This document shows positions 1-64,000 of a DNA stretch of 64,000 nt, one piece after another. Positions within the stretch are counted from its first letter, which is position 1. The number at the start of each line of letters is the position of its first letter. Both the position numbers and the translations under genes were made by a program. Origin of the DNA: Terriglobia bacterium (GTDB lineage Bacteria > Acidobacteriota > Terriglobia > Acidiferrales > UBA7541); NCBI GenBank assembly GCA_023512135.1, contig JAIMAG010000007.1, positions 62,001 through 126,000 of the forward strand, in the 5' to 3' direction. Below the pieces are notes generated by a model that saw only the letters and a list, made by a program, of their open reading frames with translations, searched no databases and was not told the DNA's origin.

Positions 1-1
1 C

Positions 2-94
2 CAGACCACAGTCGAAGCACTGCGGGCCGCCAACCAGTTTCTGTTTACCCGCCAGCTCAAAGTAGGCGACCAGTTGCGCATCCCAAAACCTTGA
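2..94 (+). CDS. C-terminal fragment of a LysM-domain protein
   Basis: The frame is open from the window edge to the TGA at 92-94 and gives 30 residues ending in VGDQLRIPKP. The pattern (ANQF, a short turn, then LKVGDQLRIP) is the second half of a LysM peptidoglycan/chitin-binding repeat, so this is probably the last LysM of a cell-envelope protein that starts outside the window. The catalytic or anchoring part cannot be seen. No terminator follows directly. Confidence is limited by the short length. Confidence 0.55.
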   Translation, partial: QTTVEALRAANQFLFTRQLKVGDQLRIPKP

Positions 95-194
95 GTACTG
101 AGATAACTCTTTTTCTTTGAACAAGATACAGTCGACCGCGGGATATGTCGCGGAAGAAAATGACCGGCAACGAAGGGCGCCGCCAGCCTTTGCC

Positions 195-224
195 TTGACA
201 AAGAGTTCCCACTGCGTTTATAAG
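195..224 (+). promoter_or_regulatory. sigma70 promoter of the histone-like gene
   Basis: TTGACA at 195-200 and TATAAG at 219-224 are separated by 18 bases. This is a full consensus -35 and a 5/6 -10. It predicts a leader of about 70 nt before the ATG at 302. Confidence 0.7.
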
Positions 225-301
225 CCCGCGATGGCAGCAGGCTGCTTCCAGGCGAAGAAGGACGAAGCCCGGGCGCGGATTGTGAAACTCTGGAGGTCGA
301 G

Positions 302-667
302 ATGCCATACGACAAGCTCCTCTTTGGAGAAGATGAACTTGAAGACTACAGCCGCTACGACGAAGAAGACGAAGAACGCGGCATCGAGCGCGATGAAACC
401 TTAGGCGAAGAAACAGAAGAGGAGTTCGAAACCGAAGAATCAGCCGAGGCGGAAAAGGAAGCCGTCACGGTGCCAGCGCGTCCTGCACCCCCCGTATCGG
501 CTCCGGCTGCGCGCACGACCCCTTCGAAGTCGGCGGCACGCGCGAAAGCAAAACCAAAGCGGAAACGTGCACGGAAGCCGGCGCGGAAGGCCCAGCGCGC
601 TAAGGCCCGCAAGAAAGCCGCGCGGAAGGGCGCACGGAAAAAATCCTCCCGCAGGCGCCGGCGCTGA
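302..667 (+). CDS. histone H1-like basic protein with acidic N-terminus
   Basis: A 121-aa protein of strongly split composition. Residues 9-56 are rich in Glu/Asp (EDELEDY, DEEDEER); residues 73-121 are almost only Lys, Arg, Ala and Pro and end in SSRRRRR. The basic half resembles eukaryotic H1 tails and bacterial HctB/H1-like nucleoid proteins, so DNA binding is likely. The acidic half could shield the tail or recruit a partner. There is no folded domain I can recognise. The start is backed by GGAGGTCGAG just before the ATG. The gene has its own promoter (195-224) and terminator (692-725), so it is monocistronic. It lies directly outside the prophage; whether it belongs to host or element is not decidable here. 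Confidence 0.7.
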   Translation: MPYDKLLFGEDELEDYSRYDEEDEERGIERDETLGEETEEEFETEESAEAEKEAVTVPARPAPPVSAPAARTTPSKSAARAKAKPKRKRARKPARKAQRAKARKKAARKGARKKSSRRRRR

Positions 668-691
668 ACGGCCGGAAAGCTCTCCCAGTAG

Positions 692-725
692 CAGGCCCGG
701 GGGCAAACCCGGGCCTGTTGCTTTT
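692..725 (+). terminator. intrinsic terminator after the histone-like gene
   Basis: Perfect 10-bp stem CAGGCCCGGG (692-701) / CCCGGGCCTG (708-717), loop GGCAAA, followed by TTGCTTTT. It closes the histone-like transcript and marks the practical left edge of the phage region. Confidence 0.85.
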
Positions 726-740
726 GGGCCTGCCGCGCAC

Positions 741-1508
741 TCAGGTTTCCATTGCCACGTGCGCCACGCGGCCCACAAGCAAATCCGCGTAGGTCTGGCC
801 TTCCTCGACGGGCAGGATTTCCACCGGATAGTCAGGATTGTGCGGGCGCAGGATGAGAAAGTGCTCGTCCGGCCCGGCGCGCCCAACCGCAGCTCCCGGC
901 GCACTGCTGCGACGAATCAGTTCGACGTACTTCACCGTGCAGCCCTCGCCTTTCCGCACCACATACATGTTGCGATCGTTTTTCCGGTAAGGGCGCAGGC
1001 TGTTGTAGTGCCGGTCGATCAGCAGCGTGGAGCCGGGATTCAGCCGTGGCCACATGCTCATGCCCTCGCGGGCATCCACTTTGATAAGCACGAAGCGGGT
1101 CCAGAACCGGCGCGGCGGAGCCGCCAGATCAGCCCGGATGCGATTCAAGAAGGCACGGCGGAACTTGAGCAGCTCCTTCACCTGCTCGTTGACAATGATT
1201 TCGCTGCCCGCGGCAATGGTGCCATCCACCAGGGGCACCTCGGCATAGTCGGTGTCCTCCCCGGCCGGCACGGCAGCAAAGCGCATCAGTTGGTGCGGGT
1301 CGAGCAGGTCGTAGAGGCTGAGCCCAATGGCCTTCAGCATCCGATCCAGCGCCGAGAGTTTCAAGCCTCGCTTGCGGTTCAAAAAATTCGAAATGTGCGC
1401 CTGCGTGAAGCCCGTCCGGCGGGCCAGTTCCATGCCGGTCAGCTCGCCGGATTCGATCCGCTTGCGCAGCTCGCGACGCAAACTTTCCTGCAGGGCCACG
1501 AAACTCAT
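741..1508 (-). CDS. CI/LexA-type phage repressor (XRE HTH + S24 peptidase)
   Basis: A 255-aa protein from the ATG at 1508 (18 further codons upstream are in frame but carry no initiation signal). Residues about 14-70 form an XRE helix-turn-helix (MELARRTGFTQAHISNFLNR). Ala100-Gly101 in DGTIAAGSE matches the LexA/CI self-cleavage site. Ser151 (EGMSMWP) and Lys193 (CTVKYVE) match the S24 Ser/Lys dyad. The family represses lytic promoters and cleaves itself when RecA is activated by DNA damage, so SOS induction is expected but not shown. It diverges from the rightward phage genes across an AT-rich 125-base region holding promoters for both directions. Confidence 0.88.
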   Translation of the reverse strand: MSFVALQESLRRELRKRIESGELTGMELARRTGFTQAHISNFLNRKRGLKLSALDRMLKAIGLSLYDLLDPHQLMRFAAVPAGEDTDYAEVPLVDGTIAAGSEIIVNEQVKELLKFRRAFLNRIRADLAAPPRRFWTRFVLIKVDAREGMSMWPRLNPGSTLLIDRHYNSLRPYRKNDRNMYVVRKGEGCTVKYVELIRRSSAPGAAVGRAGPDEHFLILRPHNPDYPVEILPVEEGQTYADLLVGRVAHVAMET

Positions 1509-1592
1509 CAAAACCAGAATATAACGCGCAGCTATGAAAGGCAACGTGCAAATGCCGAACAAGCAAGCACTTATAGCAAAAAGAAATTATAC

Positions 1593-1621
1593 TTGACATA
1601 TATAAATTTCCAGTTAATACT
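1593..1621 (+). promoter_or_regulatory. rightward promoter facing the phage genes
   Basis: TTGACA (1593-1598), 17-base spacer, AATACT (1616-1621), in the AT-rich region between the divergent repressor and the first rightward gene. The predicted start point is only a few bases before the ATG at 1634, so the mRNA would be almost leaderless. This is the expected target of the repressor; I could not define an operator repeat with confidence. Confidence 0.6.
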
Positions 1622-1633
1622 GGGCTGGCTTGC

Positions 1634-1969
1634 ATGAGCCGCCCCAAACCAGCACCGACCGCTCACCCTGCGGCGCTGCCTGCATCCCGCGCATTCGAGA
1701 CCGAAGAACCGGGGCGCAGCGCGGCCGACGACTGGCGCGAGGAAGCAATCCGTCAGGCACGCCAGTTGGAAGCGCTCGCCTGCGAGCCAGCGAGCGAATT
1801 CCAGGAATTTCGTCGCAAGCTGGCCACCGGTGAGCTGCTTTCCCGGTCGGCAGAGAAGCTGGCTTGGGCGCTGCGATTTTCTGGACGCATTACCATCACG
1901 TTCCATCAAGGTCGGATCACAAAGACGCTGCTCGAAGAAGCGTACTTCCCGCATCGGACGGGGGCTTGA
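1634..1969 (+). CDS. unknown 111-aa phage early protein
   Basis: This is the first gene rightward of the repressor. It sits between a strong promoter (1593-1621) and an intrinsic terminator (2026-2075), the position where lambdoid phages carry an antiterminator or Cro-like protein. Residues 1-30 are low complexity (Pro/Ala); 35-85 look alpha-helical and charged (DDWREEAIRQARQLEAL). The end reads ITFHQGRITKTLLEEAYF, which recalls short DUF2292-like proteins of the form 'G.i..i...ek.r'. I do not recognise a fold with certainty. Function is unknown; a regulatory role is inferred only from position. Confidence 0.6.
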   Translation: MSRPKPAPTAHPAALPASRAFETEEPGRSAADDWREEAIRQARQLEALACEPASEFQEFRRKLATGELLSRSAEKLAWALRFSGRITITFHQGRITKTLLEEAYFPHRTGA

Positions 1970-2025
1970 GCGCGCAGCGTCTGACAGCAAAATCCTGAAG
2001 CAGGTCTGACGGAACCTTCTCCGGA

Positions 2026-2075
2026 GCCCTGCGCTTCCCTGTCCCGGCGGGCGGGGAAGGCAGGGCCCTTTTTTT
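2026..2075 (+). terminator. strong intrinsic terminator before the late genes
   Basis: GCCCTGC (2026-2032) pairs with GCAGGGC (2060-2066), with an inner CTTCCC/GGGAAG stem and one unpaired base, followed by CC and seven T. It lies downstream of the 111-aa gene and upstream of every virion gene, so late transcription from 1593-1621 would need read-through or antitermination. Confidence 0.85.
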
Positions 2076-2087
2076 GGGAGCATGCCC

Positions 2088-2264
2088 ATGAACTCACGAA
2101 TCAAGCCGTCTGAGCCACATCGCTCATTCCCGGTTCTGCGAATGGAGCTTCGTTACTGCTCGCGCTGCGGAACACTGCACGTGCGGCCCGCCGGGGCGGA
2201 AACCAACGTTTGCACAGCCTGCATCCGGGCGCTGGCCTGGCTGTACGAAGAAGAGAAGCGATGA
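2088..2264 (+). CDS. small zinc-ribbon protein
   Basis: A 58-aa protein with two CxxC knuckles (YCSRCG and VCTACI) 13 residues apart, typical of a small treble-clef or ribbon zinc site. I chose the ATG at 2088 because GGGAG sits seven bases upstream; an ATG at 2082 is too close to it. The stop overlaps the next start (ATGA at 2261-2264), so translation is coupled to the HTH protein. Small zinc proteins of this sort are common next to phage late regulators; its target is unknown. Confidence 0.65.
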   Translation: MNSRIKPSEPHRSFPVLRMELRYCSRCGTLHVRPAGAETNVCTACIRALAWLYEEEKR

Positions 2265-2809
2265 GACTGCCGTCCTACGAACGATTGCGGGTGATTTTGC
2301 TGCTCCGGCGTTTCTTCCGCACTTCCCTGCTGCTCGGGCGGATGCCTTCGGTGATGGGTGGCGACAGATTCCGCAGCCAATTCCGCAGCCGGCCGTCGCG
2401 GGCGTTTGAGGACGCAGTGCTGTTCGTCTGCGACGTGGAGCGCTGCCTGCGCAGCCTGGAACCGTTCGACCAGCGCATCCTCGCCCTGTGCATCTTCGAA
2501 GACCGCTCCGAGTGGGAAACGGCCCGACTGTTCGGCCGCCCGCAGGCGCACATCTCCCGGCGACTCGGCGAGGTGCTGGACCTGCTTCACGAAACATTCT
2601 GCCGGCTGGGTCTGCTGACACCACCGCCGGCCGAAGTCAGGCCGACCAGCCAGCCGGCGCGGCCTGCAAAATTGGAACGGACGAGGAACCAGGAAGTGGC
2701 GCGGCCGCCTCAGCCGAGTCTGTCGGGGAAACGAACGGCCAGAGCAGGATGCGCGCCGGTCTCGGCCGACGTCGGCGTTGAGGTTTCGCGCAGGAGTCGT
2801 TCGTCATGA
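2261..2809 (+). CDS. sigma-70 region 4-like HTH protein, candidate late regulator
   Basis: A 182-aa protein. Residues about 55-120 read as a sigma region-4/ArpU-like helix-turn-helix: RSLEPFDQRILALCIFEDR, then a recognition stretch ETARLFGRPQAHISRRLGEV. The C-terminal 55 residues are basic, disordered and Pro/Arg-rich. In Gram-positive phages ArpU/RinA-like proteins with this layout switch on late genes, and the position just before the terminase is the same. The start overlaps the previous stop and its own stop overlaps the next ATG (2806-2809). An alternative is a TerS-associated DNA-binding protein. Confidence 0.6.
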   Translation: MRLPSYERLRVILLLRRFFRTSLLLGRMPSVMGGDRFRSQFRSRPSRAFEDAVLFVCDVERCLRSLEPFDQRILALCIFEDRSEWETARLFGRPQAHISRRLGEVLDLLHETFCRLGLLTPPPAEVRPTSQPARPAKLERTRNQEVARPPQPSLSGKRTARAGCAPVSADVGVEVSRRSRSS

Positions 2810-3291
2810 AAGCCAAACGACCAAAACCGGAGATGCCATCCCGCCGGCCTCGACTGTCGGCGGAAGCCCTCGAGCGGCTGGTGAGCGAGCAGTTGCTGCA
2901 GCCGCTGCGCGCCAGCAAGCAGCGTCTGGCCATCCAGCAGCGCTGCGCAAACTCGCCCCGGGAGATCGAAGCGGCACTGTGCACGGCCACGGTGGCCGAG
3001 CAGCTTCGACTTCCGCTGCGCGCGTTCGTGGTGGAGCAGATCCCACGGCTGATGCAGCGACTGTTTGCTTGCGCGGAGGCGGGAGAGTCCTGGGCCTGGC
3101 GCGTGATTCTGGAAGCTTCGGGCCTGGGCGAACACTTCCGTCAGGCGCTGACGCTCACCGAAGCAACGGCACCGGACGCATTCGTTTCCATCGGTTTCGA
3201 GCAGCGCCTGCTGGAGCGCCTGCGCGAGCTGGGCACATCTGCGCCGGCTGCGACGCACAGCACCGCGCCCGCAGACCCGGAGGTTGCTTGA
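2806..3291 (+). CDS. candidate terminase small subunit
   Basis: A 161-aa, mostly helical protein. Residues 17-60 could hold an HTH (SAEALERLVSEQLLQPLR, then SPREIEAALCTATVAEQLR) and 68-110 a coiled oligomerisation region. Evidence for TerS is position and size: it directly precedes the large terminase with a 3-base gap. TerS proteins recognise the packaging site and form rings. Sequence similarity is not something I can confirm by eye. Confidence 0.5.
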   Translation: MKAKRPKPEMPSRRPRLSAEALERLVSEQLLQPLRASKQRLAIQQRCANSPREIEAALCTATVAEQLRLPLRAFVVEQIPRLMQRLFACAEAGESWAWRVILEASGLGEHFRQALTLTEATAPDAFVSIGFEQRLLERLRELGTSAPAATHSTAPADPEVA

Positions 3292-3294
3292 GGT

Positions 3295-4875
3295 ATGCCA
3301 GAACTGCAATCCATTCTGCAACGGCTGGCCACGGAACCGACGAGGCTGGTGCGGCACCCGCTCGTCGAGCGCTTTTCCCACCTGGAGGGACTCTGGCCAC
3401 TGCTGGATGCCCTGGTCCCCGTGTTCTGCCAGATTCGCGACCGCCAGGGCCGACTGGTACCGCTGGTGCAAAACGCGGTGCAGCGGGACTACGCGCAGCG
3501 CCGCACGGCGCGGAACCTGATTCTCAAAGCGCGTCAGGTGGGCATGACCACCTACATCGCGGCACGATTCTTCCTGCGCACGATTTCAACGCCCGGAACG
3601 GTCACGCTGCAGGTAGCCCACTCGCTGGAATCCGCCGAACAGATTTTCCGGATTGTCCGGCGGTTCTTCGACACGCTGGATGACGACGTGCGCCGCGCCC
3701 TGAAGCCCGTCCGAACCAACGCACGCGAACTGGCTTTTGCTGGCACCGACAGCCGCTACCTGGTGGACACGGCCGGCAACCGCCACGCCGGGCGCGGGCT
3801 GACGATTCACTGCCTGCACGCTTCGGAAGTGGCGCAATGGCCAGGGGATGCCGGAGAAACTCTGGCGGGACTGCTCGGGGCAGTGGCGCCGGGCGGATGG
3901 GTAGACCTGGAGTCTACGCCCCGCGGTTCCGGAAGCCTCTTTCACCGCCTGTGGACCGATGCAGTATCGTGGCCGGGTTACACCCGCCACTTCTTCCCCT
4001 GGTGGCTGGAGCCCGCCTACACGCTGGCTCCTGCGCCCGGCGAATCGCTCGAACCGCTGAGCGAGGAGGAACGCCTCCTCGTCGAACGCCACCGGCTCAC
4101 CCCCGGGCAGATTCTCTATCGTCGCTATCTTCGAACTACGCTCGGCGTGCTGGCGCGGCAGGAGTTTGCCGAAACCGACGTGGATTGCTTCCTTTCCGCC
4201 GGCCGGCCCGTGTTCGACCTGGCGGCCATCGAAGCGCGGCTGCGTCGGCTGCCGGAACCGGTCGAACGCCACGCCAACGGCGCCGAACTCATCTGGTTTC
4301 CGCCGCAGCCGGGGCGCGATTACGTGCTGGGTGCCGACGTGGCCGAGGGCACCGAACACGGCGATTATTCCGCCGCGGTAGTTCTGGATGCTGCCACCGG
4401 ACTGCAGTGCGCGGAAATTTTTGCTCGCTGGCCCCTGCGCCAGTTTATCGAATCGCTCGATCGCCTGGGCCGTCGCTACAACTTTGCCCTGATGGCCATC
4501 GAACGGAACAACCACGGGCACGCTGTGCTTTATGCCCTGCGACACCAGTTCCACTACCCGCGAATCTATCACCATCCAGAACCCGGCGTGAACCCGACCG
4601 CAACAAAGGCCGGCTGGCCCATGAACCTGCAAACGAAGCCGCAGGTGGTCGGCGCGCTGCACCTGGCCCTGGAGCAGACCCCGGAGATTATCTGTTCGGC
4701 TCGGCTGCTCGAGCAGTGCCGGAGCTTCGTGTACCGGGAAGACGGTGAGATGGGTGCGCTGGCCGGGATGCACGATGACCTGGTCACGGCCATGGGGATT
4801 GCCCTCGCCGTGCGTGCGCGCACGGCCGCCGCCACGCTGACCAGTGCTGCGGTGCACGCCCCGGCGCCGTGGTGA
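3295..4875 (+). CDS. terminase large subunit
   Basis: A 526-aa DNA-packaging motor and nuclease. The ATPase domain shows a Walker A variant LKARQVGMTT (from Leu77) as in T4 gp17-type terminases, a Walker B with HASE (Glu178 as catalytic carboxylate), and motif III ESTPRG (207-212). The RNase H-like nuclease domain begins near residue 340 with YVLGADVAEG (Asp348 as first metal ligand) and ends with MHDDLVTA (Asp494/Asp495). Full length is normal for the family. It would dock on the portal encoded 2 kb downstream; the two are usually adjacent, and here a kinase/DUF3037 pair sits between them. Confidence 0.93.
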   Translation: MPELQSILQRLATEPTRLVRHPLVERFSHLEGLWPLLDALVPVFCQIRDRQGRLVPLVQNAVQRDYAQRRTARNLILKARQVGMTTYIAARFFLRTISTPGTVTLQVAHSLESAEQIFRIVRRFFDTLDDDVRRALKPVRTNARELAFAGTDSRYLVDTAGNRHAGRGLTIHCLHASEVAQWPGDAGETLAGLLGAVAPGGWVDLESTPRGSGSLFHRLWTDAVSWPGYTRHFFPWWLEPAYTLAPAPGESLEPLSEEERLLVERHRLTPGQILYRRYLRTTLGVLARQEFAETDVDCFLSAGRPVFDLAAIEARLRRLPEPVERHANGAELIWFPPQPGRDYVLGADVAEGTEHGDYSAAVVLDAATGLQCAEIFARWPLRQFIESLDRLGRRYNFALMAIERNNHGHAVLYALRHQFHYPRIYHHPEPGVNPTATKAGWPMNLQTKPQVVGALHLALEQTPEIICSARLLEQCRSFVYREDGEMGALAGMHDDLVTAMGIALAVRARTAAATLTSAAVHAPAPW

Positions 4876-4935
4876 ACAGGTGCGAGCCGGGCTGATTCGC
4901 GTCCGCAGGGGAGGTGACAGAACTCGACAGGCCTC

Positions 4936-4964
4936 TTGCTGCGCACTGTCTCGACGACTAGCAT
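4936..4964 (+). promoter_or_regulatory. possible promoter of the cargo pair
   Basis: TTGCTG (4936-4941), 17-base spacer, TAGCAT (4959-4964), about 20 bases before the ATG at 4986. Both boxes are partial matches (about 4/6 each). It would let the kinase gene be expressed in the lysogen independently of late transcription. Confidence 0.4.
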
Positions 4965-4985
4965 TAGCCCGAGCTTCCCGAAGCC

Positions 4986-5780
4986 ATGCCGCAGGCAGTG
5001 GAACACATCCGGCGGATGCGCGGCGGCGCACAGGCGCATCTGATGCGCTGTTCGGATGGCGGATATTACGTCGTCAAATTTCAGAACAATCCGCAGCACC
5101 CGCGCATTCTGGTGAACGAATTGCTTGGGACCCGGCTGGCCGCACGACTGGGACTGCGCACGCCACAGGCAGCGGTCGTGCATGTCGAGCAGCGACTGAT
5201 TGACCTGACGAGCGAGCTGGTGATGCAAATCGGCACAGAACGAATTCCCTGTCGGGCCGGGTTTCAGTTCGGCTCACGGTACCCTGGCGATCCCGCGCAG
5301 ATTGTGGTGCACGACTTCTTACCCGAAGCACAACTGCTGGCTGTGGAGAACCTGGATGACTTCTGTGGCGTTCTGGTGTTCGATAAGTGGACCTGCAACA
5401 CGAACGGTCGGCAGGCGATCTTCTATCGGGAAGACGGTCAACCGCAATATGCTGCGATGATGATCGACCAAGGCTTCTGCTTCAACGCCGGCGAGTGGAA
5501 TTTTCCGGATGCGCCGCTGCGCGGCCTCTATCCACGACAGCGTGTCTACGAGCGGGTGCGCGGGATGGAAACCTTCGAGACGTGGCTGGCGCGCCTAGAG
5601 CAAATCGACGAGCGCGTGCTCGATGCCATCAGCAAGGAGATTCCTCCGGAATGGTATGACGGCGAGCAGGATGCGCTCTACGACCTGCTCGAACAGCTTC
5701 TGCGCCGGCGCAAACGGGTTCCGGATCTCATCCTGGAGGCGAAAAATTCTTCCCGGCAACCATTTCCCAATTGGACGTGA
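4986..5780 (+). CDS. HipA-like kinase (HipA_2-type family)
   Basis: A 264-aa protein with HipA-superfamily kinase motifs: Lys31 in YYVVKFQNN (ATP binding), Glu45 in VNELLGTRLA, Asp133 and Asn138 in VFDKWTCNTN (catalytic loop), and Asp161 in MIDQGFCF (DFG-like metal site). All key residues are present, so activity is plausible. It is shorter than E. coli HipA (about 440 aa) and lacks its N-terminal subdomain, as in stand-alone HipA-like kinases. It is followed three bases later by a DUF3037 gene, a frequent partner. The pair sits between terminase and portal and is not a virion part by family. The substrate is unknown; toxin, defence or lysogeny roles are inference. Confidence 0.8.
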   Translation: MPQAVEHIRRMRGGAQAHLMRCSDGGYYVVKFQNNPQHPRILVNELLGTRLAARLGLRTPQAAVVHVEQRLIDLTSELVMQIGTERIPCRAGFQFGSRYPGDPAQIVVHDFLPEAQLLAVENLDDFCGVLVFDKWTCNTNGRQAIFYREDGQPQYAAMMIDQGFCFNAGEWNFPDAPLRGLYPRQRVYERVRGMETFETWLARLEQIDERVLDAISKEIPPEWYDGEQDALYDLLEQLLRRRKRVPDLILEAKNSSRQPFPNWT

Positions 5781-5783
5781 ACC

Positions 5784-6593
5784 ATGAGCGAAACTCCACT
5801 GCAAAGCTGTAGCTATCGCATTCTGCGCTACACGCCGAACTTGATCCGCGACGAATGGGTGAATATCGGCGTGCTGCTGCACGACCCGGTTCGAAACGAA
5901 TTGCGACACCGGTTGCTCGAAGGAACAGCCGAGCTCCGCCGGGTCCGACGGCTGCATCCGCAAGCGGACCTGGAACTGTTGCGGGCCCTCGCCGGGGAGC
6001 TGGAGCTGCAGATCGAAGCCGCGAACGGCAATCCCGCCGCATTTCTGCAGCGGCTGGAGGAAACACTCTCGAATGCGCTGCAGCTCAGCCCGCCGAGGGG
6101 GGTTCTGACCGAAGATGCCGCTGCAGAGCTGGAGCGGCTCTACCGCGATCATGTAGAGGCTCCGCGCTTCCGTCGCGCGGCCGCGCCCGAGCGGCCCCAG
6201 ACGCGCACCGAAGTGCGCCTCCAGGCCCGGCATGTATTTCGCCGCGCCGGCATTCTGCACCGGCTGACCACGAACGTGTCCGTCGAAGAATACACGGAAC
6301 CCGGTGACCCCTTCCGAATGGACTTCGCCTATCGGCGCGACGGCATCCAGGGCTACCTGCACAGTCTGCTGCTCACGGGCGACGCCGGGCGCGCCAAAGA
6401 GCTCGCCTACACGGCAGAACGCATACGGGCGAAACGGGCCGCCGAGTTCTTTGCCATCACTGAGACGGAGCCAGAAATCTCGAACCTGCGACATCAGTTC
6501 CTTCGCCGACTCCTGGCTGCACAGAACATTGGCATCGTCGCGGTCACGCAGCTCGAGCGTTTCGCCGAGCAGCTGCGGGCCGACCTGAACTAG
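5784..6593 (+). CDS. DUF3037 protein, partner of the HipA-like kinase
   Basis: A 269-aa protein opening with CSYRILRYTPNLIRDEWVN and IGVLLHD, the signature of DUF3037. The family is found beside HipA-like kinases in many bacteria; its biochemical role is not known, though a partner or antitoxin role has been an obvious guess. Residues 85-160 are helical and charged; the C-terminal half (EYTEPGDPFRMDFAYR to the end) looks like a second alpha/beta domain. No DNA-binding or transmembrane segment is evident. It is translated with the kinase and followed by an AT-rich stretch and a terminator, so the two genes form a closed unit. Confidence 0.78.
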   Translation: MSETPLQSCSYRILRYTPNLIRDEWVNIGVLLHDPVRNELRHRLLEGTAELRRVRRLHPQADLELLRALAGELELQIEAANGNPAAFLQRLEETLSNALQLSPPRGVLTEDAAAELERLYRDHVEAPRFRRAAAPERPQTRTEVRLQARHVFRRAGILHRLTTNVSVEEYTEPGDPFRMDFAYRRDGIQGYLHSLLLTGDAGRAKELAYTAERIRAKRAAEFFAITETEPEISNLRHQFLRRLLAAQNIGIVAVTQLERFAEQLRADLN

Positions 6594-6846
6594 CGGCGGA
6601 AATTCTGTCAAGAGGGCCGAAGCGTCGAAAAACAGGTAATTGTCTGAAACGAAAGAAGAAAAAATTTTCGCAAAACTGAATAATAACCTGTCCCGATCTG
6701 CTATAACATTCTCAGAAGCTGAAAAGAAACCGCCCCGGAGCCGCCGCTTCGGGGCTTTTGCGTTTGGGGCGGCTCTTTCCGCGCAACACGGGAGCCGCAC
6801 CGACAGTACCGGCAAGCACGCGAGCACATTTCTCGATCCCCAGAAT
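6594..6846. other. AT-rich gap between cargo pair and portal
   Basis: About 250 bases. The first 130 are clearly richer in A/T than the flanking phage genes and contain a TATAAC box (6701-6706) without a good -35. The rest holds an intrinsic terminator. A frame is open from a TTG at 6640 into the portal gene, but it lacks a ribosome site and runs through the terminator hairpin, so I treat it as non-coding. Confidence 0.55.
6732..6764 (+). terminator. intrinsic terminator closing the cargo pair
   Basis: 10-bp stem GCCCCGGAGC (6732-6741) / GCTTCGGGGC (6746-6755), with one G-T pair and a CGCC loop, followed by TTTTGCGTTT. It separates the kinase/DUF3037 pair from the portal gene; late transcripts must pass it or start after it. 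Confidence 0.75.
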
Positions 6847-8082
6847 ATGCGTACCCGGAACCACGAACATTGGCTGCGGAGGGCCTGGCGCCTGCTCGCC
6901 GGCTCTTCCGAACGGAAAACCATTGTCCTGCCCGCAGCGGCACCGGCATCACGCCGGCAGCCGCTGCCCAAGCCGACACCGGCGAATCTCCGCCGCTTTT
7001 CGGAAACTCCCGTTGCACGCAAGGCGATCAACACGATCAAAGACCGCATCGCGGGAATGAAGTGGCGCGTGCAGGCAAAGCCAGGAACCGCACGCCGCGA
7101 CGCCGAGCAGCGCATCCGCGTCCTGGCTGCAAATCTGCAGGCGCCCAACCCGGAAGACAGTTTTCGCTCCCTTGTCGAGCAGGTGATCGAAGACCTGCTC
7201 GTGAGCGGCGACGGAGCGATCGAAGTGCAGCTCACGCCGAATCCGGAGCGTCCGCTGCTGCTCTGGCCCGTGGACGCAACCACGATCCGCATCTACGCGG
7301 GCTGGTCGGGCGATGCCGAAGAGCCACGCTACGCGCAGGTGACCCCCTGGGGACACCGCGTGGACCTGCGGGACGACGAACTGGTCTATATCCGCCTGAA
7401 CCCGCGCAGCTGCACGCCGTTCGGCCTGGGCCGGCTGGAAGTTGCTTTCGAAACCATCAGTTGGCTGCTCGGCGCCCAAGAATACGCTGCGCGGCTGGCT
7501 TCGAATACCGTGGTGCAGTTCGCGCTCTGGCTGCAGGAGATGCCGCCGGCCAGCTATGACAAGGTGATCTCCTGGTGGCAGAACGAAATCGAGGGCACCG
7601 GTCGCGTCCCCATCATCGCCAACCTGCCGGCCAAGCCGGAAGTGCTGCGTTTCGGGGAAGGTTCAGACCGCGACCTGCGGCTGGAATGGCAGCGCTTTCT
7701 GATGCGCATCATCGCCGATGCCTTCGACCTGCCGCCGCTGCTGCTCGGGCTCGAGCAGGATGTAAACCGCGCGACCGCCAGCGAGCTGGTCGACGAAGCG
7801 TTCCACACCGCGGTGGTGCCCACCGCGCGGCTGCTGGCCGAGCACCTGACGCGCGACGTGATTGTCCGCAGGCTCGGCTGGGAAGATCTGGAATTCGTTT
7901 TCGACGACCTGGAAATTTTCGACCAGCGCGCCCAGGCGGAAATTGACGAAATCCTGCTGCGCGCCGACGTGCTGCTCCCGGACGAAGTTCGCCGGCGACG
8001 GAATCTGCCCGCCCTGGCCGACGGGTGGGGCGCGCTGCCCTACACGCAGCGCCAGGCTCGGGTTCAGAACTCCTCCCGCTGA
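6847..8082 (+). CDS. phage portal protein
   Basis: A 411-aa protein with the HK97/SPP1-type portal pattern: a basic N-terminus, the segment VARKAINTIKDRIAGMKW, a core with LVEQVIEDLLVSGDGAIEV and the later FDLPPLLLGLEQDVNRATA, VDEAFHTAVVPTARLLAEHL and RAQAEIDEILLRADVLLPDE. Twelve copies would form the DNA channel at one capsid vertex and bind the terminase. I chose the ATG at 6847 because upstream in-frame sequence crosses a terminator hairpin. It is followed by the protease/scaffold gene after 23 bases. Confidence 0.9.
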   Translation: MRTRNHEHWLRRAWRLLAGSSERKTIVLPAAAPASRRQPLPKPTPANLRRFSETPVARKAINTIKDRIAGMKWRVQAKPGTARRDAEQRIRVLAANLQAPNPEDSFRSLVEQVIEDLLVSGDGAIEVQLTPNPERPLLLWPVDATTIRIYAGWSGDAEEPRYAQVTPWGHRVDLRDDELVYIRLNPRSCTPFGLGRLEVAFETISWLLGAQEYAARLASNTVVQFALWLQEMPPASYDKVISWWQNEIEGTGRVPIIANLPAKPEVLRFGEGSDRDLRLEWQRFLMRIIADAFDLPPLLLGLEQDVNRATASELVDEAFHTAVVPTARLLAEHLTRDVIVRRLGWEDLEFVFDDLEIFDQRAQAEIDEILLRADVLLPDEVRRRRNLPALADGWGALPYTQRQARVQNSSR

Positions 8083-8105
8083 ATCTCTGTGGAACAGGAG
8101 AGGCC

Positions 8106-9089
8106 ATGCGCAAACGCACCCGACTCGCCGGACTGCGCCTAGAAGCGATGGCACTCGACATCCCGGAATTTCCCGATCATCCGAATCGCGTACCGTTCTC
8201 CGGGGTGCTGACACGGGTGGATCGCCCCAGCGATCGCGCGCCCAACGGAGCGCAGGGCCACCGCGTGCTGCTGCCGCGTGCAGTGGCTGAGCGAGCACTG
8301 CCCAGTTTGCTGGGCATGGCCGTGGACTATGCGCCCGGCCTGCGCGGCCACGACGTGCAACGGAAGATCGGCGTCATCACCCGCGCGGAAATTGTCGAAG
8401 ATCGCCTGGAAGTTTCCGGGCACCTGTTCGGCAAGGATTTTCCCGAGGTCATTGCGGAACTGCGGGCCCGGCGCGCGCAGCTCGGCATGTCGTACGAGGT
8501 GACCGACGTGCGCGTGGCCGATCGCACGGCTCCCATCTGGGTGCTGGAAAGGGTCGTCTTCACCGGCGCAGCCATCCTGGACCGCACGGCTGCCGCCTAC
8601 CAGTCCACCTCGCTGGCAGCCCACGCTGCCAGCCGGAAACAAGGAGAGGTCATGGAAGAACGCGTGCTGAAAGCACTGGAGAATCTGGCCGAGTCGAATC
8701 AGGCCCTGCTGGCAGAGTTCCACCGCCTGCACGGTGTGCTCGCAGCCCTGACGGAAAGTCCCCGGCACAACGTGACCCTGGCCGGCAGTGCGGGCAGCTC
8801 CGACTCGTTGGAAACGCGCGTGGACGAGCTGGCGCGACAGACCGAAGAGCTGCGCCGGCAGAACGAAGCGCTGCGGGCACAGGCCGAACGTTTTGCCGCA
8901 CAGTCGGCGCGCAAAACGATCCCGCCGCAGGTGCTGACGCTGCTCGCCAAGAGCGGAGTGGCCACCGACCTGGTCGGGCACTCCGGCAAAATTGAAGTGG
9001 CCGTCCTGGACCGGGCGCTGGAAGGCCTGCCCACCGAACAGCGCATCGCCATCAAGTCACAGCTAGCGCGAGCCGGTGCGCTGGACTAA
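8106..9089 (+). CDS. prohead maturation protease fused to scaffold
   Basis: A 327-aa protein. Residues 1-175 are a phage prohead protease with GHLFGKDFPEVIAEL (His106) and LGMSYEVTD (Ser129), the expected His/Ser nucleophile arrangement. Residues 183-327 are a helical scaffold: a coiled coil with ETRVDELARQTEELRRQNE. The start has GGAGAGGCC before the ATG. The full-length protein cleaves scaffold and capsid arms during head maturation. A second in-frame start at 8652 has its own ribosome site, so scaffold alone should also be made, as in lambda C/Nu3. Confidence 0.85.
   Translation: MRKRTRLAGLRLEAMALDIPEFPDHPNRVPFSGVLTRVDRPSDRAPNGAQGHRVLLPRAVAERALPSLLGMAVDYAPGLRGHDVQRKIGVITRAEIVEDRLEVSGHLFGKDFPEVIAELRARRAQLGMSYEVTDVRVADRTAPIWVLERVVFTGAAILDRTAAAYQSTSLAAHAASRKQGEVMEERVLKALENLAESNQALLAEFHRLHGVLAALTESPRHNVTLAGSAGSSDSLETRVDELARQTEELRRQNEALRAQAERFAAQSARKTIPPQVLTLLAKSGVATDLVGHSGKIEVAVLDRALEGLPTEQRIAIKSQLARAGALD
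8652..9089 (+). CDS. nested scaffold protein (internal start)
   Basis: Internal in-frame ATG at 8652, codon 183 of the protease gene, preceded by AAGGAG at 8641-8646 with 5-base spacing, a better ribosome site than that of the full gene. It would yield a 145-aa scaffold beginning MEERVLKALENLAE. Scaffold is needed in many more copies than protease, which explains the arrangement. The same trick is documented for lambda Nu3; here it is inferred from sequence. Confidence 0.7.
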   Translation: MEERVLKALENLAESNQALLAEFHRLHGVLAALTESPRHNVTLAGSAGSSDSLETRVDELARQTEELRRQNEALRAQAERFAAQSARKTIPPQVLTLLAKSGVATDLVGHSGKIEVAVLDRALEGLPTEQRIAIKSQLARAGALD

Positions 9090-9159
9090 CCCGCCGATTG
9101 CCCGCCGGCGATCCGCAACCCATCCGGCGAGTTTGAAAATTTCCATCGCGAGGAGAATC

Positions 9160-10122
9160 ATGAGCCGAGGATATTTCGTGGACATCGCTGCCGCGGCCGA
9201 TTTTCTCGGTCCGGGCGCAATCGAAGTGAACCGCTACCAGAGCGAAATCACTGACCTGGTCCGCCGCCGGGGTGCGTTCGGTCAGCGGATTCGGCAGGTG
9301 CCGGCGACGGGCCATCCGTCGCGGTTTTTCGAGCAGACGGCGATCAATGCCTCTGCGGCGTTTGTGGACCCGAGGGCGATCAACCCCGCCGCCGGCGCGC
9401 CCACCCGCGTGGAACGCACTGTGCCCCTGAAAGCCCTGGTCGCGCAGATCAACTTCTCGCTGTTTGACCTGGAAGTCACGCGGCAGCAACAGCAGTTTGC
9501 GTTCCTGGAAGCGAAAGACCTGGCCGACACCATCGACGGACTGCTGCGCAAGCATGACCAGGCCCTGTGGAACGGCACCGACACCAGCTTCACCACACCG
9601 ACCACGCTGGAATACTACGGCGCGCTGCGGCAGCTCACCGATGCCGGCTCCGAGGTGCAAATCACGGATCCGTCGGCTTCGATTGTGGACCACATCAAGG
9701 CCCAGGTGACGACCATGGTGGCGCGGTCGGACTTCGAAGTGCGCCCGACCGCCATCTACGCCAACCCCCAGACGCTCGACCTGATCGACCGGGAACTGAA
9801 GGCCATCCACAACGTGATCCTCAGCACCCGCACGGTCGAAGGCGGCATCACGGTCAAGGAAATCTCCACGCAGGCGGGCACGCTGCCGCTGATTCCCGAC
9901 TGGACGATCCTGGTAGAAGACGCGGGAACCAACAGAATTCACGACGTGGTCATCGTCAGCGAAGAGCTGATCGAGTATCACTGGCTCACGGATGTGAACC
10001 CGCGCGTGTTCCAGCTCGGACTGCCGAGCTCGCTCTCCACCCAGATGGTGGTGGTGAAGTTCGGCGCGATTGTCGTCAAGGGTGCCGGCTACGCCCACAA
10101 GCGTCTGCGCTTTGTCCGGTAA
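9160..10122 (+). CDS. major capsid protein (HK97-fold)
   Basis: A 320-aa protein right after the scaffold, start supported by GAGGAGAATC before the ATG at 9160. It shows features of a capsid subunit without delta-domain: an N-arm (GAIEVNRYQSEITDLVRRRG), an extended-loop region, a spine helix (AKDLADTIDGLLRKHDQALW), and a C-terminal strand-rich region ending VVKGAGYAHKRL. The segment PTAIYANPQTLDLIDREL followed by GGITVKEISTQAG is typical of the A-domain. The protease encoded upstream would trim it. A 14-base perfect palindrome follows the stop. Confidence 0.85.
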   Translation: MSRGYFVDIAAAADFLGPGAIEVNRYQSEITDLVRRRGAFGQRIRQVPATGHPSRFFEQTAINASAAFVDPRAINPAAGAPTRVERTVPLKALVAQINFSLFDLEVTRQQQQFAFLEAKDLADTIDGLLRKHDQALWNGTDTSFTTPTTLEYYGALRQLTDAGSEVQITDPSASIVDHIKAQVTTMVARSDFEVRPTAIYANPQTLDLIDRELKAIHNVILSTRTVEGGITVKEISTQAGTLPLIPDWTILVEDAGTNRIHDVVIVSEELIEYHWLTDVNPRVFQLGLPSSLSTQMVVVKFGAIVVKGAGYAHKRLRFVR

Positions 10123-10128
10123 GCTGCG

Positions 10129-10142
10129 GCGAAGCGCTTCGC
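10129..10142 (+). repeat. palindrome after the capsid gene
   Basis: GCGAAGCGCTTCGC, a perfect inverted repeat beginning six bases after the capsid stop. As RNA it folds into a five-pair hairpin with a four-base loop. There is no T-run, so it is more likely an mRNA-stabilising or processing element than a terminator. Confidence 0.4.
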
Positions 10143-10202
10143 GTGTGGAAAAACGCCGTGCCGCGGCAGCATCAGCGGACAGAACGGCAGGGGTGAGAAC
10201 GC

Positions 10203-10829
10203 ATGGCTGGCAATTTCTACCTGACCACAGCAGAGCTGGTGGCCTTCGGACTGGAAGATTCCACTGACCCGGCCCTGATCCGGGTAGCCAGCGACCTGGT
10301 GGATGCCTTCTGCCAGCGACCTTCGCTGCTGGTTGCGCAGTACACGGAACGCAACCGCCTGCCCAAACAGCTACCGGTCACGCGGGTCACCTTCACGCCG
10401 CTGGCGATTCCGGAAGGAGCTACGTCCCCGTTTTCGCTGGTGCGTGTCCGGCAAGGCATTCCGCGTGGCCCGGAAACAGAGACCCTGGCCGGCCTGCTTG
10501 CACCGTTCGGCGGACCGCCCGCTTGGGTGGAACTGGACCACAACCGCATTGACTTCCGCGCCGAAACCGGCGAAGTCTGGCTGCCCGCCAGCTTGTTCGG
10601 TGACCGCTACAGCGAAGTCGAATTGACCTACACGGCGGGTTACACCAGCGTGCCGGAAGCCGTCAAGCTGGCCTGCGCGCAGATTATCCGGAACATCGAA
10701 TCCCACCCGGCCGCAAACGTCAAAACAGCCCTGCTCGATCGGCTGCAACTGGAATACTTCGCCGGCTCGCTGCTCGACGACGACGCGCGGCGACTGCTGG
10801 CCCCGTTTGTCGCTCTGCGCCTGAACTGA
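10203..10829 (+). CDS. head-tail adaptor (gp6-like)
   Basis: A 208-aa protein in the position of HK97 gp6/lambda gpW-type adaptors, directly after the capsid gene. It has the usual layout: an N-terminal helix pair (TTAELVAFGLEDSTDPALIRV and ASDLVDAFCQRPSLL), a central beta insertion, the motif EVELTYTAGYTSVPEAVKLA and a C-terminal helix region (ALLDRLQLEYFAGSLLDDD). GYxxVPexVKxA is common in these proteins. It would form a ring under the portal. Two bases separate it from the next gene. Confidence 0.7.
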   Translation: MAGNFYLTTAELVAFGLEDSTDPALIRVASDLVDAFCQRPSLLVAQYTERNRLPKQLPVTRVTFTPLAIPEGATSPFSLVRVRQGIPRGPETETLAGLLAPFGGPPAWVELDHNRIDFRAETGEVWLPASLFGDRYSEVELTYTAGYTSVPEAVKLACAQIIRNIESHPAANVKTALLDRLQLEYFAGSLLDDDARRLLAPFVALRLN

Positions 10830-10831
10830 AC

Positions 10832-11269
10832 ATGCCAGCCTATGCCAGAACAGCGCGGCGTTGGATCGAACCGCTGCTGGGCTCCGGTGCCGGCGGCCAT
10901 GTGACGCTGCGATTTCTTGTGCCGAGCGCGAACCCGGACACCGAACTGGGCATTGTTGGACCCGGGGATGCCGCGTTCACCGACTACGTGGCCCCGGGCG
11001 CGTGGACCCGAGAGCTGACCGGCGAAGAACTCGAAACGCTGGGCGGCCAGTTTCGCCAGGGAGCCCGTGAGGTCGTGCTGGCTGACCGTTTTCTCAGCAG
11101 TGTGGCGGCAGCACAGGGGCACGAGCGGGTCGAAGACGCTCTGGCCGCCGCCGCCGGAGTGGTGATCCGGAATCAGCTCTGCCGCATCCGCCGCTTCCGA
11201 CCGCTCGATACCGGCAACGAAACCTATGCCTGGCAACTGCTGTGCGACGCGCCGCTGGAGCTCGGCTGA
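10832..11269 (+). CDS. probable head-closure / head-tail joining protein
   Basis: A 145-aa protein between adaptor and gp10-like gene, the slot of head-closure proteins. Its N-terminus (RRWIEPLLGSGAGGHVTLRF) could be beta-rich, followed by helices with TGEELETLGGQFRQG. I do not recognise a family by sequence; the call rests on synteny and size. Its TGA overlaps the next ATG (ATGA-type overlap around 11267-11271). Confidence 0.45.
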   Translation: MPAYARTARRWIEPLLGSGAGGHVTLRFLVPSANPDTELGIVGPGDAAFTDYVAPGAWTRELTGEELETLGGQFRQGAREVVLADRFLSSVAAAQGHERVEDALAAAAGVVIRNQLCRIRRFRPLDTGNETYAWQLLCDAPLELG

Positions 11270-11718
11270 TGTCTCGCGAAACGGTTGCGCTGGCCGGCCT
11301 CGCCGAACTTTTCGCGCGGCTCGCCGAACTGAACGGGAGCAGCGCCGCCCTCGGCACTCGCGACCCGGAGGCAGGCGTCATCCTGCGGGTGCTGGAGTAC
11401 GGAAGTCCTGCCGGACTCCGCCCGTGGCCACAGCCCGGGCCGCGCACCACACGCGCCATCGATCCGGAGACCGGCCAGGAGGTCGTCGTTTCGGCGCAGG
11501 CGCCACAGGGTTTCGTTCGGGTGCAGGCGGCCGATTTCGCCCGTCTGCTCATCGAGCAGCTTGGCAGACCAACGGACTGGCTCCGACCGGAAGCGGTGCA
11601 GGCACATCTGGACCAGGCAATATCCACTGCCGCCGGGCAGGCCCTCGAACGCCTGGCAGCGCATCTGCCGGATGCCACCGGCCGGTTGCAGGGCAGTCTG
11701 GCAGTCCTGGATGAATGA
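11269..11718 (+). CDS. HK97 gp10-like tail completion protein
   Basis: A 149-aa protein. The C-terminal pattern DATGRLQGSLAV, preceded by a long helix (HLDQAISTAAGQALERLAAH), matches the 'P..TGrLr.Si' signature of HK97 gp10-type neck/tail completion proteins. The residues before it (RVLEYGSPAGLRPWPQPGP) fit the 'v..GT......p.R' strand region of that family. It overlaps the preceding stop by one base. It is expected to sit at the head-tail interface. Confidence 0.6.
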   Translation: MSRETVALAGLAELFARLAELNGSSAALGTRDPEAGVILRVLEYGSPAGLRPWPQPGPRTTRAIDPETGQEVVVSAQAPQGFVRVQAADFARLLIEQLGRPTDWLRPEAVQAHLDQAISTAAGQALERLAAHLPDATGRLQGSLAVLDE

Positions 11719-11721
11719 GCC

Positions 11722-12189
11722 ATGGAGCTGAGCGGCGACCTGCGCGAGAAAGATTTCTCCGGTGTGAATCTGAGCGGAGTGGTTTTCCGCCGTGCCGACC
11801 TGTATCGGAGCAACTTTGCCCGGTGCGATTTGGCCGACGCGGTGTTCGAGCACTGCTTTGCCGCTGAAGCGGACTTCACCCGGGCCAACTGCGCGCGCGT
11901 GCAGGCTCTGGGGAGCAACTTCTACCGGGCCCGGTTTGCAGGTGCGAACCTGCGCGAGGCGCTGCTCTGGCGATGCGTGCTGGCCGGTGCCGATTTGCGG
12001 GGAGCCGACCTGCAACAGATCACCGTGACGCTCGAATGCAACACGTTCGAGGAAATCTGGCTGGATCGTGCCGCGAGCGCTGCGCTTGCGTATCTGTTCG
12101 GTCGCGCACGAACCCAGCATCGCGAAAACTGGCTCGCGGTGGTTGGCCCGCGCGATCTGGCCTGGCTGGGCCGCAGGTTCGCTCGCTGA
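11722..12189 (+). CDS. pentapeptide-repeat protein inside the connector module
   Basis: A 155-aa protein. Residues about 4-100 are A(D/N)LxX-type pentapeptides (KDFSGVNLSGVVFRRADLYR, ANLREALLWR, ADLRGADLQ), giving 15 or so coils of a right-handed beta helix. Residues 105-155 are a helical cap. It begins three bases after the previous stop and ends six bases before the next start, so it is embedded in the virion operon. Known relatives mimic DNA (Qnr, MfpA) or act as structural spacers. No virion role is established for the family at this position; function is unknown. Confidence 0.8.
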   Translation: MELSGDLREKDFSGVNLSGVVFRRADLYRSNFARCDLADAVFEHCFAAEADFTRANCARVQALGSNFYRARFAGANLREALLWRCVLAGADLRGADLQQITVTLECNTFEEIWLDRAASAALAYLFGRARTQHRENWLAVVGPRDLAWLGRRFAR

Positions 12190-12195
12190 GGAACT

Positions 12196-12708
12196 ATGCA
12201 AGCTGCCAAAGACAGTTTCTTCCGCGCACTGCAGTCGCGGCTTGCGGTGGTGAACCCGAACCGGACCATCTCCGCGAACGGCATCACCCGGCCGGCCATC
12301 GTGGTCGCGGAAAACCAGCCCTTCCCGCCGCCGCGACTGTTTTTCAACACGTTCTACATCCACTGGCTGGCTGCGCCAGCGGTGCGCGGATTTTCTAGCA
12401 CGCAAACGCCACGGTACGAACAGATTGCCCAGATCGAATACTTCGTCACCGGAAACCCGGAGCGCGAGCAGCCGTTTGCCGACCGCGGCCGGTTGCTGGC
12501 CGAACTCGATCAGGAGTTGCTGGCCATTCTGTTCCCCGGGTTCACCGCAAAACGCGACTACAGCCGCACACCGCCGCAGGCGCTCGGCAGTTTCCTGCAC
12601 TGGCGCTGGGCTCCGAACTTCCGAACAGTGATCGAGCAGGAAGGCTCGGTGCTGCGCCGGATCGCCACCGTGCACGTTTCTTTCTATCTGGAACCCATGG
12701 CTCAGTAG
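12196..12708 (+). CDS. probable tail terminator protein
   Basis: A 170-aa protein just upstream of the tail tube gene, the standard place for a tail terminator/completion protein (lambda gpU, HK97 gp9 type). It starts with a helix (AAKDSFFRALQSRLAVV) and contains a long-stranded part typical of the fold (RIATVHVSFYLEP at the end; QIAQIEYFVTGNPE in the middle). The assignment is by synteny; no signature residue proves it. The 48 bases to the next start carry the tail tube ribosome site. Confidence 0.55.
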   Translation: MQAAKDSFFRALQSRLAVVNPNRTISANGITRPAIVVAENQPFPPPRLFFNTFYIHWLAAPAVRGFSSTQTPRYEQIAQIEYFVTGNPEREQPFADRGRLLAELDQELLAILFPGFTAKRDYSRTPPQALGSFLHWRWAPNFRTVIEQEGSVLRRIATVHVSFYLEPMAQ

Positions 12709-12756
12709 CCTGCCCGGCACCGCTGCCCGGGAAAGCTCAACTGCAAGGAGTGTTCG

Positions 12757-13758
12757 ATGCCCATTTCGAAATCGCTTGTCCAGCCGTTCCGCAAGCCGAT
12801 GATTCTGGTTGGCTCCGGATTCCGCGGATTCTTTGCCCCGTTTCGGCAGGGCGCAGACCCGCAGCCGACCCTGTTTGACCCCGCACGCCAGGGACGTTTC
12901 GATACCCACAATCCGCCGGCAGGCTGGTTTGATCTCGGCTGGATTGACCAGTTCCGCCGTTCCCCGAACGGTCGCATCGGACAGATCCGTTCCGGCTACC
13001 GGGGCGCCGTGCGGGCGCAGTATCGCGGCGAGATCGGCAGCAGCATCGAGTTCGAGTTTCGCGAGTGGGGCAAGCTGCAGATGGCGCTGGCCAGCGGCAC
13101 CACGCACTTCAACATCCTGAAAGCGGCGGCCGGCACGCCCCAGCAGCCGCTGGGCGGTTCTCCGGCACCGGCAGTCGCGCTGGGCGCCGGCTCGACGGCC
13201 AGCACCCTGGTGCTGGCGACCGGTGGCGGCGCGCAGTTTTCGGTCGGCGAGTTTGTCGCTGTGGACGTGGACTACACCGGACAGTCCGGATTCGTCGGCT
13301 CCGGTGTGCAGGCTTCGTTCGTGCCGGCTGCCTCGGTGAGCGACGTGGACTTCATCCGCCGGGTGACCTTCAACGTCGGCGTCATCCGTGCCATCGCCGG
13401 CGATACGCTCGAACTCGAACAGCCGCTGCTCGGCGGCGTGCCCCCGGCCGGCGCCAAGGTGCAGGCCGTGACTGGCTTCGCCAGCCGGGAGGGCAGCTCG
13501 TTTATCCAGTCCTGGTCCGCGGTGTTTGTTGTGGATACCGCCGACGGCGCACAGCTCTACTATTACTACCCGCAGCTTTCCATCGCGAGTGAACGGGAAG
13601 ACACCACGTTCGAAGTGGAAAACGTCGGCACCGCCGACGTGCGCGGCTATTCCCTGCGCGCGGAATTCAACGCGCTGGCATTCGAAGACCCGGTGGACGG
13701 GGAAACCGTGGTCAGCTATCGCGGCTTCTTCCCGGCGCCGGGTTCGCAGGCCTACTGA
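12757..13758 (+). CDS. major tail tube protein
   Basis: A 333-aa beta-rich protein with start backed by AAGGAGTGTTCG. Position between tail terminator and tail chaperone, low charge and many Gly/Val/Thr strands (for example ASTLVLATGGGAQFSVGEFVAV) fit a tail tube subunit with an added domain in residues 130-240. YYYYPQLSI and VSYRGFF are near the end. Hexamer rings would stack along the tape measure. It is larger than minimal tube proteins, so an Ig-like insertion is likely. Confidence 0.75.
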   Translation: MPISKSLVQPFRKPMILVGSGFRGFFAPFRQGADPQPTLFDPARQGRFDTHNPPAGWFDLGWIDQFRRSPNGRIGQIRSGYRGAVRAQYRGEIGSSIEFEFREWGKLQMALASGTTHFNILKAAAGTPQQPLGGSPAPAVALGAGSTASTLVLATGGGAQFSVGEFVAVDVDYTGQSGFVGSGVQASFVPAASVSDVDFIRRVTFNVGVIRAIAGDTLELEQPLLGGVPPAGAKVQAVTGFASREGSSFIQSWSAVFVVDTADGAQLYYYYPQLSIASEREDTTFEVENVGTADVRGYSLRAEFNALAFEDPVDGETVVSYRGFFPAPGSQAY

Positions 13759-13795
13759 TCGTTGCCAGTCGGACAGAACAAAGGCGAGGACTTCC

Positions 13796-14476
13796 GTGGC
13801 GAAGACCACAACGGCAGACCGCGAGCTCGATCCTCGACTGCAGGCCCGGCTCGATGCGGAACTCGCACGGCTGCGCGCGCAGTCGCAGAAGGCGGTGGAA
13901 GAATTCAAGAGGAATTTCCCGCCGCCGACCGAAGAGCAGATTGAACGCCTGCTCTACCCGGAGCTTTCCGAGTTCGTCTTCGAACTGGGCGGCCGGCGGT
14001 TCGTTCTGCGCGAGCTGCCTGCGCTCACAGAAAAGAAATTCCTGCGCCTGGTGGAGCAAAAACTGCCCGCCCTGGTTGCGGAGATTCTGCGGTTCGATGA
14101 GCGGCTGGGGGAAGACCCTGCTCGAGCCTTCACGCAGTTGCTCACCCGCGCCGAAACAGCCCTGGACCTGGTCGCCGAAGCCTGCGCCCTGGTGCTGGAC
14201 CCCGGCGGCGAGCAGGGCATCAGTCGGGAATTCGTGCAGGCACATGCCTCCACGGCGCGCCAGCTGCGCATTTTGCAGGCACAGCTGCTGCTGAACGCGG
14301 GCCGGGATTTTTTATCGCGACTCTTCCCCGCCTGGATACCGCCGGAACCCCAGCCCACGGCAGAACACCGCGCAGCGGCGGACAACGCTGCCGCTACCCC
14401 CGGCTGGCCGCCGCAGTCAGTTGGGTCGAATTCTTCCGCGAAAGCCCCGGCGCCATCACCCGCAGATTCACCCTAG
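13796..14476 (+). CDS. tail assembly chaperone, short form (gpG-like)
   Basis: A 226-aa protein from GTG 13796 (AGGCGAGGA upstream). It lies between tail tube and tape measure like lambda gpG. Residues 30-90 are charged helices; the core contains FVFELGGRRFVLRELPALTE, a pattern seen in tail chaperones. At codons 171-173 (14308-14314) the sequence T TTT TTA is read as ga[T TTT TTA] in this frame, an ideal -1 slippery heptamer. The last 53 residues after the slip site are Pro/Ala-rich and look like filler compared with the alternative frame, which continues to 14610. Confidence 0.75.
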   Translation: MAKTTTADRELDPRLQARLDAELARLRAQSQKAVEEFKRNFPPPTEEQIERLLYPELSEFVFELGGRRFVLRELPALTEKKFLRLVEQKLPALVAEILRFDERLGEDPARAFTQLLTRAETALDLVAEACALVLDPGGEQGISREFVQAHASTARQLRILQAQLLLNAGRDFLSRLFPAWIPPEPQPTAEHRAAADNAAATPGWPPQSVGSNSSAKAPAPSPADSP

Positions 14477-14610
14477 GACAGCTCGCCCTGATCGCCTGGC
14501 AACTCGAAGAGCAAACCTGGCACAGTCAAGTGCAGGCCGAAGCGATGGATCTTCGCCAGCTCAGCGGCCGGGAACTAGCGCTGCACCTGCGCCGGATTGG
14601 CGCCTGGTGA
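13796..14610 (+). CDS. tail assembly chaperone, -1 frameshift product (gpGT-like)
   Basis: Slippage by -1 at T TTT TTA (14308-14314) lets ribosomes continue in the overlapping frame from 14314 to the TGA at 14608-14610 with no stop. The added part ends in a well-formed helical domain (SWVEFFRESPGAITRRF, LGQLALIAWQLEEQTW, LSGRELALHLRRIGAW). Total length is about 271 residues. In lambda and most siphophages a fixed ratio of short to shifted product is needed to load the tube onto the tape measure. The span is given as start and end; the reading frame changes at 14314. Confidence 0.72.
14308..14314 (+). promoter_or_regulatory. -1 ribosomal slippery heptamer
   Basis: T TTT TTA in the correct phase of the upstream frame (codons GAT TTT TTA), the same heptamer used by HIV-1. 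It lies 163 bases before the zero-frame stop. A GC-rich inverted repeat CCGCCG (14339-14344) / CGGCGG (14376-14381) lies downstream but starts 24 bases away, further than typical stimulators. Confidence 0.7.
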
Positions 14611-14634
14611 AAGCTTCAGACACGGAGCCTTTTC

Positions 14635-15897
14635 ATGCCCGATACGGTTGCTGACGTGCTGGTGCGGCTCGGCGTCGATACCAGCCGTCTGCGCGAAGGA
14701 TTCCGCGACGCACGCAACCAGACGGCGCGCTTCGCGTCGGATCTGGCCAGCTTGCTTTCGACCTCGCTCCGCGGGGGTCCGATCGAAATCATCGGCGCAG
14801 CGGCACGCACCGCCGGGCGAGCGATTCCCGGCCCGTTCGGAGCCATCCTGGGCGGGGTGGGCAGCATTTTTTCCGCAATCGGCAGATTCTTCTCCGGACT
14901 GTTCAAGCGCAGCGCGCGCAACGCGGCGCGGGAGATCCGCCGCACGTTCCAGGAAATTGTCACTGCCTTCCACAGCGGATCGGCCACGCTGGGCGCGACC
15001 CTTCAACGCCTGGAACGGGAGCGCGAGCGAGCGATTCGCCGGCTCTCGGGGAAAAAAGGCGGCCGGGAAGAACTGAATCGGCTGCTGCCCGAGTTCGACC
15101 GTGCACTCGCGGAGCTCCGCAGCCGGCAGCAGGCCATCTTCGAACAGTTCGAATCGTCCCTGCAATTGCTCCGCGTGGGACGCGCGTTCCGCGACGTCGC
15201 GGCCAGCGTGCAGGAGCTCCTTCAGCAGTACCGCACCTATGTGGACGCCGGCGGCGATCTGGTTCGTGCGAACGAATTCCTTTCCCGTTCGCTCGAAGAG
15301 CTGCGCGCCGACGCGAGCCTGGAACTGGCCGAAGGCGAGCAGCAGGCGATCGAAAACGCGCTGCGCCTGAATCAGCTCCTGCTGGAACGGGAAACGATCC
15401 TGGCCGAAGCCGCCGAACAGGAACAGCGGATCCGCACCCGGGGCGTGCTGGAACGCCAGCGCACGGTGGCCCAGGAAAAAGCCCTGGAGCTGGAAGCGGT
15501 CCGCCGACGGCGCGACGAACGGCTGGCCGAGCTCGATCGCGAAATTCAGCATCTGCAGCTCCGCGTGGACATCGAAGCAAAAGTCTTCGAGCTGTCGCGC
15601 GACCGCGTAGCCCTGGAAACGCGGTTGCTGGAGTTGAAAGCACAGGAATTGGAACGCGAGGCGGCGCGTTTGTCGGCGCTGAAGCAGGTGGTCGCGGGCA
15701 TCGTGCCGGGCATCTCCGGACTGACCACCCTGACGCCCGGCCTGCAGCAAATTCTGAACCTCGGCGGCATCTCCATCTTCGTCGGGCAGGATGCCACACC
15801 GGCGCAAGCGCGACGGCTCGGTGCAGAGGCCATCGAAGGCATGCTCCGCGCCCTGCTGAATGAACGCGCACGCCTGGGATTGCACTTGGCGCTCTGA
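14635..15897 (+). CDS. tape measure protein (short)
   Basis: A 420-aa, mostly helical protein. A hydrophobic segment at about residues 47-90 (GAILGGVGSIFSAIGRFFSG) is typical of the membrane-active part of tape measures. Residues 100-350 are long charged helices rich in Arg, Glu, Leu and Ala. It follows the chaperone and precedes the tail tip gene. At about 1.5 angstrom per residue the tail would be near 60 nm, short for a siphovirus. The TGA overlaps the next ATG at 15897. Confidence 0.85.
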   Translation: MPDTVADVLVRLGVDTSRLREGFRDARNQTARFASDLASLLSTSLRGGPIEIIGAAARTAGRAIPGPFGAILGGVGSIFSAIGRFFSGLFKRSARNAAREIRRTFQEIVTAFHSGSATLGATLQRLERERERAIRRLSGKKGGREELNRLLPEFDRALAELRSRQQAIFEQFESSLQLLRVGRAFRDVAASVQELLQQYRTYVDAGGDLVRANEFLSRSLEELRADASLELAEGEQQAIENALRLNQLLLERETILAEAAEQEQRIRTRGVLERQRTVAQEKALELEAVRRRRDERLAELDREIQHLQLRVDIEAKVFELSRDRVALETRLLELKAQELEREAARLSALKQVVAGIVPGISGLTTLTPGLQQILNLGGISIFVGQDATPAQARRLGAEAIEGMLRALLNERARLGLHLAL

Positions 15898-18800
15898 TGG
15901 CGATTCGGCTGCTGATCGACAACGCCGATCACCACGGGCTCGTGGACTACACGCGCTACCTGGCCGCACCGGACCGCACCCCGGCCGTCCTCCGCGACGA
16001 AATGAACCTGCCGGCGCGCCTCGACTTCGTGCTGATGCCTGCAGACCTGGAATTCCGCGCACCTTCGCGCTCGGCCTATGTGCGTCTGGAAGGTCTGGCG
16101 GAATCGCTGCCTCCGGGAGGGCCACGGGTGCCCGGCCCGCTGTTCACCGGTTTTGTCACCCACGAGCCGGAGGTCGAATTCCTGGGCGTAGCCAACGGAC
16201 AGCCCGTCTACGGCTTCCACTACCAGGCCACCAGCGAAGAATATCTGTTGAATGTAAAGCGCCTCGGGCCGCTTCCGCCCTTTCTGAACCAGACCGCGGG
16301 CCAGATCCTGCGATTTCTGGTCGAACACCTGCTGCCCGGACGATTCGATACCACAGCAGTCGCCGAGGGCGCTCGGATTCCGGTCTTCCGCGTCGACCCG
16401 GAAGCAGCGTGGAGCGACGTGGCCCGGGAGCTGGCCGAGCGCTCGGGCTACTATTACCGGGTGCTCGACCGGAAAGTGATTTTCCAGCCGATCGGCGACG
16501 CAGGTGCGGACGTCGTCGTGGACGAACGCGACCCGCGCTTTCGTCCGGACGCGCTGGAAATCCAGCCTGTCGGCAACGCCATCCAGAATGACGTGACCGT
16601 TTTCGGCGCCGTCGAGCCACAGGCGTTCGTGCAGGAGCATTTCGTCGGCGACGGTTTCACCTCGAAGTTTCTGCTCTCCGCTCCGGTGTTCGGAGCCGAG
16701 TCGGCCCGACTGCTCGCCGACGATTTCACCGGCGACAGTCTGGATCCGACCCGCTGGCAGGAAACCGACCCGGGCAATCACATCCAGCTCTTCGAAGGGC
16801 GACTGAACGTCACCGGAGGTAGCGGGACACTGGGCGAAACCACTCTGCTCGCCCGGCAGATGGTCGAATTGGCCGGGGAGCTCGAAATCATTCACGGGGA
16901 ATTCGAGTTCGTTCGTCCCTCGCAGGGCATCCTCGGCGGACTGTACGACAGCGCGGCGCTGGCCGCGGCGAATTGCCTGGTAGGGTTCGATGTGGCTCCG
17001 ATGCCCGACGCCACGCGCCTGCGTGCCCGGGTCCGCGGCGTGGTGCAACCACTGGAAGTGATCACCCAGGCAAACCATCACTACGTGCTGGTTACCCGCC
17101 TGAGTGCCGATCAGCCGTTCCGGGTGCAGCAATCGTTCGCCAGTTCCGATGGCACCCGCGGCGGCAGCGAACTGGCGGCCCGCGTACAGGTGACTCTGGA
17201 AGTACGCGATCTCGATCTGGCCGACCCGACCCTGCCGGCCGTGACCGTGCTGTACGCTGCTGCGCTGGACGATCTGCCTGCGGTGGCGCTCTACGCACCG
17301 ATCAATTCGGCCGATCTGCACTTGGCGGTCAACTTCCTGCAAATCGCGCGACCGGTTCAGGCACGACTGGTCACACAGAAGCCGGGCGAGCCGCCGCGCA
17401 CCCGTCGGCTGGGTTTCGGCATCGCCGGACAGGATGCCACGATTACCTCCGACCCCAATCAGAACCAGTGGGCCCTGGAGTTTTATCCGGACACGATTCC
17501 AGAGACCGGAGAGCGCATCACGCTCTACTACCGGGAAGCCGGGCGTGCGCGCGCACGCGTCCGGGATGCAGCCAGTATTGCCCGGGAAGCAGCGCTCGCT
17601 GGCGACGACGGCGTGCGCGCCGCCGTGCTGCGGGATCTCACACCGATGCCGCGCACATCAGCCGAGGCCGAAGCCGCCGCGCTTGCCTACCTGAGCGATC
17701 ACACCGCCCCGCGCTACGAGGGCCGGTACACGACCTGGAGCGACTTCACTGAACAGTTCCCGCGCAGCGGGCGACTGGTCGAAGTCCGGAACGAGTCACG
17801 CTACCCGACGTTCCGCGCGCTGGTGCGGAAGGTGAGCAGCGAATTCCGTGAACTGGTCCATGAACGGATTCTGCACACGCTGGAATTCGGTCAGCCTTCG
17901 CGAATCGAACAGATGCTGCGTCGTCTGGTGCCGGCCCCGGAACTGCTGCAGCCGGAAGAGCCGGTCGCACTGCCAGCCGTGGACGTAGCCGAGCTGGAGG
18001 GCCGGTTCGTGCCCGAATCGGCCGGAGTCACGCTGGCTGGCGTCGCCCCGACACACTATCTGATCGACATGGGCGCCCCGCCACCGGCCCAAGGCATTTT
18101 CGAAGTGCGGCGCAGCGATCAGGGTTGGAGTTCCCAAACGAGCGACGGCAGTACGCAGAACCTGCTCGCGACCGCATCGACACAAACGTTCGTCGTGCCC
18201 CGCAGCGCGCGCCGGCACGTGTTTTTCATTCGTCCGGTACTGCCGGACGGAACCACCAGCCGCTATTCCAGTATTGTGGGCATCCACTATCCGCTGGTGC
18301 CCCCGGCACCGGAAGCGGTCGTCGTCGAGTTCGGGCTCGATGCCCGCCGCAAACCGATCATCACCATCCGCGTGACCATCGGGGAAGAAAATCTGCAGGA
18401 CGTAGATCGAGTGGAACTGCGCGACGGAGACAACACCACGGTGCTGGCGCGCTGGACCTTCGGCCAGCTTCAGTTGGAGGACGACGCGTATCACGCAACT
18501 CTCGTCCTGGACAACAGCACGGCCCTGCTGCGAGAGAAAATCGTTTTCGCCTACACACAGAACACGCTCGGGGAATACTCGGCTCCCACCAGCGGAACCG
18601 GCGCACAGCCGGAACCGGCCAAACCCCAATTGACCCCGGGAAACTCCGTGGGGCAGATCGTCGAGATTCGCCTGGACCGCAGCCCTGCCGAAATCCAGCA
18701 GACGCAAATCCAGGTCGCCGATGCGGCCACCGGCTTCGACGAACCCGAACAGGACGTGACGTTCGATGGCCAGCCGGAAAAGTTCAGCTTCGTTGCACCG

Positions 18801-19685
18801 CGGTCCGGGGACTGGATGTTCCGCGCGCGGCGTCGGGATGCGCTGGGCTGGACACCGTGGTCGAACGAGCCACAGGGCCAGATCCCCGCACAGCTTCTGG
18901 TGTTTTCGGTGCGATTCTTCCGCGCACGCGAGCTGGACCCTTCCATCGGGGCAGCCGTCAACGCACAGAACCTGCTCCCGAACAGCGATTTTTTCCTGCC
19001 CGGGATCAGCGGACAGGAAGGCACCGCTGCGCCCCGCTACTACGGACTGGTCAACGCTGCCCCGGATGGCAGCGAAATGAGCTACCTGCCGGCAACCAAC
19101 GAAGTCGAGTGGCGAGCCGGCGTCAGCCTTGCGCAGGCGAACCCGGGCCTGCAGTCACGACTGAGCAACCTGGGTCGGCTGCTCAATCCGGGCGAGCCCC
19201 TGACGCTTTCCGCTGCGCTGCGACACACCGGCACAGCTGTTTTCCCGCATCCGGTGCGGTACGCGCTGCGGTCGTCGGCGGATCCGACGTTTGCACTCAG
19301 CGGCGAAATTGCGGCCGGGACGATCACGGCTGCCTACCAGTGGTACTCCGTGACGTTTCTGCTGCCGGCCGATCGTCCGGTGCCCGCGGACCTCTCCGTG
19401 GAGATCACCGTGGGAATCGAAGCCGGCCAGTCACTGGCCTCGGCACTCCGGTGTGACAAACTGGTGCTGAATCGCGGGCATCGCCCGGCGGCGTTCAGCT
19501 TTGCTCCGTGGGACATCCTGGCACTTCCCTGGAACAGCAGCGCTCAAGCCTATGATCTGCCCGAGACCATAGTCGCATCCACGCCACGCAGCGCCGACGC
19601 CGGCGGCGCCGGCAGATTGATGGGCACGGGCACCGAAGATCTCGACCCCGACTTCACTGAGCGATATCACCGGCTGGTCGTATAA
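15897..19685 (+). CDS. tail tip / baseplate hub and host-recognition protein
   Basis: A 1262-aa protein. Residues 1-260 are hub-like (FLNQTAGQILRFLVEHLLPG, VARELAERSGYYYRVLDRKV, NAIQNDVTVFG). About 275-480 look like an inserted concanavalin-type domain (DDFTGDSLDPTRWQE, FEGRLNVTGG). The hub fold resumes at LTPMPRTSAEAEAAALAYL. From residue 690 on there are fibronectin III-like repeats, and near 1020 a carbohydrate-binding-like domain beginning NLLPNSDFFLPG. This multi-domain plan suits a central tail fiber/tip that binds cell-surface polysaccharide. It lacks a signal peptide, unlike the three fiber-like genes that follow. Confidence 0.75.
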   Translation: MAIRLLIDNADHHGLVDYTRYLAAPDRTPAVLRDEMNLPARLDFVLMPADLEFRAPSRSAYVRLEGLAESLPPGGPRVPGPLFTGFVTHEPEVEFLGVANGQPVYGFHYQATSEEYLLNVKRLGPLPPFLNQTAGQILRFLVEHLLPGRFDTTAVAEGARIPVFRVDPEAAWSDVARELAERSGYYYRVLDRKVIFQPIGDAGADVVVDERDPRFRPDALEIQPVGNAIQNDVTVFGAVEPQAFVQEHFVGDGFTSKFLLSAPVFGAESARLLADDFTGDSLDPTRWQETDPGNHIQLFEGRLNVTGGSGTLGETTLLARQMVELAGELEIIHGEFEFVRPSQGILGGLYDSAALAAANCLVGFDVAPMPDATRLRARVRGVVQPLEVITQANHHYVLVTRLSADQPFRVQQSFASSDGTRGGSELAARVQVTLEVRDLDLADPTLPAVTVLYAAALDDLPAVALYAPINSADLHLAVNFLQIARPVQARLVTQKPGEPPRTRRLGFGIAGQDATITSDPNQNQWALEFYPDTIPETGERITLYYREAGRARARVRDAASIAREAALAGDDGVRAAVLRDLTPMPRTSAEAEAAALAYLSDHTAPRYEGRYTTWSDFTEQFPRSGRLVEVRNESRYPTFRALVRKVSSEFRELVHERILHTLEFGQPSRIEQMLRRLVPAPELLQPEEPVALPAVDVAELEGRFVPESAGVTLAGVAPTHYLIDMGAPPPAQGIFEVRRSDQGWSSQTSDGSTQNLLATASTQTFVVPRSARRHVFFIRPVLPDGTTSRYSSIVGIHYPLVPPAPEAVVVEFGLDARRKPIITIRVTIGEENLQDVDRVELRDGDNTTVLARWTFGQLQLEDDAYHATLVLDNSTALLREKIVFAYTQNTLGEYSAPTSGTGAQPEPAKPQLTPGNSVGQIVEIRLDRSPAEIQQTQIQVADAATGFDEPEQDVTFDGQPEKFSFVAPRSGDWMFRARRRDALGWTPWSNEPQGQIPAQLLVFSVRFFRARELDPSIGAAVNAQNLLPNSDFFLPGISGQEGTAAPRYYGLVNAAPDGSEMSYLPATNEVEWRAGVSLAQANPGLQSRLSNLGRLLNPGEPLTLSAALRHTGTAVFPHPVRYALRSSADPTFALSGEIAAGTITAAYQWYSVTFLLPADRPVPADLSVEITVGIEAGQSLASALRCDKLVLNRGHRPAAFSFAPWDILALPWNSSAQAYDLPETIVASTPRSADAGGAGRLMGTGTEDLDPDFTERYHRLVV

Positions 19686-19723
19686 CGGAAATCTTCCGTC
19701 CCCTTGAACCGGAGGAGCATGCC

Positions 19724-22546
19724 GTGACGAAAACGATTCCGATGGTTAGGACCCTAGCCCTTTGTCTGTGTCTGGTCCTGGCGTGCGGTGTGGCGCCGCT
19801 GCGGGCGACGAATCTGACCGGCACTTTTCGACACCCGGACGGCACGCCGGTCAATGGAAAACTGATTTTTCTGCTCAGCCAGCCCGCGCGCCTGAACGAT
19901 GGCTCCGCCCAAATTGTACCCATGGTGAAAATCTTCAACGTGCAGAACGGCCAGCTCGAGGCGGGCGCATTCCTCTATGGCAATGACGTGCTGGAACCCG
20001 CCGGCACCTACTACCTGGTACGACTCGTGGACAACAACAACAACCTGCTGTTCGAACAAAAGTGGTCGATCCAGGGAGCGAACGTAGACCTGGGCAGTCT
20101 CACGCCGACGACGACCGGCGTCGTGCTCGCCGACCCGCTCGTGAAAAACAGTTCCGTTGAACAGGCGGTCGAGGGGCCGGTCTCGTTTTCTGCGCCCATC
20201 AGCGCCTTCTCGCTGACTCTGCACGGCAATCTGACGCCGGGGACTTCGGGCGCGTTTGATCTGGGCAGTGAATCGGCCACCTGGCGCGAGGTGTTTGCCG
20301 ATCAGTTGCGCATCCGGGGCCCGCGGCCCTGGGTGGATGTGCGGGCGTTCGGTGCCAAAGGCGATGGCGTAACCGATGACACCCAGGCGTTCATTGACGC
20401 CATCACCTTCGCTGCAAACAACGGCGGCACGGTGTACGTCCCGGCCGAGAAAGCCATCGGATACAAGATCACGTCCACGCTCGACCTCGGCGCAATCATG
20501 GCCGCGGCGAACGTGGGCAACCTGCACATCGTCTGCGGCGGCTCCAAGCGGCATGCGACATTCAACAGCCCGCCGGCGGCCTGGATTCGCTTGAACCAGC
20601 CGGTCGGACAGCCCGGGGTGCTGATTGACGGTGCCGGCGTCGTGCGCAACGTTACTATCGAAAACTGCGTGTTTGCTGGCGGAACGAATGCGGGCACGAC
20701 CGGCATCGTCTTCAAGCGCAACAGCGGTCGGCTGTTCCTGAAGGACGTTACCGTTGCAGTCGGTTACAACTCCTCTGCAGCCGAGAACCACGCACTGATT
20801 ATCGAAGACACAATCTGGGTCAAGGTCTTCGGCGGCTCCTATCTGGTAGAGGGGTCGCCGGGGACGCGTCCACCGATTGTCCTGCGCGGCGTAGACAGCA
20901 CCATGACGAACCTGGTCGGTTTGGTGGACTTTGAGAACTTAGTCCTGGCCGGCGGCGGCATCCTGTATGAGCAGATGACGACGATGAATGGCTCAGCGGG
21001 AACATATCTTCTCAAGGAAGTCGTAACGGAAAATTCGGCGCTGCCGCTGTTTGAAGTGAAGAAAGCGCCGGCAGCCGCTGGATTCAGAGTGGGGCCGTTC
21101 GTTTTCATCAATTGTGTGCTGGCGGACAACGTCGGTGGCGCTATCCTGCCGCTGGTCAGGCTCACCGCGGACAACTCGATACTGAACGGCTTGACGGCAA
21201 TCGGCTCAAACGCCTGGCCCGCGGTCGAAGTTGCCGGTTCGGGAAGTTCGGTGAGACACATCAACGTGCTGGGCGGTGGAGATTTCGTCGGCGGCGGCCG
21301 TCCGGCGCACTACGCTGGCAGCCAGTTGCCGGCCGGGCCGGGGACGGTATGGAAGTCTGAAGGCTTCGACATCTACGCGGCCACCAACACTGCGCTGCAC
21401 AACCAGGACAACCGTCGGGACAACCAGGTCGGCAATCAGGCCGGCCCTGCCATCCGCATCTTCCGCGACCAGGAGGCCACCGCTGCGTTCAACGTGCTCA
21501 TGAAAACCAATGAATCGGTCGTGGGTCTGGGCGTGGGCCGCGGCTGGCGCGGCTGGGACACACAGATTTCCCGCGGCAACGATCCGGCCGTAATCGGCCT
21601 GGACTTCAGCTTCGCCGAGTTGAATGCGCCGGCTGCGCCCAGCGTGACCGCGACCACCGGCGGAACGCTGGCTCCCGGTACCTACTACTACCGGATCGAA
21701 GCCAAGGGCAGCGCAACCGGCTCGTTCAGCGGGCCCGGGCCAGAGAGCTCGATCGTGGTAGCAGACCCGAACAACGCTGTCGCGGTGAGTTGGAGCGCAA
21801 TAGCCGGGGCGAGCTCCTATCGGGTGTTCCGCTTCACGATCACTCAGGCTCAGCAGGGAACGACTTTCGGGGGCGGTACGGGCAATTGCATTGAAGTCGC
21901 AACGACTTCAGCGACCGACGACGGCTCTTGGCCGGTCTGCACGGCCGGCCCGCTGCCTGACAACGGAACTCTGCGGCTGCGCCACCGGATGACCCGCGAA
22001 GCTCTGCGTCTGAACCATCCGACGGCAACGACCGACGCAGCTTTGCTCGTGCAGAATGCCCGGACGGATCAGCGGCCGGTGTACATCAACGCCATCTCCG
22101 GCACGACCGCGAACCTGTTTGAGGTCAACTTAGAAGGCACCTCGTCCATGCTCTCACTGAACAATCAGGGCGACATGGACGTGAAAGGGCGTCTGAGCTT
22201 TCGTTCTCGCGGCACGAACACCGGTACCTTTCTCCACAACAATACGACAGGGCGCACCTGGACTCTGCCGGACGCAACCGGCAATGTGGCGATTACCACC
22301 AGCTTCTCGGCAGCCCTGAATTTTCCGTCCATTGCGGCGCAGAGCTGCGCGGCGCAGACCATCTCCGTCAGTGGCGCCGCCGTCGACGACCCGGTCATAC
22401 CTGCCTGGCCGTCCACGCTCGAAACTGGCCTGACAGGCCTGATGTACGTCACGGCCACGGGCACGGTTACGGTTCGCCTGTGCAACATCACCGCAAACCC
22501 GATCGATCCGGCCAGTCAAACATTTGCCGGTCGCATCGTGAAATAA
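19724..22546 (+). CDS. exported pectate-lyase-like (beta-helix) fiber/tailspike protein
   Basis: A 940-aa protein from a GTG at 19724, chosen because GGAGGAG lies six bases upstream. Residues 1-29 form a Sec signal peptide (basic start, then LALCLCLVLACGV, then a PLRAT cleavage region). Residues 30-110 are an Ig-like domain (HPDGTPVNGKLIFLL) shared with the 782-aa protein downstream. From Trp203 (WVDVRAFGAKGDGVTDDTQA) it is a pectate-lyase-3/tailspike right-handed beta helix; near 640-720 an FN3-like domain (GTYYYRIEAKGS). Such helices in phages bind or cut polysaccharide. The signal peptide is odd for a virion protein. Confidence 0.8.
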   Translation: MTKTIPMVRTLALCLCLVLACGVAPLRATNLTGTFRHPDGTPVNGKLIFLLSQPARLNDGSAQIVPMVKIFNVQNGQLEAGAFLYGNDVLEPAGTYYLVRLVDNNNNLLFEQKWSIQGANVDLGSLTPTTTGVVLADPLVKNSSVEQAVEGPVSFSAPISAFSLTLHGNLTPGTSGAFDLGSESATWREVFADQLRIRGPRPWVDVRAFGAKGDGVTDDTQAFIDAITFAANNGGTVYVPAEKAIGYKITSTLDLGAIMAAANVGNLHIVCGGSKRHATFNSPPAAWIRLNQPVGQPGVLIDGAGVVRNVTIENCVFAGGTNAGTTGIVFKRNSGRLFLKDVTVAVGYNSSAAENHALIIEDTIWVKVFGGSYLVEGSPGTRPPIVLRGVDSTMTNLVGLVDFENLVLAGGGILYEQMTTMNGSAGTYLLKEVVTENSALPLFEVKKAPAAAGFRVGPFVFINCVLADNVGGAILPLVRLTADNSILNGLTAIGSNAWPAVEVAGSGSSVRHINVLGGGDFVGGGRPAHYAGSQLPAGPGTVWKSEGFDIYAATNTALHNQDNRRDNQVGNQAGPAIRIFRDQEATAAFNVLMKTNESVVGLGVGRGWRGWDTQISRGNDPAVIGLDFSFAELNAPAAPSVTATTGGTLAPGTYYYRIEAKGSATGSFSGPGPESSIVVADPNNAVAVSWSAIAGASSYRVFRFTITQAQQGTTFGGGTGNCIEVATTSATDDGSWPVCTAGPLPDNGTLRLRHRMTREALRLNHPTATTDAALLVQNARTDQRPVYINAISGTTANLFEVNLEGTSSMLSLNNQGDMDVKGRLSFRSRGTNTGTFLHNNTTGRTWTLPDATGNVAITTSFSAALNFPSIAAQSCAAQTISVSGAAVDDPVIPAWPSTLETGLTGLMYVTATGTVTVRLCNITANPIDPASQTFAGRIVK

Positions 22547-22558
22547 ACGGAGCGAGCC

Positions 22559-22837
22559 ATGCGCGCCTCCGAGCACCGTCTGCTCACAGCCACGCTCGAG
22601 CGGTTGAAGAACTTCGAAAATGATACGAGCAACCGCCTGGCCCGCCTGGAAGAAAATCTGCGGCTGCTCCGTCAGGACCTGGTCGGCGACGGACAGCCGG
22701 GCAGAATCCTGCGGCTCGAGGAAGAGGTAGACCGGGTCCGTGCCGCTCAGCAGCAGCAGCGCGGCATGCTGGCCGCATTGAGTTTCATCATCTCCGCCGC
22801 AGTGGCGTTTCTGGCCCATCTCTTCGACCATCCCTGA
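22559..22837 (+). CDS. small coiled-coil membrane protein, holin/XhlA-like
   Basis: A 92-aa protein: a helical N-terminus (LLTATLERLKNFENDTSNRL), a coiled coil (RLEENLRLLRQDLV, RLEEEVDRVRAAQQ) and one C-terminal transmembrane helix (MLAALSFIISAAVAFLAHLF). The layout resembles XhlA-type hemolysin/holin accessory proteins in Gram-positive prophages. No endolysin lies beside it, so a holin role is uncertain; a membrane-anchored coiled coil with another role is possible. Confidence 0.55.
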   Translation: MRASEHRLLTATLERLKNFENDTSNRLARLEENLRLLRQDLVGDGQPGRILRLEEEVDRVRAAQQQQRGMLAALSFIISAAVAFLAHLFDHP

Positions 22838-22892
22838 CGCCTCTGCCCGCCCTGCGGCCGGTATCGAATCCCCATCCCATGCGAGGTGAACT

Positions 22893-23036
22893 ATGGAAAG
22901 CACGATCCTGGCTTTGGCCCTCAGCCTGATTCGCGCGGCCGTCAAAAATCCGCGCAAAAAGGAAAAGCTCAAGAAAATCATGCTCGAAATCCGCGACGCC
23001 ATCGACGCAGCGTTCGCGAACGGAGTGACCACGTAA
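22893..23036 (+). CDS. unknown 47-aa basic amphipathic protein
   Basis: A small reading frame with ribosome site GAGGTG upstream of the ATG at 22893. The product starts MESTILALALSLIRAAVKNP, followed by a Lys-rich helix (KKEKLKKIMLEIRDAIDAAF). The N-terminal 17 residues are hydrophobic and could associate with the membrane. It lies between the coiled-coil membrane protein and the next fiber gene in the same direction. Function unknown. Confidence 0.5.
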   Translation: MESTILALALSLIRAAVKNPRKKEKLKKIMLEIRDAIDAAFANGVTT

Positions 23037-23177
23037 GCAGCACACACGCTGCCCTCCGAGACGTCTCCCAGCGGGACCATTCAGCATCACCTGCGGTAGC
23101 GTATCCGGTGCGAACGGGATACGAACGCGAGTCGCACGGATTCCTGTCGTCGCGGCTTCCGGCCCACAGGCACCGAC

Positions 23178-23200
23178 TTTGCGCACGCAGGCTGCGCAAA
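23178..23200 (+). repeat. inverted repeat in the leader of the 782-aa fiber gene
   Basis: TTTGCGCA (23178-23185) / TGCGCAAA (23193-23200), a perfect 8-bp stem with a 7-base loop, 17 bases before the ATG at 23217. No T-run follows on either strand, so it is not a simple terminator; it may shape translation start. A second repeat, CGTATCC/GGATACG, lies about 75 bases upstream. Confidence 0.4.
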
Positions 23201-23216
23201 AAATGTCGAGGCACCC

Positions 23217-25565
23217 ATGGCACAGCTCATGCAAATTACGGTCGCGGCGCTGGCTCTGCTGCTGGCGGGCAGTTGGGTTGCGCCGGCAGCAGCGCAGTGT
23301 CCCTCCAGGACCACCATCCAGGACACCCTGCAAAATGCAGATGGCACGCCGGCTTCCGGACGCGTGGTGATTGCCTGGCCAACGTTTCGCATCGGGACCT
23401 GCCAGGTCGTTGCCGGCCAGATGACTGTTCCGGTCGCGGACGGAAATCTGGCCGTGGAACTCTTCCCCAACGAGCTGGCTACCCCCGAGGGCACCAGTTA
23501 CCGGGTTACCTACTATCTGCGCTCAGGTCGCATCAGCACAGAATACTGGGTGGTTCCTGTCAGCCCCACTCCGGTCCCGCTGGCCATCGTGCGTTCCGCT
23601 TCCCTGCCGGTGCCCGCCGTGCAGTTCAGCATGGCTCAGGTGACTGACCTGCTGCCCACGCTGAATCGCAAGGTCGAGTTGCCGCCTCTCTGCTCCGCGG
23701 GAAAATTTCTGCAGGCAAACGGTTCGGCCACGCCCCCGCAGGTGGATTGTGTGGACGGCACGGGCGCTCCGCGGGCGAGCGCGACCATATCCGGCACGGT
23801 GAAGACCGACGTCAGCGAAACCGACCCTGTGGTGTACACAAAAACGACTGCCGACACCCTGCTGGCCGGCAAGGCCAACGCCACGCACACCCACAGCGCT
23901 CAGGACATCACCGCTGGCACGCTGTCTCCGGCGCGGCTGCCCGCACCCACGGCGACAACCCTCGGTGGAGTGCTCGCCAATTCCTGTCCCGGCAGCGACA
24001 AGGTCACCGGCATCTCCACCAGCGGAGCTCTCCTGTGCGGCGCAGACCTGGGCGGCGGGACCGGTTCCACGCATCAGATTGACGGCGTAAACCTGACAGC
24101 GCAGGATCCGGTGAATTTTCTGGACACCGCGGAATTCGACTGGACGAACCCTTCCGCGGGCAACGTGCAGATCGCCTTGAAAACCGGCAGCGTAACCGGT
24201 GCGAAGATTGCCGATGGCGCAATTACCGACGCCAAGGTAGCCACTAACGCAGCCATCGCTGAATCGAAGCTGGCACTGAATTTTCCTACCCACTCGAACG
24301 CGAACGACCCCACCGCAGGGGAAAAGGCCGCTCTGGCGGGCACGGCCGGTGTTCCCTCGGCCACGAACCGGTATGTGACCGACGCTGATCCGCGCAACTC
24401 GAACGCCCGCACGCCGACCGCGCACGCCAGCACGCACCAGCATGGCGGCACCGACGAAGTGGCCACTGCTACGCCGGCGGCAAACGCAATCCCAAAGGCG
24501 GATGCCACGGGTCGGCTGGCTGTGGGTTGGCTGCCGAACGACACTACGCTGCTCGGTTCGCTGATCGATCTGGGTACGGAAACCGCGGGAACGCTGCCTG
24601 TCTCCCAGGGCGGCACCGGCGCGGGGACATTCACCACCCACGGCGTGCTGCTCGGCAACGGCACCGGTGCCATCACAGCTACTGCGGCTGGCACGGCGAA
24701 CCAGGTGCTGCGCGTGCCCGCCGCGGGCGGCGCTCCGACCTTCGGTGCCGTGAACCTAGCTTCGCCGGCAGCAGTCGCCGGGATACTACCGGAAGCGAAC
24801 ATCGACGCCGCCATCGCCCGCGACAACGAAATCAACCTGACGAACCTGGGCGGTGGTGTGGCGGGCGCGAACAGCTACGACTTTTCCGGCGCTGCCGCCA
24901 CGATGCCCGTGCGTTCCGGGAACACGTTGCCGGCGACCTGTGTGGCCAACAAAGAACTGTTCATTGACACCGATGCGACCCCAGGTCAGCAGTTGTTTAT
25001 CTGCAATGCGACCGGCAATGGCTGGAACCTGGTCGGCGATGGCGGCGGCGCCGGCGGCGACACCACGAAAACACATACCCTCGAGATGGTGTGCGATACT
25101 CCGCGCACGACCACCCTGGCCGGCAACGCTTTCTGGACAGTTTCGCCGCTCGCCGAATGGGACTGGGGCCACTGGGAGTTCCTGCGTGACGTGGACGGCA
25201 AAATCTACTGCCACACCACGATTCCCGAAACGCTGGCGACTGTACCGAACCCGGTCATCATCCTGCGCATTGCGGCCAACGCAACGACTGGCGTGACCCG
25301 GCTCTCGATTCGCAGTTTTGTGGCGGGCGACGGCGAAAGCCTCAATCCGGCGACGACAGGCTGGACGGCGGCTCCGGCTCAGGACATCACTGTACCGGCC
25401 ACAGCGCGCACGCTGAAAGACGTGACCTTCACCACGTTGCCCACTCTGGCAGCGCGCAAGATTCTGGTTGTCGAAGTCTTCCACGAAGGGGCGCACGCGA
25501 ACGATACGCTGGCTGCCAACACCGAGCTCTTCAAGGTTCTGCTGAGGGTGAATCTGACGCAGTAG
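23217..25565 (+). CDS. exported tail-fiber-like protein
   Basis: A 782-aa protein with a clear Sec signal peptide (MAQLMQITVAALALLLAGSW, cleavage after PAAA-Q). Residues 35-120 repeat the Ig-like domain of the 940-aa protein (NADGTPASGRVVIAW). The middle is a classic phage fiber shaft: HTHSAQDITAGTLSPARLP, HASTHQHGGTDEVATATP, and short Gly/Thr repeats such as LPVSQGGTGAGTF and GVLLGNGTGAITA. HxH motifs of this type bind metal in T4 fibers. Residues about 630-782 form a separate beta-rich tip. Shaft motifs say fiber, yet the signal peptide says export. Confidence 0.82.
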   Translation: MAQLMQITVAALALLLAGSWVAPAAAQCPSRTTIQDTLQNADGTPASGRVVIAWPTFRIGTCQVVAGQMTVPVADGNLAVELFPNELATPEGTSYRVTYYLRSGRISTEYWVVPVSPTPVPLAIVRSASLPVPAVQFSMAQVTDLLPTLNRKVELPPLCSAGKFLQANGSATPPQVDCVDGTGAPRASATISGTVKTDVSETDPVVYTKTTADTLLAGKANATHTHSAQDITAGTLSPARLPAPTATTLGGVLANSCPGSDKVTGISTSGALLCGADLGGGTGSTHQIDGVNLTAQDPVNFLDTAEFDWTNPSAGNVQIALKTGSVTGAKIADGAITDAKVATNAAIAESKLALNFPTHSNANDPTAGEKAALAGTAGVPSATNRYVTDADPRNSNARTPTAHASTHQHGGTDEVATATPAANAIPKADATGRLAVGWLPNDTTLLGSLIDLGTETAGTLPVSQGGTGAGTFTTHGVLLGNGTGAITATAAGTANQVLRVPAAGGAPTFGAVNLASPAAVAGILPEANIDAAIARDNEINLTNLGGGVAGANSYDFSGAAATMPVRSGNTLPATCVANKELFIDTDATPGQQLFICNATGNGWNLVGDGGGAGGDTTKTHTLEMVCDTPRTTTLAGNAFWTVSPLAEWDWGHWEFLRDVDGKIYCHTTIPETLATVPNPVIILRIAANATTGVTRLSIRSFVAGDGESLNPATTGWTAAPAQDITVPATARTLKDVTFTTLPTLAARKILVVEVFHEGAHANDTLAANTELFKVLLRVNLTQ

Positions 25566-25572
25566 GTCCACT

Positions 25573-25821
25573 ATGCGTGAATTTCTGGAAACTCACTGGG
25601 GCGATCTGGTGGCGCTGCTCGTGCTCTACACGGGCATCGCACTGGCCGTACTGGTTCCGGACAGTCATATGGGAGAATCGCTCGCGTTGGCCGGCATGGC
25701 CGCGTTGAAACTGCGTACAGCGGTGCCGCTCCGCAAACCACAGCGGCAACGCGGACAGAAGCTACGGACCCGAAGTCGTGCCCTCGATCGGTCCGCAGCG
25801 GCTTCGAGGGGGACTCCATGA
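25573..25821 (+). CDS. small single-TM protein, possible holin-like
   Basis: An 82-aa protein starting seven bases after the fiber stop. Residues 9-28 form a transmembrane helix (DLVALLVLYTGIALAVLV); residues 33-46 are a weaker hydrophobic stretch; the last 35 residues are Arg/Lys-rich and would stay in the cytoplasm. Size and topology suit a holin-like or small phage membrane protein, without sequence proof. It overlaps the next start by four bases (ATGA at 25818). Confidence 0.5.
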   Translation: MREFLETHWGDLVALLVLYTGIALAVLVPDSHMGESLALAGMAALKLRTAVPLRKPQRQRGQKLRTRSRALDRSAAASRGTP

Positions 25822-26561
25822 ACCCATCCCGCGCAACGGTCTGCCGTGTACTGGCTTTCCTGCTGCTGGTCGGCGCCGGTCTGCAAGCGGCCCGGGAGTT
25901 CGACGGTGCCGGCGACCAGGTCACCACCACCTTCACGGCCCACGCAACCCAGCGCACCTATTCGCTCTGGTCGTACCGCCGCGGCGACGGCGGCGGGGGC
26001 TTCGGTCGCCTGTTCGACAAACGCACGACGGGCGGAGAAGTAGAAACTTTTCACAACCGTGCCGCAGGCACTTCCAACGGCGATACGTACATGTATACCC
26101 GCACGTTCAGCGGCACCAGTGGCTTCTGGACCATCCCGCGCCCGACGGCAAACGCCTGGCACCACATCTGTGTGGTGTACGAAGCGGTCGCCGGCAGCCA
26201 GCCGACGATCTACGTGGACAGCATCCAGCAATCCGTGACAGCTCTGAGCACCACTTCCGGCAGCCCCGCCACAAATTCCGATGCCTACGTGATCGGGAAT
26301 CGCGGCAATGACGGCGCCCGTGCCTGGGACGGCCGAATCGCAGAATTCGCCGTCTGGAACGCGCTGCTGACTGCGTCCGAATGTGGAGCTTTGGCCCGCG
26401 GAGCATCACCGAATTCGATTCGCAGGCAGTCTTTGGTGGCGTACTGGCCGCTCTGGGGCGCGTCCAGCCCGGAGCCGGGCCTGCCGGGCGGGAACGCCAC
26501 GGTTACCGACGCTGTCGCCGCCCCGCATGCACCAGTTGGTCCCTATGTGCGTCCGCGCTGA
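25818..26561 (+). CDS. exported LamG-like (jelly-roll) protein
   Basis: A 247-aa protein. Residues 1-25 are a Sec signal peptide (RVLAFLLLVGAGLQAA, then REFDGAG). Residues 26-210 are a LamG/concanavalin-like domain: FDGAGDQVTTTF, YSLWSYRRGDG, a central NAWHHICVVYEAV and the final DGRIAEFAVWNALLTASE, all hallmarks of the fold. LamG domains bind sugars or proteins and occur on phage tails and secreted proteins. It is the last gene of the element; its stop lies 20 bases from the convergent E2 stop. Confidence 0.75.
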   Translation: MNPSRATVCRVLAFLLLVGAGLQAAREFDGAGDQVTTTFTAHATQRTYSLWSYRRGDGGGGFGRLFDKRTTGGEVETFHNRAAGTSNGDTYMYTRTFSGTSGFWTIPRPTANAWHHICVVYEAVAGSQPTIYVDSIQQSVTALSTTSGSPATNSDAYVIGNRGNDGARAWDGRIAEFAVWNALLTASECGALARGASPNSIRRQSLVAYWPLWGASSPEPGLPGGNATVTDAVAAPHAPVGPYVRPR

Positions 26562-26581
26562 AGCGCTCGGACGAGTTGCCG

Positions 26582-27886
26582 CTACAGGATGTTTTCCTGC
26601 CAGTTCTCGAGTATCGATTTCACCTTGCCGATGAACTGGTGTGCAATGGCTCCGTCCACGATGCGGTGGTCGTAGCTGAGGGTCAGGTAGACCATCGAGC
26701 GGATGGCGATGGCATCGTGGATGACCACGGGGCGCTTCTGGATGGCTCCCACGCCCAGGATGGCTGCGTTCGGCTGGTTGATGATGGGCAGGCCCATCAG
26801 CCCGCCGAACACTCCCGGATTGGTGATCGAAAAAGTGCTCTCCTGCACTTCTTCCGGTTTCAGTTTCTTGGTGCGCGCGCGCTCGGCCAGGTCGTTGATG
26901 GCGCGCTGCAAGCCGAGGAAATTCTTCTCCTCGGCATGCTTGACCACCGGAACAATCAGCCCCCAGTCGAGGGCGACGGCAATGCCAATGTTGATCTCCC
27001 GGTGAAGCACCAGGTTGGTGCCGTCCAGCGAGGCATTCAACGCGGGAAAGGCGCGCAAGCCTTCCACGCAGGCTCGCACAAAGAAGGGCATGAAGGTCAG
27101 TTTCGTTTCAAAACGCCGCTCGAATTCCGCCTTGGCCTGATTGCGCACTTCGACCACGCGCGACATATCCACTTCGTCGATGGAATAGACATGGGGCGAG
27201 GTGCGTTTCGAGAGCACCATGTGTTCGGCGATACGCTGGCGCATCACGCTGAGCGGCTGCACCTCGTAGCGACCGAAATAGATGCGCTCGCGCGGCACGG
27301 CGGCCTCCAACCGGAGGGGGGCCGGCGCTGCTTCCGGCTGGGCTGGCGCCGCGGACGGAGCCGGAGCGGTGGCCCGCGCTTCGATGGCGGCCAGAATGTC
27401 GCGCTTGCTGATTCTTCCGCCGGCGCCGGTGCCCCGGATGGTCGTCAGGTCGATGTTGTGTTCGCGGGCGAGCCGGCGCACCAGCGGGCTGCTCCGAATC
27501 CGGCGACCGTCTTCTCCCGACACCGGCTGGGGCGCGGCCGTCGACGCGTGCGCAGCCGGAGCCGGTTCGGGACGGGCTTCGGTCGGCGCGGGCATCTCTG
27601 CAGGTTTTTCTTCGGCCTGGGCCGGTTCGGCGGCCGAGGTTGTCGTGCCGTCCGGGTCGATCAGGGCCACCACGGTCTTGATCGGCACGGTTTCGCCTTC
27701 GCGGACTTTGATCTCTTTCAGGATGCCGCTGGCCGGCGCGGGAATTTCCGCGTCCACTTTGTCGGTGGAGATTTCAAACAGCGGCTCGTCGCGCTCGACG
27801 CGCTGGCCGGGTTTTTTCAGCCACTTGGTGATCGTGCCTTCGAATATGCTTTCGCCCATCTGGGGCATGATGACATCCACAGGCAT
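26582..27886 (-). CDS. pdhC: 2-oxoacid dehydrogenase E2, dihydrolipoamide acyltransferase
   Basis: A 434-aa protein. Residues 1-78 are one lipoyl domain (lipoylated Lys43 in EISTDKVDAE), then a Pro/Ala/Glu-rich linker, a subunit-binding domain (VRRLAREHNIDLTTIRGTG) and the acyltransferase core with His407/Asp411 in SYDHRIVDG. It moves the acyl group from the E1 thiamine site to CoA. It is last in the lipB-E1alpha-E1beta-E2 operon; no E3 gene is adjacent. Pyruvate or branched-chain oxoacid as substrate cannot be decided from sequence alone; the two-gene E1 fits both, so the pdh symbols are provisional. Confidence 0.92.
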   Translation of the reverse strand: MPVDVIMPQMGESIFEGTITKWLKKPGQRVERDEPLFEISTDKVDAEIPAPASGILKEIKVREGETVPIKTVVALIDPDGTTTSAAEPAQAEEKPAEMPAPTEARPEPAPAAHASTAAPQPVSGEDGRRIRSSPLVRRLAREHNIDLTTIRGTGAGGRISKRDILAAIEARATAPAPSAAPAQPEAAPAPLRLEAAVPRERIYFGRYEVQPLSVMRQRIAEHMVLSKRTSPHVYSIDEVDMSRVVEVRNQAKAEFERRFETKLTFMPFFVRACVEGLRAFPALNASLDGTNLVLHREINIGIAVALDWGLIVPVVKHAEEKNFLGLQRAINDLAERARTKKLKPEEVQESTFSITNPGVFGGLMGLPIINQPNAAILGVGAIQKRPVVIHDAIAIRSMVYLTLSYDHRIVDGAIAHQFIGKVKSILENWQENIL

Positions 27887-27904
27887 GGCGCGCTCCTTCC
27901 GCCA

Positions 27905-28879
27905 TCAGTATCGGGCCAGTTCCCGCGCCGCCCGGATCACGTCGTTCACGTTGGGCAGGAACCGCTCCTCGAGCGGCGGGGAATACGGCACCGGAGTATC
28001 CAGCGCAGTCACGCGCAGGATGGGGCCATCCAGTTCTTCAAACGCGTTTTCGCACACGAGGGCAGCGATCTCGCCGGCGATACCGCCGGTTTTTGTGTCC
28101 TCGTGAACTACGAGCAGCTTGTTCGTCTTCCGCACCGACTGCAGGATTGTTTCCCGGTCGAGCGGCAGCAGCGTGCGCAGGTCAACCAGCTCCACGTCGA
28201 CGCCTTCCTGAGCCAGTTGTTCGGCCGCTTCCAGGCACGTGTGCACCATGGCGGCGTAGGTCACGATGGTCAGATCTCGGCCCTGGCGACGCACAACCGC
28301 CTTGCCCAGCGGCACCGTGTAGTCGCCTGCGGGGATTTCCTCCTTGATGCGCCGGTAGAGGAATTTGTGCTCGAAAAAGAGCACCGGGTTGTTGTCCCGG
28401 ATCGCGGATTTCAGCAATCCTTTCGCATCGTACGGCGTTGCGGGGTACACCACCTTCAGCCCGGGGGTGTGCACGAAATACATCTCCGGGTTCTGCGAAT
28501 GGAACGGGCCGCCGTGCACACCGCCGCCGGACGGGCCGCGAATCACAATCGGCACCGGCGCGCCCCAGCGGTAGTACGATTTGGCCGCGAAGTTGGTAAT
28601 CTGGTTGAAGCAGCAGGCGATGAAATCCATGAACTGCATTTCCGCCACCGGCCGCAGGCCCAGGTAGCTCATTCCCACCGCAGCGCCCACGATGGCTGTT
28701 TCGCTGATCGGAGTATCGATCACTCGTTCCCATCCGAATCGTTCCAGCAGCCCGGCGGTCACCTTGAAGGCGCCTCCGTAGACGCCGATGTCTTCGCCCA
28801 GGCAGACCACGGCCGGGTCGCGCTCCATTTCTTCGAACAGCGCCTGTCGGATTGCTTCCAGAAACGTAACCTGCGCCAC
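27905..28879 (-). CDS. pdhB: 2-oxoacid dehydrogenase E1 component, beta subunit
   Basis: A 324-aa protein of the transketolase-like E1 beta family: VTFLEAIRQALFEEMERDP, CLGEDIGVYGGAFKVT, DTPISETAIVGAAVGMSYLG, and the segment YPATPYDAKGLLKSAIRD. The last is frequent in branched-chain-type E1 beta, hence the uncertain substrate. It forms the alpha2beta2 thiamine diphosphate enzyme with the product of the upstream gene. It starts two bases after the E1 alpha stop and ends 18 bases before E2. Confidence 0.93.
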   Translation of the reverse strand: MAQVTFLEAIRQALFEEMERDPAVVCLGEDIGVYGGAFKVTAGLLERFGWERVIDTPISETAIVGAAVGMSYLGLRPVAEMQFMDFIACCFNQITNFAAKSYYRWGAPVPIVIRGPSGGGVHGGPFHSQNPEMYFVHTPGLKVVYPATPYDAKGLLKSAIRDNNPVLFFEHKFLYRRIKEEIPAGDYTVPLGKAVVRRQGRDLTIVTYAAMVHTCLEAAEQLAQEGVDVELVDLRTLLPLDRETILQSVRKTNKLLVVHEDTKTGGIAGEIAALVCENAFEELDGPILRVTALDTPVPYSPPLEERFLPNVNDVIRAARELARY

Positions 28880-28881
28880 GG

Positions 28882-30084
28882 CTATCTCCCTTTGCTGCGC
28901 GCGGAGAGTTTCTTCTTTTTTCGCGGCGAAGTCCGCCGGAGAACGCTGCGTCCGGTGCCGTCACTGGCGCCCGCCGCCGCGGCTTCGATCACCTCAACGG
29001 CCCCCTCGGCAATCCCGCCAAAATCCTCCACCTGCCAGACCGCCTGCACGCTCGCTTTCGGAGGCATGACCTCCTCAATCGGGCGTTGCCATTCCGGCTT
29101 CACTTCGTAGCCTTCTTCGCAGTACACGCCCTGCTCGGCCAGCTCGGGGGGCGGGAACGGCGAGCTCTCCGCAAAGGCAAGGTCTTCGGCAATTTCCCGT
29201 TCGATGCGCTCCAGAATCTGCTGTTTGTCCTGCTCGGTCCACAGTCCCTGACGGGTCAGAAATTTTTCGTACCGGGCGATCGGATCGCGCGCCTGCCAGT
29301 ATTCGAACATCTCGCGCGGAACGTACTCGGCCGGGTCGTGCTGCGCGTGCCCTTTCATGCGCATGGTTTTCGTTTCGATCAGAATCGGGCCCTCGCCGGC
29401 GCGGCAGCGTTCGACGGCTTCCTTGGCCACCCGATAGACGGCCACCACGTCGTTGCCGTCTACGATGTAGCTGGTGATGCCGTAGGCGCGAGCGCGATCC
29501 GCCAGGTTGCGAATCGGCACCTGACGCCGCACCGGCGTGGAATAGGCCCACTGGTTGTTTTCCACCACACAGACAAAGGGAGCGCGCTGCGTCGCGGCGA
29601 AGTTCATCCCCTCATGGAACGCGCCCGTCGACGTGCCTCCATCGCCGATCCAGGTCATGGCCACAATGTTCTGGCCCAGGTAGCGACCGGCCAGGGCCAC
29701 TCCGGTCATCACTGGAATCAGATCGCCAAGCATCGAAATGGGAGAAATCACGTGGCGTTCCTTCAAATCGCCGAAATGGCTGGTGCCGTCTTTTCCGTGC
29801 GTGGGGGAATCGTAACGGGCCATGTACTGCAGGAAGATGTCGCGCGGGCGGTAGCCCTTGACCAGCAGCGCGCCGACGTTGCGGATCATCGGCGCCATCC
29901 AGTCGCGTTTTTCCAGCGCGTAGGCGGTTCCCACCGAGGTCGCTTCCTGCCCGAGACTCGAATACAATCCACCGACCACTTTGTTCTGCCGGAACAGGGT
30001 GACCAGGCGTTCTTCCAGCGAGCGGTTCAACCGCATGTAGTAGTACAGTTCCAGATGCTGCTCGCGTGTCAGCGAAATCTTCAT
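28882..30084 (-). CDS. pdhA: 2-oxoacid dehydrogenase E1 component, alpha subunit
   Basis: A 400-aa protein with the thiamine diphosphate motif GDG (147-149) ... ENN (175-177) and the conserved EGMNFAA. YSSLGQEATSVGTAYAL near residue 41 and the phosphorylation-loop-like YDSPTHGKDGTSHFG (91-105) are typical of E1 alpha. It decarboxylates the oxoacid and passes the acyl group to the E2 lipoyl arm. The C-terminal 18 residues are unusually basic (RRTSPRKKKKLSARSKGR) and absent from most relatives. The start overlaps the lipB stop by four bases, so translation is coupled. Confidence 0.92.
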   Translation of the reverse strand: MKISLTREQHLELYYYMRLNRSLEERLVTLFRQNKVVGGLYSSLGQEATSVGTAYALEKRDWMAPMIRNVGALLVKGYRPRDIFLQYMARYDSPTHGKDGTSHFGDLKERHVISPISMLGDLIPVMTGVALAGRYLGQNIVAMTWIGDGGTSTGAFHEGMNFAATQRAPFVCVVENNQWAYSTPVRRQVPIRNLADRARAYGITSYIVDGNDVVAVYRVAKEAVERCRAGEGPILIETKTMRMKGHAQHDPAEYVPREMFEYWQARDPIARYEKFLTRQGLWTEQDKQQILERIEREIAEDLAFAESSPFPPPELAEQGVYCEEGYEVKPEWQRPIEEVMPPKASVQAVWQVEDFGGIAEGAVEVIEAAAAGASDGTGRSVLRRTSPRKKKKLSARSKGR

Positions 30085-30851
30085 GCTTGGCTCCCCATAG
30101 GACCCGCCGCACCCGCTCCGATGGGTACCGCGTCCTCTGCACGGGCAAACCCCTCAAGCCGGTCTTCCAGCTCAGCACATGACATCGGGCACATCGCGAG
30201 CTGAAAAACCGCTGCGAAATGTTCGATCGCCCGCTGCCGGACCGAAGCAAACTCAACCGGACGCCCCAGCAGCGCCTCGAGCGAAGTGGCCCGGCTGCCC
30301 GCAATCCCGCAGGGCACGATGAGGTCGAAATAGCGCAGATCGGTGGCAACGTTGTAGGCCAAACCGTGGGAAGTGATCCAGCGGCTCAGGTGCACACCGA
30401 TGGCGCCCAGTTTGCGCGGCACCGGGCCGGGTTCCAGCACCCAGACCCCGGTCCAGCCGGCAATGCGCTGCGCGTGCACGCCGAAATCTTCCGAAAGGCG
30501 AATCATGACCTCTTCGAGCTGTCGCACATACCAGACTACATCCCGCCGGAGACGCGCCAGATTCAGAATCGGATAAGCGACCAACTGCCCCGGTCCGTGA
30601 AAGGTGATGTCGCCGCCGCGATTGCTCGGATGGAATTCTACGCCCATCTGCCGCAGCACGGAATCGGTCGCCAGCAGGTGTTCCCGCCGCCCATTGCGCC
30701 CCAGCGTGATGACCGGAAAATGCTCGCACAGCAGCAGCACGTCCGGCACGGCCTCGGCTTTGCGCGCGGCCACCAGACGGCTCTGCAGCGCGCAGGCAGC
30801 CGCGTAGCGCACTCTTCCGAGGTCAACCACGTGACATTCTGCTGTGGTCAT
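30081..30851 (-). CDS. lipB: octanoyl-[ACP]:protein N-octanoyltransferase
   Basis: A 256-aa protein with family motifs NRGGDITFHGPGQLV (78-91), RKLGAIGVH (Lys147) and the acyl-thioester Cys181 in VPCGI. It transfers octanoate from acyl carrier protein to the lipoyl lysine of E2 (Lys43 of the operon's own pdhC), after which LipA inserts sulfur; lipA is not in the window. It is the first gene of the operon, with a promoter at 30926-30954. The last 25 residues after the core are an extra tail. Confidence 0.93.
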   Translation of the reverse strand: MTTAECHVVDLGRVRYAAACALQSRLVAARKAEAVPDVLLLCEHFPVITLGRNGRREHLLATDSVLRQMGVEFHPSNRGGDITFHGPGQLVAYPILNLARLRRDVVWYVRQLEEVMIRLSEDFGVHAQRIAGWTGVWVLEPGPVPRKLGAIGVHLSRWITSHGLAYNVATDLRYFDLIVPCGIAGSRATSLEALLGRPVEFASVRQRAIEHFAAVFQLAMCPMSCAELEDRLEGFARAEDAVPIGAGAAGPMGSQA

Positions 30852-30925
30852 GGCCCGCCTCGCCGGATGGCCGGCGTGGAAGAAACCTGCGCCTGCTCAG
30901 AACCCGGCACGCGATGCAAATTTTG

Positions 30926-30954
30926 ATTCTATCAGCCGACCACGAGGCGAGCAA
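30926..30954 (-). promoter_or_regulatory. promoter of the lipB-pdhABC operon
   Basis: On the minus strand TTGCTC (30954-30949), 17-base spacer, TAGAAT (30931-30926), about 75 bases before the lipB ATG. Back-to-back with the dksA promoter on the plus strand. Confidence 0.55.
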
Positions 30955-30973
30955 TGGGCCGCTCGGGCTTTCC

Positions 30974-31002
30974 TTGACAGCTCTGGCAGCCACCGCTAAA
31001 AT
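30974..31002 (+). promoter_or_regulatory. sigma70 promoter of the DksA-like gene
   Basis: TTGACA (30974-30979), 17-base spacer, TAAAAT (30997-31002). Full consensus -35 and 5/6 -10; the leader to the ATG at 31048 is about 38 nt. Confidence 0.75.
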
Positions 31003-31047
31003 GGCACATTTATAAAAAAGGCAGCAAACGCAATGTAGGTCGGCTCG

Positions 31048-31401
31048 ATGGATAAGAAAAAGCTGGAATACTTTCGCAAGAAGCTGGAAGCCAAACGGGA
31101 AGAGCTGCTGCACACCATTGCGCGCATCGAACAGGAAGGTCGTGCCGCCGATGAAGATACGACCGTGGACCTGGCCGACAAAGCCGCCAATTCCTACACG
31201 AAAGAGTTCCTGTTCGGCCAAACGGACCATGAGCGCGCCATCCTTCAGCTCGTCGAAGAAGCGTTGAAGCGCGTCAAGAACGGCAACTACGGACTTTGCG
31301 TACACTGCGGGGAAGAAATTCAGCAGAAGCGCCTGGAAGCGGTTCCCTGGGCGCGGCATTGCATCTCCTGCCAGGAAAAACAGGAACAGGGCCTGCTCTG
31401 A
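31048..31401 (+). CDS. dksA: DksA/TraR-family RNA polymerase-binding protein
   Basis: A 117-aa protein: a coiled coil (residues 2-80) and a four-Cys zinc finger (Cys84, Cys87, Cys105, Cys108). At the coiled-coil tip DLADKA places Asp41, Asp44 and Ala46 as in the DxxDxA tip of E. coli DksA that enters the polymerase secondary channel. The family tunes rRNA and amino-acid promoters with ppGpp. It is shorter than E. coli DksA (151 aa), like the many TraR/YocK-size members. Monocistronic with a strong promoter; comF follows under its own. Confidence 0.88.
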   Translation: MDKKKLEYFRKKLEAKREELLHTIARIEQEGRAADEDTTVDLADKAANSYTKEFLFGQTDHERAILQLVEEALKRVKNGNYGLCVHCGEEIQQKRLEAVPWARHCISCQEKQEQGLL

Positions 31402-31469
31402 ATCTCCAGTTTTTCTTCGATCCTGCCTGTCCTGCACACGCGTTCTGACCCCAGATTTGTTGGGAAGTA

Positions 31470-31475
31470 TATAAT
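31470..31475 (+). promoter_or_regulatory. -10 box of comF (near-leaderless start)
   Basis: Consensus TATAAT seven bases before the ATG at 31482, without a clear -35. A transcript initiated here would start at or within a base or two of the ATG. Confidence 0.45.
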
Positions 31476-31481
31476 CCGGAT

Positions 31482-32285
31482 ATGAAATTTCGTTTCACCC
31501 ATCTCAGGGCTGGATGGGGGATGGTGCGGGACAGCCTGGCCGCCGTTCTTTTCCCGTCGAACTGCAGAGTCTGCGAACGTTTGCTGGAGCACGCTGCCCG
31601 GATTCCCGTTTGTCCGGATTGCCTTGACCAAGTGCAGCGAATTGCCGATCCGATGTGCGTCCGCTGCGGGCGTCCGTTGTTCACCCCGCCGATCCAGGCC
31701 GAAAATTTTCAGTGCCGACTGTGTCGCCAGGGACGATATGCCTTTCAGCTCGCCCGGAGCTACGCGGTGTACGAAGATTCGCTGGTGCGTCTGATCATCC
31801 TGTTGAAGCATCACGGGATCAAGCCGCTGGGTGCCTGGTGTGCGCAACGGCTGCGGGAGCTGGCTCAGAGGTATCCCGAGCTAGCTGGGGCGGATGCCAT
31901 TGTGCCGGTGCCGTTGCATCCGGCGCGCCTGCGGGAGCGCGGATACAATCAGGCAGAATGGATTGCGCGGCCGCTGGCACGCCTGCTCCGCATCCCGTTG
32001 CGGCCTGACCTGCTCGCCCGGGTGAAACCCCGGCCGGAGAAGCTGAAACTAACGCGACGGGAGCGCTGGGAAGCCGTCCGTGGCGCGTATGCGACAACCG
32101 GCAGAGCCCAAGTTGACAATTTGCGGGTGCTGCTGGTAGATGATGTATTTACGACCGGTGCCACGCTGGATGCCTGCGCCCGCGCGCTGCTACGCCAGGG
32201 TGCAGCTCAGGTGACGGCACTCACGGTGGGGCGGGTTGTCCCGCAATGGACACGCCAGGTGCGGGAAGCTCCCGGGTCGAAGTGA
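31482..32285 (+). CDS. comF: ComF-family phosphoribosyltransferase-like protein
   Basis: A 267-aa protein with two N-terminal zinc knuckles (CRVCERLL ... CPDC, then CVRCG ... CRLC), the segment [20 protein letters not shown] and the PRPP-loop motif [14 protein letters not shown]. ComF proteins act in DNA uptake, helping single-stranded DNA processing at the inner face of the membrane. No other competence genes lie here. It precedes an HNH nuclease gene that starts inside its last 40 bases. Confidence 0.9.
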
Positions 32286-32926
32286 GTATTGGGAAGGACA
32301 GAGCAGTGAGCGAAGGTGTCCGATCAGCAGACAAAGCTGGCCACCATCCAGGGCAGTCGAAACCTGCGGGTACAGCTCCCTCCCCTTCGGGGGGTACTCC
32401 GCGCCGCTCGTCCCCGCTGCAGGAGCCGGTTCTGGTTCTGAACGCCACCTTCGAACCGATCAACGTGACGGCGGTGCGCCGGGCCCTGGTCTTGCTGCTG
32501 AAGGGAGTAGCGCAGGCGGAAGAACACAATCACGCGGAAATTCATTCCGCAAACGCCTCCATGCGCGTTCCTTCGGTGATCCGGCTGCTCACCTATCGCC
32601 GCATTCCCCAGCAGACGCGGGCACTTTCGCGGAAGAACATCCTGCTGCGCGACCGCAATACTTGCCAGTTCTGCGGGCGGACACTGCCGGCCTCCGAGCT
32701 GACGCTGGACCACGTCATCCCCCGCTCTCGCGGTGGTCTTTCTACCTGGGAGAACCTAGTCACCTGCTGCTATCGCTGCAACAACCAGAAGGGGGATCGA
32801 ACGCCGGAAGAAGTGGGGCTGCGGCTGGTGCGGCGCCCCCGTCCGTTCACGCTCCACACCTCGCGCCAGTTGATGCGTATGATGGGCCACCAGGACGAAA
32901 AGTGGCGCAAATATCTGTTCTATTGA
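32246..32926 (+). CDS. HNH endonuclease family protein
   Basis: A 226-aa protein. Residues 1-58 are low-complexity and may be over-called; an in-frame GTG at 32306 would remove the first 20. The core starts at [20 protein letters not shown], followed by [20 protein letters not shown] and [14 protein letters not shown]: a Cys4 zinc site with the [14 protein letters not shown] motif (His/Asn/His). The family is widespread in Acidobacteria and cyanobacteria and has no fixed role. Overlap with comF suggests co-transcription and possibly a DNA-uptake link. Confidence 0.82.
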
Positions 32927-32989
32927 TCGCCGCTTTCGCCTGCTCCCGCCGACGGCTGTCGCCCAACGCAGAACAGAAGGCCCGCCACT

Positions 32990-33811
32990 TCAATCCAGTT
33001 GAATGGTTAATCCTTCGCGAGCGGCGATCGTGCGCGGGAAGCGGCGTCGTGCTTTCCGGACGATCGAGTCAATCATGCGGTCATTGTGGTCCGGGTCGTG
33101 ATGGAACAGGATCAACCGTTTGGTGCGCGTTTCCCGGGCAATGGTGACTGCTTCCAGCCAGGTCGAGTGGCCCCAGTTCTGCTTTCCGGCCGCGTACTCT
33201 TCCGGCGTGTACTGGGCATCATAGATCAATAGATCGGCATCCGCGGCGAGGGCCCGCACATTCCGATCTCCGTTGGGGTCGCCCGGTTCGTTATCCGTCG
33301 CATAGACCACCACCCGTCCGCGGTGCTCGATGCGGAAGCCCAGACACCCCTGCGGGTGATTCAACCGGCTCGTGGTGATCTGCACTCCGTCATAGGTGGC
33401 CCGTTCCTCGCCGATTTCGTGGAAATGGCGGCGGGCGTGCATCACCGTCATATCCACAGGAAAGTACGGATTCAGCATCTGGTCTTCCAGGGCCTGCCGC
33501 AAACCGGTGTCCACCGAACGGAACGAATGAAAGACAAAGGAGTTGCGTGCATCGTACAACGGCACGAAAAACGGAATCCCCTGGATATGATCCCAGTGAT
33601 AGTGGCTGAGGAAGACACGGGCCTGCAGTGGCCGGCGACCAAATTCCTTGCGCAGGGCATTTCCCAGAACACGGAACCCCGTGCCACAGTCGAAAATGAA
33701 CAGTTGGTTTCCGGCGCGGACTTCAACACACGACGTGTTTCCGCCGTAGCGCAGGTTCTCCCGCTGGGGAGTCGGCGTGGAACCGCGCACGCCCCAGAAG
33801 CGCACAAGCAT
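32990..33811 (-). CDS. metallo-beta-lactamase-fold hydrolase
   Basis: A 273-aa protein. Start at ATG 33811, chosen because GGAGG lies eight bases upstream and MLVRFWGVRGSTP is the usual family N-terminus; the frame stays open 56 codons further. Metal ligands are visible: SHYHWDH (HxHxDH), YATDNEPGD and FHHDPDHND. Relatives of this 'GxRGS' group include phosphodiesterases (PhnP-like, cyclic nucleotide) and response-regulator effectors; the substrate cannot be read from sequence. It converges on the HNH gene. Confidence 0.85.
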   Translation of the reverse strand: MLVRFWGVRGSTPTPQRENLRYGGNTSCVEVRAGNQLFIFDCGTGFRVLGNALRKEFGRRPLQARVFLSHYHWDHIQGIPFFVPLYDARNSFVFHSFRSVDTGLRQALEDQMLNPYFPVDMTVMHARRHFHEIGEERATYDGVQITTSRLNHPQGCLGFRIEHRGRVVVYATDNEPGDPNGDRNVRALAADADLLIYDAQYTPEEYAAGKQNWGHSTWLEAVTIARETRTKRLILFHHDPDHNDRMIDSIVRKARRRFPRTIAAREGLTIQLD

Positions 33812-33999
33812 CAGCCCGCCTCCGGAATGGGAGTGAATTTCTTCCTGCCCATCTTGGCACAGTCTCCAGGACAACGCTACCCGATGGCGCTTTTCATGCA
33901 ACCATTTGCCAACCCCTGCATCTGATAGGATAAAGCCACATCTTGGACACACCCCGGGAAGCAGCGTTGGATTTGCCAACGTTGCTTCTCTTCTTTTCC

Positions 34000-35514
34000 C
34001 TATTTCCGGCTCCCGCTGACCGACCTGCGCGTTGCCCAGTGACGGTGCACGACGCGCAAGCCGTTCCGCCAGTCTTCCCGCAGTCCGACACAGATCACTT
34101 CGACTTCCGGAGAAAAATACTGAAGAATCATTTCCAGCGTGGAATGAAAGCGCAGCGCCGGGGCCACCAGGTAGAGCAGCGGCGGTTTTTCCTGCAGCTC
34201 CACCCCGGGGAAATATCCATATCGCCGGAACTGATCCTGCTTCTGATGCAAATAGACCGTGGTCCAGTAGTCCAGCGCCTGCAGGGGCAGATGCAGAGAT
34301 TCGTTCACTTTCAATTCAAAAACTGCCAGTCGACCTGAACGCGTGACACCGAGCAGATCGATGACTCCGCGATCCCCTCCAACCCAGGCGGGCACCTGCG
34401 CGTACAAAAACTCCGGTCGCAACTGCGCCTCCACCGTGGTTGGCTCGCGCAGGATCATCGCCTCTAGCCAGCGTTCGGCTTGAGCGCGGTAGTATCGGTT
34501 CTGGCGATCCCGGGCGGCCGGATGGCGCCGTGCGGCGACGCCTTTCACCCAGCGCGCAAAACGACTCCAATTCTGTTCGGTCAGTTCACGATTCCGCTCC
34601 GGATACCCGTACAAACACTGCCCGCCGCGCCAGCGGGCAATCTCCAGTCCGCGCACGCGGATGGCCACTTCGGCACGGCCGGGAACAACGGCGGCGTCGA
34701 TCGCGTCCGGGACAAGCCTCTGGATGCGCTCGACCAGAGAACGGGCCTGCTCGAGCAAGAGCTGAGTTTGGCGGAGCGGACTGAGCTCGGTCTGCAGATT
34801 GCCCGTGTCGCGCACGTCCACCGGACGCAGGCGCCATTGCTCCGGATCGTATTCGTAGAGTTGAATCGTCAGTTCCTGGCGCAAGCCTCTTAGCCGCAGC
34901 GCCAACCCCAGACTGTGGCCACGCGGCACGAACACCCGCAGCCCGGCCAGCACCCAGGGCTTCGCGCGACGACGCAGCCAGTCGTACCATAACAGGCCGG
35001 TGGTCAGAATCCCGTCCACCACAGGACTCTCTTCTTCCCCGCCCACGCCCACCAGAGCGAAGCCCCGGGGGCCGCGCACCTGAATTCCTCGTGCATGCGC
35101 GCCGGAGAAAGAATGCTCCAGGTCGCTGGCCATCACCAAGTGAACCAGCCGGTCATCCGGAAATCCTTCCTCCAGCAGCGAACGAAATCGGTGCAGGAAC
35201 ACGGCCCGCGACAAACGGCGCGGTATCGTGGCTTGTCCCTGCGCAATCAGCTCGATGCGCCCGGGAGTTCGCCGGCCGAACCGGCGCACGGAGAGCACAA
35301 TCCGGTTCTCTGACAGCTCGTCAACCTGCTGGATGCTTCGCACGAGATTCCACTGCTCGCACCACAGATGAATTCGAGGCTCGCCGCCGAACGCCAGCAT
35401 CTCCCAGTGCAACTGGCCGACAACGGGTTGCCGCCGACCGTCTTCGATGATCTCCACGCCCCCGGACGCCAGCAGGGCACGCAAGGCGTGCTCCAATTCT
35501 TGAAGGGTAAACAT
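34000..35514 (-). CDS. unknown 504-aa protein with C-terminal PD-(D/E)xK nuclease-like domain
   Basis: Start taken at ATG 35514 (MFTLQELEHALRALL); the frame is open further upstream but that part is only the other frame of the neighbouring gene. The N-terminal 230 residues are beta-rich and unrecognised. Residues 240-290 hold a helix and strand pair. Residues 340-440 match a PD-(D/E)xK nuclease core: DRGVIDLLGVTRSGRLAVFE with Asp386, then Glu400-x-Lys402, followed by a helix (LPLQALDYWTTVYLHQ). Such cores occur in NucS/EndoMS-like, repair and restriction proteins. No methylase or partner is adjacent. The role is unknown. Confidence 0.65.
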   Translation of the reverse strand: MFTLQELEHALRALLASGGVEIIEDGRRQPVVGQLHWEMLAFGGEPRIHLWCEQWNLVRSIQQVDELSENRIVLSVRRFGRRTPGRIELIAQGQATIPRRLSRAVFLHRFRSLLEEGFPDDRLVHLVMASDLEHSFSGAHARGIQVRGPRGFALVGVGGEEESPVVDGILTTGLLWYDWLRRRAKPWVLAGLRVFVPRGHSLGLALRLRGLRQELTIQLYEYDPEQWRLRPVDVRDTGNLQTELSPLRQTQLLLEQARSLVERIQRLVPDAIDAAVVPGRAEVAIRVRGLEIARWRGGQCLYGYPERNRELTEQNWSRFARWVKGVAARRHPAARDRQNRYYRAQAERWLEAMILREPTTVEAQLRPEFLYAQVPAWVGGDRGVIDLLGVTRSGRLAVFELKVNESLHLPLQALDYWTTVYLHQKQDQFRRYGYFPGVELQEKPPLLYLVAPALRFHSTLEMILQYFSPEVEVICVGLREDWRNGLRVVHRHWATRRSVSGSRK

Positions 35515-35570
35515 TTTTGCAATTATAAACCGGTCTTTTTCGGAAGGGCGCCGGGGAAGTCCGGGAAAAT

Positions 35571-36074
35571 TTATTCCAGCAGCAGACCGGTGATCCGGAT
35601 GGAAGGATACTGATGATTCCAGTCGGCCGGGATGTGCTCCCAGCTCAGTTGCAGTTCTCGGCTCGCACCGGGTCGCAGGGGCGCAGCGCGCGGACCGATC
35701 ACCCGCCGCGTATCCCGAAGAACAACCTGCTGAAATGCATCGCGAAACTCGACGGCGACTTCCATCTGCCGCACGGTGCGGGCGCCGCGATTTGTCACCA
35801 CGCAGAACAGGTAGGTCACTTCCTGGCCGAGGAAATTTTCTGCGCGGCTCATTTGTACTCCGGAAAACTCGATCTGGCTGGCGTAGGCCTGCTCGGTCGT
35901 GCCCATGGGCAGCGGCGCAAGGGGTTGTGTCGGTCTGTTGCCGAACCGCACCAGAAGCAGGTAGGCCACAAACACCACCAGCACAACCACACCGGCACCG
36001 AACAGCAGCGCCAGCCCGAAACCTCGCCGCTGCGAAGGTTCCCAACCCGTCGTGCGTGGAAAATCTTCGGCCAC
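35571..36074 (-). CDS. membrane-anchored protein with Ig-like (FxLYD/DUF2393-type) domain
   Basis: A 167-aa protein. Residues 18-42 form one transmembrane helix (GLALLFGAGVVVLVVFVAYL). The exported part is a beta sandwich with FLGQEVTYLFCVVTNRGART, VAVEFRDAFQQVVLRD and the end YPSIRITGLLLE, a layout seen in small acidobacterial DUF2393/FxLYD proteins. Function unknown. It lies 12 bases after the phosphoesterase stop and 56 before the nuclease-like gene, all leftward, so a three-gene operon is plausible. Confidence 0.65.
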   Translation of the reverse strand: MAEDFPRTTGWEPSQRRGFGLALLFGAGVVVLVVFVAYLLLVRFGNRPTQPLAPLPMGTTEQAYASQIEFSGVQMSRAENFLGQEVTYLFCVVTNRGARTVRQMEVAVEFRDAFQQVVLRDTRRVIGPRAAPLRPGASRELQLSWEHIPADWNHQYPSIRITGLLLE

Positions 36075-36086
36075 CGCAACTCCCGT

Positions 36087-36845
36087 TTACCGACCGTGAC
36101 TCAACCGCAACACCAATGGCTCCGGCAAGCCGGCGCGGCGCATCCGCTGCTGCACCGCACGCACATCGTACGGCACCCGCCAGAATTCCACCACATGGTG
36201 AACCAGGTCCGCAATGGCGAACGCGGCCCGAGGATCCCCGTCCCGCGGCTGTCCCACGGACCCCGGGTTCAACAGGTAGCGCGTCCCGGGCTCGATGCGC
36301 AGCGCCGTGAATTGCACCGTGCTCGCCGGGTGCAGATGCAGTACCTCCAGCTTTCCGTCCCGAAATGAAAATCCGCTCTGGAAATGCGTGTGACCGAAAA
36401 AGCAGACCGGGGTCGGCGCATCCAGCAGCCCGGGCAAGGCCTGGGCCGGCGCAAAAACATATTCGTCTTCATCGTGCAGTGAGCCGTGCACAAGAACGAC
36501 CCCGTCCACTTCCAGCGGACCTGCCGGCAGTTTCCGCAAATAGTCGCGATTTTCTGGATGGAGTTGCTGCCGGGTCCACATCACTGCCTGGCGCGCGATG
36601 TCGTTGAAATCCTCGGCTTCGTCGAGTCCACAGCCTGCTTTGTCATGATTGCCCCGGATCGCCGTAGCCCCCAGTGTGCGGATCCGCTCGATCACCTCGT
36701 TTGGATCCGGACCATAGCCCACCAGATCCCCCAGACACACCGCACGATCCCAGCGCGCTGCCGCCGCTTCGAGCACGGCATCCAGTGCAGTGCCGTTAGC
36801 ATGGATATCGCTCAGAACCAGGAAACGCGTCGCGGGGGGTGCCAC
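36087..36845 (-). CDS. calcineurin-like phosphoesterase (YfcE/MJ0936-like)
   Basis: A 252-aa protein with all five metal motifs of the family: LSDIHANGTAL, GDLVGYGPDPNEV, RGNHDKA, VLVHGSLHDE and FFGHTHFQ, plus NPGSVGQPRDGDPRA. Members hydrolyse phosphodiesters or nucleotide phosphates with two metal ions; the physiological substrate of this group is not fixed. Probably the first gene of a leftward group with the membrane protein and the nuclease-like protein. Confidence 0.88.
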   Translation of the reverse strand: MAPPATRFLVLSDIHANGTALDAVLEAAAARWDRAVCLGDLVGYGPDPNEVIERIRTLGATAIRGNHDKAGCGLDEAEDFNDIARQAVMWTRQQLHPENRDYLRKLPAGPLEVDGVVLVHGSLHDEDEYVFAPAQALPGLLDAPTPVCFFGHTHFQSGFSFRDGKLEVLHLHPASTVQFTALRIEPGTRYLLNPGSVGQPRDGDPRAAFAIADLVHHVVEFWRVPYDVRAVQQRMRRAGLPEPLVLRLSHGR

Positions 36846-36947
36846 TTGGGCATTATAGTCAAACTGTCCTGCACGTGCAGAAACTTCAGCGACCCGGCGG
36901 CCCGGCGATTTCGACGATTCCAGAGCAGGCCAAATCCCGGCGCTTCC

Positions 36948-38051
36948 TCAGCGAATCAGCATGCAGTCGCCGTAACTGTAGAAGCGGTACCCGGCATCCA
37001 CGGCATGCCGGTAGGCCCTCAGAATCAACTCCCGATTGGCAAAGGCACAAACCAAAATCAACAGACTGGACTTGGGCAGGTGAAAATTCGTGAGCAATTG
37101 ATCCACAATGCGAAATCGGTGACCCGGATAGATGAAAAGTTCCGCCTCGGCCCGACCGGCTCGAACCCATTCTTCCGAAGATGAACCCGACTGCTCCAGC
37201 TTCAGCGCAGCATCTTCCAGGGCCCGCACAACCGTGGTCCCCACGGCGAGAACCGGACGCCGCTCGCGCTTGGCGCGTCGAATGCATTCGGCGGTCGCCT
37301 CCGGGATTTCGTAGCTCTCCGGGTGCATCCGGTGGCGTTCGATCTGCTCGACTCGAATCGGCTGAAATGTTCCCAACCCGACGTCCAGGGTAATTTCACA
37401 AATCTCCACGCCGCGTGCTCGAATCGCAGCGAGCGTTCGTTCGGTGAAGTGCAATCCTGCCGTGGGCGCCGCCACCGCCGCACCTTTCCGTGCGTAGACC
37501 GTTTGATAGCGCTCTGCATCCTGCGGGAGGTCCGGTCGGTCGATATACGGGGGCAACGGAACATGTCCAATGCGATCCAGAACTGCCTCCAGGTCCTGTG
37601 CGCCGGGAAAACGCAAAGTACGCAAACCATAGGCTCCGCGACCGATGACTTCCGCTTTGAGCTCGCCGGTGCCAAAAATCAGACGCTCTCCCACACGCAC
37701 CTTCCGACCGGGCCGCACCAAGGCCTCCCAGGTATCCGGAGCCAGGCGTCGCCCTAGCAGGACTTCGATTTGCGCCTGCAGATACTCACGCTTGTGGCGG
37801 CTCCTGCGGCCCACAGGCTCCGCACCGAAACCCATTCGGCGCGCAAAGAGTCGCGCCCGTATCACACGGGCGTTGTTGACCACGAGCAGTTCATCGCCGC
37901 GCAGAATCTCAGGCAGCTCTCGGAAAATCCGGTCGGTGAATGTGCCTAGCTCCCGCTCGATGAGCAGCAAACGAGACTGGTCGCGCTCAGCAAGCGGTGC
38001 CTGCGCGATACGGTCAGCAGGGAGTTCGTAATCGAACTCGTTTATATCCAT
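36948..38051 (-). CDS. queA: S-adenosylmethionine:tRNA ribosyltransferase-isomerase
   Basis: A 367-aa protein starting MDINEFDYELPADRIAQAPL at ATG 38051, the normal family N-terminus; in-frame sequence upstream is AT-rich non-coding DNA. Further motifs: YAGRKG-like YARKGAAVAAPTAGLHFTE, VGTTVVRALEDA and NFHLPKSSLLILVCAF. The enzyme transfers and isomerises the ribosyl part of SAM onto preQ1 in tRNA to form epoxyqueuosine. Divergent from hsp20 across 182 AT-rich bases; a TATAAA box on its strand lies at 38084-38079. Confidence 0.95.
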   Translation of the reverse strand: MDINEFDYELPADRIAQAPLAERDQSRLLLIERELGTFTDRIFRELPEILRGDELLVVNNARVIRARLFARRMGFGAEPVGRRSRHKREYLQAQIEVLLGRRLAPDTWEALVRPGRKVRVGERLIFGTGELKAEVIGRGAYGLRTLRFPGAQDLEAVLDRIGHVPLPPYIDRPDLPQDAERYQTVYARKGAAVAAPTAGLHFTERTLAAIRARGVEICEITLDVGLGTFQPIRVEQIERHRMHPESYEIPEATAECIRRAKRERRPVLAVGTTVVRALEDAALKLEQSGSSSEEWVRAGRAEAELFIYPGHRFRIVDQLLTNFHLPKSSLLILVCAFANRELILRAYRHAVDAGYRFYSYGDCMLIR

Positions 38052-38177
38052 CCCCAATCCCTTTCCGCCTCGAGAGATTTTATAGCAACCCCTGTCGGAA
38101 AGCCATGTAAGTCTGTATTGGAAAAAGTATTTTTCTAAATCATTGAAATAAAAAAACTTGAAAGAATTAAATTTTAC

Positions 38178-38206
38178 TTGACAAAAATACACGCAAATTT
38201 TATTAT
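38178..38206 (+). promoter_or_regulatory. sigma70 promoter of the hsp20-clpB group
   Basis: TTGACA (38178-38183), 17-base spacer, TATTAT (38201-38206), in AT-rich DNA. I saw no CIRCE or HAIR heat-shock operator here. Confidence 0.75.
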
Positions 38207-38233
38207 TCATGATGACTAAATAAGGAGGTGGCC

Positions 38234-38692
38234 ATGCCAACCATTACCCGCTGGGACCCATTTCGCAACCTGCTCACTTTGCAGGAGCAAATGAACCGGC
38301 TTTTTGAAGACACTTTCTCGCGGGCGCGTGCCGACGAATCGTCGCTAGCCGCCTGGGTGCCGCCGGTGGATATCTACGAGACGGAAAGCGAACTGGTGCT
38401 CAAGGCCGACCTGCCGGGCATCCAGGAAAAAGACCTCGACATTCGCGTCGAGAACAACATGCTGACGATCCGCGGCGAGCGCAAGTTCGACCAGACCGTG
38501 AAAGAAGACAACTATCTGCGGGTGGAGCGTGCCTACGGCACTTTCAGCCGCAGTTTCTCGCTGCCGAACACCGTCAACCCGGACGCGATCCGCGCCGAAT
38601 ATCGCAATGGCGTCCTTGAAGTGCGCATGCCCAAGCGCGAGGAATCCAAGCCCAAGCAGATTCGCGTCACGGTCGCTTCGGGTGCAAAGTAA
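38234..38692 (+). CDS. small heat-shock protein (Hsp20/alpha-crystallin)
   Basis: A 152-aa protein; ATG 38234 with AAGGAGGT at 38222-38229 (an in-frame GTG at 38228 overlaps the ribosome site). The N-terminal arm (RWDPFRNLLTLQEQMNRLFE) is followed by the alpha-crystallin domain (WVPPVDIYETESELVLKADL to GVLEVRMPKRE) and a C-terminal tail with KQIRV, the I/V-x-I/V-like anchor. It holds unfolded proteins for refolding, often handing them to ClpB, encoded next. A GC-rich hairpin lies between the two genes. Confidence 0.93.
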   Translation: MPTITRWDPFRNLLTLQEQMNRLFEDTFSRARADESSLAAWVPPVDIYETESELVLKADLPGIQEKDLDIRVENNMLTIRGERKFDQTVKEDNYLRVERAYGTFSRSFSLPNTVNPDAIRAEYRNGVLEVRMPKREESKPKQIRVTVASGAK

Positions 38693-38706
38693 ACCTGGGA
38701 GGGTGC

Positions 38707-38732
38707 GGTGGGAGCGGGGACCCGCTCCCACC
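38707..38732 (+). repeat. intercistronic hairpin between hsp20 and clpB
   Basis: GGTGGGAGCGG (38707-38717) / CCGCTCCCACC (38722-38732), a perfect 11-bp stem with loop GGAC, and no T-run. It may protect the hsp20 mRNA 3' end or reduce read-through into clpB, giving more Hsp20 than ClpB. Confidence 0.55.
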
Positions 38733-38767
38733 CTCCGACCTGCTACTTCACCGGGGGAAAGAATCCC

Positions 38768-41380
38768 ATGCTTCGTTTCGACAAATTGACCATCAAAGCT
38801 CAGGAAGCTTTCGAGGCAGCACGCGAACAGGCAGCCCGGCTGAGCCATCAACAGATCGAGCCGCTCCACTTGCTGAGCGGTCTGCTCGCCCAGCCGGAGG
38901 GCATTGTGCCCGCGGTTCTGAACCGGCTGGGTGTGCGCTCAGAAATGCTCGCCACCGAACTGGCACGACAGCTCGAGCTGCTGCCGAAGGTGACCGGGCT
39001 TGCCCAGCAGTACCTGAGCGCCGCCAGCGAAAAGGTTCTGCACGGAGCCTTCGATGAAGCGGCGAAGTTCAAGGATGAATTCGTCTCTACCGAGCACATC
39101 CTGCTGGCGATTGCAGCGCTGGAATCGGATCCAGCCGCGCAGCTTCTGAAGCGCAAGGGGGCCAACTATGAAGCCATCCTGCAGGCGCTGACGGCGGTGC
39201 GGGGCTCGCAGCGCGTCACTTCCCCGACCCCGGAATCCACCTACCGGGCACTCGAGCAATACGCACGCGACCTGACCGATCTCGCCCGGCGCGGCAAGCT
39301 CGATCCCGTGATCGGTCGGGACGATGAAATTCGCCGCGTCATGCAGATCCTGGCCCGCCGGACGAAAAACAATCCCGTCCTGATCGGCGATCCCGGTGTA
39401 GGGAAAACAGCCATCGTGGAAGGTTTGGCCCAGCGAATCGTGGCGGGCGACGTTCCCGAGGTGCTCAAGCCCAAGCGCATTGTCGCGCTCGATCTCGCCG
39501 CACTGATTGCGGGTACCAAATATCGCGGAGAATTCGAAGACCGGCTGAAGGCCGTGCTGAAGGAAATCGCCGATGCCGAAGGGCAGATCATCCTGTTCAT
39601 CGACGAACTGCACACCCTGGTCGGCGCCGGCGCCGCCGAGGGGGCGATGGACGCCTCGAACATGCTGAAGCCGGCTCTGGCGCGGGGAGAGCTGCGGGCC
39701 ATCGGCGCCACCACCCTGAACGAATACCGCAAACACATCGAAAAGGACCCGGCTCTGGAGCGCCGCTTTCAGCCCGTCCTGGTCACCGAGCCCTCGGTGG
39801 AAGACACCATTGCCATTCTCCGTGGCCTGAAAGAGCGCTACGAAGTGCATCACGGCGTGCGGATCAAAGACTCTGCGATCGTGGCCGCGGCCACGCTCTC
39901 GCAACGCTACATCGCCGACCGTTTCCTGCCCGATAAAGCCATCGACCTGATCGACGAAGCGGCCGCCAGCCTGCGCATGCAGATCGATTCGCTGCCCGTG
40001 GAAATCGACGAAATCGAGCGCCGGATCCTTCAGTTGGAAATCGAGCGACAGGCGCTGCTGAAAGAATCCGACCCGCATTCTCAGGAGCGGTTGAAGCAGA
40101 TCGAGCGGCAACTGGCGGAGCTTCGCGAGGAATCCAACAGTCTGAAAGCCCACTGGCAAAACGAAAAAGAGGCGATTTCCCGCATTCGCAAGCTGAAGGA
40201 AGAGATCGAAGCCTTGAAGGCACAGGAGCACCGCTACGAGCGCGAAGGCGACTTGGCCAAAGTGGCGGAAATCCGCTACGGCAAGCTGGCTGCGGCGGAG
40301 CGCGAATTGCAAACCGCCCAGCAGCGCCTGGCCGAGCTGCAAAAAGACCGCCGCATGCTGAAAGAAGAAGTGGACGATGAGGACATCGCGCGCATCGTCA
40401 GCAAATGGACGGGCATTCCGGTCGGCCGCCTGCTTGAAGGCGAGGTGGAAAAGCTCGTGCACATGGAAGAGCGGCTCCGGCAGCGCGTCGTGGGCCAGGA
40501 CGACGCCCTGCAGCGCGTCTCGAACGCCATCCGGCGCAGCCGCGCCGGACTTTCCGACCCGCGCCGACCGATCGGCTCCTTCATTTTCCTCGGTCCCACC
40601 GGTGTGGGGAAAACGGAACTGGCGCGAGCGCTCGCGGAATTTCTGTTTGACGATGAACGCGCCATGATCCGACTGGATATGTCGGAGTACATGGAAAAGC
40701 ATTCCGTGGCCCGCATGATCGGCGCGCCGCCGGGTTACGTCGGCTATGAAGAAGGCGGCCAGCTCACCGAGCACGTCCGGCGCCGTCCCTATTCCGTCAT
40801 CCTGTTCGACGAAATCGAAAAGGCGCACCCCGACGTCTTCAATCTGTTGCTGCAGGTGCTGGAAGACGGTCGGCTGACCGACAGCAAAGGCCGGACGGTG
40901 GATTTCCGCAACACGGTGGTCATCATGACCAGTAACGTCGGCTCGACGGCCATTTTCGAGCTCGCGGGCCGGGATCCGGCGCGTGCGCGGCAGCAGGCGC
41001 TCGACGCCTTGCGGGCCACGTTCCGGCCGGAGTTCCTGAACCGAGTGGACGACATCGTTCTCTTCAACCCGCTGGGTAAAGAACAACTCGTGCAGATCGT
41101 CGAGCTGCAACTGAAGCAGGTCTCGCGACTGCTGGCCGAACGGAACATCACCATCGAGTTGACCGAAAACGCCCGCGAGCTGCTCCTGCGGGAGGGTTTC
41201 GACCCTGCCTATGGCGCCCGGCCGCTCAAGCGCGCCATTCAGCGACTCATCCAGGACCCGCTCGCCCTGGAGATTCTCGAAGGGCGGATTCTGCCGGGCG
41301 ACACCGTCGTCGTCGATGCCGACCTGCGCGCCGGCCAGATGCGGCTGGAAAAAGCGGTCGTGAAAACAGAAGTTCGCTGA
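38768..41380 (+). CDS. clpB: ClpB disaggregase
   Basis: An 870-aa protein from ATG 38768. N-domain 1-150; AAA+ domain 1 with Walker A GDPGVGKT (207-214); middle coiled-coil domain (about 400-520, [11 protein letters not shown]-like heptads), which distinguishes ClpB from ClpA/ClpC; AAA+ domain 2 with GPTGVGKT (609-616) and [20 protein letters not shown]. It pulls polypeptides from aggregates together with DnaK. It has no ClpP-binding IGF loop that I can see. Located between hsp20 and htpX in a stress group. Confidence 0.96.
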
Positions 41381-41392
41381 GGCGCGGCTCGG

Positions 41393-41421
41393 TTGACGCC
41401 CGCGGGGATGCACCGTAGACT
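41393..41421 (+). promoter_or_regulatory. promoter of htpX
   Basis: TTGACG (41393-41398), 17-base spacer, TAGACT (41416-41421), 13 bases after the clpB stop; leader about 20 nt. Confidence 0.55.
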
Positions 41422-41448
41422 GAATACGAGGAGGACTGGAAAGCTTCC

Positions 41449-42294
41449 ATGAACACCATGAAAACCGCCCTGCTGTTGACGGGTCTGACTCTGCTGCTCC
41501 TGTTCGGCGGAGCCGCCATTGCCGGACAAGACGGCATGACGGTCGCTCTGGTTCTTGCCGTGGTCATGAATGGCGTCGCCTACTTTTTTTCTGACAAGAT
41601 TGCGCTCCGCATGAGCGGTGCCAGGCCAGTGACCCGTGAGCAGGCGCCGCGCCTGTACGCCATCACCGAACGGTTGTGCCAGCGGGCCAACCTCCCCATG
41701 CCCAGGCTGTACGTCATCCCGCAGGCGGCTCCCAATGCGTTCGCTACGGGAAGGAACCCTCGCCACGCGGCGGTGGCCGTGACCGCCGGCCTGATGCAAT
41801 TGATGGACGATGAGGAAGTGGAAGGTGTGATTGCCCACGAGCTGGCTCATGTGCGTAACTATGACATCCTGACCGCTTCGGTGGCCGCCACCCTGGCCGG
41901 AGCCATCACCTGGCTGGCCCACATGGGCCGCTGGGCAATGATTTTCGGCGGCGGCCGCGACGACCGCAACGGTGGCGGGTTGGCCGCGCTGCTGATGTTG
42001 TTCCTGGCCCCGATCGCCGCCCTGCTGATTCAGCTTGCGATTTCCCGGCAGCGGGAGTTTGCTGCCGACGCCACTGCCGCGCGTATCGTTGGACATCCCT
42101 TCGGTTTGATCCGGGCACTGGAAAAGCTGGGGAGCTACAACAAGAAAGTGCCGATGGACGTCGCGCCGGAAATGGCGTCGCTGTTTATCGTCGCGCCCCT
42201 GGGCACCGCGTCGGGGCTGCTGCACTGGTTCAGCACGCATCCGCCGCTCGAAAAGCGCATCGCGGCGCTGAAAAACCTCGTCATCGCCCGCTGA
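41449..42294 (+). CDS. htpX: membrane zinc metalloprotease HtpX
   Basis: A 281-aa M48 peptidase. Transmembrane helices at about 5-25 and 30-48, zinc motif HELAH (130-134), further hydrophobic segments near 143-166 and 178-199, and the third ligand Glu203 in SRQREFAADATAA. SxHPPxxxRI appears as STHPPLEKRIAAL near the end. It degrades damaged membrane proteins in the cytoplasmic membrane. It has its own promoter but sits in the heat-stress group. An in-frame ATG three codons later is an alternative start. Confidence 0.94.
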   Translation: MNTMKTALLLTGLTLLLLFGGAAIAGQDGMTVALVLAVVMNGVAYFFSDKIALRMSGARPVTREQAPRLYAITERLCQRANLPMPRLYVIPQAAPNAFATGRNPRHAAVAVTAGLMQLMDDEEVEGVIAHELAHVRNYDILTASVAATLAGAITWLAHMGRWAMIFGGGRDDRNGGGLAALLMLFLAPIAALLIQLAISRQREFAADATAARIVGHPFGLIRALEKLGSYNKKVPMDVAPEMASLFIVAPLGTASGLLHWFSTHPPLEKRIAALKNLVIAR

Positions 42295-42315
42295 GAGTCT
42301 TCGGCCGGGAACGCG

Positions 42316-43665
42316 TCACAGCTTCAGCCAGCAGAACTCGCGAGTCAGAGGTGTCCGGTTCATGATTTCGCCGCGCTCCCTGCCCACGAGCACGCAGTTC
42401 GAGTGGTTGTAGCCGTAGCCGCCCTCCAGGTTGTACAGGCCGGGTTCGTTGGAAAACGTCATGCCCTCCTGCAGCACGGTTTCGTCGCCGAGCGCGATAT
42501 AAGGCGCTTGATGGCCTTCCATGCCCTGCCCGTGCGCGGGCCGGTGGTAGACATACTTTTCCAACCCGGCCTTCTGGGCCAGAGACAGCACCGCCTCGGC
42601 CACTTCCTGACACCGCACACCGGCCCGGCTCAACTCGGCCTGTTTCAGTGTCATTTCGGTGTGCACTTCCCAGAGCTTCTTTTGCAAATCATCCATCGGG
42701 GCAATGTGCAGCGCGCGGTATCCCTCGCCGCCGTAGCCACCGATGCGGATCACACCGGAGATCTGCACCGCTTGCCCCCGGGCCAGTCGCGTATAGAAAA
42801 ACTGATTCGGATGCGGATACGCGGTCGCGATCCCGGCACGACAATTCAGCCCGAGACTGATGCCCACCGCCTTGTGCGCCCGGCCGTCCACCTCTTTGCC
42901 CATCGCCGCCATCAGGGTGCGGGTGCCGAATTCCTGCGCAGCGTGCCGAACATCAAAATCCGTAATCGCGGTGCCATGCTCGAGAATGAACTCCCGCGCA
43001 AACTGCAGCATGGCATCATGCAGGGCCAGCGCTTTGCGCAGCAGGGCGATCTCCTCCGCCGTCTTGATCTGACGCATGGCCAGCAGGTCCTGCGAGACAT
43101 CCGTGAGCGAGGCTTCGGGCAGCGTCTCGCGGAACTTGGCCATCAGCGATGGCGTTGGCTCGCGGTCAATCCCCAGCCGGGCGTTGCCAAATCCGCGCTT
43201 GGCCAGCCCCTTCAGCATCCACACAAACAGGTCCTCGCGCTTGCCCGCCTTCCACTGCACGGCGTCGTACCCGCCCGCATGCGGAAAGTCGAAATACCAC
43301 TCGAACTCCTTCACCCACCACGAAGCCGCCATGTCGCGGTCCAGGCCCGGCAGGAAACCGATCGGGTCTCCCGTGGCCGGAACAAACAGGTAATTCGGCC
43401 GCTCCGTCTCTGTTAGAAAAATTCCGGTCAGATAGTTCCGGTTCAGCACATCGGCCACGATGGCTCCGTTCAATCCCTTCGCTGCCAGCTTCGCCTGGAA
43501 GCGTCGAACGGCTCTTCGATACCAGTCCACCTCGAGGCGAAACGGCGGTTGCAGCTCCGGAATTTTCGCCGGTTTGATGTCCGCCACCAGACGGGACGAG
43601 CGGAACAGGGGGCCAGCGCTAGCGGCAAACCCCAGAGTGGCCAGAAAACGACGGCGCGAAAGCAT
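42316..43665 (-). CDS. Tat-exported M24-family (Xaa-Pro peptidase-like) protein, metal site degenerate
   Basis: A 449-aa protein with a twin-arginine signal (SRRRFLATLGFAASAGPLF) and strong ribosome site (AGAGGAGGAGCG). It has the creatinase N-domain (residues 45-190) and M24 fold. HGQGMEGH and SNEPGLY keep one His and one Glu ligand. The two Asp ligands expected in 'iDiG....Y.sD.tR' are replaced (QISGVIRIGGYGGEGYRAL), and the last Glu in 'G.riEd' is replaced (GYGYNHSNCVLV). Peptidase activity is therefore doubtful. It converges on htpX. Upstream lies a tandem 11-base repeat. Confidence 0.82.
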   Translation of the reverse strand: MLSRRRFLATLGFAASAGPLFRSSRLVADIKPAKIPELQPPFRLEVDWYRRAVRRFQAKLAAKGLNGAIVADVLNRNYLTGIFLTETERPNYLFVPATGDPIGFLPGLDRDMAASWWVKEFEWYFDFPHAGGYDAVQWKAGKREDLFVWMLKGLAKRGFGNARLGIDREPTPSLMAKFRETLPEASLTDVSQDLLAMRQIKTAEEIALLRKALALHDAMLQFAREFILEHGTAITDFDVRHAAQEFGTRTLMAAMGKEVDGRAHKAVGISLGLNCRAGIATAYPHPNQFFYTRLARGQAVQISGVIRIGGYGGEGYRALHIAPMDDLQKKLWEVHTEMTLKQAELSRAGVRCQEVAEAVLSLAQKAGLEKYVYHRPAHGQGMEGHQAPYIALGDETVLQEGMTFSNEPGLYNLEGGYGYNHSNCVLVGRERGEIMNRTPLTREFCWLKL

Positions 43666-43673
43666 CGCTCCTC

Positions 43674-43695
43674 CTCTGTTCGAACTCTGTTCGAA
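43674..43695. repeat. tandem 11-bp repeat CTCTGTTCGAA x2
   Basis: Two exact adjacent copies (43674-43684, 43685-43695), each containing palindromic TTCGAA, between the M24 gene start and a TAGAAT -10 box on its strand (about 43714-43709). One copy per helical turn fits an operator for a dimeric regulator; this is inference. Confidence 0.5.
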
Positions 43696-43949
43696 TTGTG
43701 CGCGCTATTCTACACGACGAGGTTTCCCCGAACAGCGTCTGCCAGAGAAGCTGGCTCGCGCCCGCCAGGCAAAAACGCCACTGTGCCGGTAAAGATTACC
43801 GTGCCGGCGGGCCCAACGCGAAAACGGGCACCCGGCGGCCACTCGGAAATAGTTGAAAACGCTCAGGTTCTACAATCTATCCCTGGCAACTCGCTTGGCC
43901 TTTCAGATGCTTATCCCAGAAATGCAAGTGTTCGCATCAGGAGGAGAAC

Positions 43950-44786
43950 ATGTTGGAGGATCGTGGTGGAACCGCACAATTGGCAGAAGGCACGCCGCGA
44001 TGGGTGGTCGTAGCGTTTGCCGTTCTGACCGCGATTTCGTTGATCGGGGGAGGGATTGCCTGGAGCGCCTCCCGCCGTGCATCGCAAAATGAACAGGCCC
44101 TGGGCAATGAAGTTCAGTCGCTGCGGCAGACGATCGACCTGCTGGGCCAGCGGCTCGAGCAGGCCGAAGAATCCGCCGCCCAGGCGCGCGGCGAACTGGC
44201 CGTGGTGACCGACCGTCTGAAGCTGACCGAAGCGGAACTGAATCGCGCGCGCCAGCAGGCACGGCAGATTCGGGAAGACTATGCCAAGCAGCTCGCCCAG
44301 GTAGAAACGAACGTGAAAGGCGAGCTGGCCACGAAAGCAGATCTGAAGGCGGTCGAGGCCCTCGGCGGGGAAGTCAGCGGCGTGCGGGGCGAGTTGGAAG
44401 CCACGCGGCAGCATTTGCAGATGGCCCGCGGTGAGCTGGGCACACTGATCGCCCGCAACAGCGAAGAAATCGAGCAGCTCCGCCGCATGGGGCTCCGCGA
44501 CTACTTCGAATTCACGCTCGAGGGCAAGGGCAGCCGCCAGAAGTTCGGCGACATCGTCGTGGAACTCCGCGGCACCAACACGAAGCGCAATCACTTCACC
44601 GTGGCACTCTATGTGGACGACCTGCGGCTGGAGAAAAAGAACCGCTCCGTGAACGAGCCGATCTACTTCTACACCCGTGGCACGCGCGCGCCGCTTGAGC
44701 TGGTGGTCAATGAGGTGGGCAAGAACCGCGCCGTGGGCTACCTGAGTGTGCCGAAAGGCGCCCCCATCCGGGCTTCCGGTAGCTGA
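43950..44786 (+). CDS. single-TM coiled-coil protein of unknown function
   Basis: A 278-aa protein with ribosome site AGGAGGAGAAC. Residues 18-40 form one membrane helix (VVVAFAVLTAISLIGGGIAW). Residues 45-165 are a long coiled coil (SLRQTIDLLGQRLEQAEESA and similar heptads, ending IARNSEEIEQLRR). Residues 168-278 are a compact beta-rich domain (YFEFTLEGKGSRQKFGDI, FTVALYVDDLRLEKKNRSV). The topology puts the coiled coil in the periplasm if the N-terminus is inside. No family recognised; similar proteins are common in Acidobacteria. A strong terminator follows. Confidence 0.65.
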   Translation: MLEDRGGTAQLAEGTPRWVVVAFAVLTAISLIGGGIAWSASRRASQNEQALGNEVQSLRQTIDLLGQRLEQAEESAAQARGELAVVTDRLKLTEAELNRARQQARQIREDYAKQLAQVETNVKGELATKADLKAVEALGGEVSGVRGELEATRQHLQMARGELGTLIARNSEEIEQLRRMGLRDYFEFTLEGKGSRQKFGDIVVELRGTNTKRNHFTVALYVDDLRLEKKNRSVNEPIYFYTRGTRAPLELVVNEVGKNRAVGYLSVPKGAPIRASGS

Positions 44787-44808
44787 TTCACGCTGCAAAC
44801 ACGTAGAC

Positions 44809-44863
44809 TCGGTGGCGGCTGATGTTCCTGCCGAGGCCAACACAGCCGCCACCGAATTTTTTT
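44809..44863. terminator. intrinsic terminator
   Basis: Perfect 13-bp stem TCGGTGGCGGCTG (44809-44821) / CAGCCGCCACCGA (44843-44855) followed by A and seven T on the plus strand. It ends the coiled-coil gene; the hairpin may also serve the convergent 58-aa gene, though without a T-run on that strand. Confidence 0.88.
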
Positions 44864-44874
44864 ATGCCCGCACC

Positions 44875-45051
44875 TCAAGCTGAGGCTGTCCGGGATGTCA
44901 TCCGCCGCTTTCGGCGAAGGAACTCGCGTGCGAGCGCCGGCAACTGCTCATAGGACAGCTTGCCTTCCTCGTACAGTTTGACCTTCGCCTTGGCTGCCTT
45001 GCGACGGCGGTGGTGTCGCTTCCAAACCAGAAAACGTTTCTCGTGGCTCAT
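44875..45051 (-). CDS. 58-aa basic protein
   Basis: A short gene with strong ribosome site GAAGGAAGG before the ATG at 45051. The product starts MSHEKRFLVWKRHHRRRKAA and continues KAKVKLYEEGKLSYEQLPAL then AREFLRRKRR. It is highly charged and helical, likely binding RNA or DNA. I do not recognise the family. It is divergent from nagA and ends just before the terminator of the coiled-coil gene. Confidence 0.6.
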   Translation of the reverse strand: MSHEKRFLVWKRHHRRRKAAKAKVKLYEEGKLSYEQLPALAREFLRRKRRMTSRTASA

Positions 45052-45137
45052 CCTTCCTTCTCCTGCCGGTCGAAAGAATAATCCGACCGGACACAGCGGA
45101 CAAGTCTGCCGTGCTTTTTCGACGAACTTTGATTAGC

Positions 45138-46343
45138 ATGAGCAAGCCGATGCAACCGCTGGTCCTGCAGGCTCGCCGGGCGCTGACTCCACTCGAACAG
45201 GTGGAAGATGCGGTGGTCGTCGTTGACGCCGATCGGATCGTCGCCATCGGCCGCAGGGGAGAGTTGCGCACACCCGATTCTGCCTGGCGGTTCGAGTTTC
45301 CCGACTGCACCCTCGTGCCCGGCTTCGTGGACATCCACATCCACGGCGCTGCCGGTCGCGACGCCATGGAAGCTACGCCCGAGGCCCTGGCCGCCATCGC
45401 CTCGGCCGTAGCGCGCTTCGGCACGACCACCCTGCTGGCCACCACCGTCACTGCACAGCTCGAGCACACTCTGCGCAGCCTGCGTGGCATGGCCGAGTAC
45501 ATTCTCCACCACCAGACCGACGGCCCGCCTGCGTCACGACAGGCGTGGATGGCTGGCGTGCATCTGGAAGGTCCCTTTATCAATCCCGTCCGCCGCGGAG
45601 TCCATCCGGAGGAATTCATCCTCGCTCCCTCTCTGCCCGTGCTGGAGCAGATGCTCGAAGCCGCACAGGGACAGGCCAGAATCCTCACGCTTGCGCCCGA
45701 GCTGCCCGGAGCACTCGAGCTGGTGGCAGCAGCCAGGCGACACGGACTGGTCGTCTCCCTGGGCCACACAGACGCCACCTACCAGCAGGCTTGCTCCGCC
45801 ATCCAGCACGGAGCGCAGCATGCTGCCCACATGTTCAACGCCATGCGACCGTTTTCGCATCGGGAAACCGGAATCATCGGCGCCGTGCTGACTGCTCCGG
45901 AAGTCACCGCAGAACTGATCGCCGATGGGGTGCATGTCCACCCCGCCGCAATGCAACTGCTGCTCGCAGCCAAAGGTGTGGCCCGCGTGATTCTGGTCAG
46001 CGACGGCACGGCCGCCACAGGCATGCCCGATGGGAACTACCAACTGGGAACCATTCCCGTGGTGGTGTCTGGCGGGGTTTGTCGCGACCACCAAGGCCGA
46101 CTTGCCGGCAGCACCCTCACGCTGGATCGCGCCTTGCGGAACATCGTTCGGTTGGGTGTCCCTTTCGAAGAAGCCCTGCGAATGGTGACCCTGAACCCCG
46201 CCCGTCTGCTCGGAATGGACTCTACGATCGGAATCCTGGCGCCCGGGGCGCAGGCAGACCTGGTCCTGCTGGACGATGACCTGCACGTTCGGGGAGTGAT
46301 GACTCGAGGCACCGGCCTGCCTGGAGCGAAAGAGGAAAGTTAG
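45138..46343 (+). CDS. nagA: N-acetylglucosamine-6-phosphate deacetylase
   Basis: A 401-aa amidohydrolase from ATG 45138. Motifs: PGFVDIHIHGAAGRDAME (metal HxH), GVHLEGPFINP (Glu ligand), SLGHTDATYQQ (His), HMFNAMRPFSHRETGIIGAV and LVSDGTAATGMPDG (catalytic Asp). It releases acetate from GlcNAc-6-P in amino sugar recycling or chitin use; nagB is not in the window. Its TAG stop (46341-46343) overlaps the TAA of the convergent atpC by two bases. Confidence 0.93.
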   Translation: MSKPMQPLVLQARRALTPLEQVEDAVVVVDADRIVAIGRRGELRTPDSAWRFEFPDCTLVPGFVDIHIHGAAGRDAMEATPEALAAIASAVARFGTTTLLATTVTAQLEHTLRSLRGMAEYILHHQTDGPPASRQAWMAGVHLEGPFINPVRRGVHPEEFILAPSLPVLEQMLEAAQGQARILTLAPELPGALELVAAARRHGLVVSLGHTDATYQQACSAIQHGAQHAAHMFNAMRPFSHRETGIIGAVLTAPEVTAELIADGVHVHPAAMQLLLAAKGVARVILVSDGTAATGMPDGNYQLGTIPVVVSGGVCRDHQGRLAGSTLTLDRALRNIVRLGVPFEEALRMVTLNPARLLGMDSTIGILAPGAQADLVLLDDDLHVRGVMTRGTGLPGAKEES

Positions 46344-46792
46344 GGTGCTGCGTGATGTTCTTCGGCAGGAATGCTGGTGCCGGCCCGTGCCGCAGCCTGC
46401 AGTCGCACCAGTGCTCGCTGCAGGGCGAACGTGGCTCGATCCCAGTCCACGTCCGCACCCTTTCCCGCCAGACGCTTTTCGGCTCGTTCGCGAGCGCGCG
46501 TGGCGCGTTCCACGTCGATTTCCTCGGCGCGTTCGGCAATCGCAGCCAGAACAATGACCCGGTCCGGTAAGACCTCGGCATAGCCATGCACGATGCTCAG
46601 ATAACGGGTCATGTTCCCCTTGCGGTAGCTCAGCACCCCCACGCCGAGCTCGCTGATCAGCGGCGCATGGCCGGGCAGGATGCCGAGATAGCCACGCAGA
46701 CCCGGCAGTTGCACCTCGTCTACGGTCTCGTGGACCAGTTGACGCTCCGGAGTGACCACCTCCAGCTCGATGCTTTCGGGAAGCAACGTCAT
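46340..46792 (-). CDS. atpC: F1 ATP synthase epsilon subunit
   Basis: A 150-aa protein: an N-terminal beta sandwich (IELEVVTPERQLVHETVDEV, LPGLRGYLGILPGHAPLI) and C-terminal helical hairpin (RATRARERAEKRLAGKGA). It couples gamma rotation to c-ring and can inhibit ATP hydrolysis. It is the last gene of the atp operon, 28 bases after atpD, and its stop overlaps that of convergent nagA. Confidence 0.93.
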   Translation of the reverse strand: MTLLPESIELEVVTPERQLVHETVDEVQLPGLRGYLGILPGHAPLISELGVGVLSYRKGNMTRYLSIVHGYAEVLPDRVIVLAAIAERAEEIDVERATRARERAEKRLAGKGADVDWDRATFALQRALVRLQAAARAGTSIPAEEHHAAP

Positions 46793-46820
46793 GGCCGCGT
46801 CTTTCTCACCGGTCGCAGGC

Positions 46821-48293
<1,473 letters not shown>

Positions 48294-49223
48294 CTAGGTC
48301 GTCGTCGGAGCCGCCGCCCCGCTGACGACCTCGATGATTTCCTTCGTGATGGTTGCCTGTCGTACTTTGTTCATGTGCAGCGTGAGCGATTCGATCAGCT
48401 CTGCCGCATTGTTCGTAGCGGAATCCATCGCCGTCATGCGGGCGGCATGCTCGGCCGCCGCGGACTCCAGCAGAACCCGGAAAACCTGTGTTTCCACATG
48501 CCGTTCCAGCACGCGCGCCAGAATTTCCTCCGGCGGCTGTTCGTAGAGGTAATCCACCGGCACTGCGCCCGCCAGCGGAGTACGGGGAGCAGGCACCGGC
48601 GGATGCGTTTCCGCACGGTCGCTGACTTCCGCGGCCTCGGCCAGCCGCTCCGGCTCGATCGGAAGCAGTTTTTCCACCACCAGCCGCTGCGCGAGCACAC
48701 TTTTGAACTCGTTGTAGAGAACATAGACCGCATCCACTTCGGCGCGGCAGTAGCGGTCCATCACCTGCCGGGCAATCTCCTGCGCCTGGGCAAACTCCAC
48801 TCGCTGGCTGACGTTGATGTACTCCTCAAGAAAGCTGACCCGGCGCTTGCGCAGCGCATCGCGCACTTTCTTGCCGATCGGAATGACAAAAACCTGCTGC
48901 TCGCGATGGGCATGAAGGAATTCCGCCGCGCGGCGAATGATGTTGGCATTGAACGCGCCGCACAGCCCTTTGTCGCCGCTCAGCACCAGCACCAGCAGGC
49001 GTTCTTCGTCCCGCCGGACCATCAGCGGATGCAGCGGCTGGGGCACGCGCGCCATGGCCGAACGCATCACACGCAGAATCTGCCGGGCATACGGCCGCGC
49101 CGCAAATACCCGCTCCTGTGCCCGCCGCAACTTTGCGGCGGCCACGAATTTCATGGCCCGGGTAATCTGCTGCGTGTTGCGTACCGAGCGAACCCGTCTG
49201 CGGAAATCCAGCAGGGTCGGCAT
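48294..49223 (-). CDS. atpG: F1 ATP synthase gamma subunit
   Basis: A 309-aa central stalk subunit with termini MPTLLDFRRRVRSVRNTQQ (rotor helix) and the conserved end MTAMDSATNNAAELIESLTL and RQATITKEIIEVVSGA. It is about 20 residues longer than E. coli gamma; the extra part is a Pro/His-rich stretch near residues 205-235 (HPPVPAPRTPLAGAVPVDYL). Such insertions in other phyla modulate rotation, but none is known for this one. Confidence 0.95.
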   Translation of the reverse strand: MPTLLDFRRRVRSVRNTQQITRAMKFVAAAKLRRAQERVFAARPYARQILRVMRSAMARVPQPLHPLMVRRDEERLLVLVLSGDKGLCGAFNANIIRRAAEFLHAHREQQVFVIPIGKKVRDALRKRRVSFLEEYINVSQRVEFAQAQEIARQVMDRYCRAEVDAVYVLYNEFKSVLAQRLVVEKLLPIEPERLAEAAEVSDRAETHPPVPAPRTPLAGAVPVDYLYEQPPEEILARVLERHVETQVFRVLLESAAAEHAARMTAMDSATNNAAELIESLTLHMNKVRQATITKEIIEVVSGAAAPTTT

Positions 49224-49247
49224 AGAACCGGTCTCAGATCCTCCGAC

Positions 49248-50783
49248 TCAGTCCGCGGCCGCGCGGGAAGCGGAAGCCGCAAAGCGTTCCTGAAAGGCGT
49301 CCAGCACCCGGCGAATTTCGGCCCGCAGCTCGTCGTCGAGTGCCTTCTTCTCTTCGATTTTCTTCAGCAGACCGCTGTAGTGGGTGTCCACAAACTGGTA
49401 CAGCTCCTGTTCGTAGCGCCGGCACTCGCTCACGTCGATGCTGTCCAGATAGCGATTCGTGCCCGCAAAGATGATGAGGATCTGCTTGGCCACCGGGAGT
49501 GGCTGGAACTGATCCTGCTTCAAAATTTCCGTCAACCGCTGGCCACGCGCCAGTTGCGCCTGCGTGGTGCGGTCCAGCTCGGAGCCGAACTGGGCGAAGG
49601 CAGCCAGGTCGCGGTACTGCGCCAGCTCCAGCCGCAGCGTGCCGGCAATCTGTCGCATCGCCTTGATCTGTGCGTTGCCGCCCACACGGCTCACCGAAAG
49701 ACCCACGTTGATGGCCGGACGGATGCCGGCGTTGAACAGGTCCGCTTCCAGGTAAATCTGGCCGTCGGTAATCGAGATGACGTTGGTCGGAATGTACGCA
49801 GAAACGTCGCCCGCCTGCGTTTCGATCACCGGCAGAGCGGTCAGCGAACCGGCACCATTGGCATCGTTCAGCTTGGCGGCCCGCTCCAGCAGCCGCGAAT
49901 GCAGGTAGAAGACGTCGCCGGGGAACGCCTCGCGCCCGGGCGGACGCCGCAACAGGAGCGAAATCTCGCGATAGGCCTGTGCGTGTTTGGAAAGGTCGTC
50001 GTAGAAGCAGACCGCATGCATTCCTTTGTCCCGGAAATATTCGCCGATGGCGCAGGCGGCATAGGGGGCAATGTACTGCATCGTGGCCGGCTCGGTGGCC
50101 GACGCCACCACGACCACTGTGTAGTCCATCGCACCGTAGTCGTTCAGAATCTTGATCACCTGCGCGATCGTCGAGCGCTTCTGTCCGATCGCGCAGTAGA
50201 TGCAGATCATGTCCTGGCCCTTCTGGTTCAGAATCGTGTCCAGGATAATGGCCGTCTTGCCGGTCTGCCGGTCGCCGATGATCAGCTCGCGCTGGCCACG
50301 ACCGATGGGAATCATGGAGTCAATCGCCTTGATGCCGGTCTGCAAGGGCTCGCGCACCGGCTGGCGATCCACCACGCCCGGAGCCAGCCGCTCGATGGGA
50401 TTGCGGTGCTGCGTGACGATCGGGCCCTTGCCGTCCAGCGGCTCCCCGAGCGGATTCACCACTCGACCGATCAGCGCCTCGCCCACCGGGACCGACATGA
50501 TCGTCCGCGTCCGCTTGACGATGTCTCCTTCTTTGATCTCCGTGTATTCCCCCAGCAGCACGGCGCCCACCTGGTCTTCTTCCAGGTTCAGTGCGATCCC
50601 GTAGACATGGTGCGGGAACTCGAGCATCTCACCGGCCATGACTTTCTCCAGGCCGTGTATCCGCGCGATGCCGTCGCCGACGGAAATCACCGAGCCGACT
50701 TCTTCCACCGCCACCGTCTGCTGATAATTCTTGATCTGGTCGCGGATCAGCTTTGCGATTTCGTCTGCTTTGATGTTCGCCAT
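49248..50783 (-). CDS. atpA: F1 ATP synthase alpha subunit
   Basis: A 511-aa non-catalytic nucleotide-binding subunit with Walker A GDRQTGKT (170-177), the N-terminal [17 protein letters not shown] and the segment SLSVSR-like [19 protein letters not shown]. Normal length; gene order delta-alpha-gamma-beta-epsilon is standard. Confidence 0.98.
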
Positions 50784-50792
50784 GCTCCTCTC

Positions 50793-51329
50793 CTACTCAG
50801 AAGCCAGTTGCGTCCGAAGCCGGGCGAGCTGGGAACGCACCGAGCCATCCAGAACCGTCGAACCGATGCGCACCACCAATCCACCGATCAGTCCTTCATC
50901 CAGCCGGTACTCGGCGCGCACCTGCTTGCCGGTGAAGCGTTCCAGCGCCCGGCGAAGTTCCTCCTGCTCCGCGTGGGTCAGCGCATACGACGAAGTCACT
51001 TCGGCTTCGGCAATGCCCAGACGCCGGTCCAGTTCGGCACGAAACGCTGCAGGCAGCTCCGCCAGCAAAGGGGTCCGGTGATTCTCCACCAGCACGCAGA
51101 GGAAATTCCGCAGCACCCTGCTGGCGTTCATCCGCGCGATCAATTTTTCGATCAGCGCGAATTTTTCGCTTCGAGGGACGGCAGGGCTGGCGAGAAAATT
51201 TCGCAGCTCGGAAGAGTCGCCCCAGAGTCTTGCGAACCCGGCGAGCTCCTGCTGCACCGCCTCGGCCACGCCGCCTTCCAGCGCAACATCGGCCAGGGCC
51301 GCAGCATACCGTCGCGTCAACGCTTTCAA
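50793..51329 (-). CDS. atpH: F1 ATP synthase delta subunit
   Basis: A 178-aa peripheral stalk cap: helical N-domain beginning RYAAALADVALEGGVAEAVQ and C-terminal domain with the family motif RIGSTVLDGSVRSQLARLR. It links the b/b' dimer to the top of alpha3beta3. The start overlaps the atpF stop by four bases (51326-51329). Confidence 0.94.
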   Translation of the reverse strand: MKALTRRYAAALADVALEGGVAEAVQQELAGFARLWGDSSELRNFLASPAVPRSEKFALIEKLIARMNASRVLRNFLCVLVENHRTPLLAELPAAFRAELDRRLGIAEAEVTSSYALTHAEQEELRRALERFTGKQVRAEYRLDEGLIGGLVVRIGSTVLDGSVRSQLARLRTQLASE

Positions 51330-51910
51330 TTCGCACTCCCCGCCAGACTGCCGACGAAGGAACGGAACATCCTCGCCTGCAGCTCTGGATTCATCTGTTT
51401 CCGGATCAACGCCTCGGCCCGTTCCACAGCCAGCCGCGCGGCAAACGCTTTCAACTCCATCCGGGCCGCGCGTTCCGCCGCAGCGATCTCCTCTTGGACA
51501 GCTCGCTGAATCTTCCGCACTTCTTCGGCCGCCAGCGCCCGAATCCGTTCCGCTTCCGCGGCTGCTTCCTGGCGCGCCTGAGCACGCAGCGCCGCCACTT
51601 CCGCTTCCAACCCGGCCAGCCGCGCCTCGATGGCCGCCAGTTCCGCTTCAGCCTGCTGTCGGATCTGTGCGGCTTCGGCAATCGTGTTGGCCACCTGCGC
51701 GCTGCGGGCCGCAAAGTACCGACGGCCGTATCGGCGGCTCACATAGACCACCACGGCAAATACGAGCAGGAAATTCAGAATCCGGAACACCCAGCCGACC
51801 GCCGAGTGCGCCACATCCCCGGCCCCGGCGGCGGCTGCCGAACCGGCCGTCAGCAGCAGGGCCCCGCACACTATCGCAATCGTCCGAAGCAGTTCAGGAC
51901 GCATGATCAT
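51326..51910 (-). CDS. atpF: ATP synthase b subunit with exported-type N-terminus
   Basis: A 194-aa protein. Residues 1-28 look like a signal peptide (RTIAIVCGALLLTAGSAAAA), followed by a second hydrophobic helix (40-58, FRILNFLLVFAVVVYVSRRY) and a long Ala/Glu/Arg coiled coil to about 165. It is the peripheral stator stalk. Some other phyla also carry b subunits with an extra N-terminal hydrophobic segment; whether it is cleaved here is unknown. It overlaps both neighbours by four bases. Confidence 0.9.
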   Translation of the reverse strand: MIMRPELLRTIAIVCGALLLTAGSAAAAGAGDVAHSAVGWVFRILNFLLVFAVVVYVSRRYGRRYFAARSAQVANTIAEAAQIRQQAEAELAAIEARLAGLEAEVAALRAQARQEAAAEAERIRALAAEEVRKIQRAVQEEIAAAERAARMELKAFAARLAVERAEALIRKQMNPELQARMFRSFVGSLAGSAN

Positions 51911-52383
51911 CGCACCTTGCTGGGGGACGGCGCCGTGCCCTCAGCGCCCAGCACCAGACGCGCAATTTGCTCGGCCAGCACTGAGCTTTCCGCTTCCAGT
52001 TCTTTTCGGGCGGCAGCCGTTTCTTCGAGCACCCGCTGCTTGGCGCTGCGGATCTCCTGCTGGCCCCGCTCCCGTGCTTCCCGGATCAGTCGGGCACGCT
52101 CTTCCAGCACCAGCCGGCGCGCGGCTTCCTGTTCCGCGTAAATTTCGGCCCGTGCCTGCTTCAACGCTGCCTGATAGGCGGCTTCCTTCTGTGCGGCGGC
52201 AGCCCGGGCAGCTTCGGCGGCCTGGCGGGCCCCCTCGGTGCGTGCGGCACGCTCGGCCAGCACCTGCTCCATCTGCGGAAAGAAATTCGCTCTAAGGAAC
52301 AGATAGAAAAGAAAAACGAGAATCACGGTGGGCACAGCTTGCAGGAACAACTCTCCGAGTTGTCTTACAATTTCCATTCGCAC
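51907..52383 (-). CDS. atpX: ATP synthase b' subunit (second b)
   Basis: A 158-aa protein: a transmembrane helix at 12-31 (LQAVPTVILVFLFYLFLRAN) and a charged coiled coil (ARTEGARQAAEAARAAAAQK onward). With AtpF it would form a heterodimeric stalk like the b/b' pair of cyanobacteria and alphaproteobacteria. Start is GTG 52383 or ATG 52377; neither has a clear ribosome site. It is the first gene after the promoter at 52484-52512. The a and c subunit genes are not here, so F0 is split. Confidence 0.85.
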   Translation of the reverse strand: MRMEIVRQLGELFLQAVPTVILVFLFYLFLRANFFPQMEQVLAERAARTEGARQAAEAARAAAAQKEAAYQAALKQARAEIYAEQEAARRLVLEERARLIREARERGQQEIRSAKQRVLEETAAARKELEAESSVLAEQIARLVLGAEGTAPSPSKVR

Positions 52384-52483
52384 TCAGGAGACATCGAGAC
52401 TGCCAGCCTCTCGACCCGGGCCTGACGAAAAGGGAGGAGGCTTGCCCGTCAGACAGTCTGCCGACCTCGAAGCAAAACGAAAT

Positions 52484-52512
52484 TTTATAGCATCCCGGCA
52501 AAAATCCGTCAA
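52484..52512 (-). promoter_or_regulatory. promoter of the atp operon
   Basis: Minus strand TTGACG (52512-52507), 17-base spacer, TATAAA (52489-52484); leader about 100 nt to the b' start. Good sigma70 match. Confidence 0.7.
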
Positions 52513-52518
52513 CGACGC

Positions 52519-52548
52519 TTGTCCCCTCCGGGCGCGCCTTGCTAGAAT
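52519..52548 (+). promoter_or_regulatory. promoter of the acyl-CoA dehydrogenase gene
   Basis: TTGTCC (52519-52524), 18-base spacer, TAGAAT (52543-52548). Its -35 lies six bases from the -35 of the divergent atp promoter. Confidence 0.5.
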
Positions 52549-52673
52549 TCGTCGGCTGACGGTCTGCGGCGTTCTCGTCGGAAGGGGCCGGGCAGCCGCG
52601 CCCGGGCCTGCCGACGACGTGCCAACCCAGTCATCCGTCGCCAGCCGCCGAATACGCCCAGCGAGGAGCGTGC

Positions 52674-53846
52674 ATGCCCGCATTCCCCGGTGTGGATTTC
52701 ATCGACTTCGATTCCCTGCTGACGGACGAAGAAAAGCTGGTCCGCCAGACGGCCCGCCAGTTTGTGGATGAGCAGGTGCTTCCGATTATTGAAGCCTGCA
52801 ACCGGGAAGGACGCTTCCCGACCGAACTGATTCCGCAGATTGCCGAACTGGGATTTCTCGGGGCCAACCTGACCGGATACGGCTGCGCGGGCATGTCCAA
52901 TGTCGAGTACGGCCTGGTCATGCAGGAGCTGGAGCGGGGCGATTCCGGCCTGCGGAGCTTCGTTTCCGTGCAAAGCGCTCTGGTGATGTATCCCATCTAC
53001 ACCTACGGCTCGGAGGCCCAGAAAGAAAAGTGGCTGCCCCGATTGCAGTCCGGCAAAGCGATCGGCTGCTTCGGGCTCACCGAACCCCAGTTCGGCTCCA
53101 ACCCCGGGGGCATGCTCACCCGCGCCCGCCGGAAAGGTGACCGCTACATTCTGAACGGCGAAAAAATGTGGATCACCAACGGTTCGGTGGCCGACGTCTG
53201 CCTGATCTGGGCCAAAACGGAAGACGATGTCGTGCGCGGCTTTCTGGTCGAGCGCGGCACGCCCGGGTTGAAAGCCTGGGATGTGCACGGCAAATGGTCG
53301 CTGCGCGCCTCGGTCACCTCCGGGTTGGCGATGACCGACTGCGAAATCCCCGCCGAAAATCTGCTCCCCGGCGCCGAAGGCCTGAAAGCCGCTCTGAGCT
53401 GTCTGACGCAGGCGCGCTACGGCATCGGCTGGGGCGCCATCGGCGCAGCGATGGCCTGCTACGACACCGCCCTGCGCTACGCCCGCACCCGCAAACAGTT
53501 CGCCAACCGCCCGATTGCCTCGCACCAGCTGGTCCAGGACAAACTGGTCTGGATGATCACGGAAATCACCAAAGCGCAACTGCTCGCCCTGCACGTCGGC
53601 CGACTGAAAGACCGGGGCCGTGCCCACCACACCCACATCTCGATGCTGAAGATGAACAACGTCTGGATGGCGCTCGAAACGGCCCGCAAAGCCCGCGACA
53701 TCCTGGGCGCCAACGGCATCGTGGACGATTACTGCATCATGCGCCACATGAACAACCTGGAATCCGTGTACACCTATGAAGGCACCCACGACATCCACAA
53801 ACTGGTGATTGGAGAACGCATCACCGGCATCGCCGCCTACGTATGA
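52674..53846 (+). CDS. gcdH: acyl-CoA dehydrogenase, glutaryl-CoA dehydrogenase-like
   Basis: A 390-aa flavoprotein. Family motifs: [18 protein letters not shown] (FAD/substrate), [20 protein letters not shown], and [20 protein letters not shown]. The C-terminal [20 protein letters not shown] places the catalytic base at Glu369, as in glutaryl-CoA dehydrogenase (Glu370 in human), and the DIHxLxxGRxITG-type tail is typical of that subgroup. It would oxidise and decarboxylate glutaryl-CoA to crotonyl-CoA in Lys/Trp or aromatic breakdown. No pathway partner is adjacent, so the substrate is likely, not certain. Confidence 0.88.
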
Positions 53847-54009
53847 ACGCACCGGAGCAAGTCCGACCCGCGGCTTCGGGTGGCTGGTCGCACATCCCGC
53901 CCTGTCCACCGGCCAGGCTATTCTTTCCACGGCCGGCTTCGCGTATCATACGTCCCGCTCTGCGGACGGTAGAAACCTCGCCCGCAGCCGCGCCGCTCGA
54001 GGAGTGCAT

Positions 54010-54996
54010 ATGGAATCCTTGTTGAGCCTTGAATTTCTGCGCGTCGTCGAAGAAGCCGCCATCGCCGCGGCCCGCACGATGGGTCTCGGTGACCGACACA
54101 AATCCGACGCCGTGGCCGTCGAAGCCATGCGCCGGGTCATGGATACGGTGGAAATGGACGGCACCATCGTCATTGGCGAAGGCGAACGCGACGAAGCCCC
54201 GATGCTCTTCATCGGCGAAAAAGTAGGAGCTGCGGCTCACAACCCCGGCCGCAACTATCCACAAATTGACATTGCCGTCGATCCGCTCGAAGGCACGAAC
54301 CTCTGCGCCACCGGTGCCCCGAACGCCATCGCCGTACTGGCAGCCAGCGAAAAAGGCGGCCTGCTGCACGCGCCGGATATCTACATGGAAAAAATTGTCG
54401 TCGGCCCGTCCTGCAAAGGCGCCGTCGAGCTGGACGCACCGGTCGCAGAAAACCTGAAGGCCATTGCCAAACGCCTGGATCGCGACGTGGAAGACCTGGT
54501 CGTCATCGTCCTGGACCGCCCCCGCCACGAAAAACTGATCCAGGATATCCGCGCCGCCGGCGCGCGGATCAAGTTGATCAGCGACGGTGACCTCTCGGCC
54601 GGAATCTCAGCGGCGGTGGTCGGCACCGGTGTCCATGCGGTCATGGGCACCGGCGGCGCTCCGGAAGGTGTACTCACCGCGGCGGCGCTCCGTTGTTTGA
54701 ATGGCCAGATCCTCGGCCGCCTGGTGGTCAGCAAGCCGGAGCATGAAGAACGTCTGGCCAAGATGGGGATCAAAGACCCGAAGCGCATCTACGACACCGA
54801 AGACCTGGCCCCGGGCAAGAACATCATCTTCGCCTGCACCGGGGTCACCGAAGGCAGCCTGCTCAAAGGGGTGCGCTTTTTCGGAGAAGGCGTGCGCACC
54901 CACTCCCTGATCATGACGCTCAACCCGCGTCAGGTGCGGTTTGTCGATACGGTTCATCTCGAGCGGCGGCCCGACGTCAAAGTCCGCTTCGCCTAG
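54010..54996 (+). CDS. glpX: fructose-1,6-bisphosphatase class II
   Basis: A 328-aa protein from ATG 54010 (GGAG seven bases upstream); the frame is open before it but unsupported. Motifs: [32 protein letters not shown] (metal site), [14 protein letters not shown] and [18 protein letters not shown]. It converts fructose-1,6-bisphosphate to fructose-6-phosphate in gluconeogenesis; some homologues also cleave sedoheptulose-1,7-bisphosphate. Confidence 0.95.
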
Positions 54997-55069
54997 CGTC
55001 GGACGGCCACACGGAACGCTCCGACCCGGCGCTGCGTATCTGTAAGGAGAGGGGGATTTCAACGCCTCC

Positions 55070-55633
55070 ATGACCACACCGGCCAAACCGTCACCAGAAA
55101 AAAAGAGCACCTTGCTCTGGTGGGTTCTGGGACTTCTGCTGGCCAGCGTCGTGCTCCTCGGATTGGGAATTTTACTGGTCAGCCGGTTCATGATCAGCCA
55201 AATGCAAATTACCCATTCTCCGGCGGAGGTCGAAGTGCGCACGCCGGTCGGGGACATTCGCGTGAGCCAAGAAGAGCGTCCCGTCCTCGACCTGCCCGTT
55301 TATCCGAATGCCCGGCTCGTGGACCCGCCTGCAACGGTAGAACTTTCACCGCCAGACGCAGAACCCGTGTTCATCACCGCCGCCAAATATCGCACCGACG
55401 ATCTGCCTTCGTCCGTAGACGCCTGGTATCAGGAGCAGCTCGGGAAAGAGTTCGAACGCGAAGGCCCCAACGTGATGCTGCACAAAAAAGAGGTCTTTGG
55501 TGTGGAGATTCGTTCTGATGACATCCTTTTCCTGGCCAAAGAAGAAGACCGGATGCGGGCAGTCGTGATTCAGAAAAAGGGATTTGCCACGGAAATCGCT
55601 CTACTGCACATCGGCAAGCAACCGACCCTCTAG
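55070..55633 (+). CDS. membrane-anchored protein of unknown function
   Basis: A 187-aa protein with one transmembrane helix (residues 15-38, LLWWVLGLLLASVVLLGLGI) and an exported domain. The motif DLPVYPNARL followed by KYRTDDLPSSVDAWYQEQLG and a C-terminal strand pair resembles the 'yPga......f.t.ds..ev..fY...l' domain found in many secreted acidobacterial and proteobacterial proteins of unknown role. No close partner; it is downstream of glpX in the same direction after 73 bases. Confidence 0.65.
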   Translation: MTTPAKPSPEKKSTLLWWVLGLLLASVVLLGLGILLVSRFMISQMQITHSPAEVEVRTPVGDIRVSQEERPVLDLPVYPNARLVDPPATVELSPPDAEPVFITAAKYRTDDLPSSVDAWYQEQLGKEFEREGPNVMLHKKEVFGVEIRSDDILFLAKEEDRMRAVVIQKKGFATEIALLHIGKQPTL

Positions 55634-55751
55634 CTCATCCCGGGTCTCGCCATTCTGCAGCGGATTTTTTGTCCGTAGTGTGCCGCAGGTTCGGAGCACG
55701 CACGCCGGCGCCTGCGGACGGCCGCGCCCGGCCGCCGCCCTGGCCCGGCAG

Positions 55752-56396
55752 CTAACGCTGCTGTCCGTGGGAGACGTGCTGTCCCGAACGTCGTGGCAAC
55801 GACGAGGCCGGCCGTGTCGTCGGTGCCGGACGCGTCCGCCCGTTGCTGCTGGTGACGTGGTCACTGATCGCCTGCAGCCGCTTCAAAATGGATTGCCACT
55901 GCTCCGCGTCCAACTGCCGCAAGTACGGCCGCAACCCCTGGATGAACGGGTCTTCCATCAGCGCCTCGCCGTTCGATTGCGGGATGAAGAACCGGTTCAG
56001 TCCCACGCCCAGAGCTTCAGCGATCTTTTCCAGCGTGCCCAGGCTGGGGGTCATCTGGCCGCTTTCGATCCGCGAGAGATAGGAACGCGAAACGCGGGAA
56101 CGCGCCTGCAGCTGGCTCTGCGTCATCCCGCGCGATTCGCGCAACTGACGGATGCGCAGGCCGATGTTCTCTACCGTCTCGCGGTTCGGCCAGTGTTCGA
56201 ACAACTGTCGGTCGTCCCCCGGCAGCTCCTGCGTCGGAGGCGGGGGCACCATGAGTTCGATCTTGGGTGGCAAAGCACGCAGACACCGGCGGCAGTTCCC
56301 GGACTTCGTCAGGTACTGCACCAGGCCGCATACCTTGCAGCGAACTACTTCGCGGTCCAGTTCCAGGTCGGGTTTGTGACCGTTTTTCTCAGACAC
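55752..56396 (-). CDS. zinc-ribbon XRE-family transcriptional regulator
   Basis: A 214-aa protein from GTG 56396, chosen because GAGGA is six bases upstream and a promoter lies at 56475-56503; the open frame runs 100 codons further without support. Residues 18-45 hold a zinc ribbon (CKVCG ... CRRCL). Residues 75-135 are an XRE helix-turn-helix (GLRIRQLRESRGMTQSQLQA, SRSYLSRIESGQMTPSLGTL). The C-terminal 75 residues are helical then disordered. Target genes are unknown. Confidence 0.8.
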   Translation of the reverse strand: MSEKNGHKPDLELDREVVRCKVCGLVQYLTKSGNCRRCLRALPPKIELMVPPPPTQELPGDDRQLFEHWPNRETVENIGLRIRQLRESRGMTQSQLQARSRVSRSYLSRIESGQMTPSLGTLEKIAEALGVGLNRFFIPQSNGEALMEDPFIQGLRPYLRQLDAEQWQSILKRLQAISDHVTSSNGRTRPAPTTRPASSLPRRSGQHVSHGQQR

Positions 56397-56474
56397 AGTC
56401 GTCCTCGCAGACTCTTCCGGCGCGGGACACGGAGGAACGATCCGGTGGGGGAAGGCAAAAACTGGCGCACCGTC

Positions 56475-56503
56475 ATTCTGCGAATTTCGGCCCTGCGTGT
56501 CAA
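56475..56503 (-). promoter_or_regulatory. promoter of the XRE regulator gene
   Basis: Minus strand TTGACA (56503-56498), 17-base spacer, CAGAAT (56480-56475), about 80 bases before the GTG. Confidence 0.6.
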
Positions 56504-56645
56504 GTCCTTTTTGCACGAAGCGAACGGTGCGCGCCTCACGCACCGGTTCGCACCTGCGTTCCTCGGCATGTTGTTCTACAATAGCCGCCGAGACGAACCC
56601 GCAACCCCGGAACGCTGGGTTGCGGCTCGATTCGGGAGGATGTGT

Positions 56646-57278
56646 TTGATTCCAACGCGCACGGAAGCCTGGCAACTGCTCTGCGAATACACCCAAAACG
56701 AAAATCTACGCAAGCACGCTCTGGCGGTCGAAGCATGCGTCCGTGCCTATGCCCGCAAATTCGGCGCCGACGAAGAATTCTGGGGCATCACGGCCTTGCT
56801 GCACGACTTCGACTACGAACGCTGGCCCAATGAGGAACGCCATCCAACAGAGGGCCATCCCTCCGAAGGCGCAAAAATCCTGCGCGAACGCGGCTACCCC
56901 GAAGAAATGATTCGTGCCATCCTGGCACACGCCGACTACACCGGCGTCCCACGCACCTCCCTGCTCGAACACGTACTGTTTGCCTGCGACGAACTGGCCG
57001 GATTCCTCACAGCCTGCGCCCTGGTCAAGCCAAACAAAAGCATCCACGAAGTGGAACCGGCTTCGGTGCAAAAAAAACTGAAGGACAAGGCCTTCGCGCG
57101 TGGAGTGAATCGAGACGACGTGCGCCGGGGTGCGGAAGAACTCGGTATCCCCCTGGAAGAACACATCGGCTTCTGCATTCAGGCCATGCGTTCGATTGCG
57201 GACCAGCTTGGCCTGGCCGGCCATGCGTCCGCACCCGCCAGGCCAGCGGACAGCGCTGCACAGGGAGGTGCGGACTAG
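56646..57278 (+). CDS. HD-domain phosphohydrolase-like protein
   Basis: A 210-aa protein with KHALAVEACVRAY, LLHDFDYERWP (HD motif), HPTEGHPSEGAKILRERGYP and ILAHADYTGVPRT (second His), a complete HD metal site. I chose the TTG at 56646 because GGGAGG is six bases upstream and family members begin near IPTRxEAW; an in-frame ATG at 56640 is too close to that site. The family is uncharacterised, often hydrolysing nucleotides. It is three bases from gatC and probably co-transcribed with gatCA. Confidence 0.8.
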   Translation: MIPTRTEAWQLLCEYTQNENLRKHALAVEACVRAYARKFGADEEFWGITALLHDFDYERWPNEERHPTEGHPSEGAKILRERGYPEEMIRAILAHADYTGVPRTSLLEHVLFACDELAGFLTACALVKPNKSIHEVEPASVQKKLKDKAFARGVNRDDVRRGAEELGIPLEEHIGFCIQAMRSIADQLGLAGHASAPARPADSAAQGGAD

Positions 57279-57281
57279 CAT

Positions 57282-57584
57282 ATGTCGATCCGACGGGAAG
57301 ACGTGTTGCGCGTCGCCGAGCTGGCCCATCTGGAGCTCAGCGAGCACGAGGTGCAGTTGTACCTGCAGCAGCTCGACTCCATCCTCCGCTACGTGGAAAA
57401 ATTAAACGAGCTGGATACGGAAGCCGTCGAACCCATGGCCCAAGTCCTGACTGCTTCCCCCGCGGAAGCCGACCCTCTGCGAGAAGATCTCCCGCGCCCC
57501 CACACCGCGGGCGAACATGTCCTGCGGAATGCACCCGAGGCGCGACCGCCGTACTTCCGCGTCCCGAAGGTCATCGAACGATGA
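57282..57584 (+). CDS. gatC: aspartyl/glutamyl-tRNA amidotransferase subunit C
   Basis: A 100-aa protein with typical VLRVAELAHLELSEHEVQLY, LQQLDSILRYVEKLNELDTE and the end VLRNAPEARPPYFRVPKVIE. It stabilises the GatA-GatB complex that amidates misacylated Glu-tRNA(Gln)/Asp-tRNA(Asn). Its stop overlaps the gatA start (57581-57584). Confidence 0.95.
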   Translation: MSIRREDVLRVAELAHLELSEHEVQLYLQQLDSILRYVEKLNELDTEAVEPMAQVLTASPAEADPLREDLPRPHTAGEHVLRNAPEARPPYFRVPKVIER

Positions 57585-59026
57585 GCGCGCCCACGGCGTG
57601 GACCGTCGAATCTGTGCGCCGTGCGCTCACGGCAAAACAGATTTCCGCTCGCGAACTCACCGACGAATTCTTCCGCCGTATCGGGGAACGCAATCCGGAG
57701 CTGAACGCCTACCTGGCCCTTTGCCCCGAACGGGCCTATGCCCAGGCCGACCGCATTGACCGTCAGGTGGCCCGGGGTGCGAGCCTGCCACTCTTGGCAG
57801 GCGTGCCCGTCGCCATCAAAGACGTCATCAGCACGGCAGGCATCGTCACCACCTGCGGCTCGCGCATTCTCCAGAATTACATCCCCCCTTATGACGCAAC
57901 CGCCGTAACCCGCCTGGAACAGGCCGGGGCTATCCTCCTCGGCAAAACTAACTGCGATGAATTTGCCATGGGCAGCTCGAACGAAAATTCCGCCTATGGC
58001 CCGGTGCGCAACCCCATCGCCCCCGACCGCGTTCCCGGCGGCTCCAGCGGAGGCTCGGCCGCAGCGGTGGCGGCCGGACTGGCCGTCATCGCCTTGGGGA
58101 CCGACACGGGCGGCTCGATTCGCCAGCCGGGTGCCCTGTGCGGCATCCCCGCTCTGATGCCCACCTATGGGCGAGTCTCCCGTTATGGCTTGATTGCCTT
58201 CGCTTCCTCGCTCGACCGCATCGGCCCCTTCGGCCGCACCGTTGCCGACGTCGCGGCGGCCCTAACCGTCCTGGCGGGCGAAGACGCAAACGACTCCACC
58301 TGCGCCAGAACCCCGGTCCCTGACTACACCGCCGAGCTGCACAAGCCTGTTCAGGGGATGCGGCTGGGCATACCGAAAGAGTACTTTGGTGCCGGAATGG
58401 ACCCCGCCGTCCGGCAGCGTGTGGAGCAAGCCATTCAGCAACTGGCGCAACTGGGTTGCACAATTGAGCACATCAGTCTTCCTCACACCGACTATGCAAT
58501 CGCTACCTATTACCTGGTGGCCACTGCGGAAGCCAGCTCGAACCTGGCGCGCTATGACGGCGTCCGCTTCGGCTTCCGCGCACCGGCGGCGAGCCTGGCC
58601 GAGATGTACCGACGAACCCGCGGTCAGGGCTTCGGGCAAGAAGTAAAGCGCCGCATCATGCTGGGCACCTATGCTCTGTCGGCCGGATACTATGAAGCCT
58701 ATTACTTGCGCGCACAGAAGGTTCGCTCCCTGATTGCTCGCGATTTTGCAGAAGCCTTCCGCCAGGTGGACTTGATTGTCACGCCCACTTCACCTGTGCC
58801 CGCTTTTCGTCTGGGCGAGCGTACCAGCGATCCCCTTCAGATGTATCTTGCTGATATCTATACAGTTACAGGATCACTGGCCGGCCTCCCGGGGATTTCC
58901 GTGCCCTGTGGTACCACGCCGGAAGGGCTACCGGTTGGTCTTCAGATTCTCGGGCCGCATTTTGAAGAGGCACGTGTGTTGCGTCTGGCTCACGCGTTCG
59001 AACGAGCCAGCGGATTTTCAAGTTGA
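57581..59026 (+). CDS. gatA: aspartyl/glutamyl-tRNA amidotransferase subunit A
   Basis: A 481-aa amidase-signature enzyme: VPVAIKDVISTAG (catalytic Lys), PGGSSGGSAAAVAAGLAV (Ser) and GTDTGGSIRQPGALCG (nucleophile Ser in TGGS). It liberates ammonia from glutamine for the transamidation. gatB is not in the window. Translationally coupled to gatC. Confidence 0.96.
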   Translation: MSAPTAWTVESVRRALTAKQISARELTDEFFRRIGERNPELNAYLALCPERAYAQADRIDRQVARGASLPLLAGVPVAIKDVISTAGIVTTCGSRILQNYIPPYDATAVTRLEQAGAILLGKTNCDEFAMGSSNENSAYGPVRNPIAPDRVPGGSSGGSAAAVAAGLAVIALGTDTGGSIRQPGALCGIPALMPTYGRVSRYGLIAFASSLDRIGPFGRTVADVAAALTVLAGEDANDSTCARTPVPDYTAELHKPVQGMRLGIPKEYFGAGMDPAVRQRVEQAIQQLAQLGCTIEHISLPHTDYAIATYYLVATAEASSNLARYDGVRFGFRAPAASLAEMYRRTRGQGFGQEVKRRIMLGTYALSAGYYEAYYLRAQKVRSLIARDFAEAFRQVDLIVTPTSPVPAFRLGERTSDPLQMYLADIYTVTGSLAGLPGISVPCGTTPEGLPVGLQILGPHFEEARVLRLAHAFERASGFSS

Positions 59027-59304
59027 GGTGCTGTCTTCGCAGACGTGCCTTCGTGCGCTGTTTTTTTCCGCGTGCGCACAATTCACTGCTCCAAATAATC
59101 ATAAAATTCTTCCAGAAAGTGTCAGAAGTTACACACGGCGCGCGACGTATTCTCCTCTCGCCCCATGAGCAACGTCTGACGCTGCTCCAAACAACCCTTT
59201 CTTCTTCCACTGTTTGCCACTGTTTTTTGTCCACCAGATAGCGCAAAGGTTTGTGACCGATAGAACGGAAATACTATTGCAGGGAGTTTTGTGCAGCCCT
59301 TAGC
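59027..59304. other. gap after gatA
   Basis: About 280 bases, richer in A/T and T-runs than the neighbours (GCTGTTTTTTTCC near 59057). A weak 4-bp stem before the T-run may end gatA. No reading frame or tRNA-like structure stands out. Confidence 0.4.
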
Positions 59305-59559
59305 ATGCGGCTGTCATCTAAACTGTTGGGAGAAAAATCTGTGGTTCGAATTCGTTCCAGCCAGAAGCTCTTCACGGCCGAAGAAGTGGCCAACCTGACA
59401 GGTATCTGCCTCGAGCACCTGCTGGCCCTCGCCCGTGCCAAAAACCTGGGCTTTCTTTCCAAAGCTGCCGAGGCGGCCGGGACACAGGTCGAGCGCTGGC
59501 TGTTTACCAACTCCGATCTGATGATTCTCACCGTGCTCTACCCGCGTTGCCAGCACTGA
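59305..59559 (+). CDS. small MerR/excisionase-like HTH protein
   Basis: An 84-aa protein. Residues 20-65 look like a winged-helix DNA-binding module of the MerR/DNA-binding-domain type: KLFTAEEVANLTGICLEHLL, then ARAKNLGFLSKAAEAAGTQV, then WLFTNSDLMIL, the last resembling the 'w.ft..dl..l' of excisionase-like proteins. The ATG at 59305 lacks a good ribosome site; a GTG at 59341 would remove 12 residues. Targets unknown. Similar short proteins are scattered in Acidobacteria. Confidence 0.6.
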   Translation: MRLSSKLLGEKSVVRIRSSQKLFTAEEVANLTGICLEHLLALARAKNLGFLSKAAEAAGTQVERWLFTNSDLMILTVLYPRCQH

Positions 59560-59750
59560 GCGTCGCCCCGCCTCCACGGCCGCAGCCGTTCGAAGCTGCC
59601 CGAACGCTCCCTTCCGGCAAGGAGGGGTCATTTACCTTCCGCACCAGGCGAGCTATCCTAGAGCCCGCACCGAGCGTGGCTAAACCTTCCGGGGAGCACT
59701 GGCATCTCACTGGAGGGTGGCCGAAAACGGCCGGCAGTAAACAGAACGCT

Positions 59751-60692
59751 ATGCCGCAAGTATCCAAAAGGGTGATTTCGACCCTGCGGGCCGCACTGGC
59801 ACGTCTTGCCCTGTTCCTGCTGGCGTTTTCTTTGGGGCTGTTGTCGAACGCCCAGCAGCCCGTCCCGGAACCCCAGCCTCCACAGGAAGAAGCCACCCGG
59901 GTACCCAGCACGAGCAAAAAACTGATTCTGACCGACGGCACCTTTCAGCTCGTCCGCGAGTACGAGCGCCGGGGTGACCGCGTCCGCTACTACAGCGTGG
60001 AGCGCTCCCAGTGGGAGGAACTGCCGGTCGAACTGGTCGATTGGGAAGCCACCCTGCAGGCCGAGCGCGAGGCCGAACGCCGCCGGGAAGAGATCCGGAA
60101 AAGAATCGAGGAAATTCGACAGGAGGAGCTGGCCCGATCCATCCACGTGGACGCCAGCATCGAAGTTGGCCCGGGGCTATTTCTGCCCGACAGTGCCGGG
60201 ATGTACGTGGTCCTAGACGGCCAAATCTTAGCTCTAGGGCAATCACCCGTAGAAATGCAACTCGACAAAGGGCGCTTGCTGACTCAAATTCTCGTGCCGG
60301 TACCCGTGATCCCCACCCGGCACCGGGTTCAGCTGCCCGGAGCACGGGCTGCTGTCCGGCTTCGTCACGGCCAGCCGGAATTCTACTTCCGGACCGCAGA
60401 CGACCGCACCCCGGAGATCGAACTCGTGCGCGCCCGCATCAAAGGTGACCGCCGCGAAGTCCAAACCATCAATACGTTTGTGACCGGAGACCAGATCGAA
60501 CAACGGGACACCCTGCTGTTGCAGCGCTGGCCGGTGGCTCCGCGTGTCTATCGCTTCACGCTCGGGCAGAGCCTGGAACCGGGCGAATACGTGATTCTGG
60601 AGCTTATCCCTCAGAAAGGGATCAGCGTATTCGTGTGGGACTTCGGGGTGGACCGGCCACCGGCCAGCCCTCAGGCCGGCAAGACTCCCTAG
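59751..60692 (+). CDS. exported protein of unknown function
   Basis: A 313-aa protein from ATG 59751, chosen because a signal peptide starts here (VISTLRAALARLALFLLAFS, cleavage near SNAQ). Then KKLILTDGTFQLVREYERRG and RVRYYSVERSQWEELPVELV, a short coiled coil (ERRREEIRKRIEEIRQEE) and a beta-rich C-terminal half ending in ELIPQKGISVFVWDFGVDRP. No enzyme motif is evident. The same 'L.DGt.q.v..y...gdrVry' pattern is frequent in secreted acidobacterial proteins. Converges on rpoC with 32 bases between. Confidence 0.7.
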   Translation: MPQVSKRVISTLRAALARLALFLLAFSLGLLSNAQQPVPEPQPPQEEATRVPSTSKKLILTDGTFQLVREYERRGDRVRYYSVERSQWEELPVELVDWEATLQAEREAERRREEIRKRIEEIRQEELARSIHVDASIEVGPGLFLPDSAGMYVVLDGQILALGQSPVEMQLDKGRLLTQILVPVPVIPTRHRVQLPGARAAVRLRHGQPEFYFRTADDRTPEIELVRARIKGDRREVQTINTFVTGDQIEQRDTLLLQRWPVAPRVYRFTLGQSLEPGEYVILELIPQKGISVFVWDFGVDRPPASPQAGKTP

Positions 60693-60724
60693 ACGCTCTG
60701 CCTGCCCGCTCGGACGGGTGGCCG

Positions 60725-64000
<3,276 letters not shown>

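Follow-up and report, generated by a model that had tools for sequence, protein, structure and literature searches.

In phage lambda, the tail assembly chaperones gpG and gpGT are produced in a ratio of about 30:1, with G binding the tape measure and T binding the tail-tube protein (PMC5009743). A gene with a comparable arrangement was analyzed here. As far as the available text of that source goes, it shares with lambda gpG/gpGT the location between the tail tube and tape measure genes, a predicted -1 frameshift close to the end of the first gene, an N-terminal part that is common to the short and the long product (predicted here from sequence), and a -1 domain without a start of its own (PMC5009743). 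The gene lies in a 64,000-nucleotide stretch of DNA of a Terriglobia bacterium, called the window below, which is part of contig C49 of a 2.83 Mb genome. Some differences from lambda were found as well: no sequence similarity could be detected, the zero-frame tail is longer, and the slippery site is U_UUU_UUA/C, while that of lambda is G_GGA_AAG.

The surrounding gene cluster can be compared with gene transfer agents (GTAs) such as RcGTA (Rhodogtaviriformidae), BaGTA and BhGTA, which, in the available parts of the sources, likewise combine phage-like genes for packaging, head and tail at a single chromosomal locus with a short tape measure and apparently vertical inheritance (PMC9662315, PMC11841831). 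Unlike the GTAs, the element has no known particles or DNA transfer, and no relation to them was seen in the family searches made here. It also carries HipA-like and DUF3037 genes, and its version in another family of the class (f11) has neither tape measure nor chaperone. Among Acidobacteria, Eichorst et al. (2018) described the prophage clusters 140 and 153, with related prophages in several Acidobacteria (PMC5900883). Like the element studied here, these are related phage clusters found in several Acidobacteria, one of them together with soil metagenome phages; they are, however, described as prophages, and the accessible part of that paper makes no mention of a frameshift or of a common chromosomal site (PMC5900883). 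Compared by description only, clusters 140 and 153 may include the present element. Among the literature listed on GTAs in Acidobacteria, on domesticated prophages and on Terriglobia, no report of such an element was found, and no word beginning with "Acidobacteri" occurs in two papers on GTAs.

Organization of the phage-derived cluster

The following genes were assigned in and beside the cluster.

741..1562, minus strand: HTH and S24-peptidase-like regulator adjoining the cluster (PF13560, E 6.5e-7; PF00717, E 1.9e-4)
3295..4875, plus strand: large terminase candidate (Terminase_6C, E 0.0075, under the cut-off; adjoins the HipA-like gene in f11)
4986..5780, plus strand: HipA-like kinase gene (PF20613, E 1.2e-14)
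5784..6593, plus strand: DUF3037 gene (PF11236, E 4.9e-19)
6640..8082, plus strand: portal protein (PF04860, E 4.9e-42)
9076..10122, plus strand: major capsid candidate (position and conservation; no family match)
10203..10829, plus strand: head-tail adaptor (phrog_442, E 4.5e-12)
12757..13758, plus strand: tail tube (major tail protein) candidate (position and conservation only; no family match of note)
14635..15897, plus strand: tape measure candidate, 420 aa (alignment with phage C-terminal parts; weak PHROG tape-measure match, E 0.038)
15897..19685, plus strand: baseplate/tail-tip (hub) candidate (position; conserved in the compared loci; no family match of note)
26582..30851, minus strand: flanking host genes for pyruvate dehydrogenase E2, E1 beta and E1 alpha and lipoyl ligase (Pfam)

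At the left end of the cluster, 2210-2809 gives a weak match to sigma-70 region 4, and this gene is kept in f11 together with the HTH/S24-like gene on the opposite strand. The latter is also conserved in genomes G002, G213, G308 and G195. Both are possible regulators of the cluster. Both families keep the HipA-like and DUF3037 genes between the terminase and portal genes, whereas a HipA-like gene was not found in any of the five phage records. The ORFs scanned between 1 and 26 kb, a part of those present and several of them without a family match, showed no replication or integration gene, and no tRNA that could serve as attachment site was found in the window.

The tail-tube candidate is 80% identical to its counterpart in G002, a genome of another genus, and 41-45% identical to those of uncultured phage contigs. 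Alignment places the tape measure candidate on the C-terminal part of its much longer counterparts in the phage contigs L031, L032, L040 and L041, which have at least 1331 aa (two of these run on past the end of the contig sequence compared). Such a short tape measure predicts a much shorter tail.

Slippery site and predicted products

The features of the chaperone gene are as follows.

13796..14476, plus strand: zero-frame tail assembly chaperone (G-like), 226 aa, GTG start (translation, homologues, fold search)
14308..14314, plus strand: slippery heptamer T_TTT_TTA (in phase here and at all eight loci compared)
14314..14610, plus strand: -1 frame extension (T-like), 98 aa (conserved domain at all eight loci; dN/dS below 1)

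An earlier sequence-only reading had proposed a programmed -1 frameshift in this gene, based on a heptamer in the phase of the upstream frame, an open -1 frame and a zero frame trailing into Pro/Ala filler. These observations could be reproduced. In the gene running from GTG at 13796 to TAG at 14474-14476, the heptamer is read as GAT_TTT_TTA, in the X_XXY_YYZ phase, and the -1 frame is open for 98 codons from 14314 to the stop at 14608-14610. The zero frame continues for 53 residues past the site and is rich in Pro, Ala and Ser. Since the first 173 aa of the chaperone are common to both products, the predicted fusion would comprise 173 + 98 = 271 aa.

Taken from a single sequence, a heptamer followed by an open -1 frame is poor evidence. 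Upstream of the site, too, the -1 frame has no stop for 71 codons, so its openness by itself is hardly informative. Of the window's ORFs of at least 100 aa, 9 of 105 on the plus strand and 1 of 116 on the minus strand contain an in-frame XXXYYYZ (Y being A or T, Z not G) together with a -1 frame open for at least 100 nt past the stop. TTTTTTA itself is found four times in the window against 1.43 expected from shuffles. The in-phase T_TTT_TTA was observed once against 0.006 expected for the 20 assumed genes, in which TTA accounts for 4 of 798 Leu codons. The frameshift call is nevertheless solid because of the comparative evidence and not because of the rarity of the site.

No stimulatory pseudoknot-free RNA structure was detected over the 80 nt that follow the site at the eight loci (z -1.27 to +2.15), and no well-spaced Shine-Dalgarno-like element was seen by eye.

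Conservation of the site across loci

The sequence-only reading had named the absence of the heptamer from close relatives as grounds for rejecting the frameshift. The comparison gave the opposite result: U_UUU_UU(A/C) was present in phase at all eight loci examined, that is, in the window, two more bacterial genomes and five uncultured phage contigs, with protein identity down to 26%. At each of these loci the site has the same phase and lies in the same protein motif, and it is followed by a homologous domain in the -1 frame, the -1 part being 90-149 codons long. In the five phage contigs, the gene at the chaperone position ends in ...RDF(F/L) and the next domain follows in the -1 frame. The fused products align over their full length, with invariant columns on either side of the junction.

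The chaperone gene was found in 3 of 101 related genomes, including the window's own; the other two are G001 (contig L003, 82% identity to the window) and G002 (L006, 68%). Loci L005, L008 and similar ones are repeats of G000-G002. The window, L003 and L006 share an identical stretch of 24 bases around the site, although dS before the slip is 0.5-1.5. The phage relatives, six uncultured contigs, were reached only via tail-tube alignments, and the chaperone as query gave nothing in the viral contig scans or in tblastn against named phages. One viral locus (L034) ends within the tail tube and was left out, so that five of the six were counted. In L033, homing endonuclease-like ORFs, recognized by eye, flank the chaperone gene (9204-10010 and 11132-11824), and a similar ORF, also recognized by eye, lies 3' of it in L041 (10320-10685).

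The -1 domain could instead be a separate gene, expressed from an internal start or, by coupling, from a non-standard start codon, with no fusion being made. Two chaperone genes have been annotated apart in some phages (PMC10885494, in its available part), and the five phage contigs have an ATG, GTG or TTG as early as 19-29 residues into the -1 part, so separate expression would be possible there. In the window, on the other hand, the first such codon comes only after 72 residues, beyond the conserved core, in agreement with the earlier statement that the -1 part lacks a start of its own. At all eight loci, the one Pro that never varies in the -1 part (P29 for the window) precedes the first ATG, GTG or TTG. 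A separate gene would also have no need for an in-phase heptamer at eight of eight loci, nor for a downstream frame that is -1 in every one of them, and this alternative is considered very unlikely.

The length of the zero frame past the site counts against the frameshift reading: it is 47-58 codons in the bacterial loci, longer than the 8-26 codons of the phage contigs and than the mean of 26 nt in annotated SEA-PHAGES cases (PMC10885494, in its available part).

RNA polymerase slippage on the six-T run, leading to a mixed mRNA population, would be compatible with the retention of this run at all eight loci. The site, however, matches the ribosomal X_XXY_YYZ rule exactly, and a run of six T is rather short for transcriptional slippage; slippage of this kind is therefore regarded as highly improbable.

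Selection and codon usage

For the three pairs of bacterial loci, dN/dS before the site was 0.13, 0.14 and 0.21. After the site, it was 0.25, 0.39 and 0.35 in the -1 frame and 1.8, 0.68 and 1.2 in the zero frame; all these values come from a simple counting method, with dS partly saturated and the two frames overlapping. Purifying selection thus acts on the -1 frame past the site and little or not at all on the zero frame; therefore the -1 frame is the one maintained as protein. Seven neighbouring genes compared between the window and L003 showed dN/dS of 0.07-0.12.

These results bear on the explanation that the heptamer is spurious, arising in a decaying old prophage or from a sequencing error. 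The looser slippery pattern is indeed shared by 9 of the 105 plus-strand ORFs, eight listed tail-tube rows carry an internal stop, and the tape measure of G002 has one frame interruption. Against this stand the conservation at eight of eight loci, the low dN/dS of the seven neighbours and the purifying selection on the -1 frame, which leave an origin by chance or decay scarcely credible.

Codon usage was also considered. In the other counted genes of the three bacterial loci, TTA makes up 3 of 546, 0 of 248 and 1 of 179 Leu codons, yet it is used at the site in all three. Taken one by one, the phage loci gave codon-usage products for the site of 0.65, 0.30, 0.26, 0.07 and 0.04. There, the site is obtainable more easily from codon usage alone, and singly it is not very surprising.

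Identity of the chaperone

The gene had been likened to lambda gpG/gpGT because of its position. This placement was retained, with the tail-tube candidate on the 5' side and the tape-measure candidate on the 3' side, both named mainly by position. Neither part of the chaperone gave a match of note in Pfam, PHROGs or NCBIfam, and the sequence search against PDB returned noise. The structure of the first part was predicted with a pLDDT of 79.9. In the viral fold search by Foldseek, its best match (E 6.4e-4) was an unnamed protein. Named chaperones followed at E of at least 0.019; the named viral fold matches comprise many tail assembly chaperones, including N15 GT and the "pre-tape measure frameshift protein G" of Xylella phage Sano. 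Foldseek against PDB, queried with the model of the first part, found nothing below E 0.5. The HK97 chaperone 2ob9 was among tied PDB rows (Z 5.0, rmsd 4.1, 84 aligned), and as one of a tied field of helical bundles (VIA rows) it is only suggestive. No known fold was matched by the model of the -1 domain (pLDDT 75.5). The predicted fold thus points weakly to phage tail assembly chaperones, and the gene probably represents a divergent, unannotated chaperone family.

Joint absence of chaperone and tape measure in family f11

Among 399 genomes of the class, the tail-tube model matched 84, of which 81 belong to f11, while the chaperone model matched three, all from the window's family. The f11 version of the element (L014-L030, L035-L039) has terminase, portal, capsid, tail tube and hub candidates and, at the cluster, neither tape measure nor chaperone. 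The hub gene was estimated to start 21-385 bases after the tail tube in 16 of 17 f11 loci, too short a distance to accommodate chaperone and tape measure; at the 17th locus the distance is 1069 bases. Thus either both genes are there or neither is, as would be expected of a chaperone that serves the tape measure. This pairing across loci supports the view that G/GT acts for the tape measure.

The tape-measure model gave short, weak matches in 9 of 150 f11 genomes. Their assignment to the cluster was rejected: in G161, G183, G308, G373, G415 and G435 the match lies on another contig or at least 50 kb from the capsid gene, and the remaining three (G210, G339, G428) are genomes listed without a capsid match.

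Proposed mechanism

Given the conservation at all eight loci, the position of the gene and the weak fold matches, the proposed programmed -1 frameshift in a tail assembly chaperone is upheld. Ribosomal -1 slippage of the lambda G/GT type, giving the 226-aa G-like protein and a minority 271-aa GT-like product with lambda-like roles, is considered highly probable. Most ribosomes would read GAU UUU UUA straight to 14476 and make the G-like protein. A minority, whose share we infer by analogy, would slip one base back at U_UUU_UUA, with tRNA-Phe and tRNA-Leu re-pairing with UUU UUU, and would terminate at 14610 to yield the fusion. As in lambda, the common N-terminal part might then coat the tape measure and the -1 domain recruit tail-tube subunits, after which both proteins would leave. 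The phage-derived operon appears to be vertically inherited, and the frameshift has probably been retained for the making of particles and not for infection.

Distribution and inheritance of the element

In G001, the element and its right side are collinear with the window, and the left contig end is reached; in G002, collinearity extends to both sides. The terminase-like gene of G002 is inverted and displaced, and its tape measure (L006) is split by the single frame interruption, which can be due to sequencing error or decay. The cluster, 741-26561, has the same chromosomal neighbours in two families (in f11: L035-L039, L056-L063). Kinship and the ADOP genes abundant in G337 and G308 point to Acidobacteriota as the phylum of the class; the ADOP model TIGR03434 passed its cut-off in these two of eight genomes and stayed below it in the window's own, and the record of L003, from a genus-mate, is labelled Bacillota.

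The f11 capsid candidate was found in 172 of 300 genomes (132 of the 208 good ones) and in 52 of 79 genera, nearly always as a single copy. The capsid alignment (A5) held six of the eight initial sequences, L038 being left out for an internal stop and L033 dropped by choice. The position of the f11 element was examined in 38 genomes chosen from the 81 with a tail-tube match, mostly those with few contigs. In 28 of them, as in the window, pyruvate dehydrogenase E2 is convergent and lies downstream, no more than 25 kb from the tail tube; of the ten misfits, two have the genes on other contigs, seven have them farther apart, and one has them near but in opposite orientation. In the tail-tube tree, each genus with at least two rows formed a single clade (four of four).

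From these results, the element looks to have been passed down vertically and not to be a recent prophage. Against this stands the patchy presence of the element: 128 of the 300 f11 genomes lack a capsid match, and only three genomes of the window's family carry the element. Repeated integration at one attachment site may be an alternative. The patchiness, the internal stops in tail-tube rows and the cluster copies that are split or moved speak against a uniform functional system.

Significance of the findings

The frameshift is a known device of tailed phages, here very probably used with a divergent chaperone family and persisting in an element that is seemingly passed from mother to daughter cell. 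The chromosomal setting is more interesting than the frameshift itself. A GTA-like role for the cluster is plausible. A wider reading, for and against which the evidence appears evenly balanced, is that the cluster is an ancient particle system of phage origin which the bacterial class inherits with its chromosome, acquired before two of the orders in the class split and kept by selection for particles. The window's family would then have a short-tailed form with G/GT, and the other family would have lost tape measure and chaperone together, while more than half of its genomes retain genes for terminase, portal, capsid, tail tube and hub; the system could be an independent GTA-like one or a new use of the capsid. 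If this reading is true, the two families would amount to a natural experiment on the function of G/GT. Provided that the wider cluster is functional, an unrecognised phage-derived particle system would be carried by many acidobacteria, often beside their pyruvate dehydrogenase genes.
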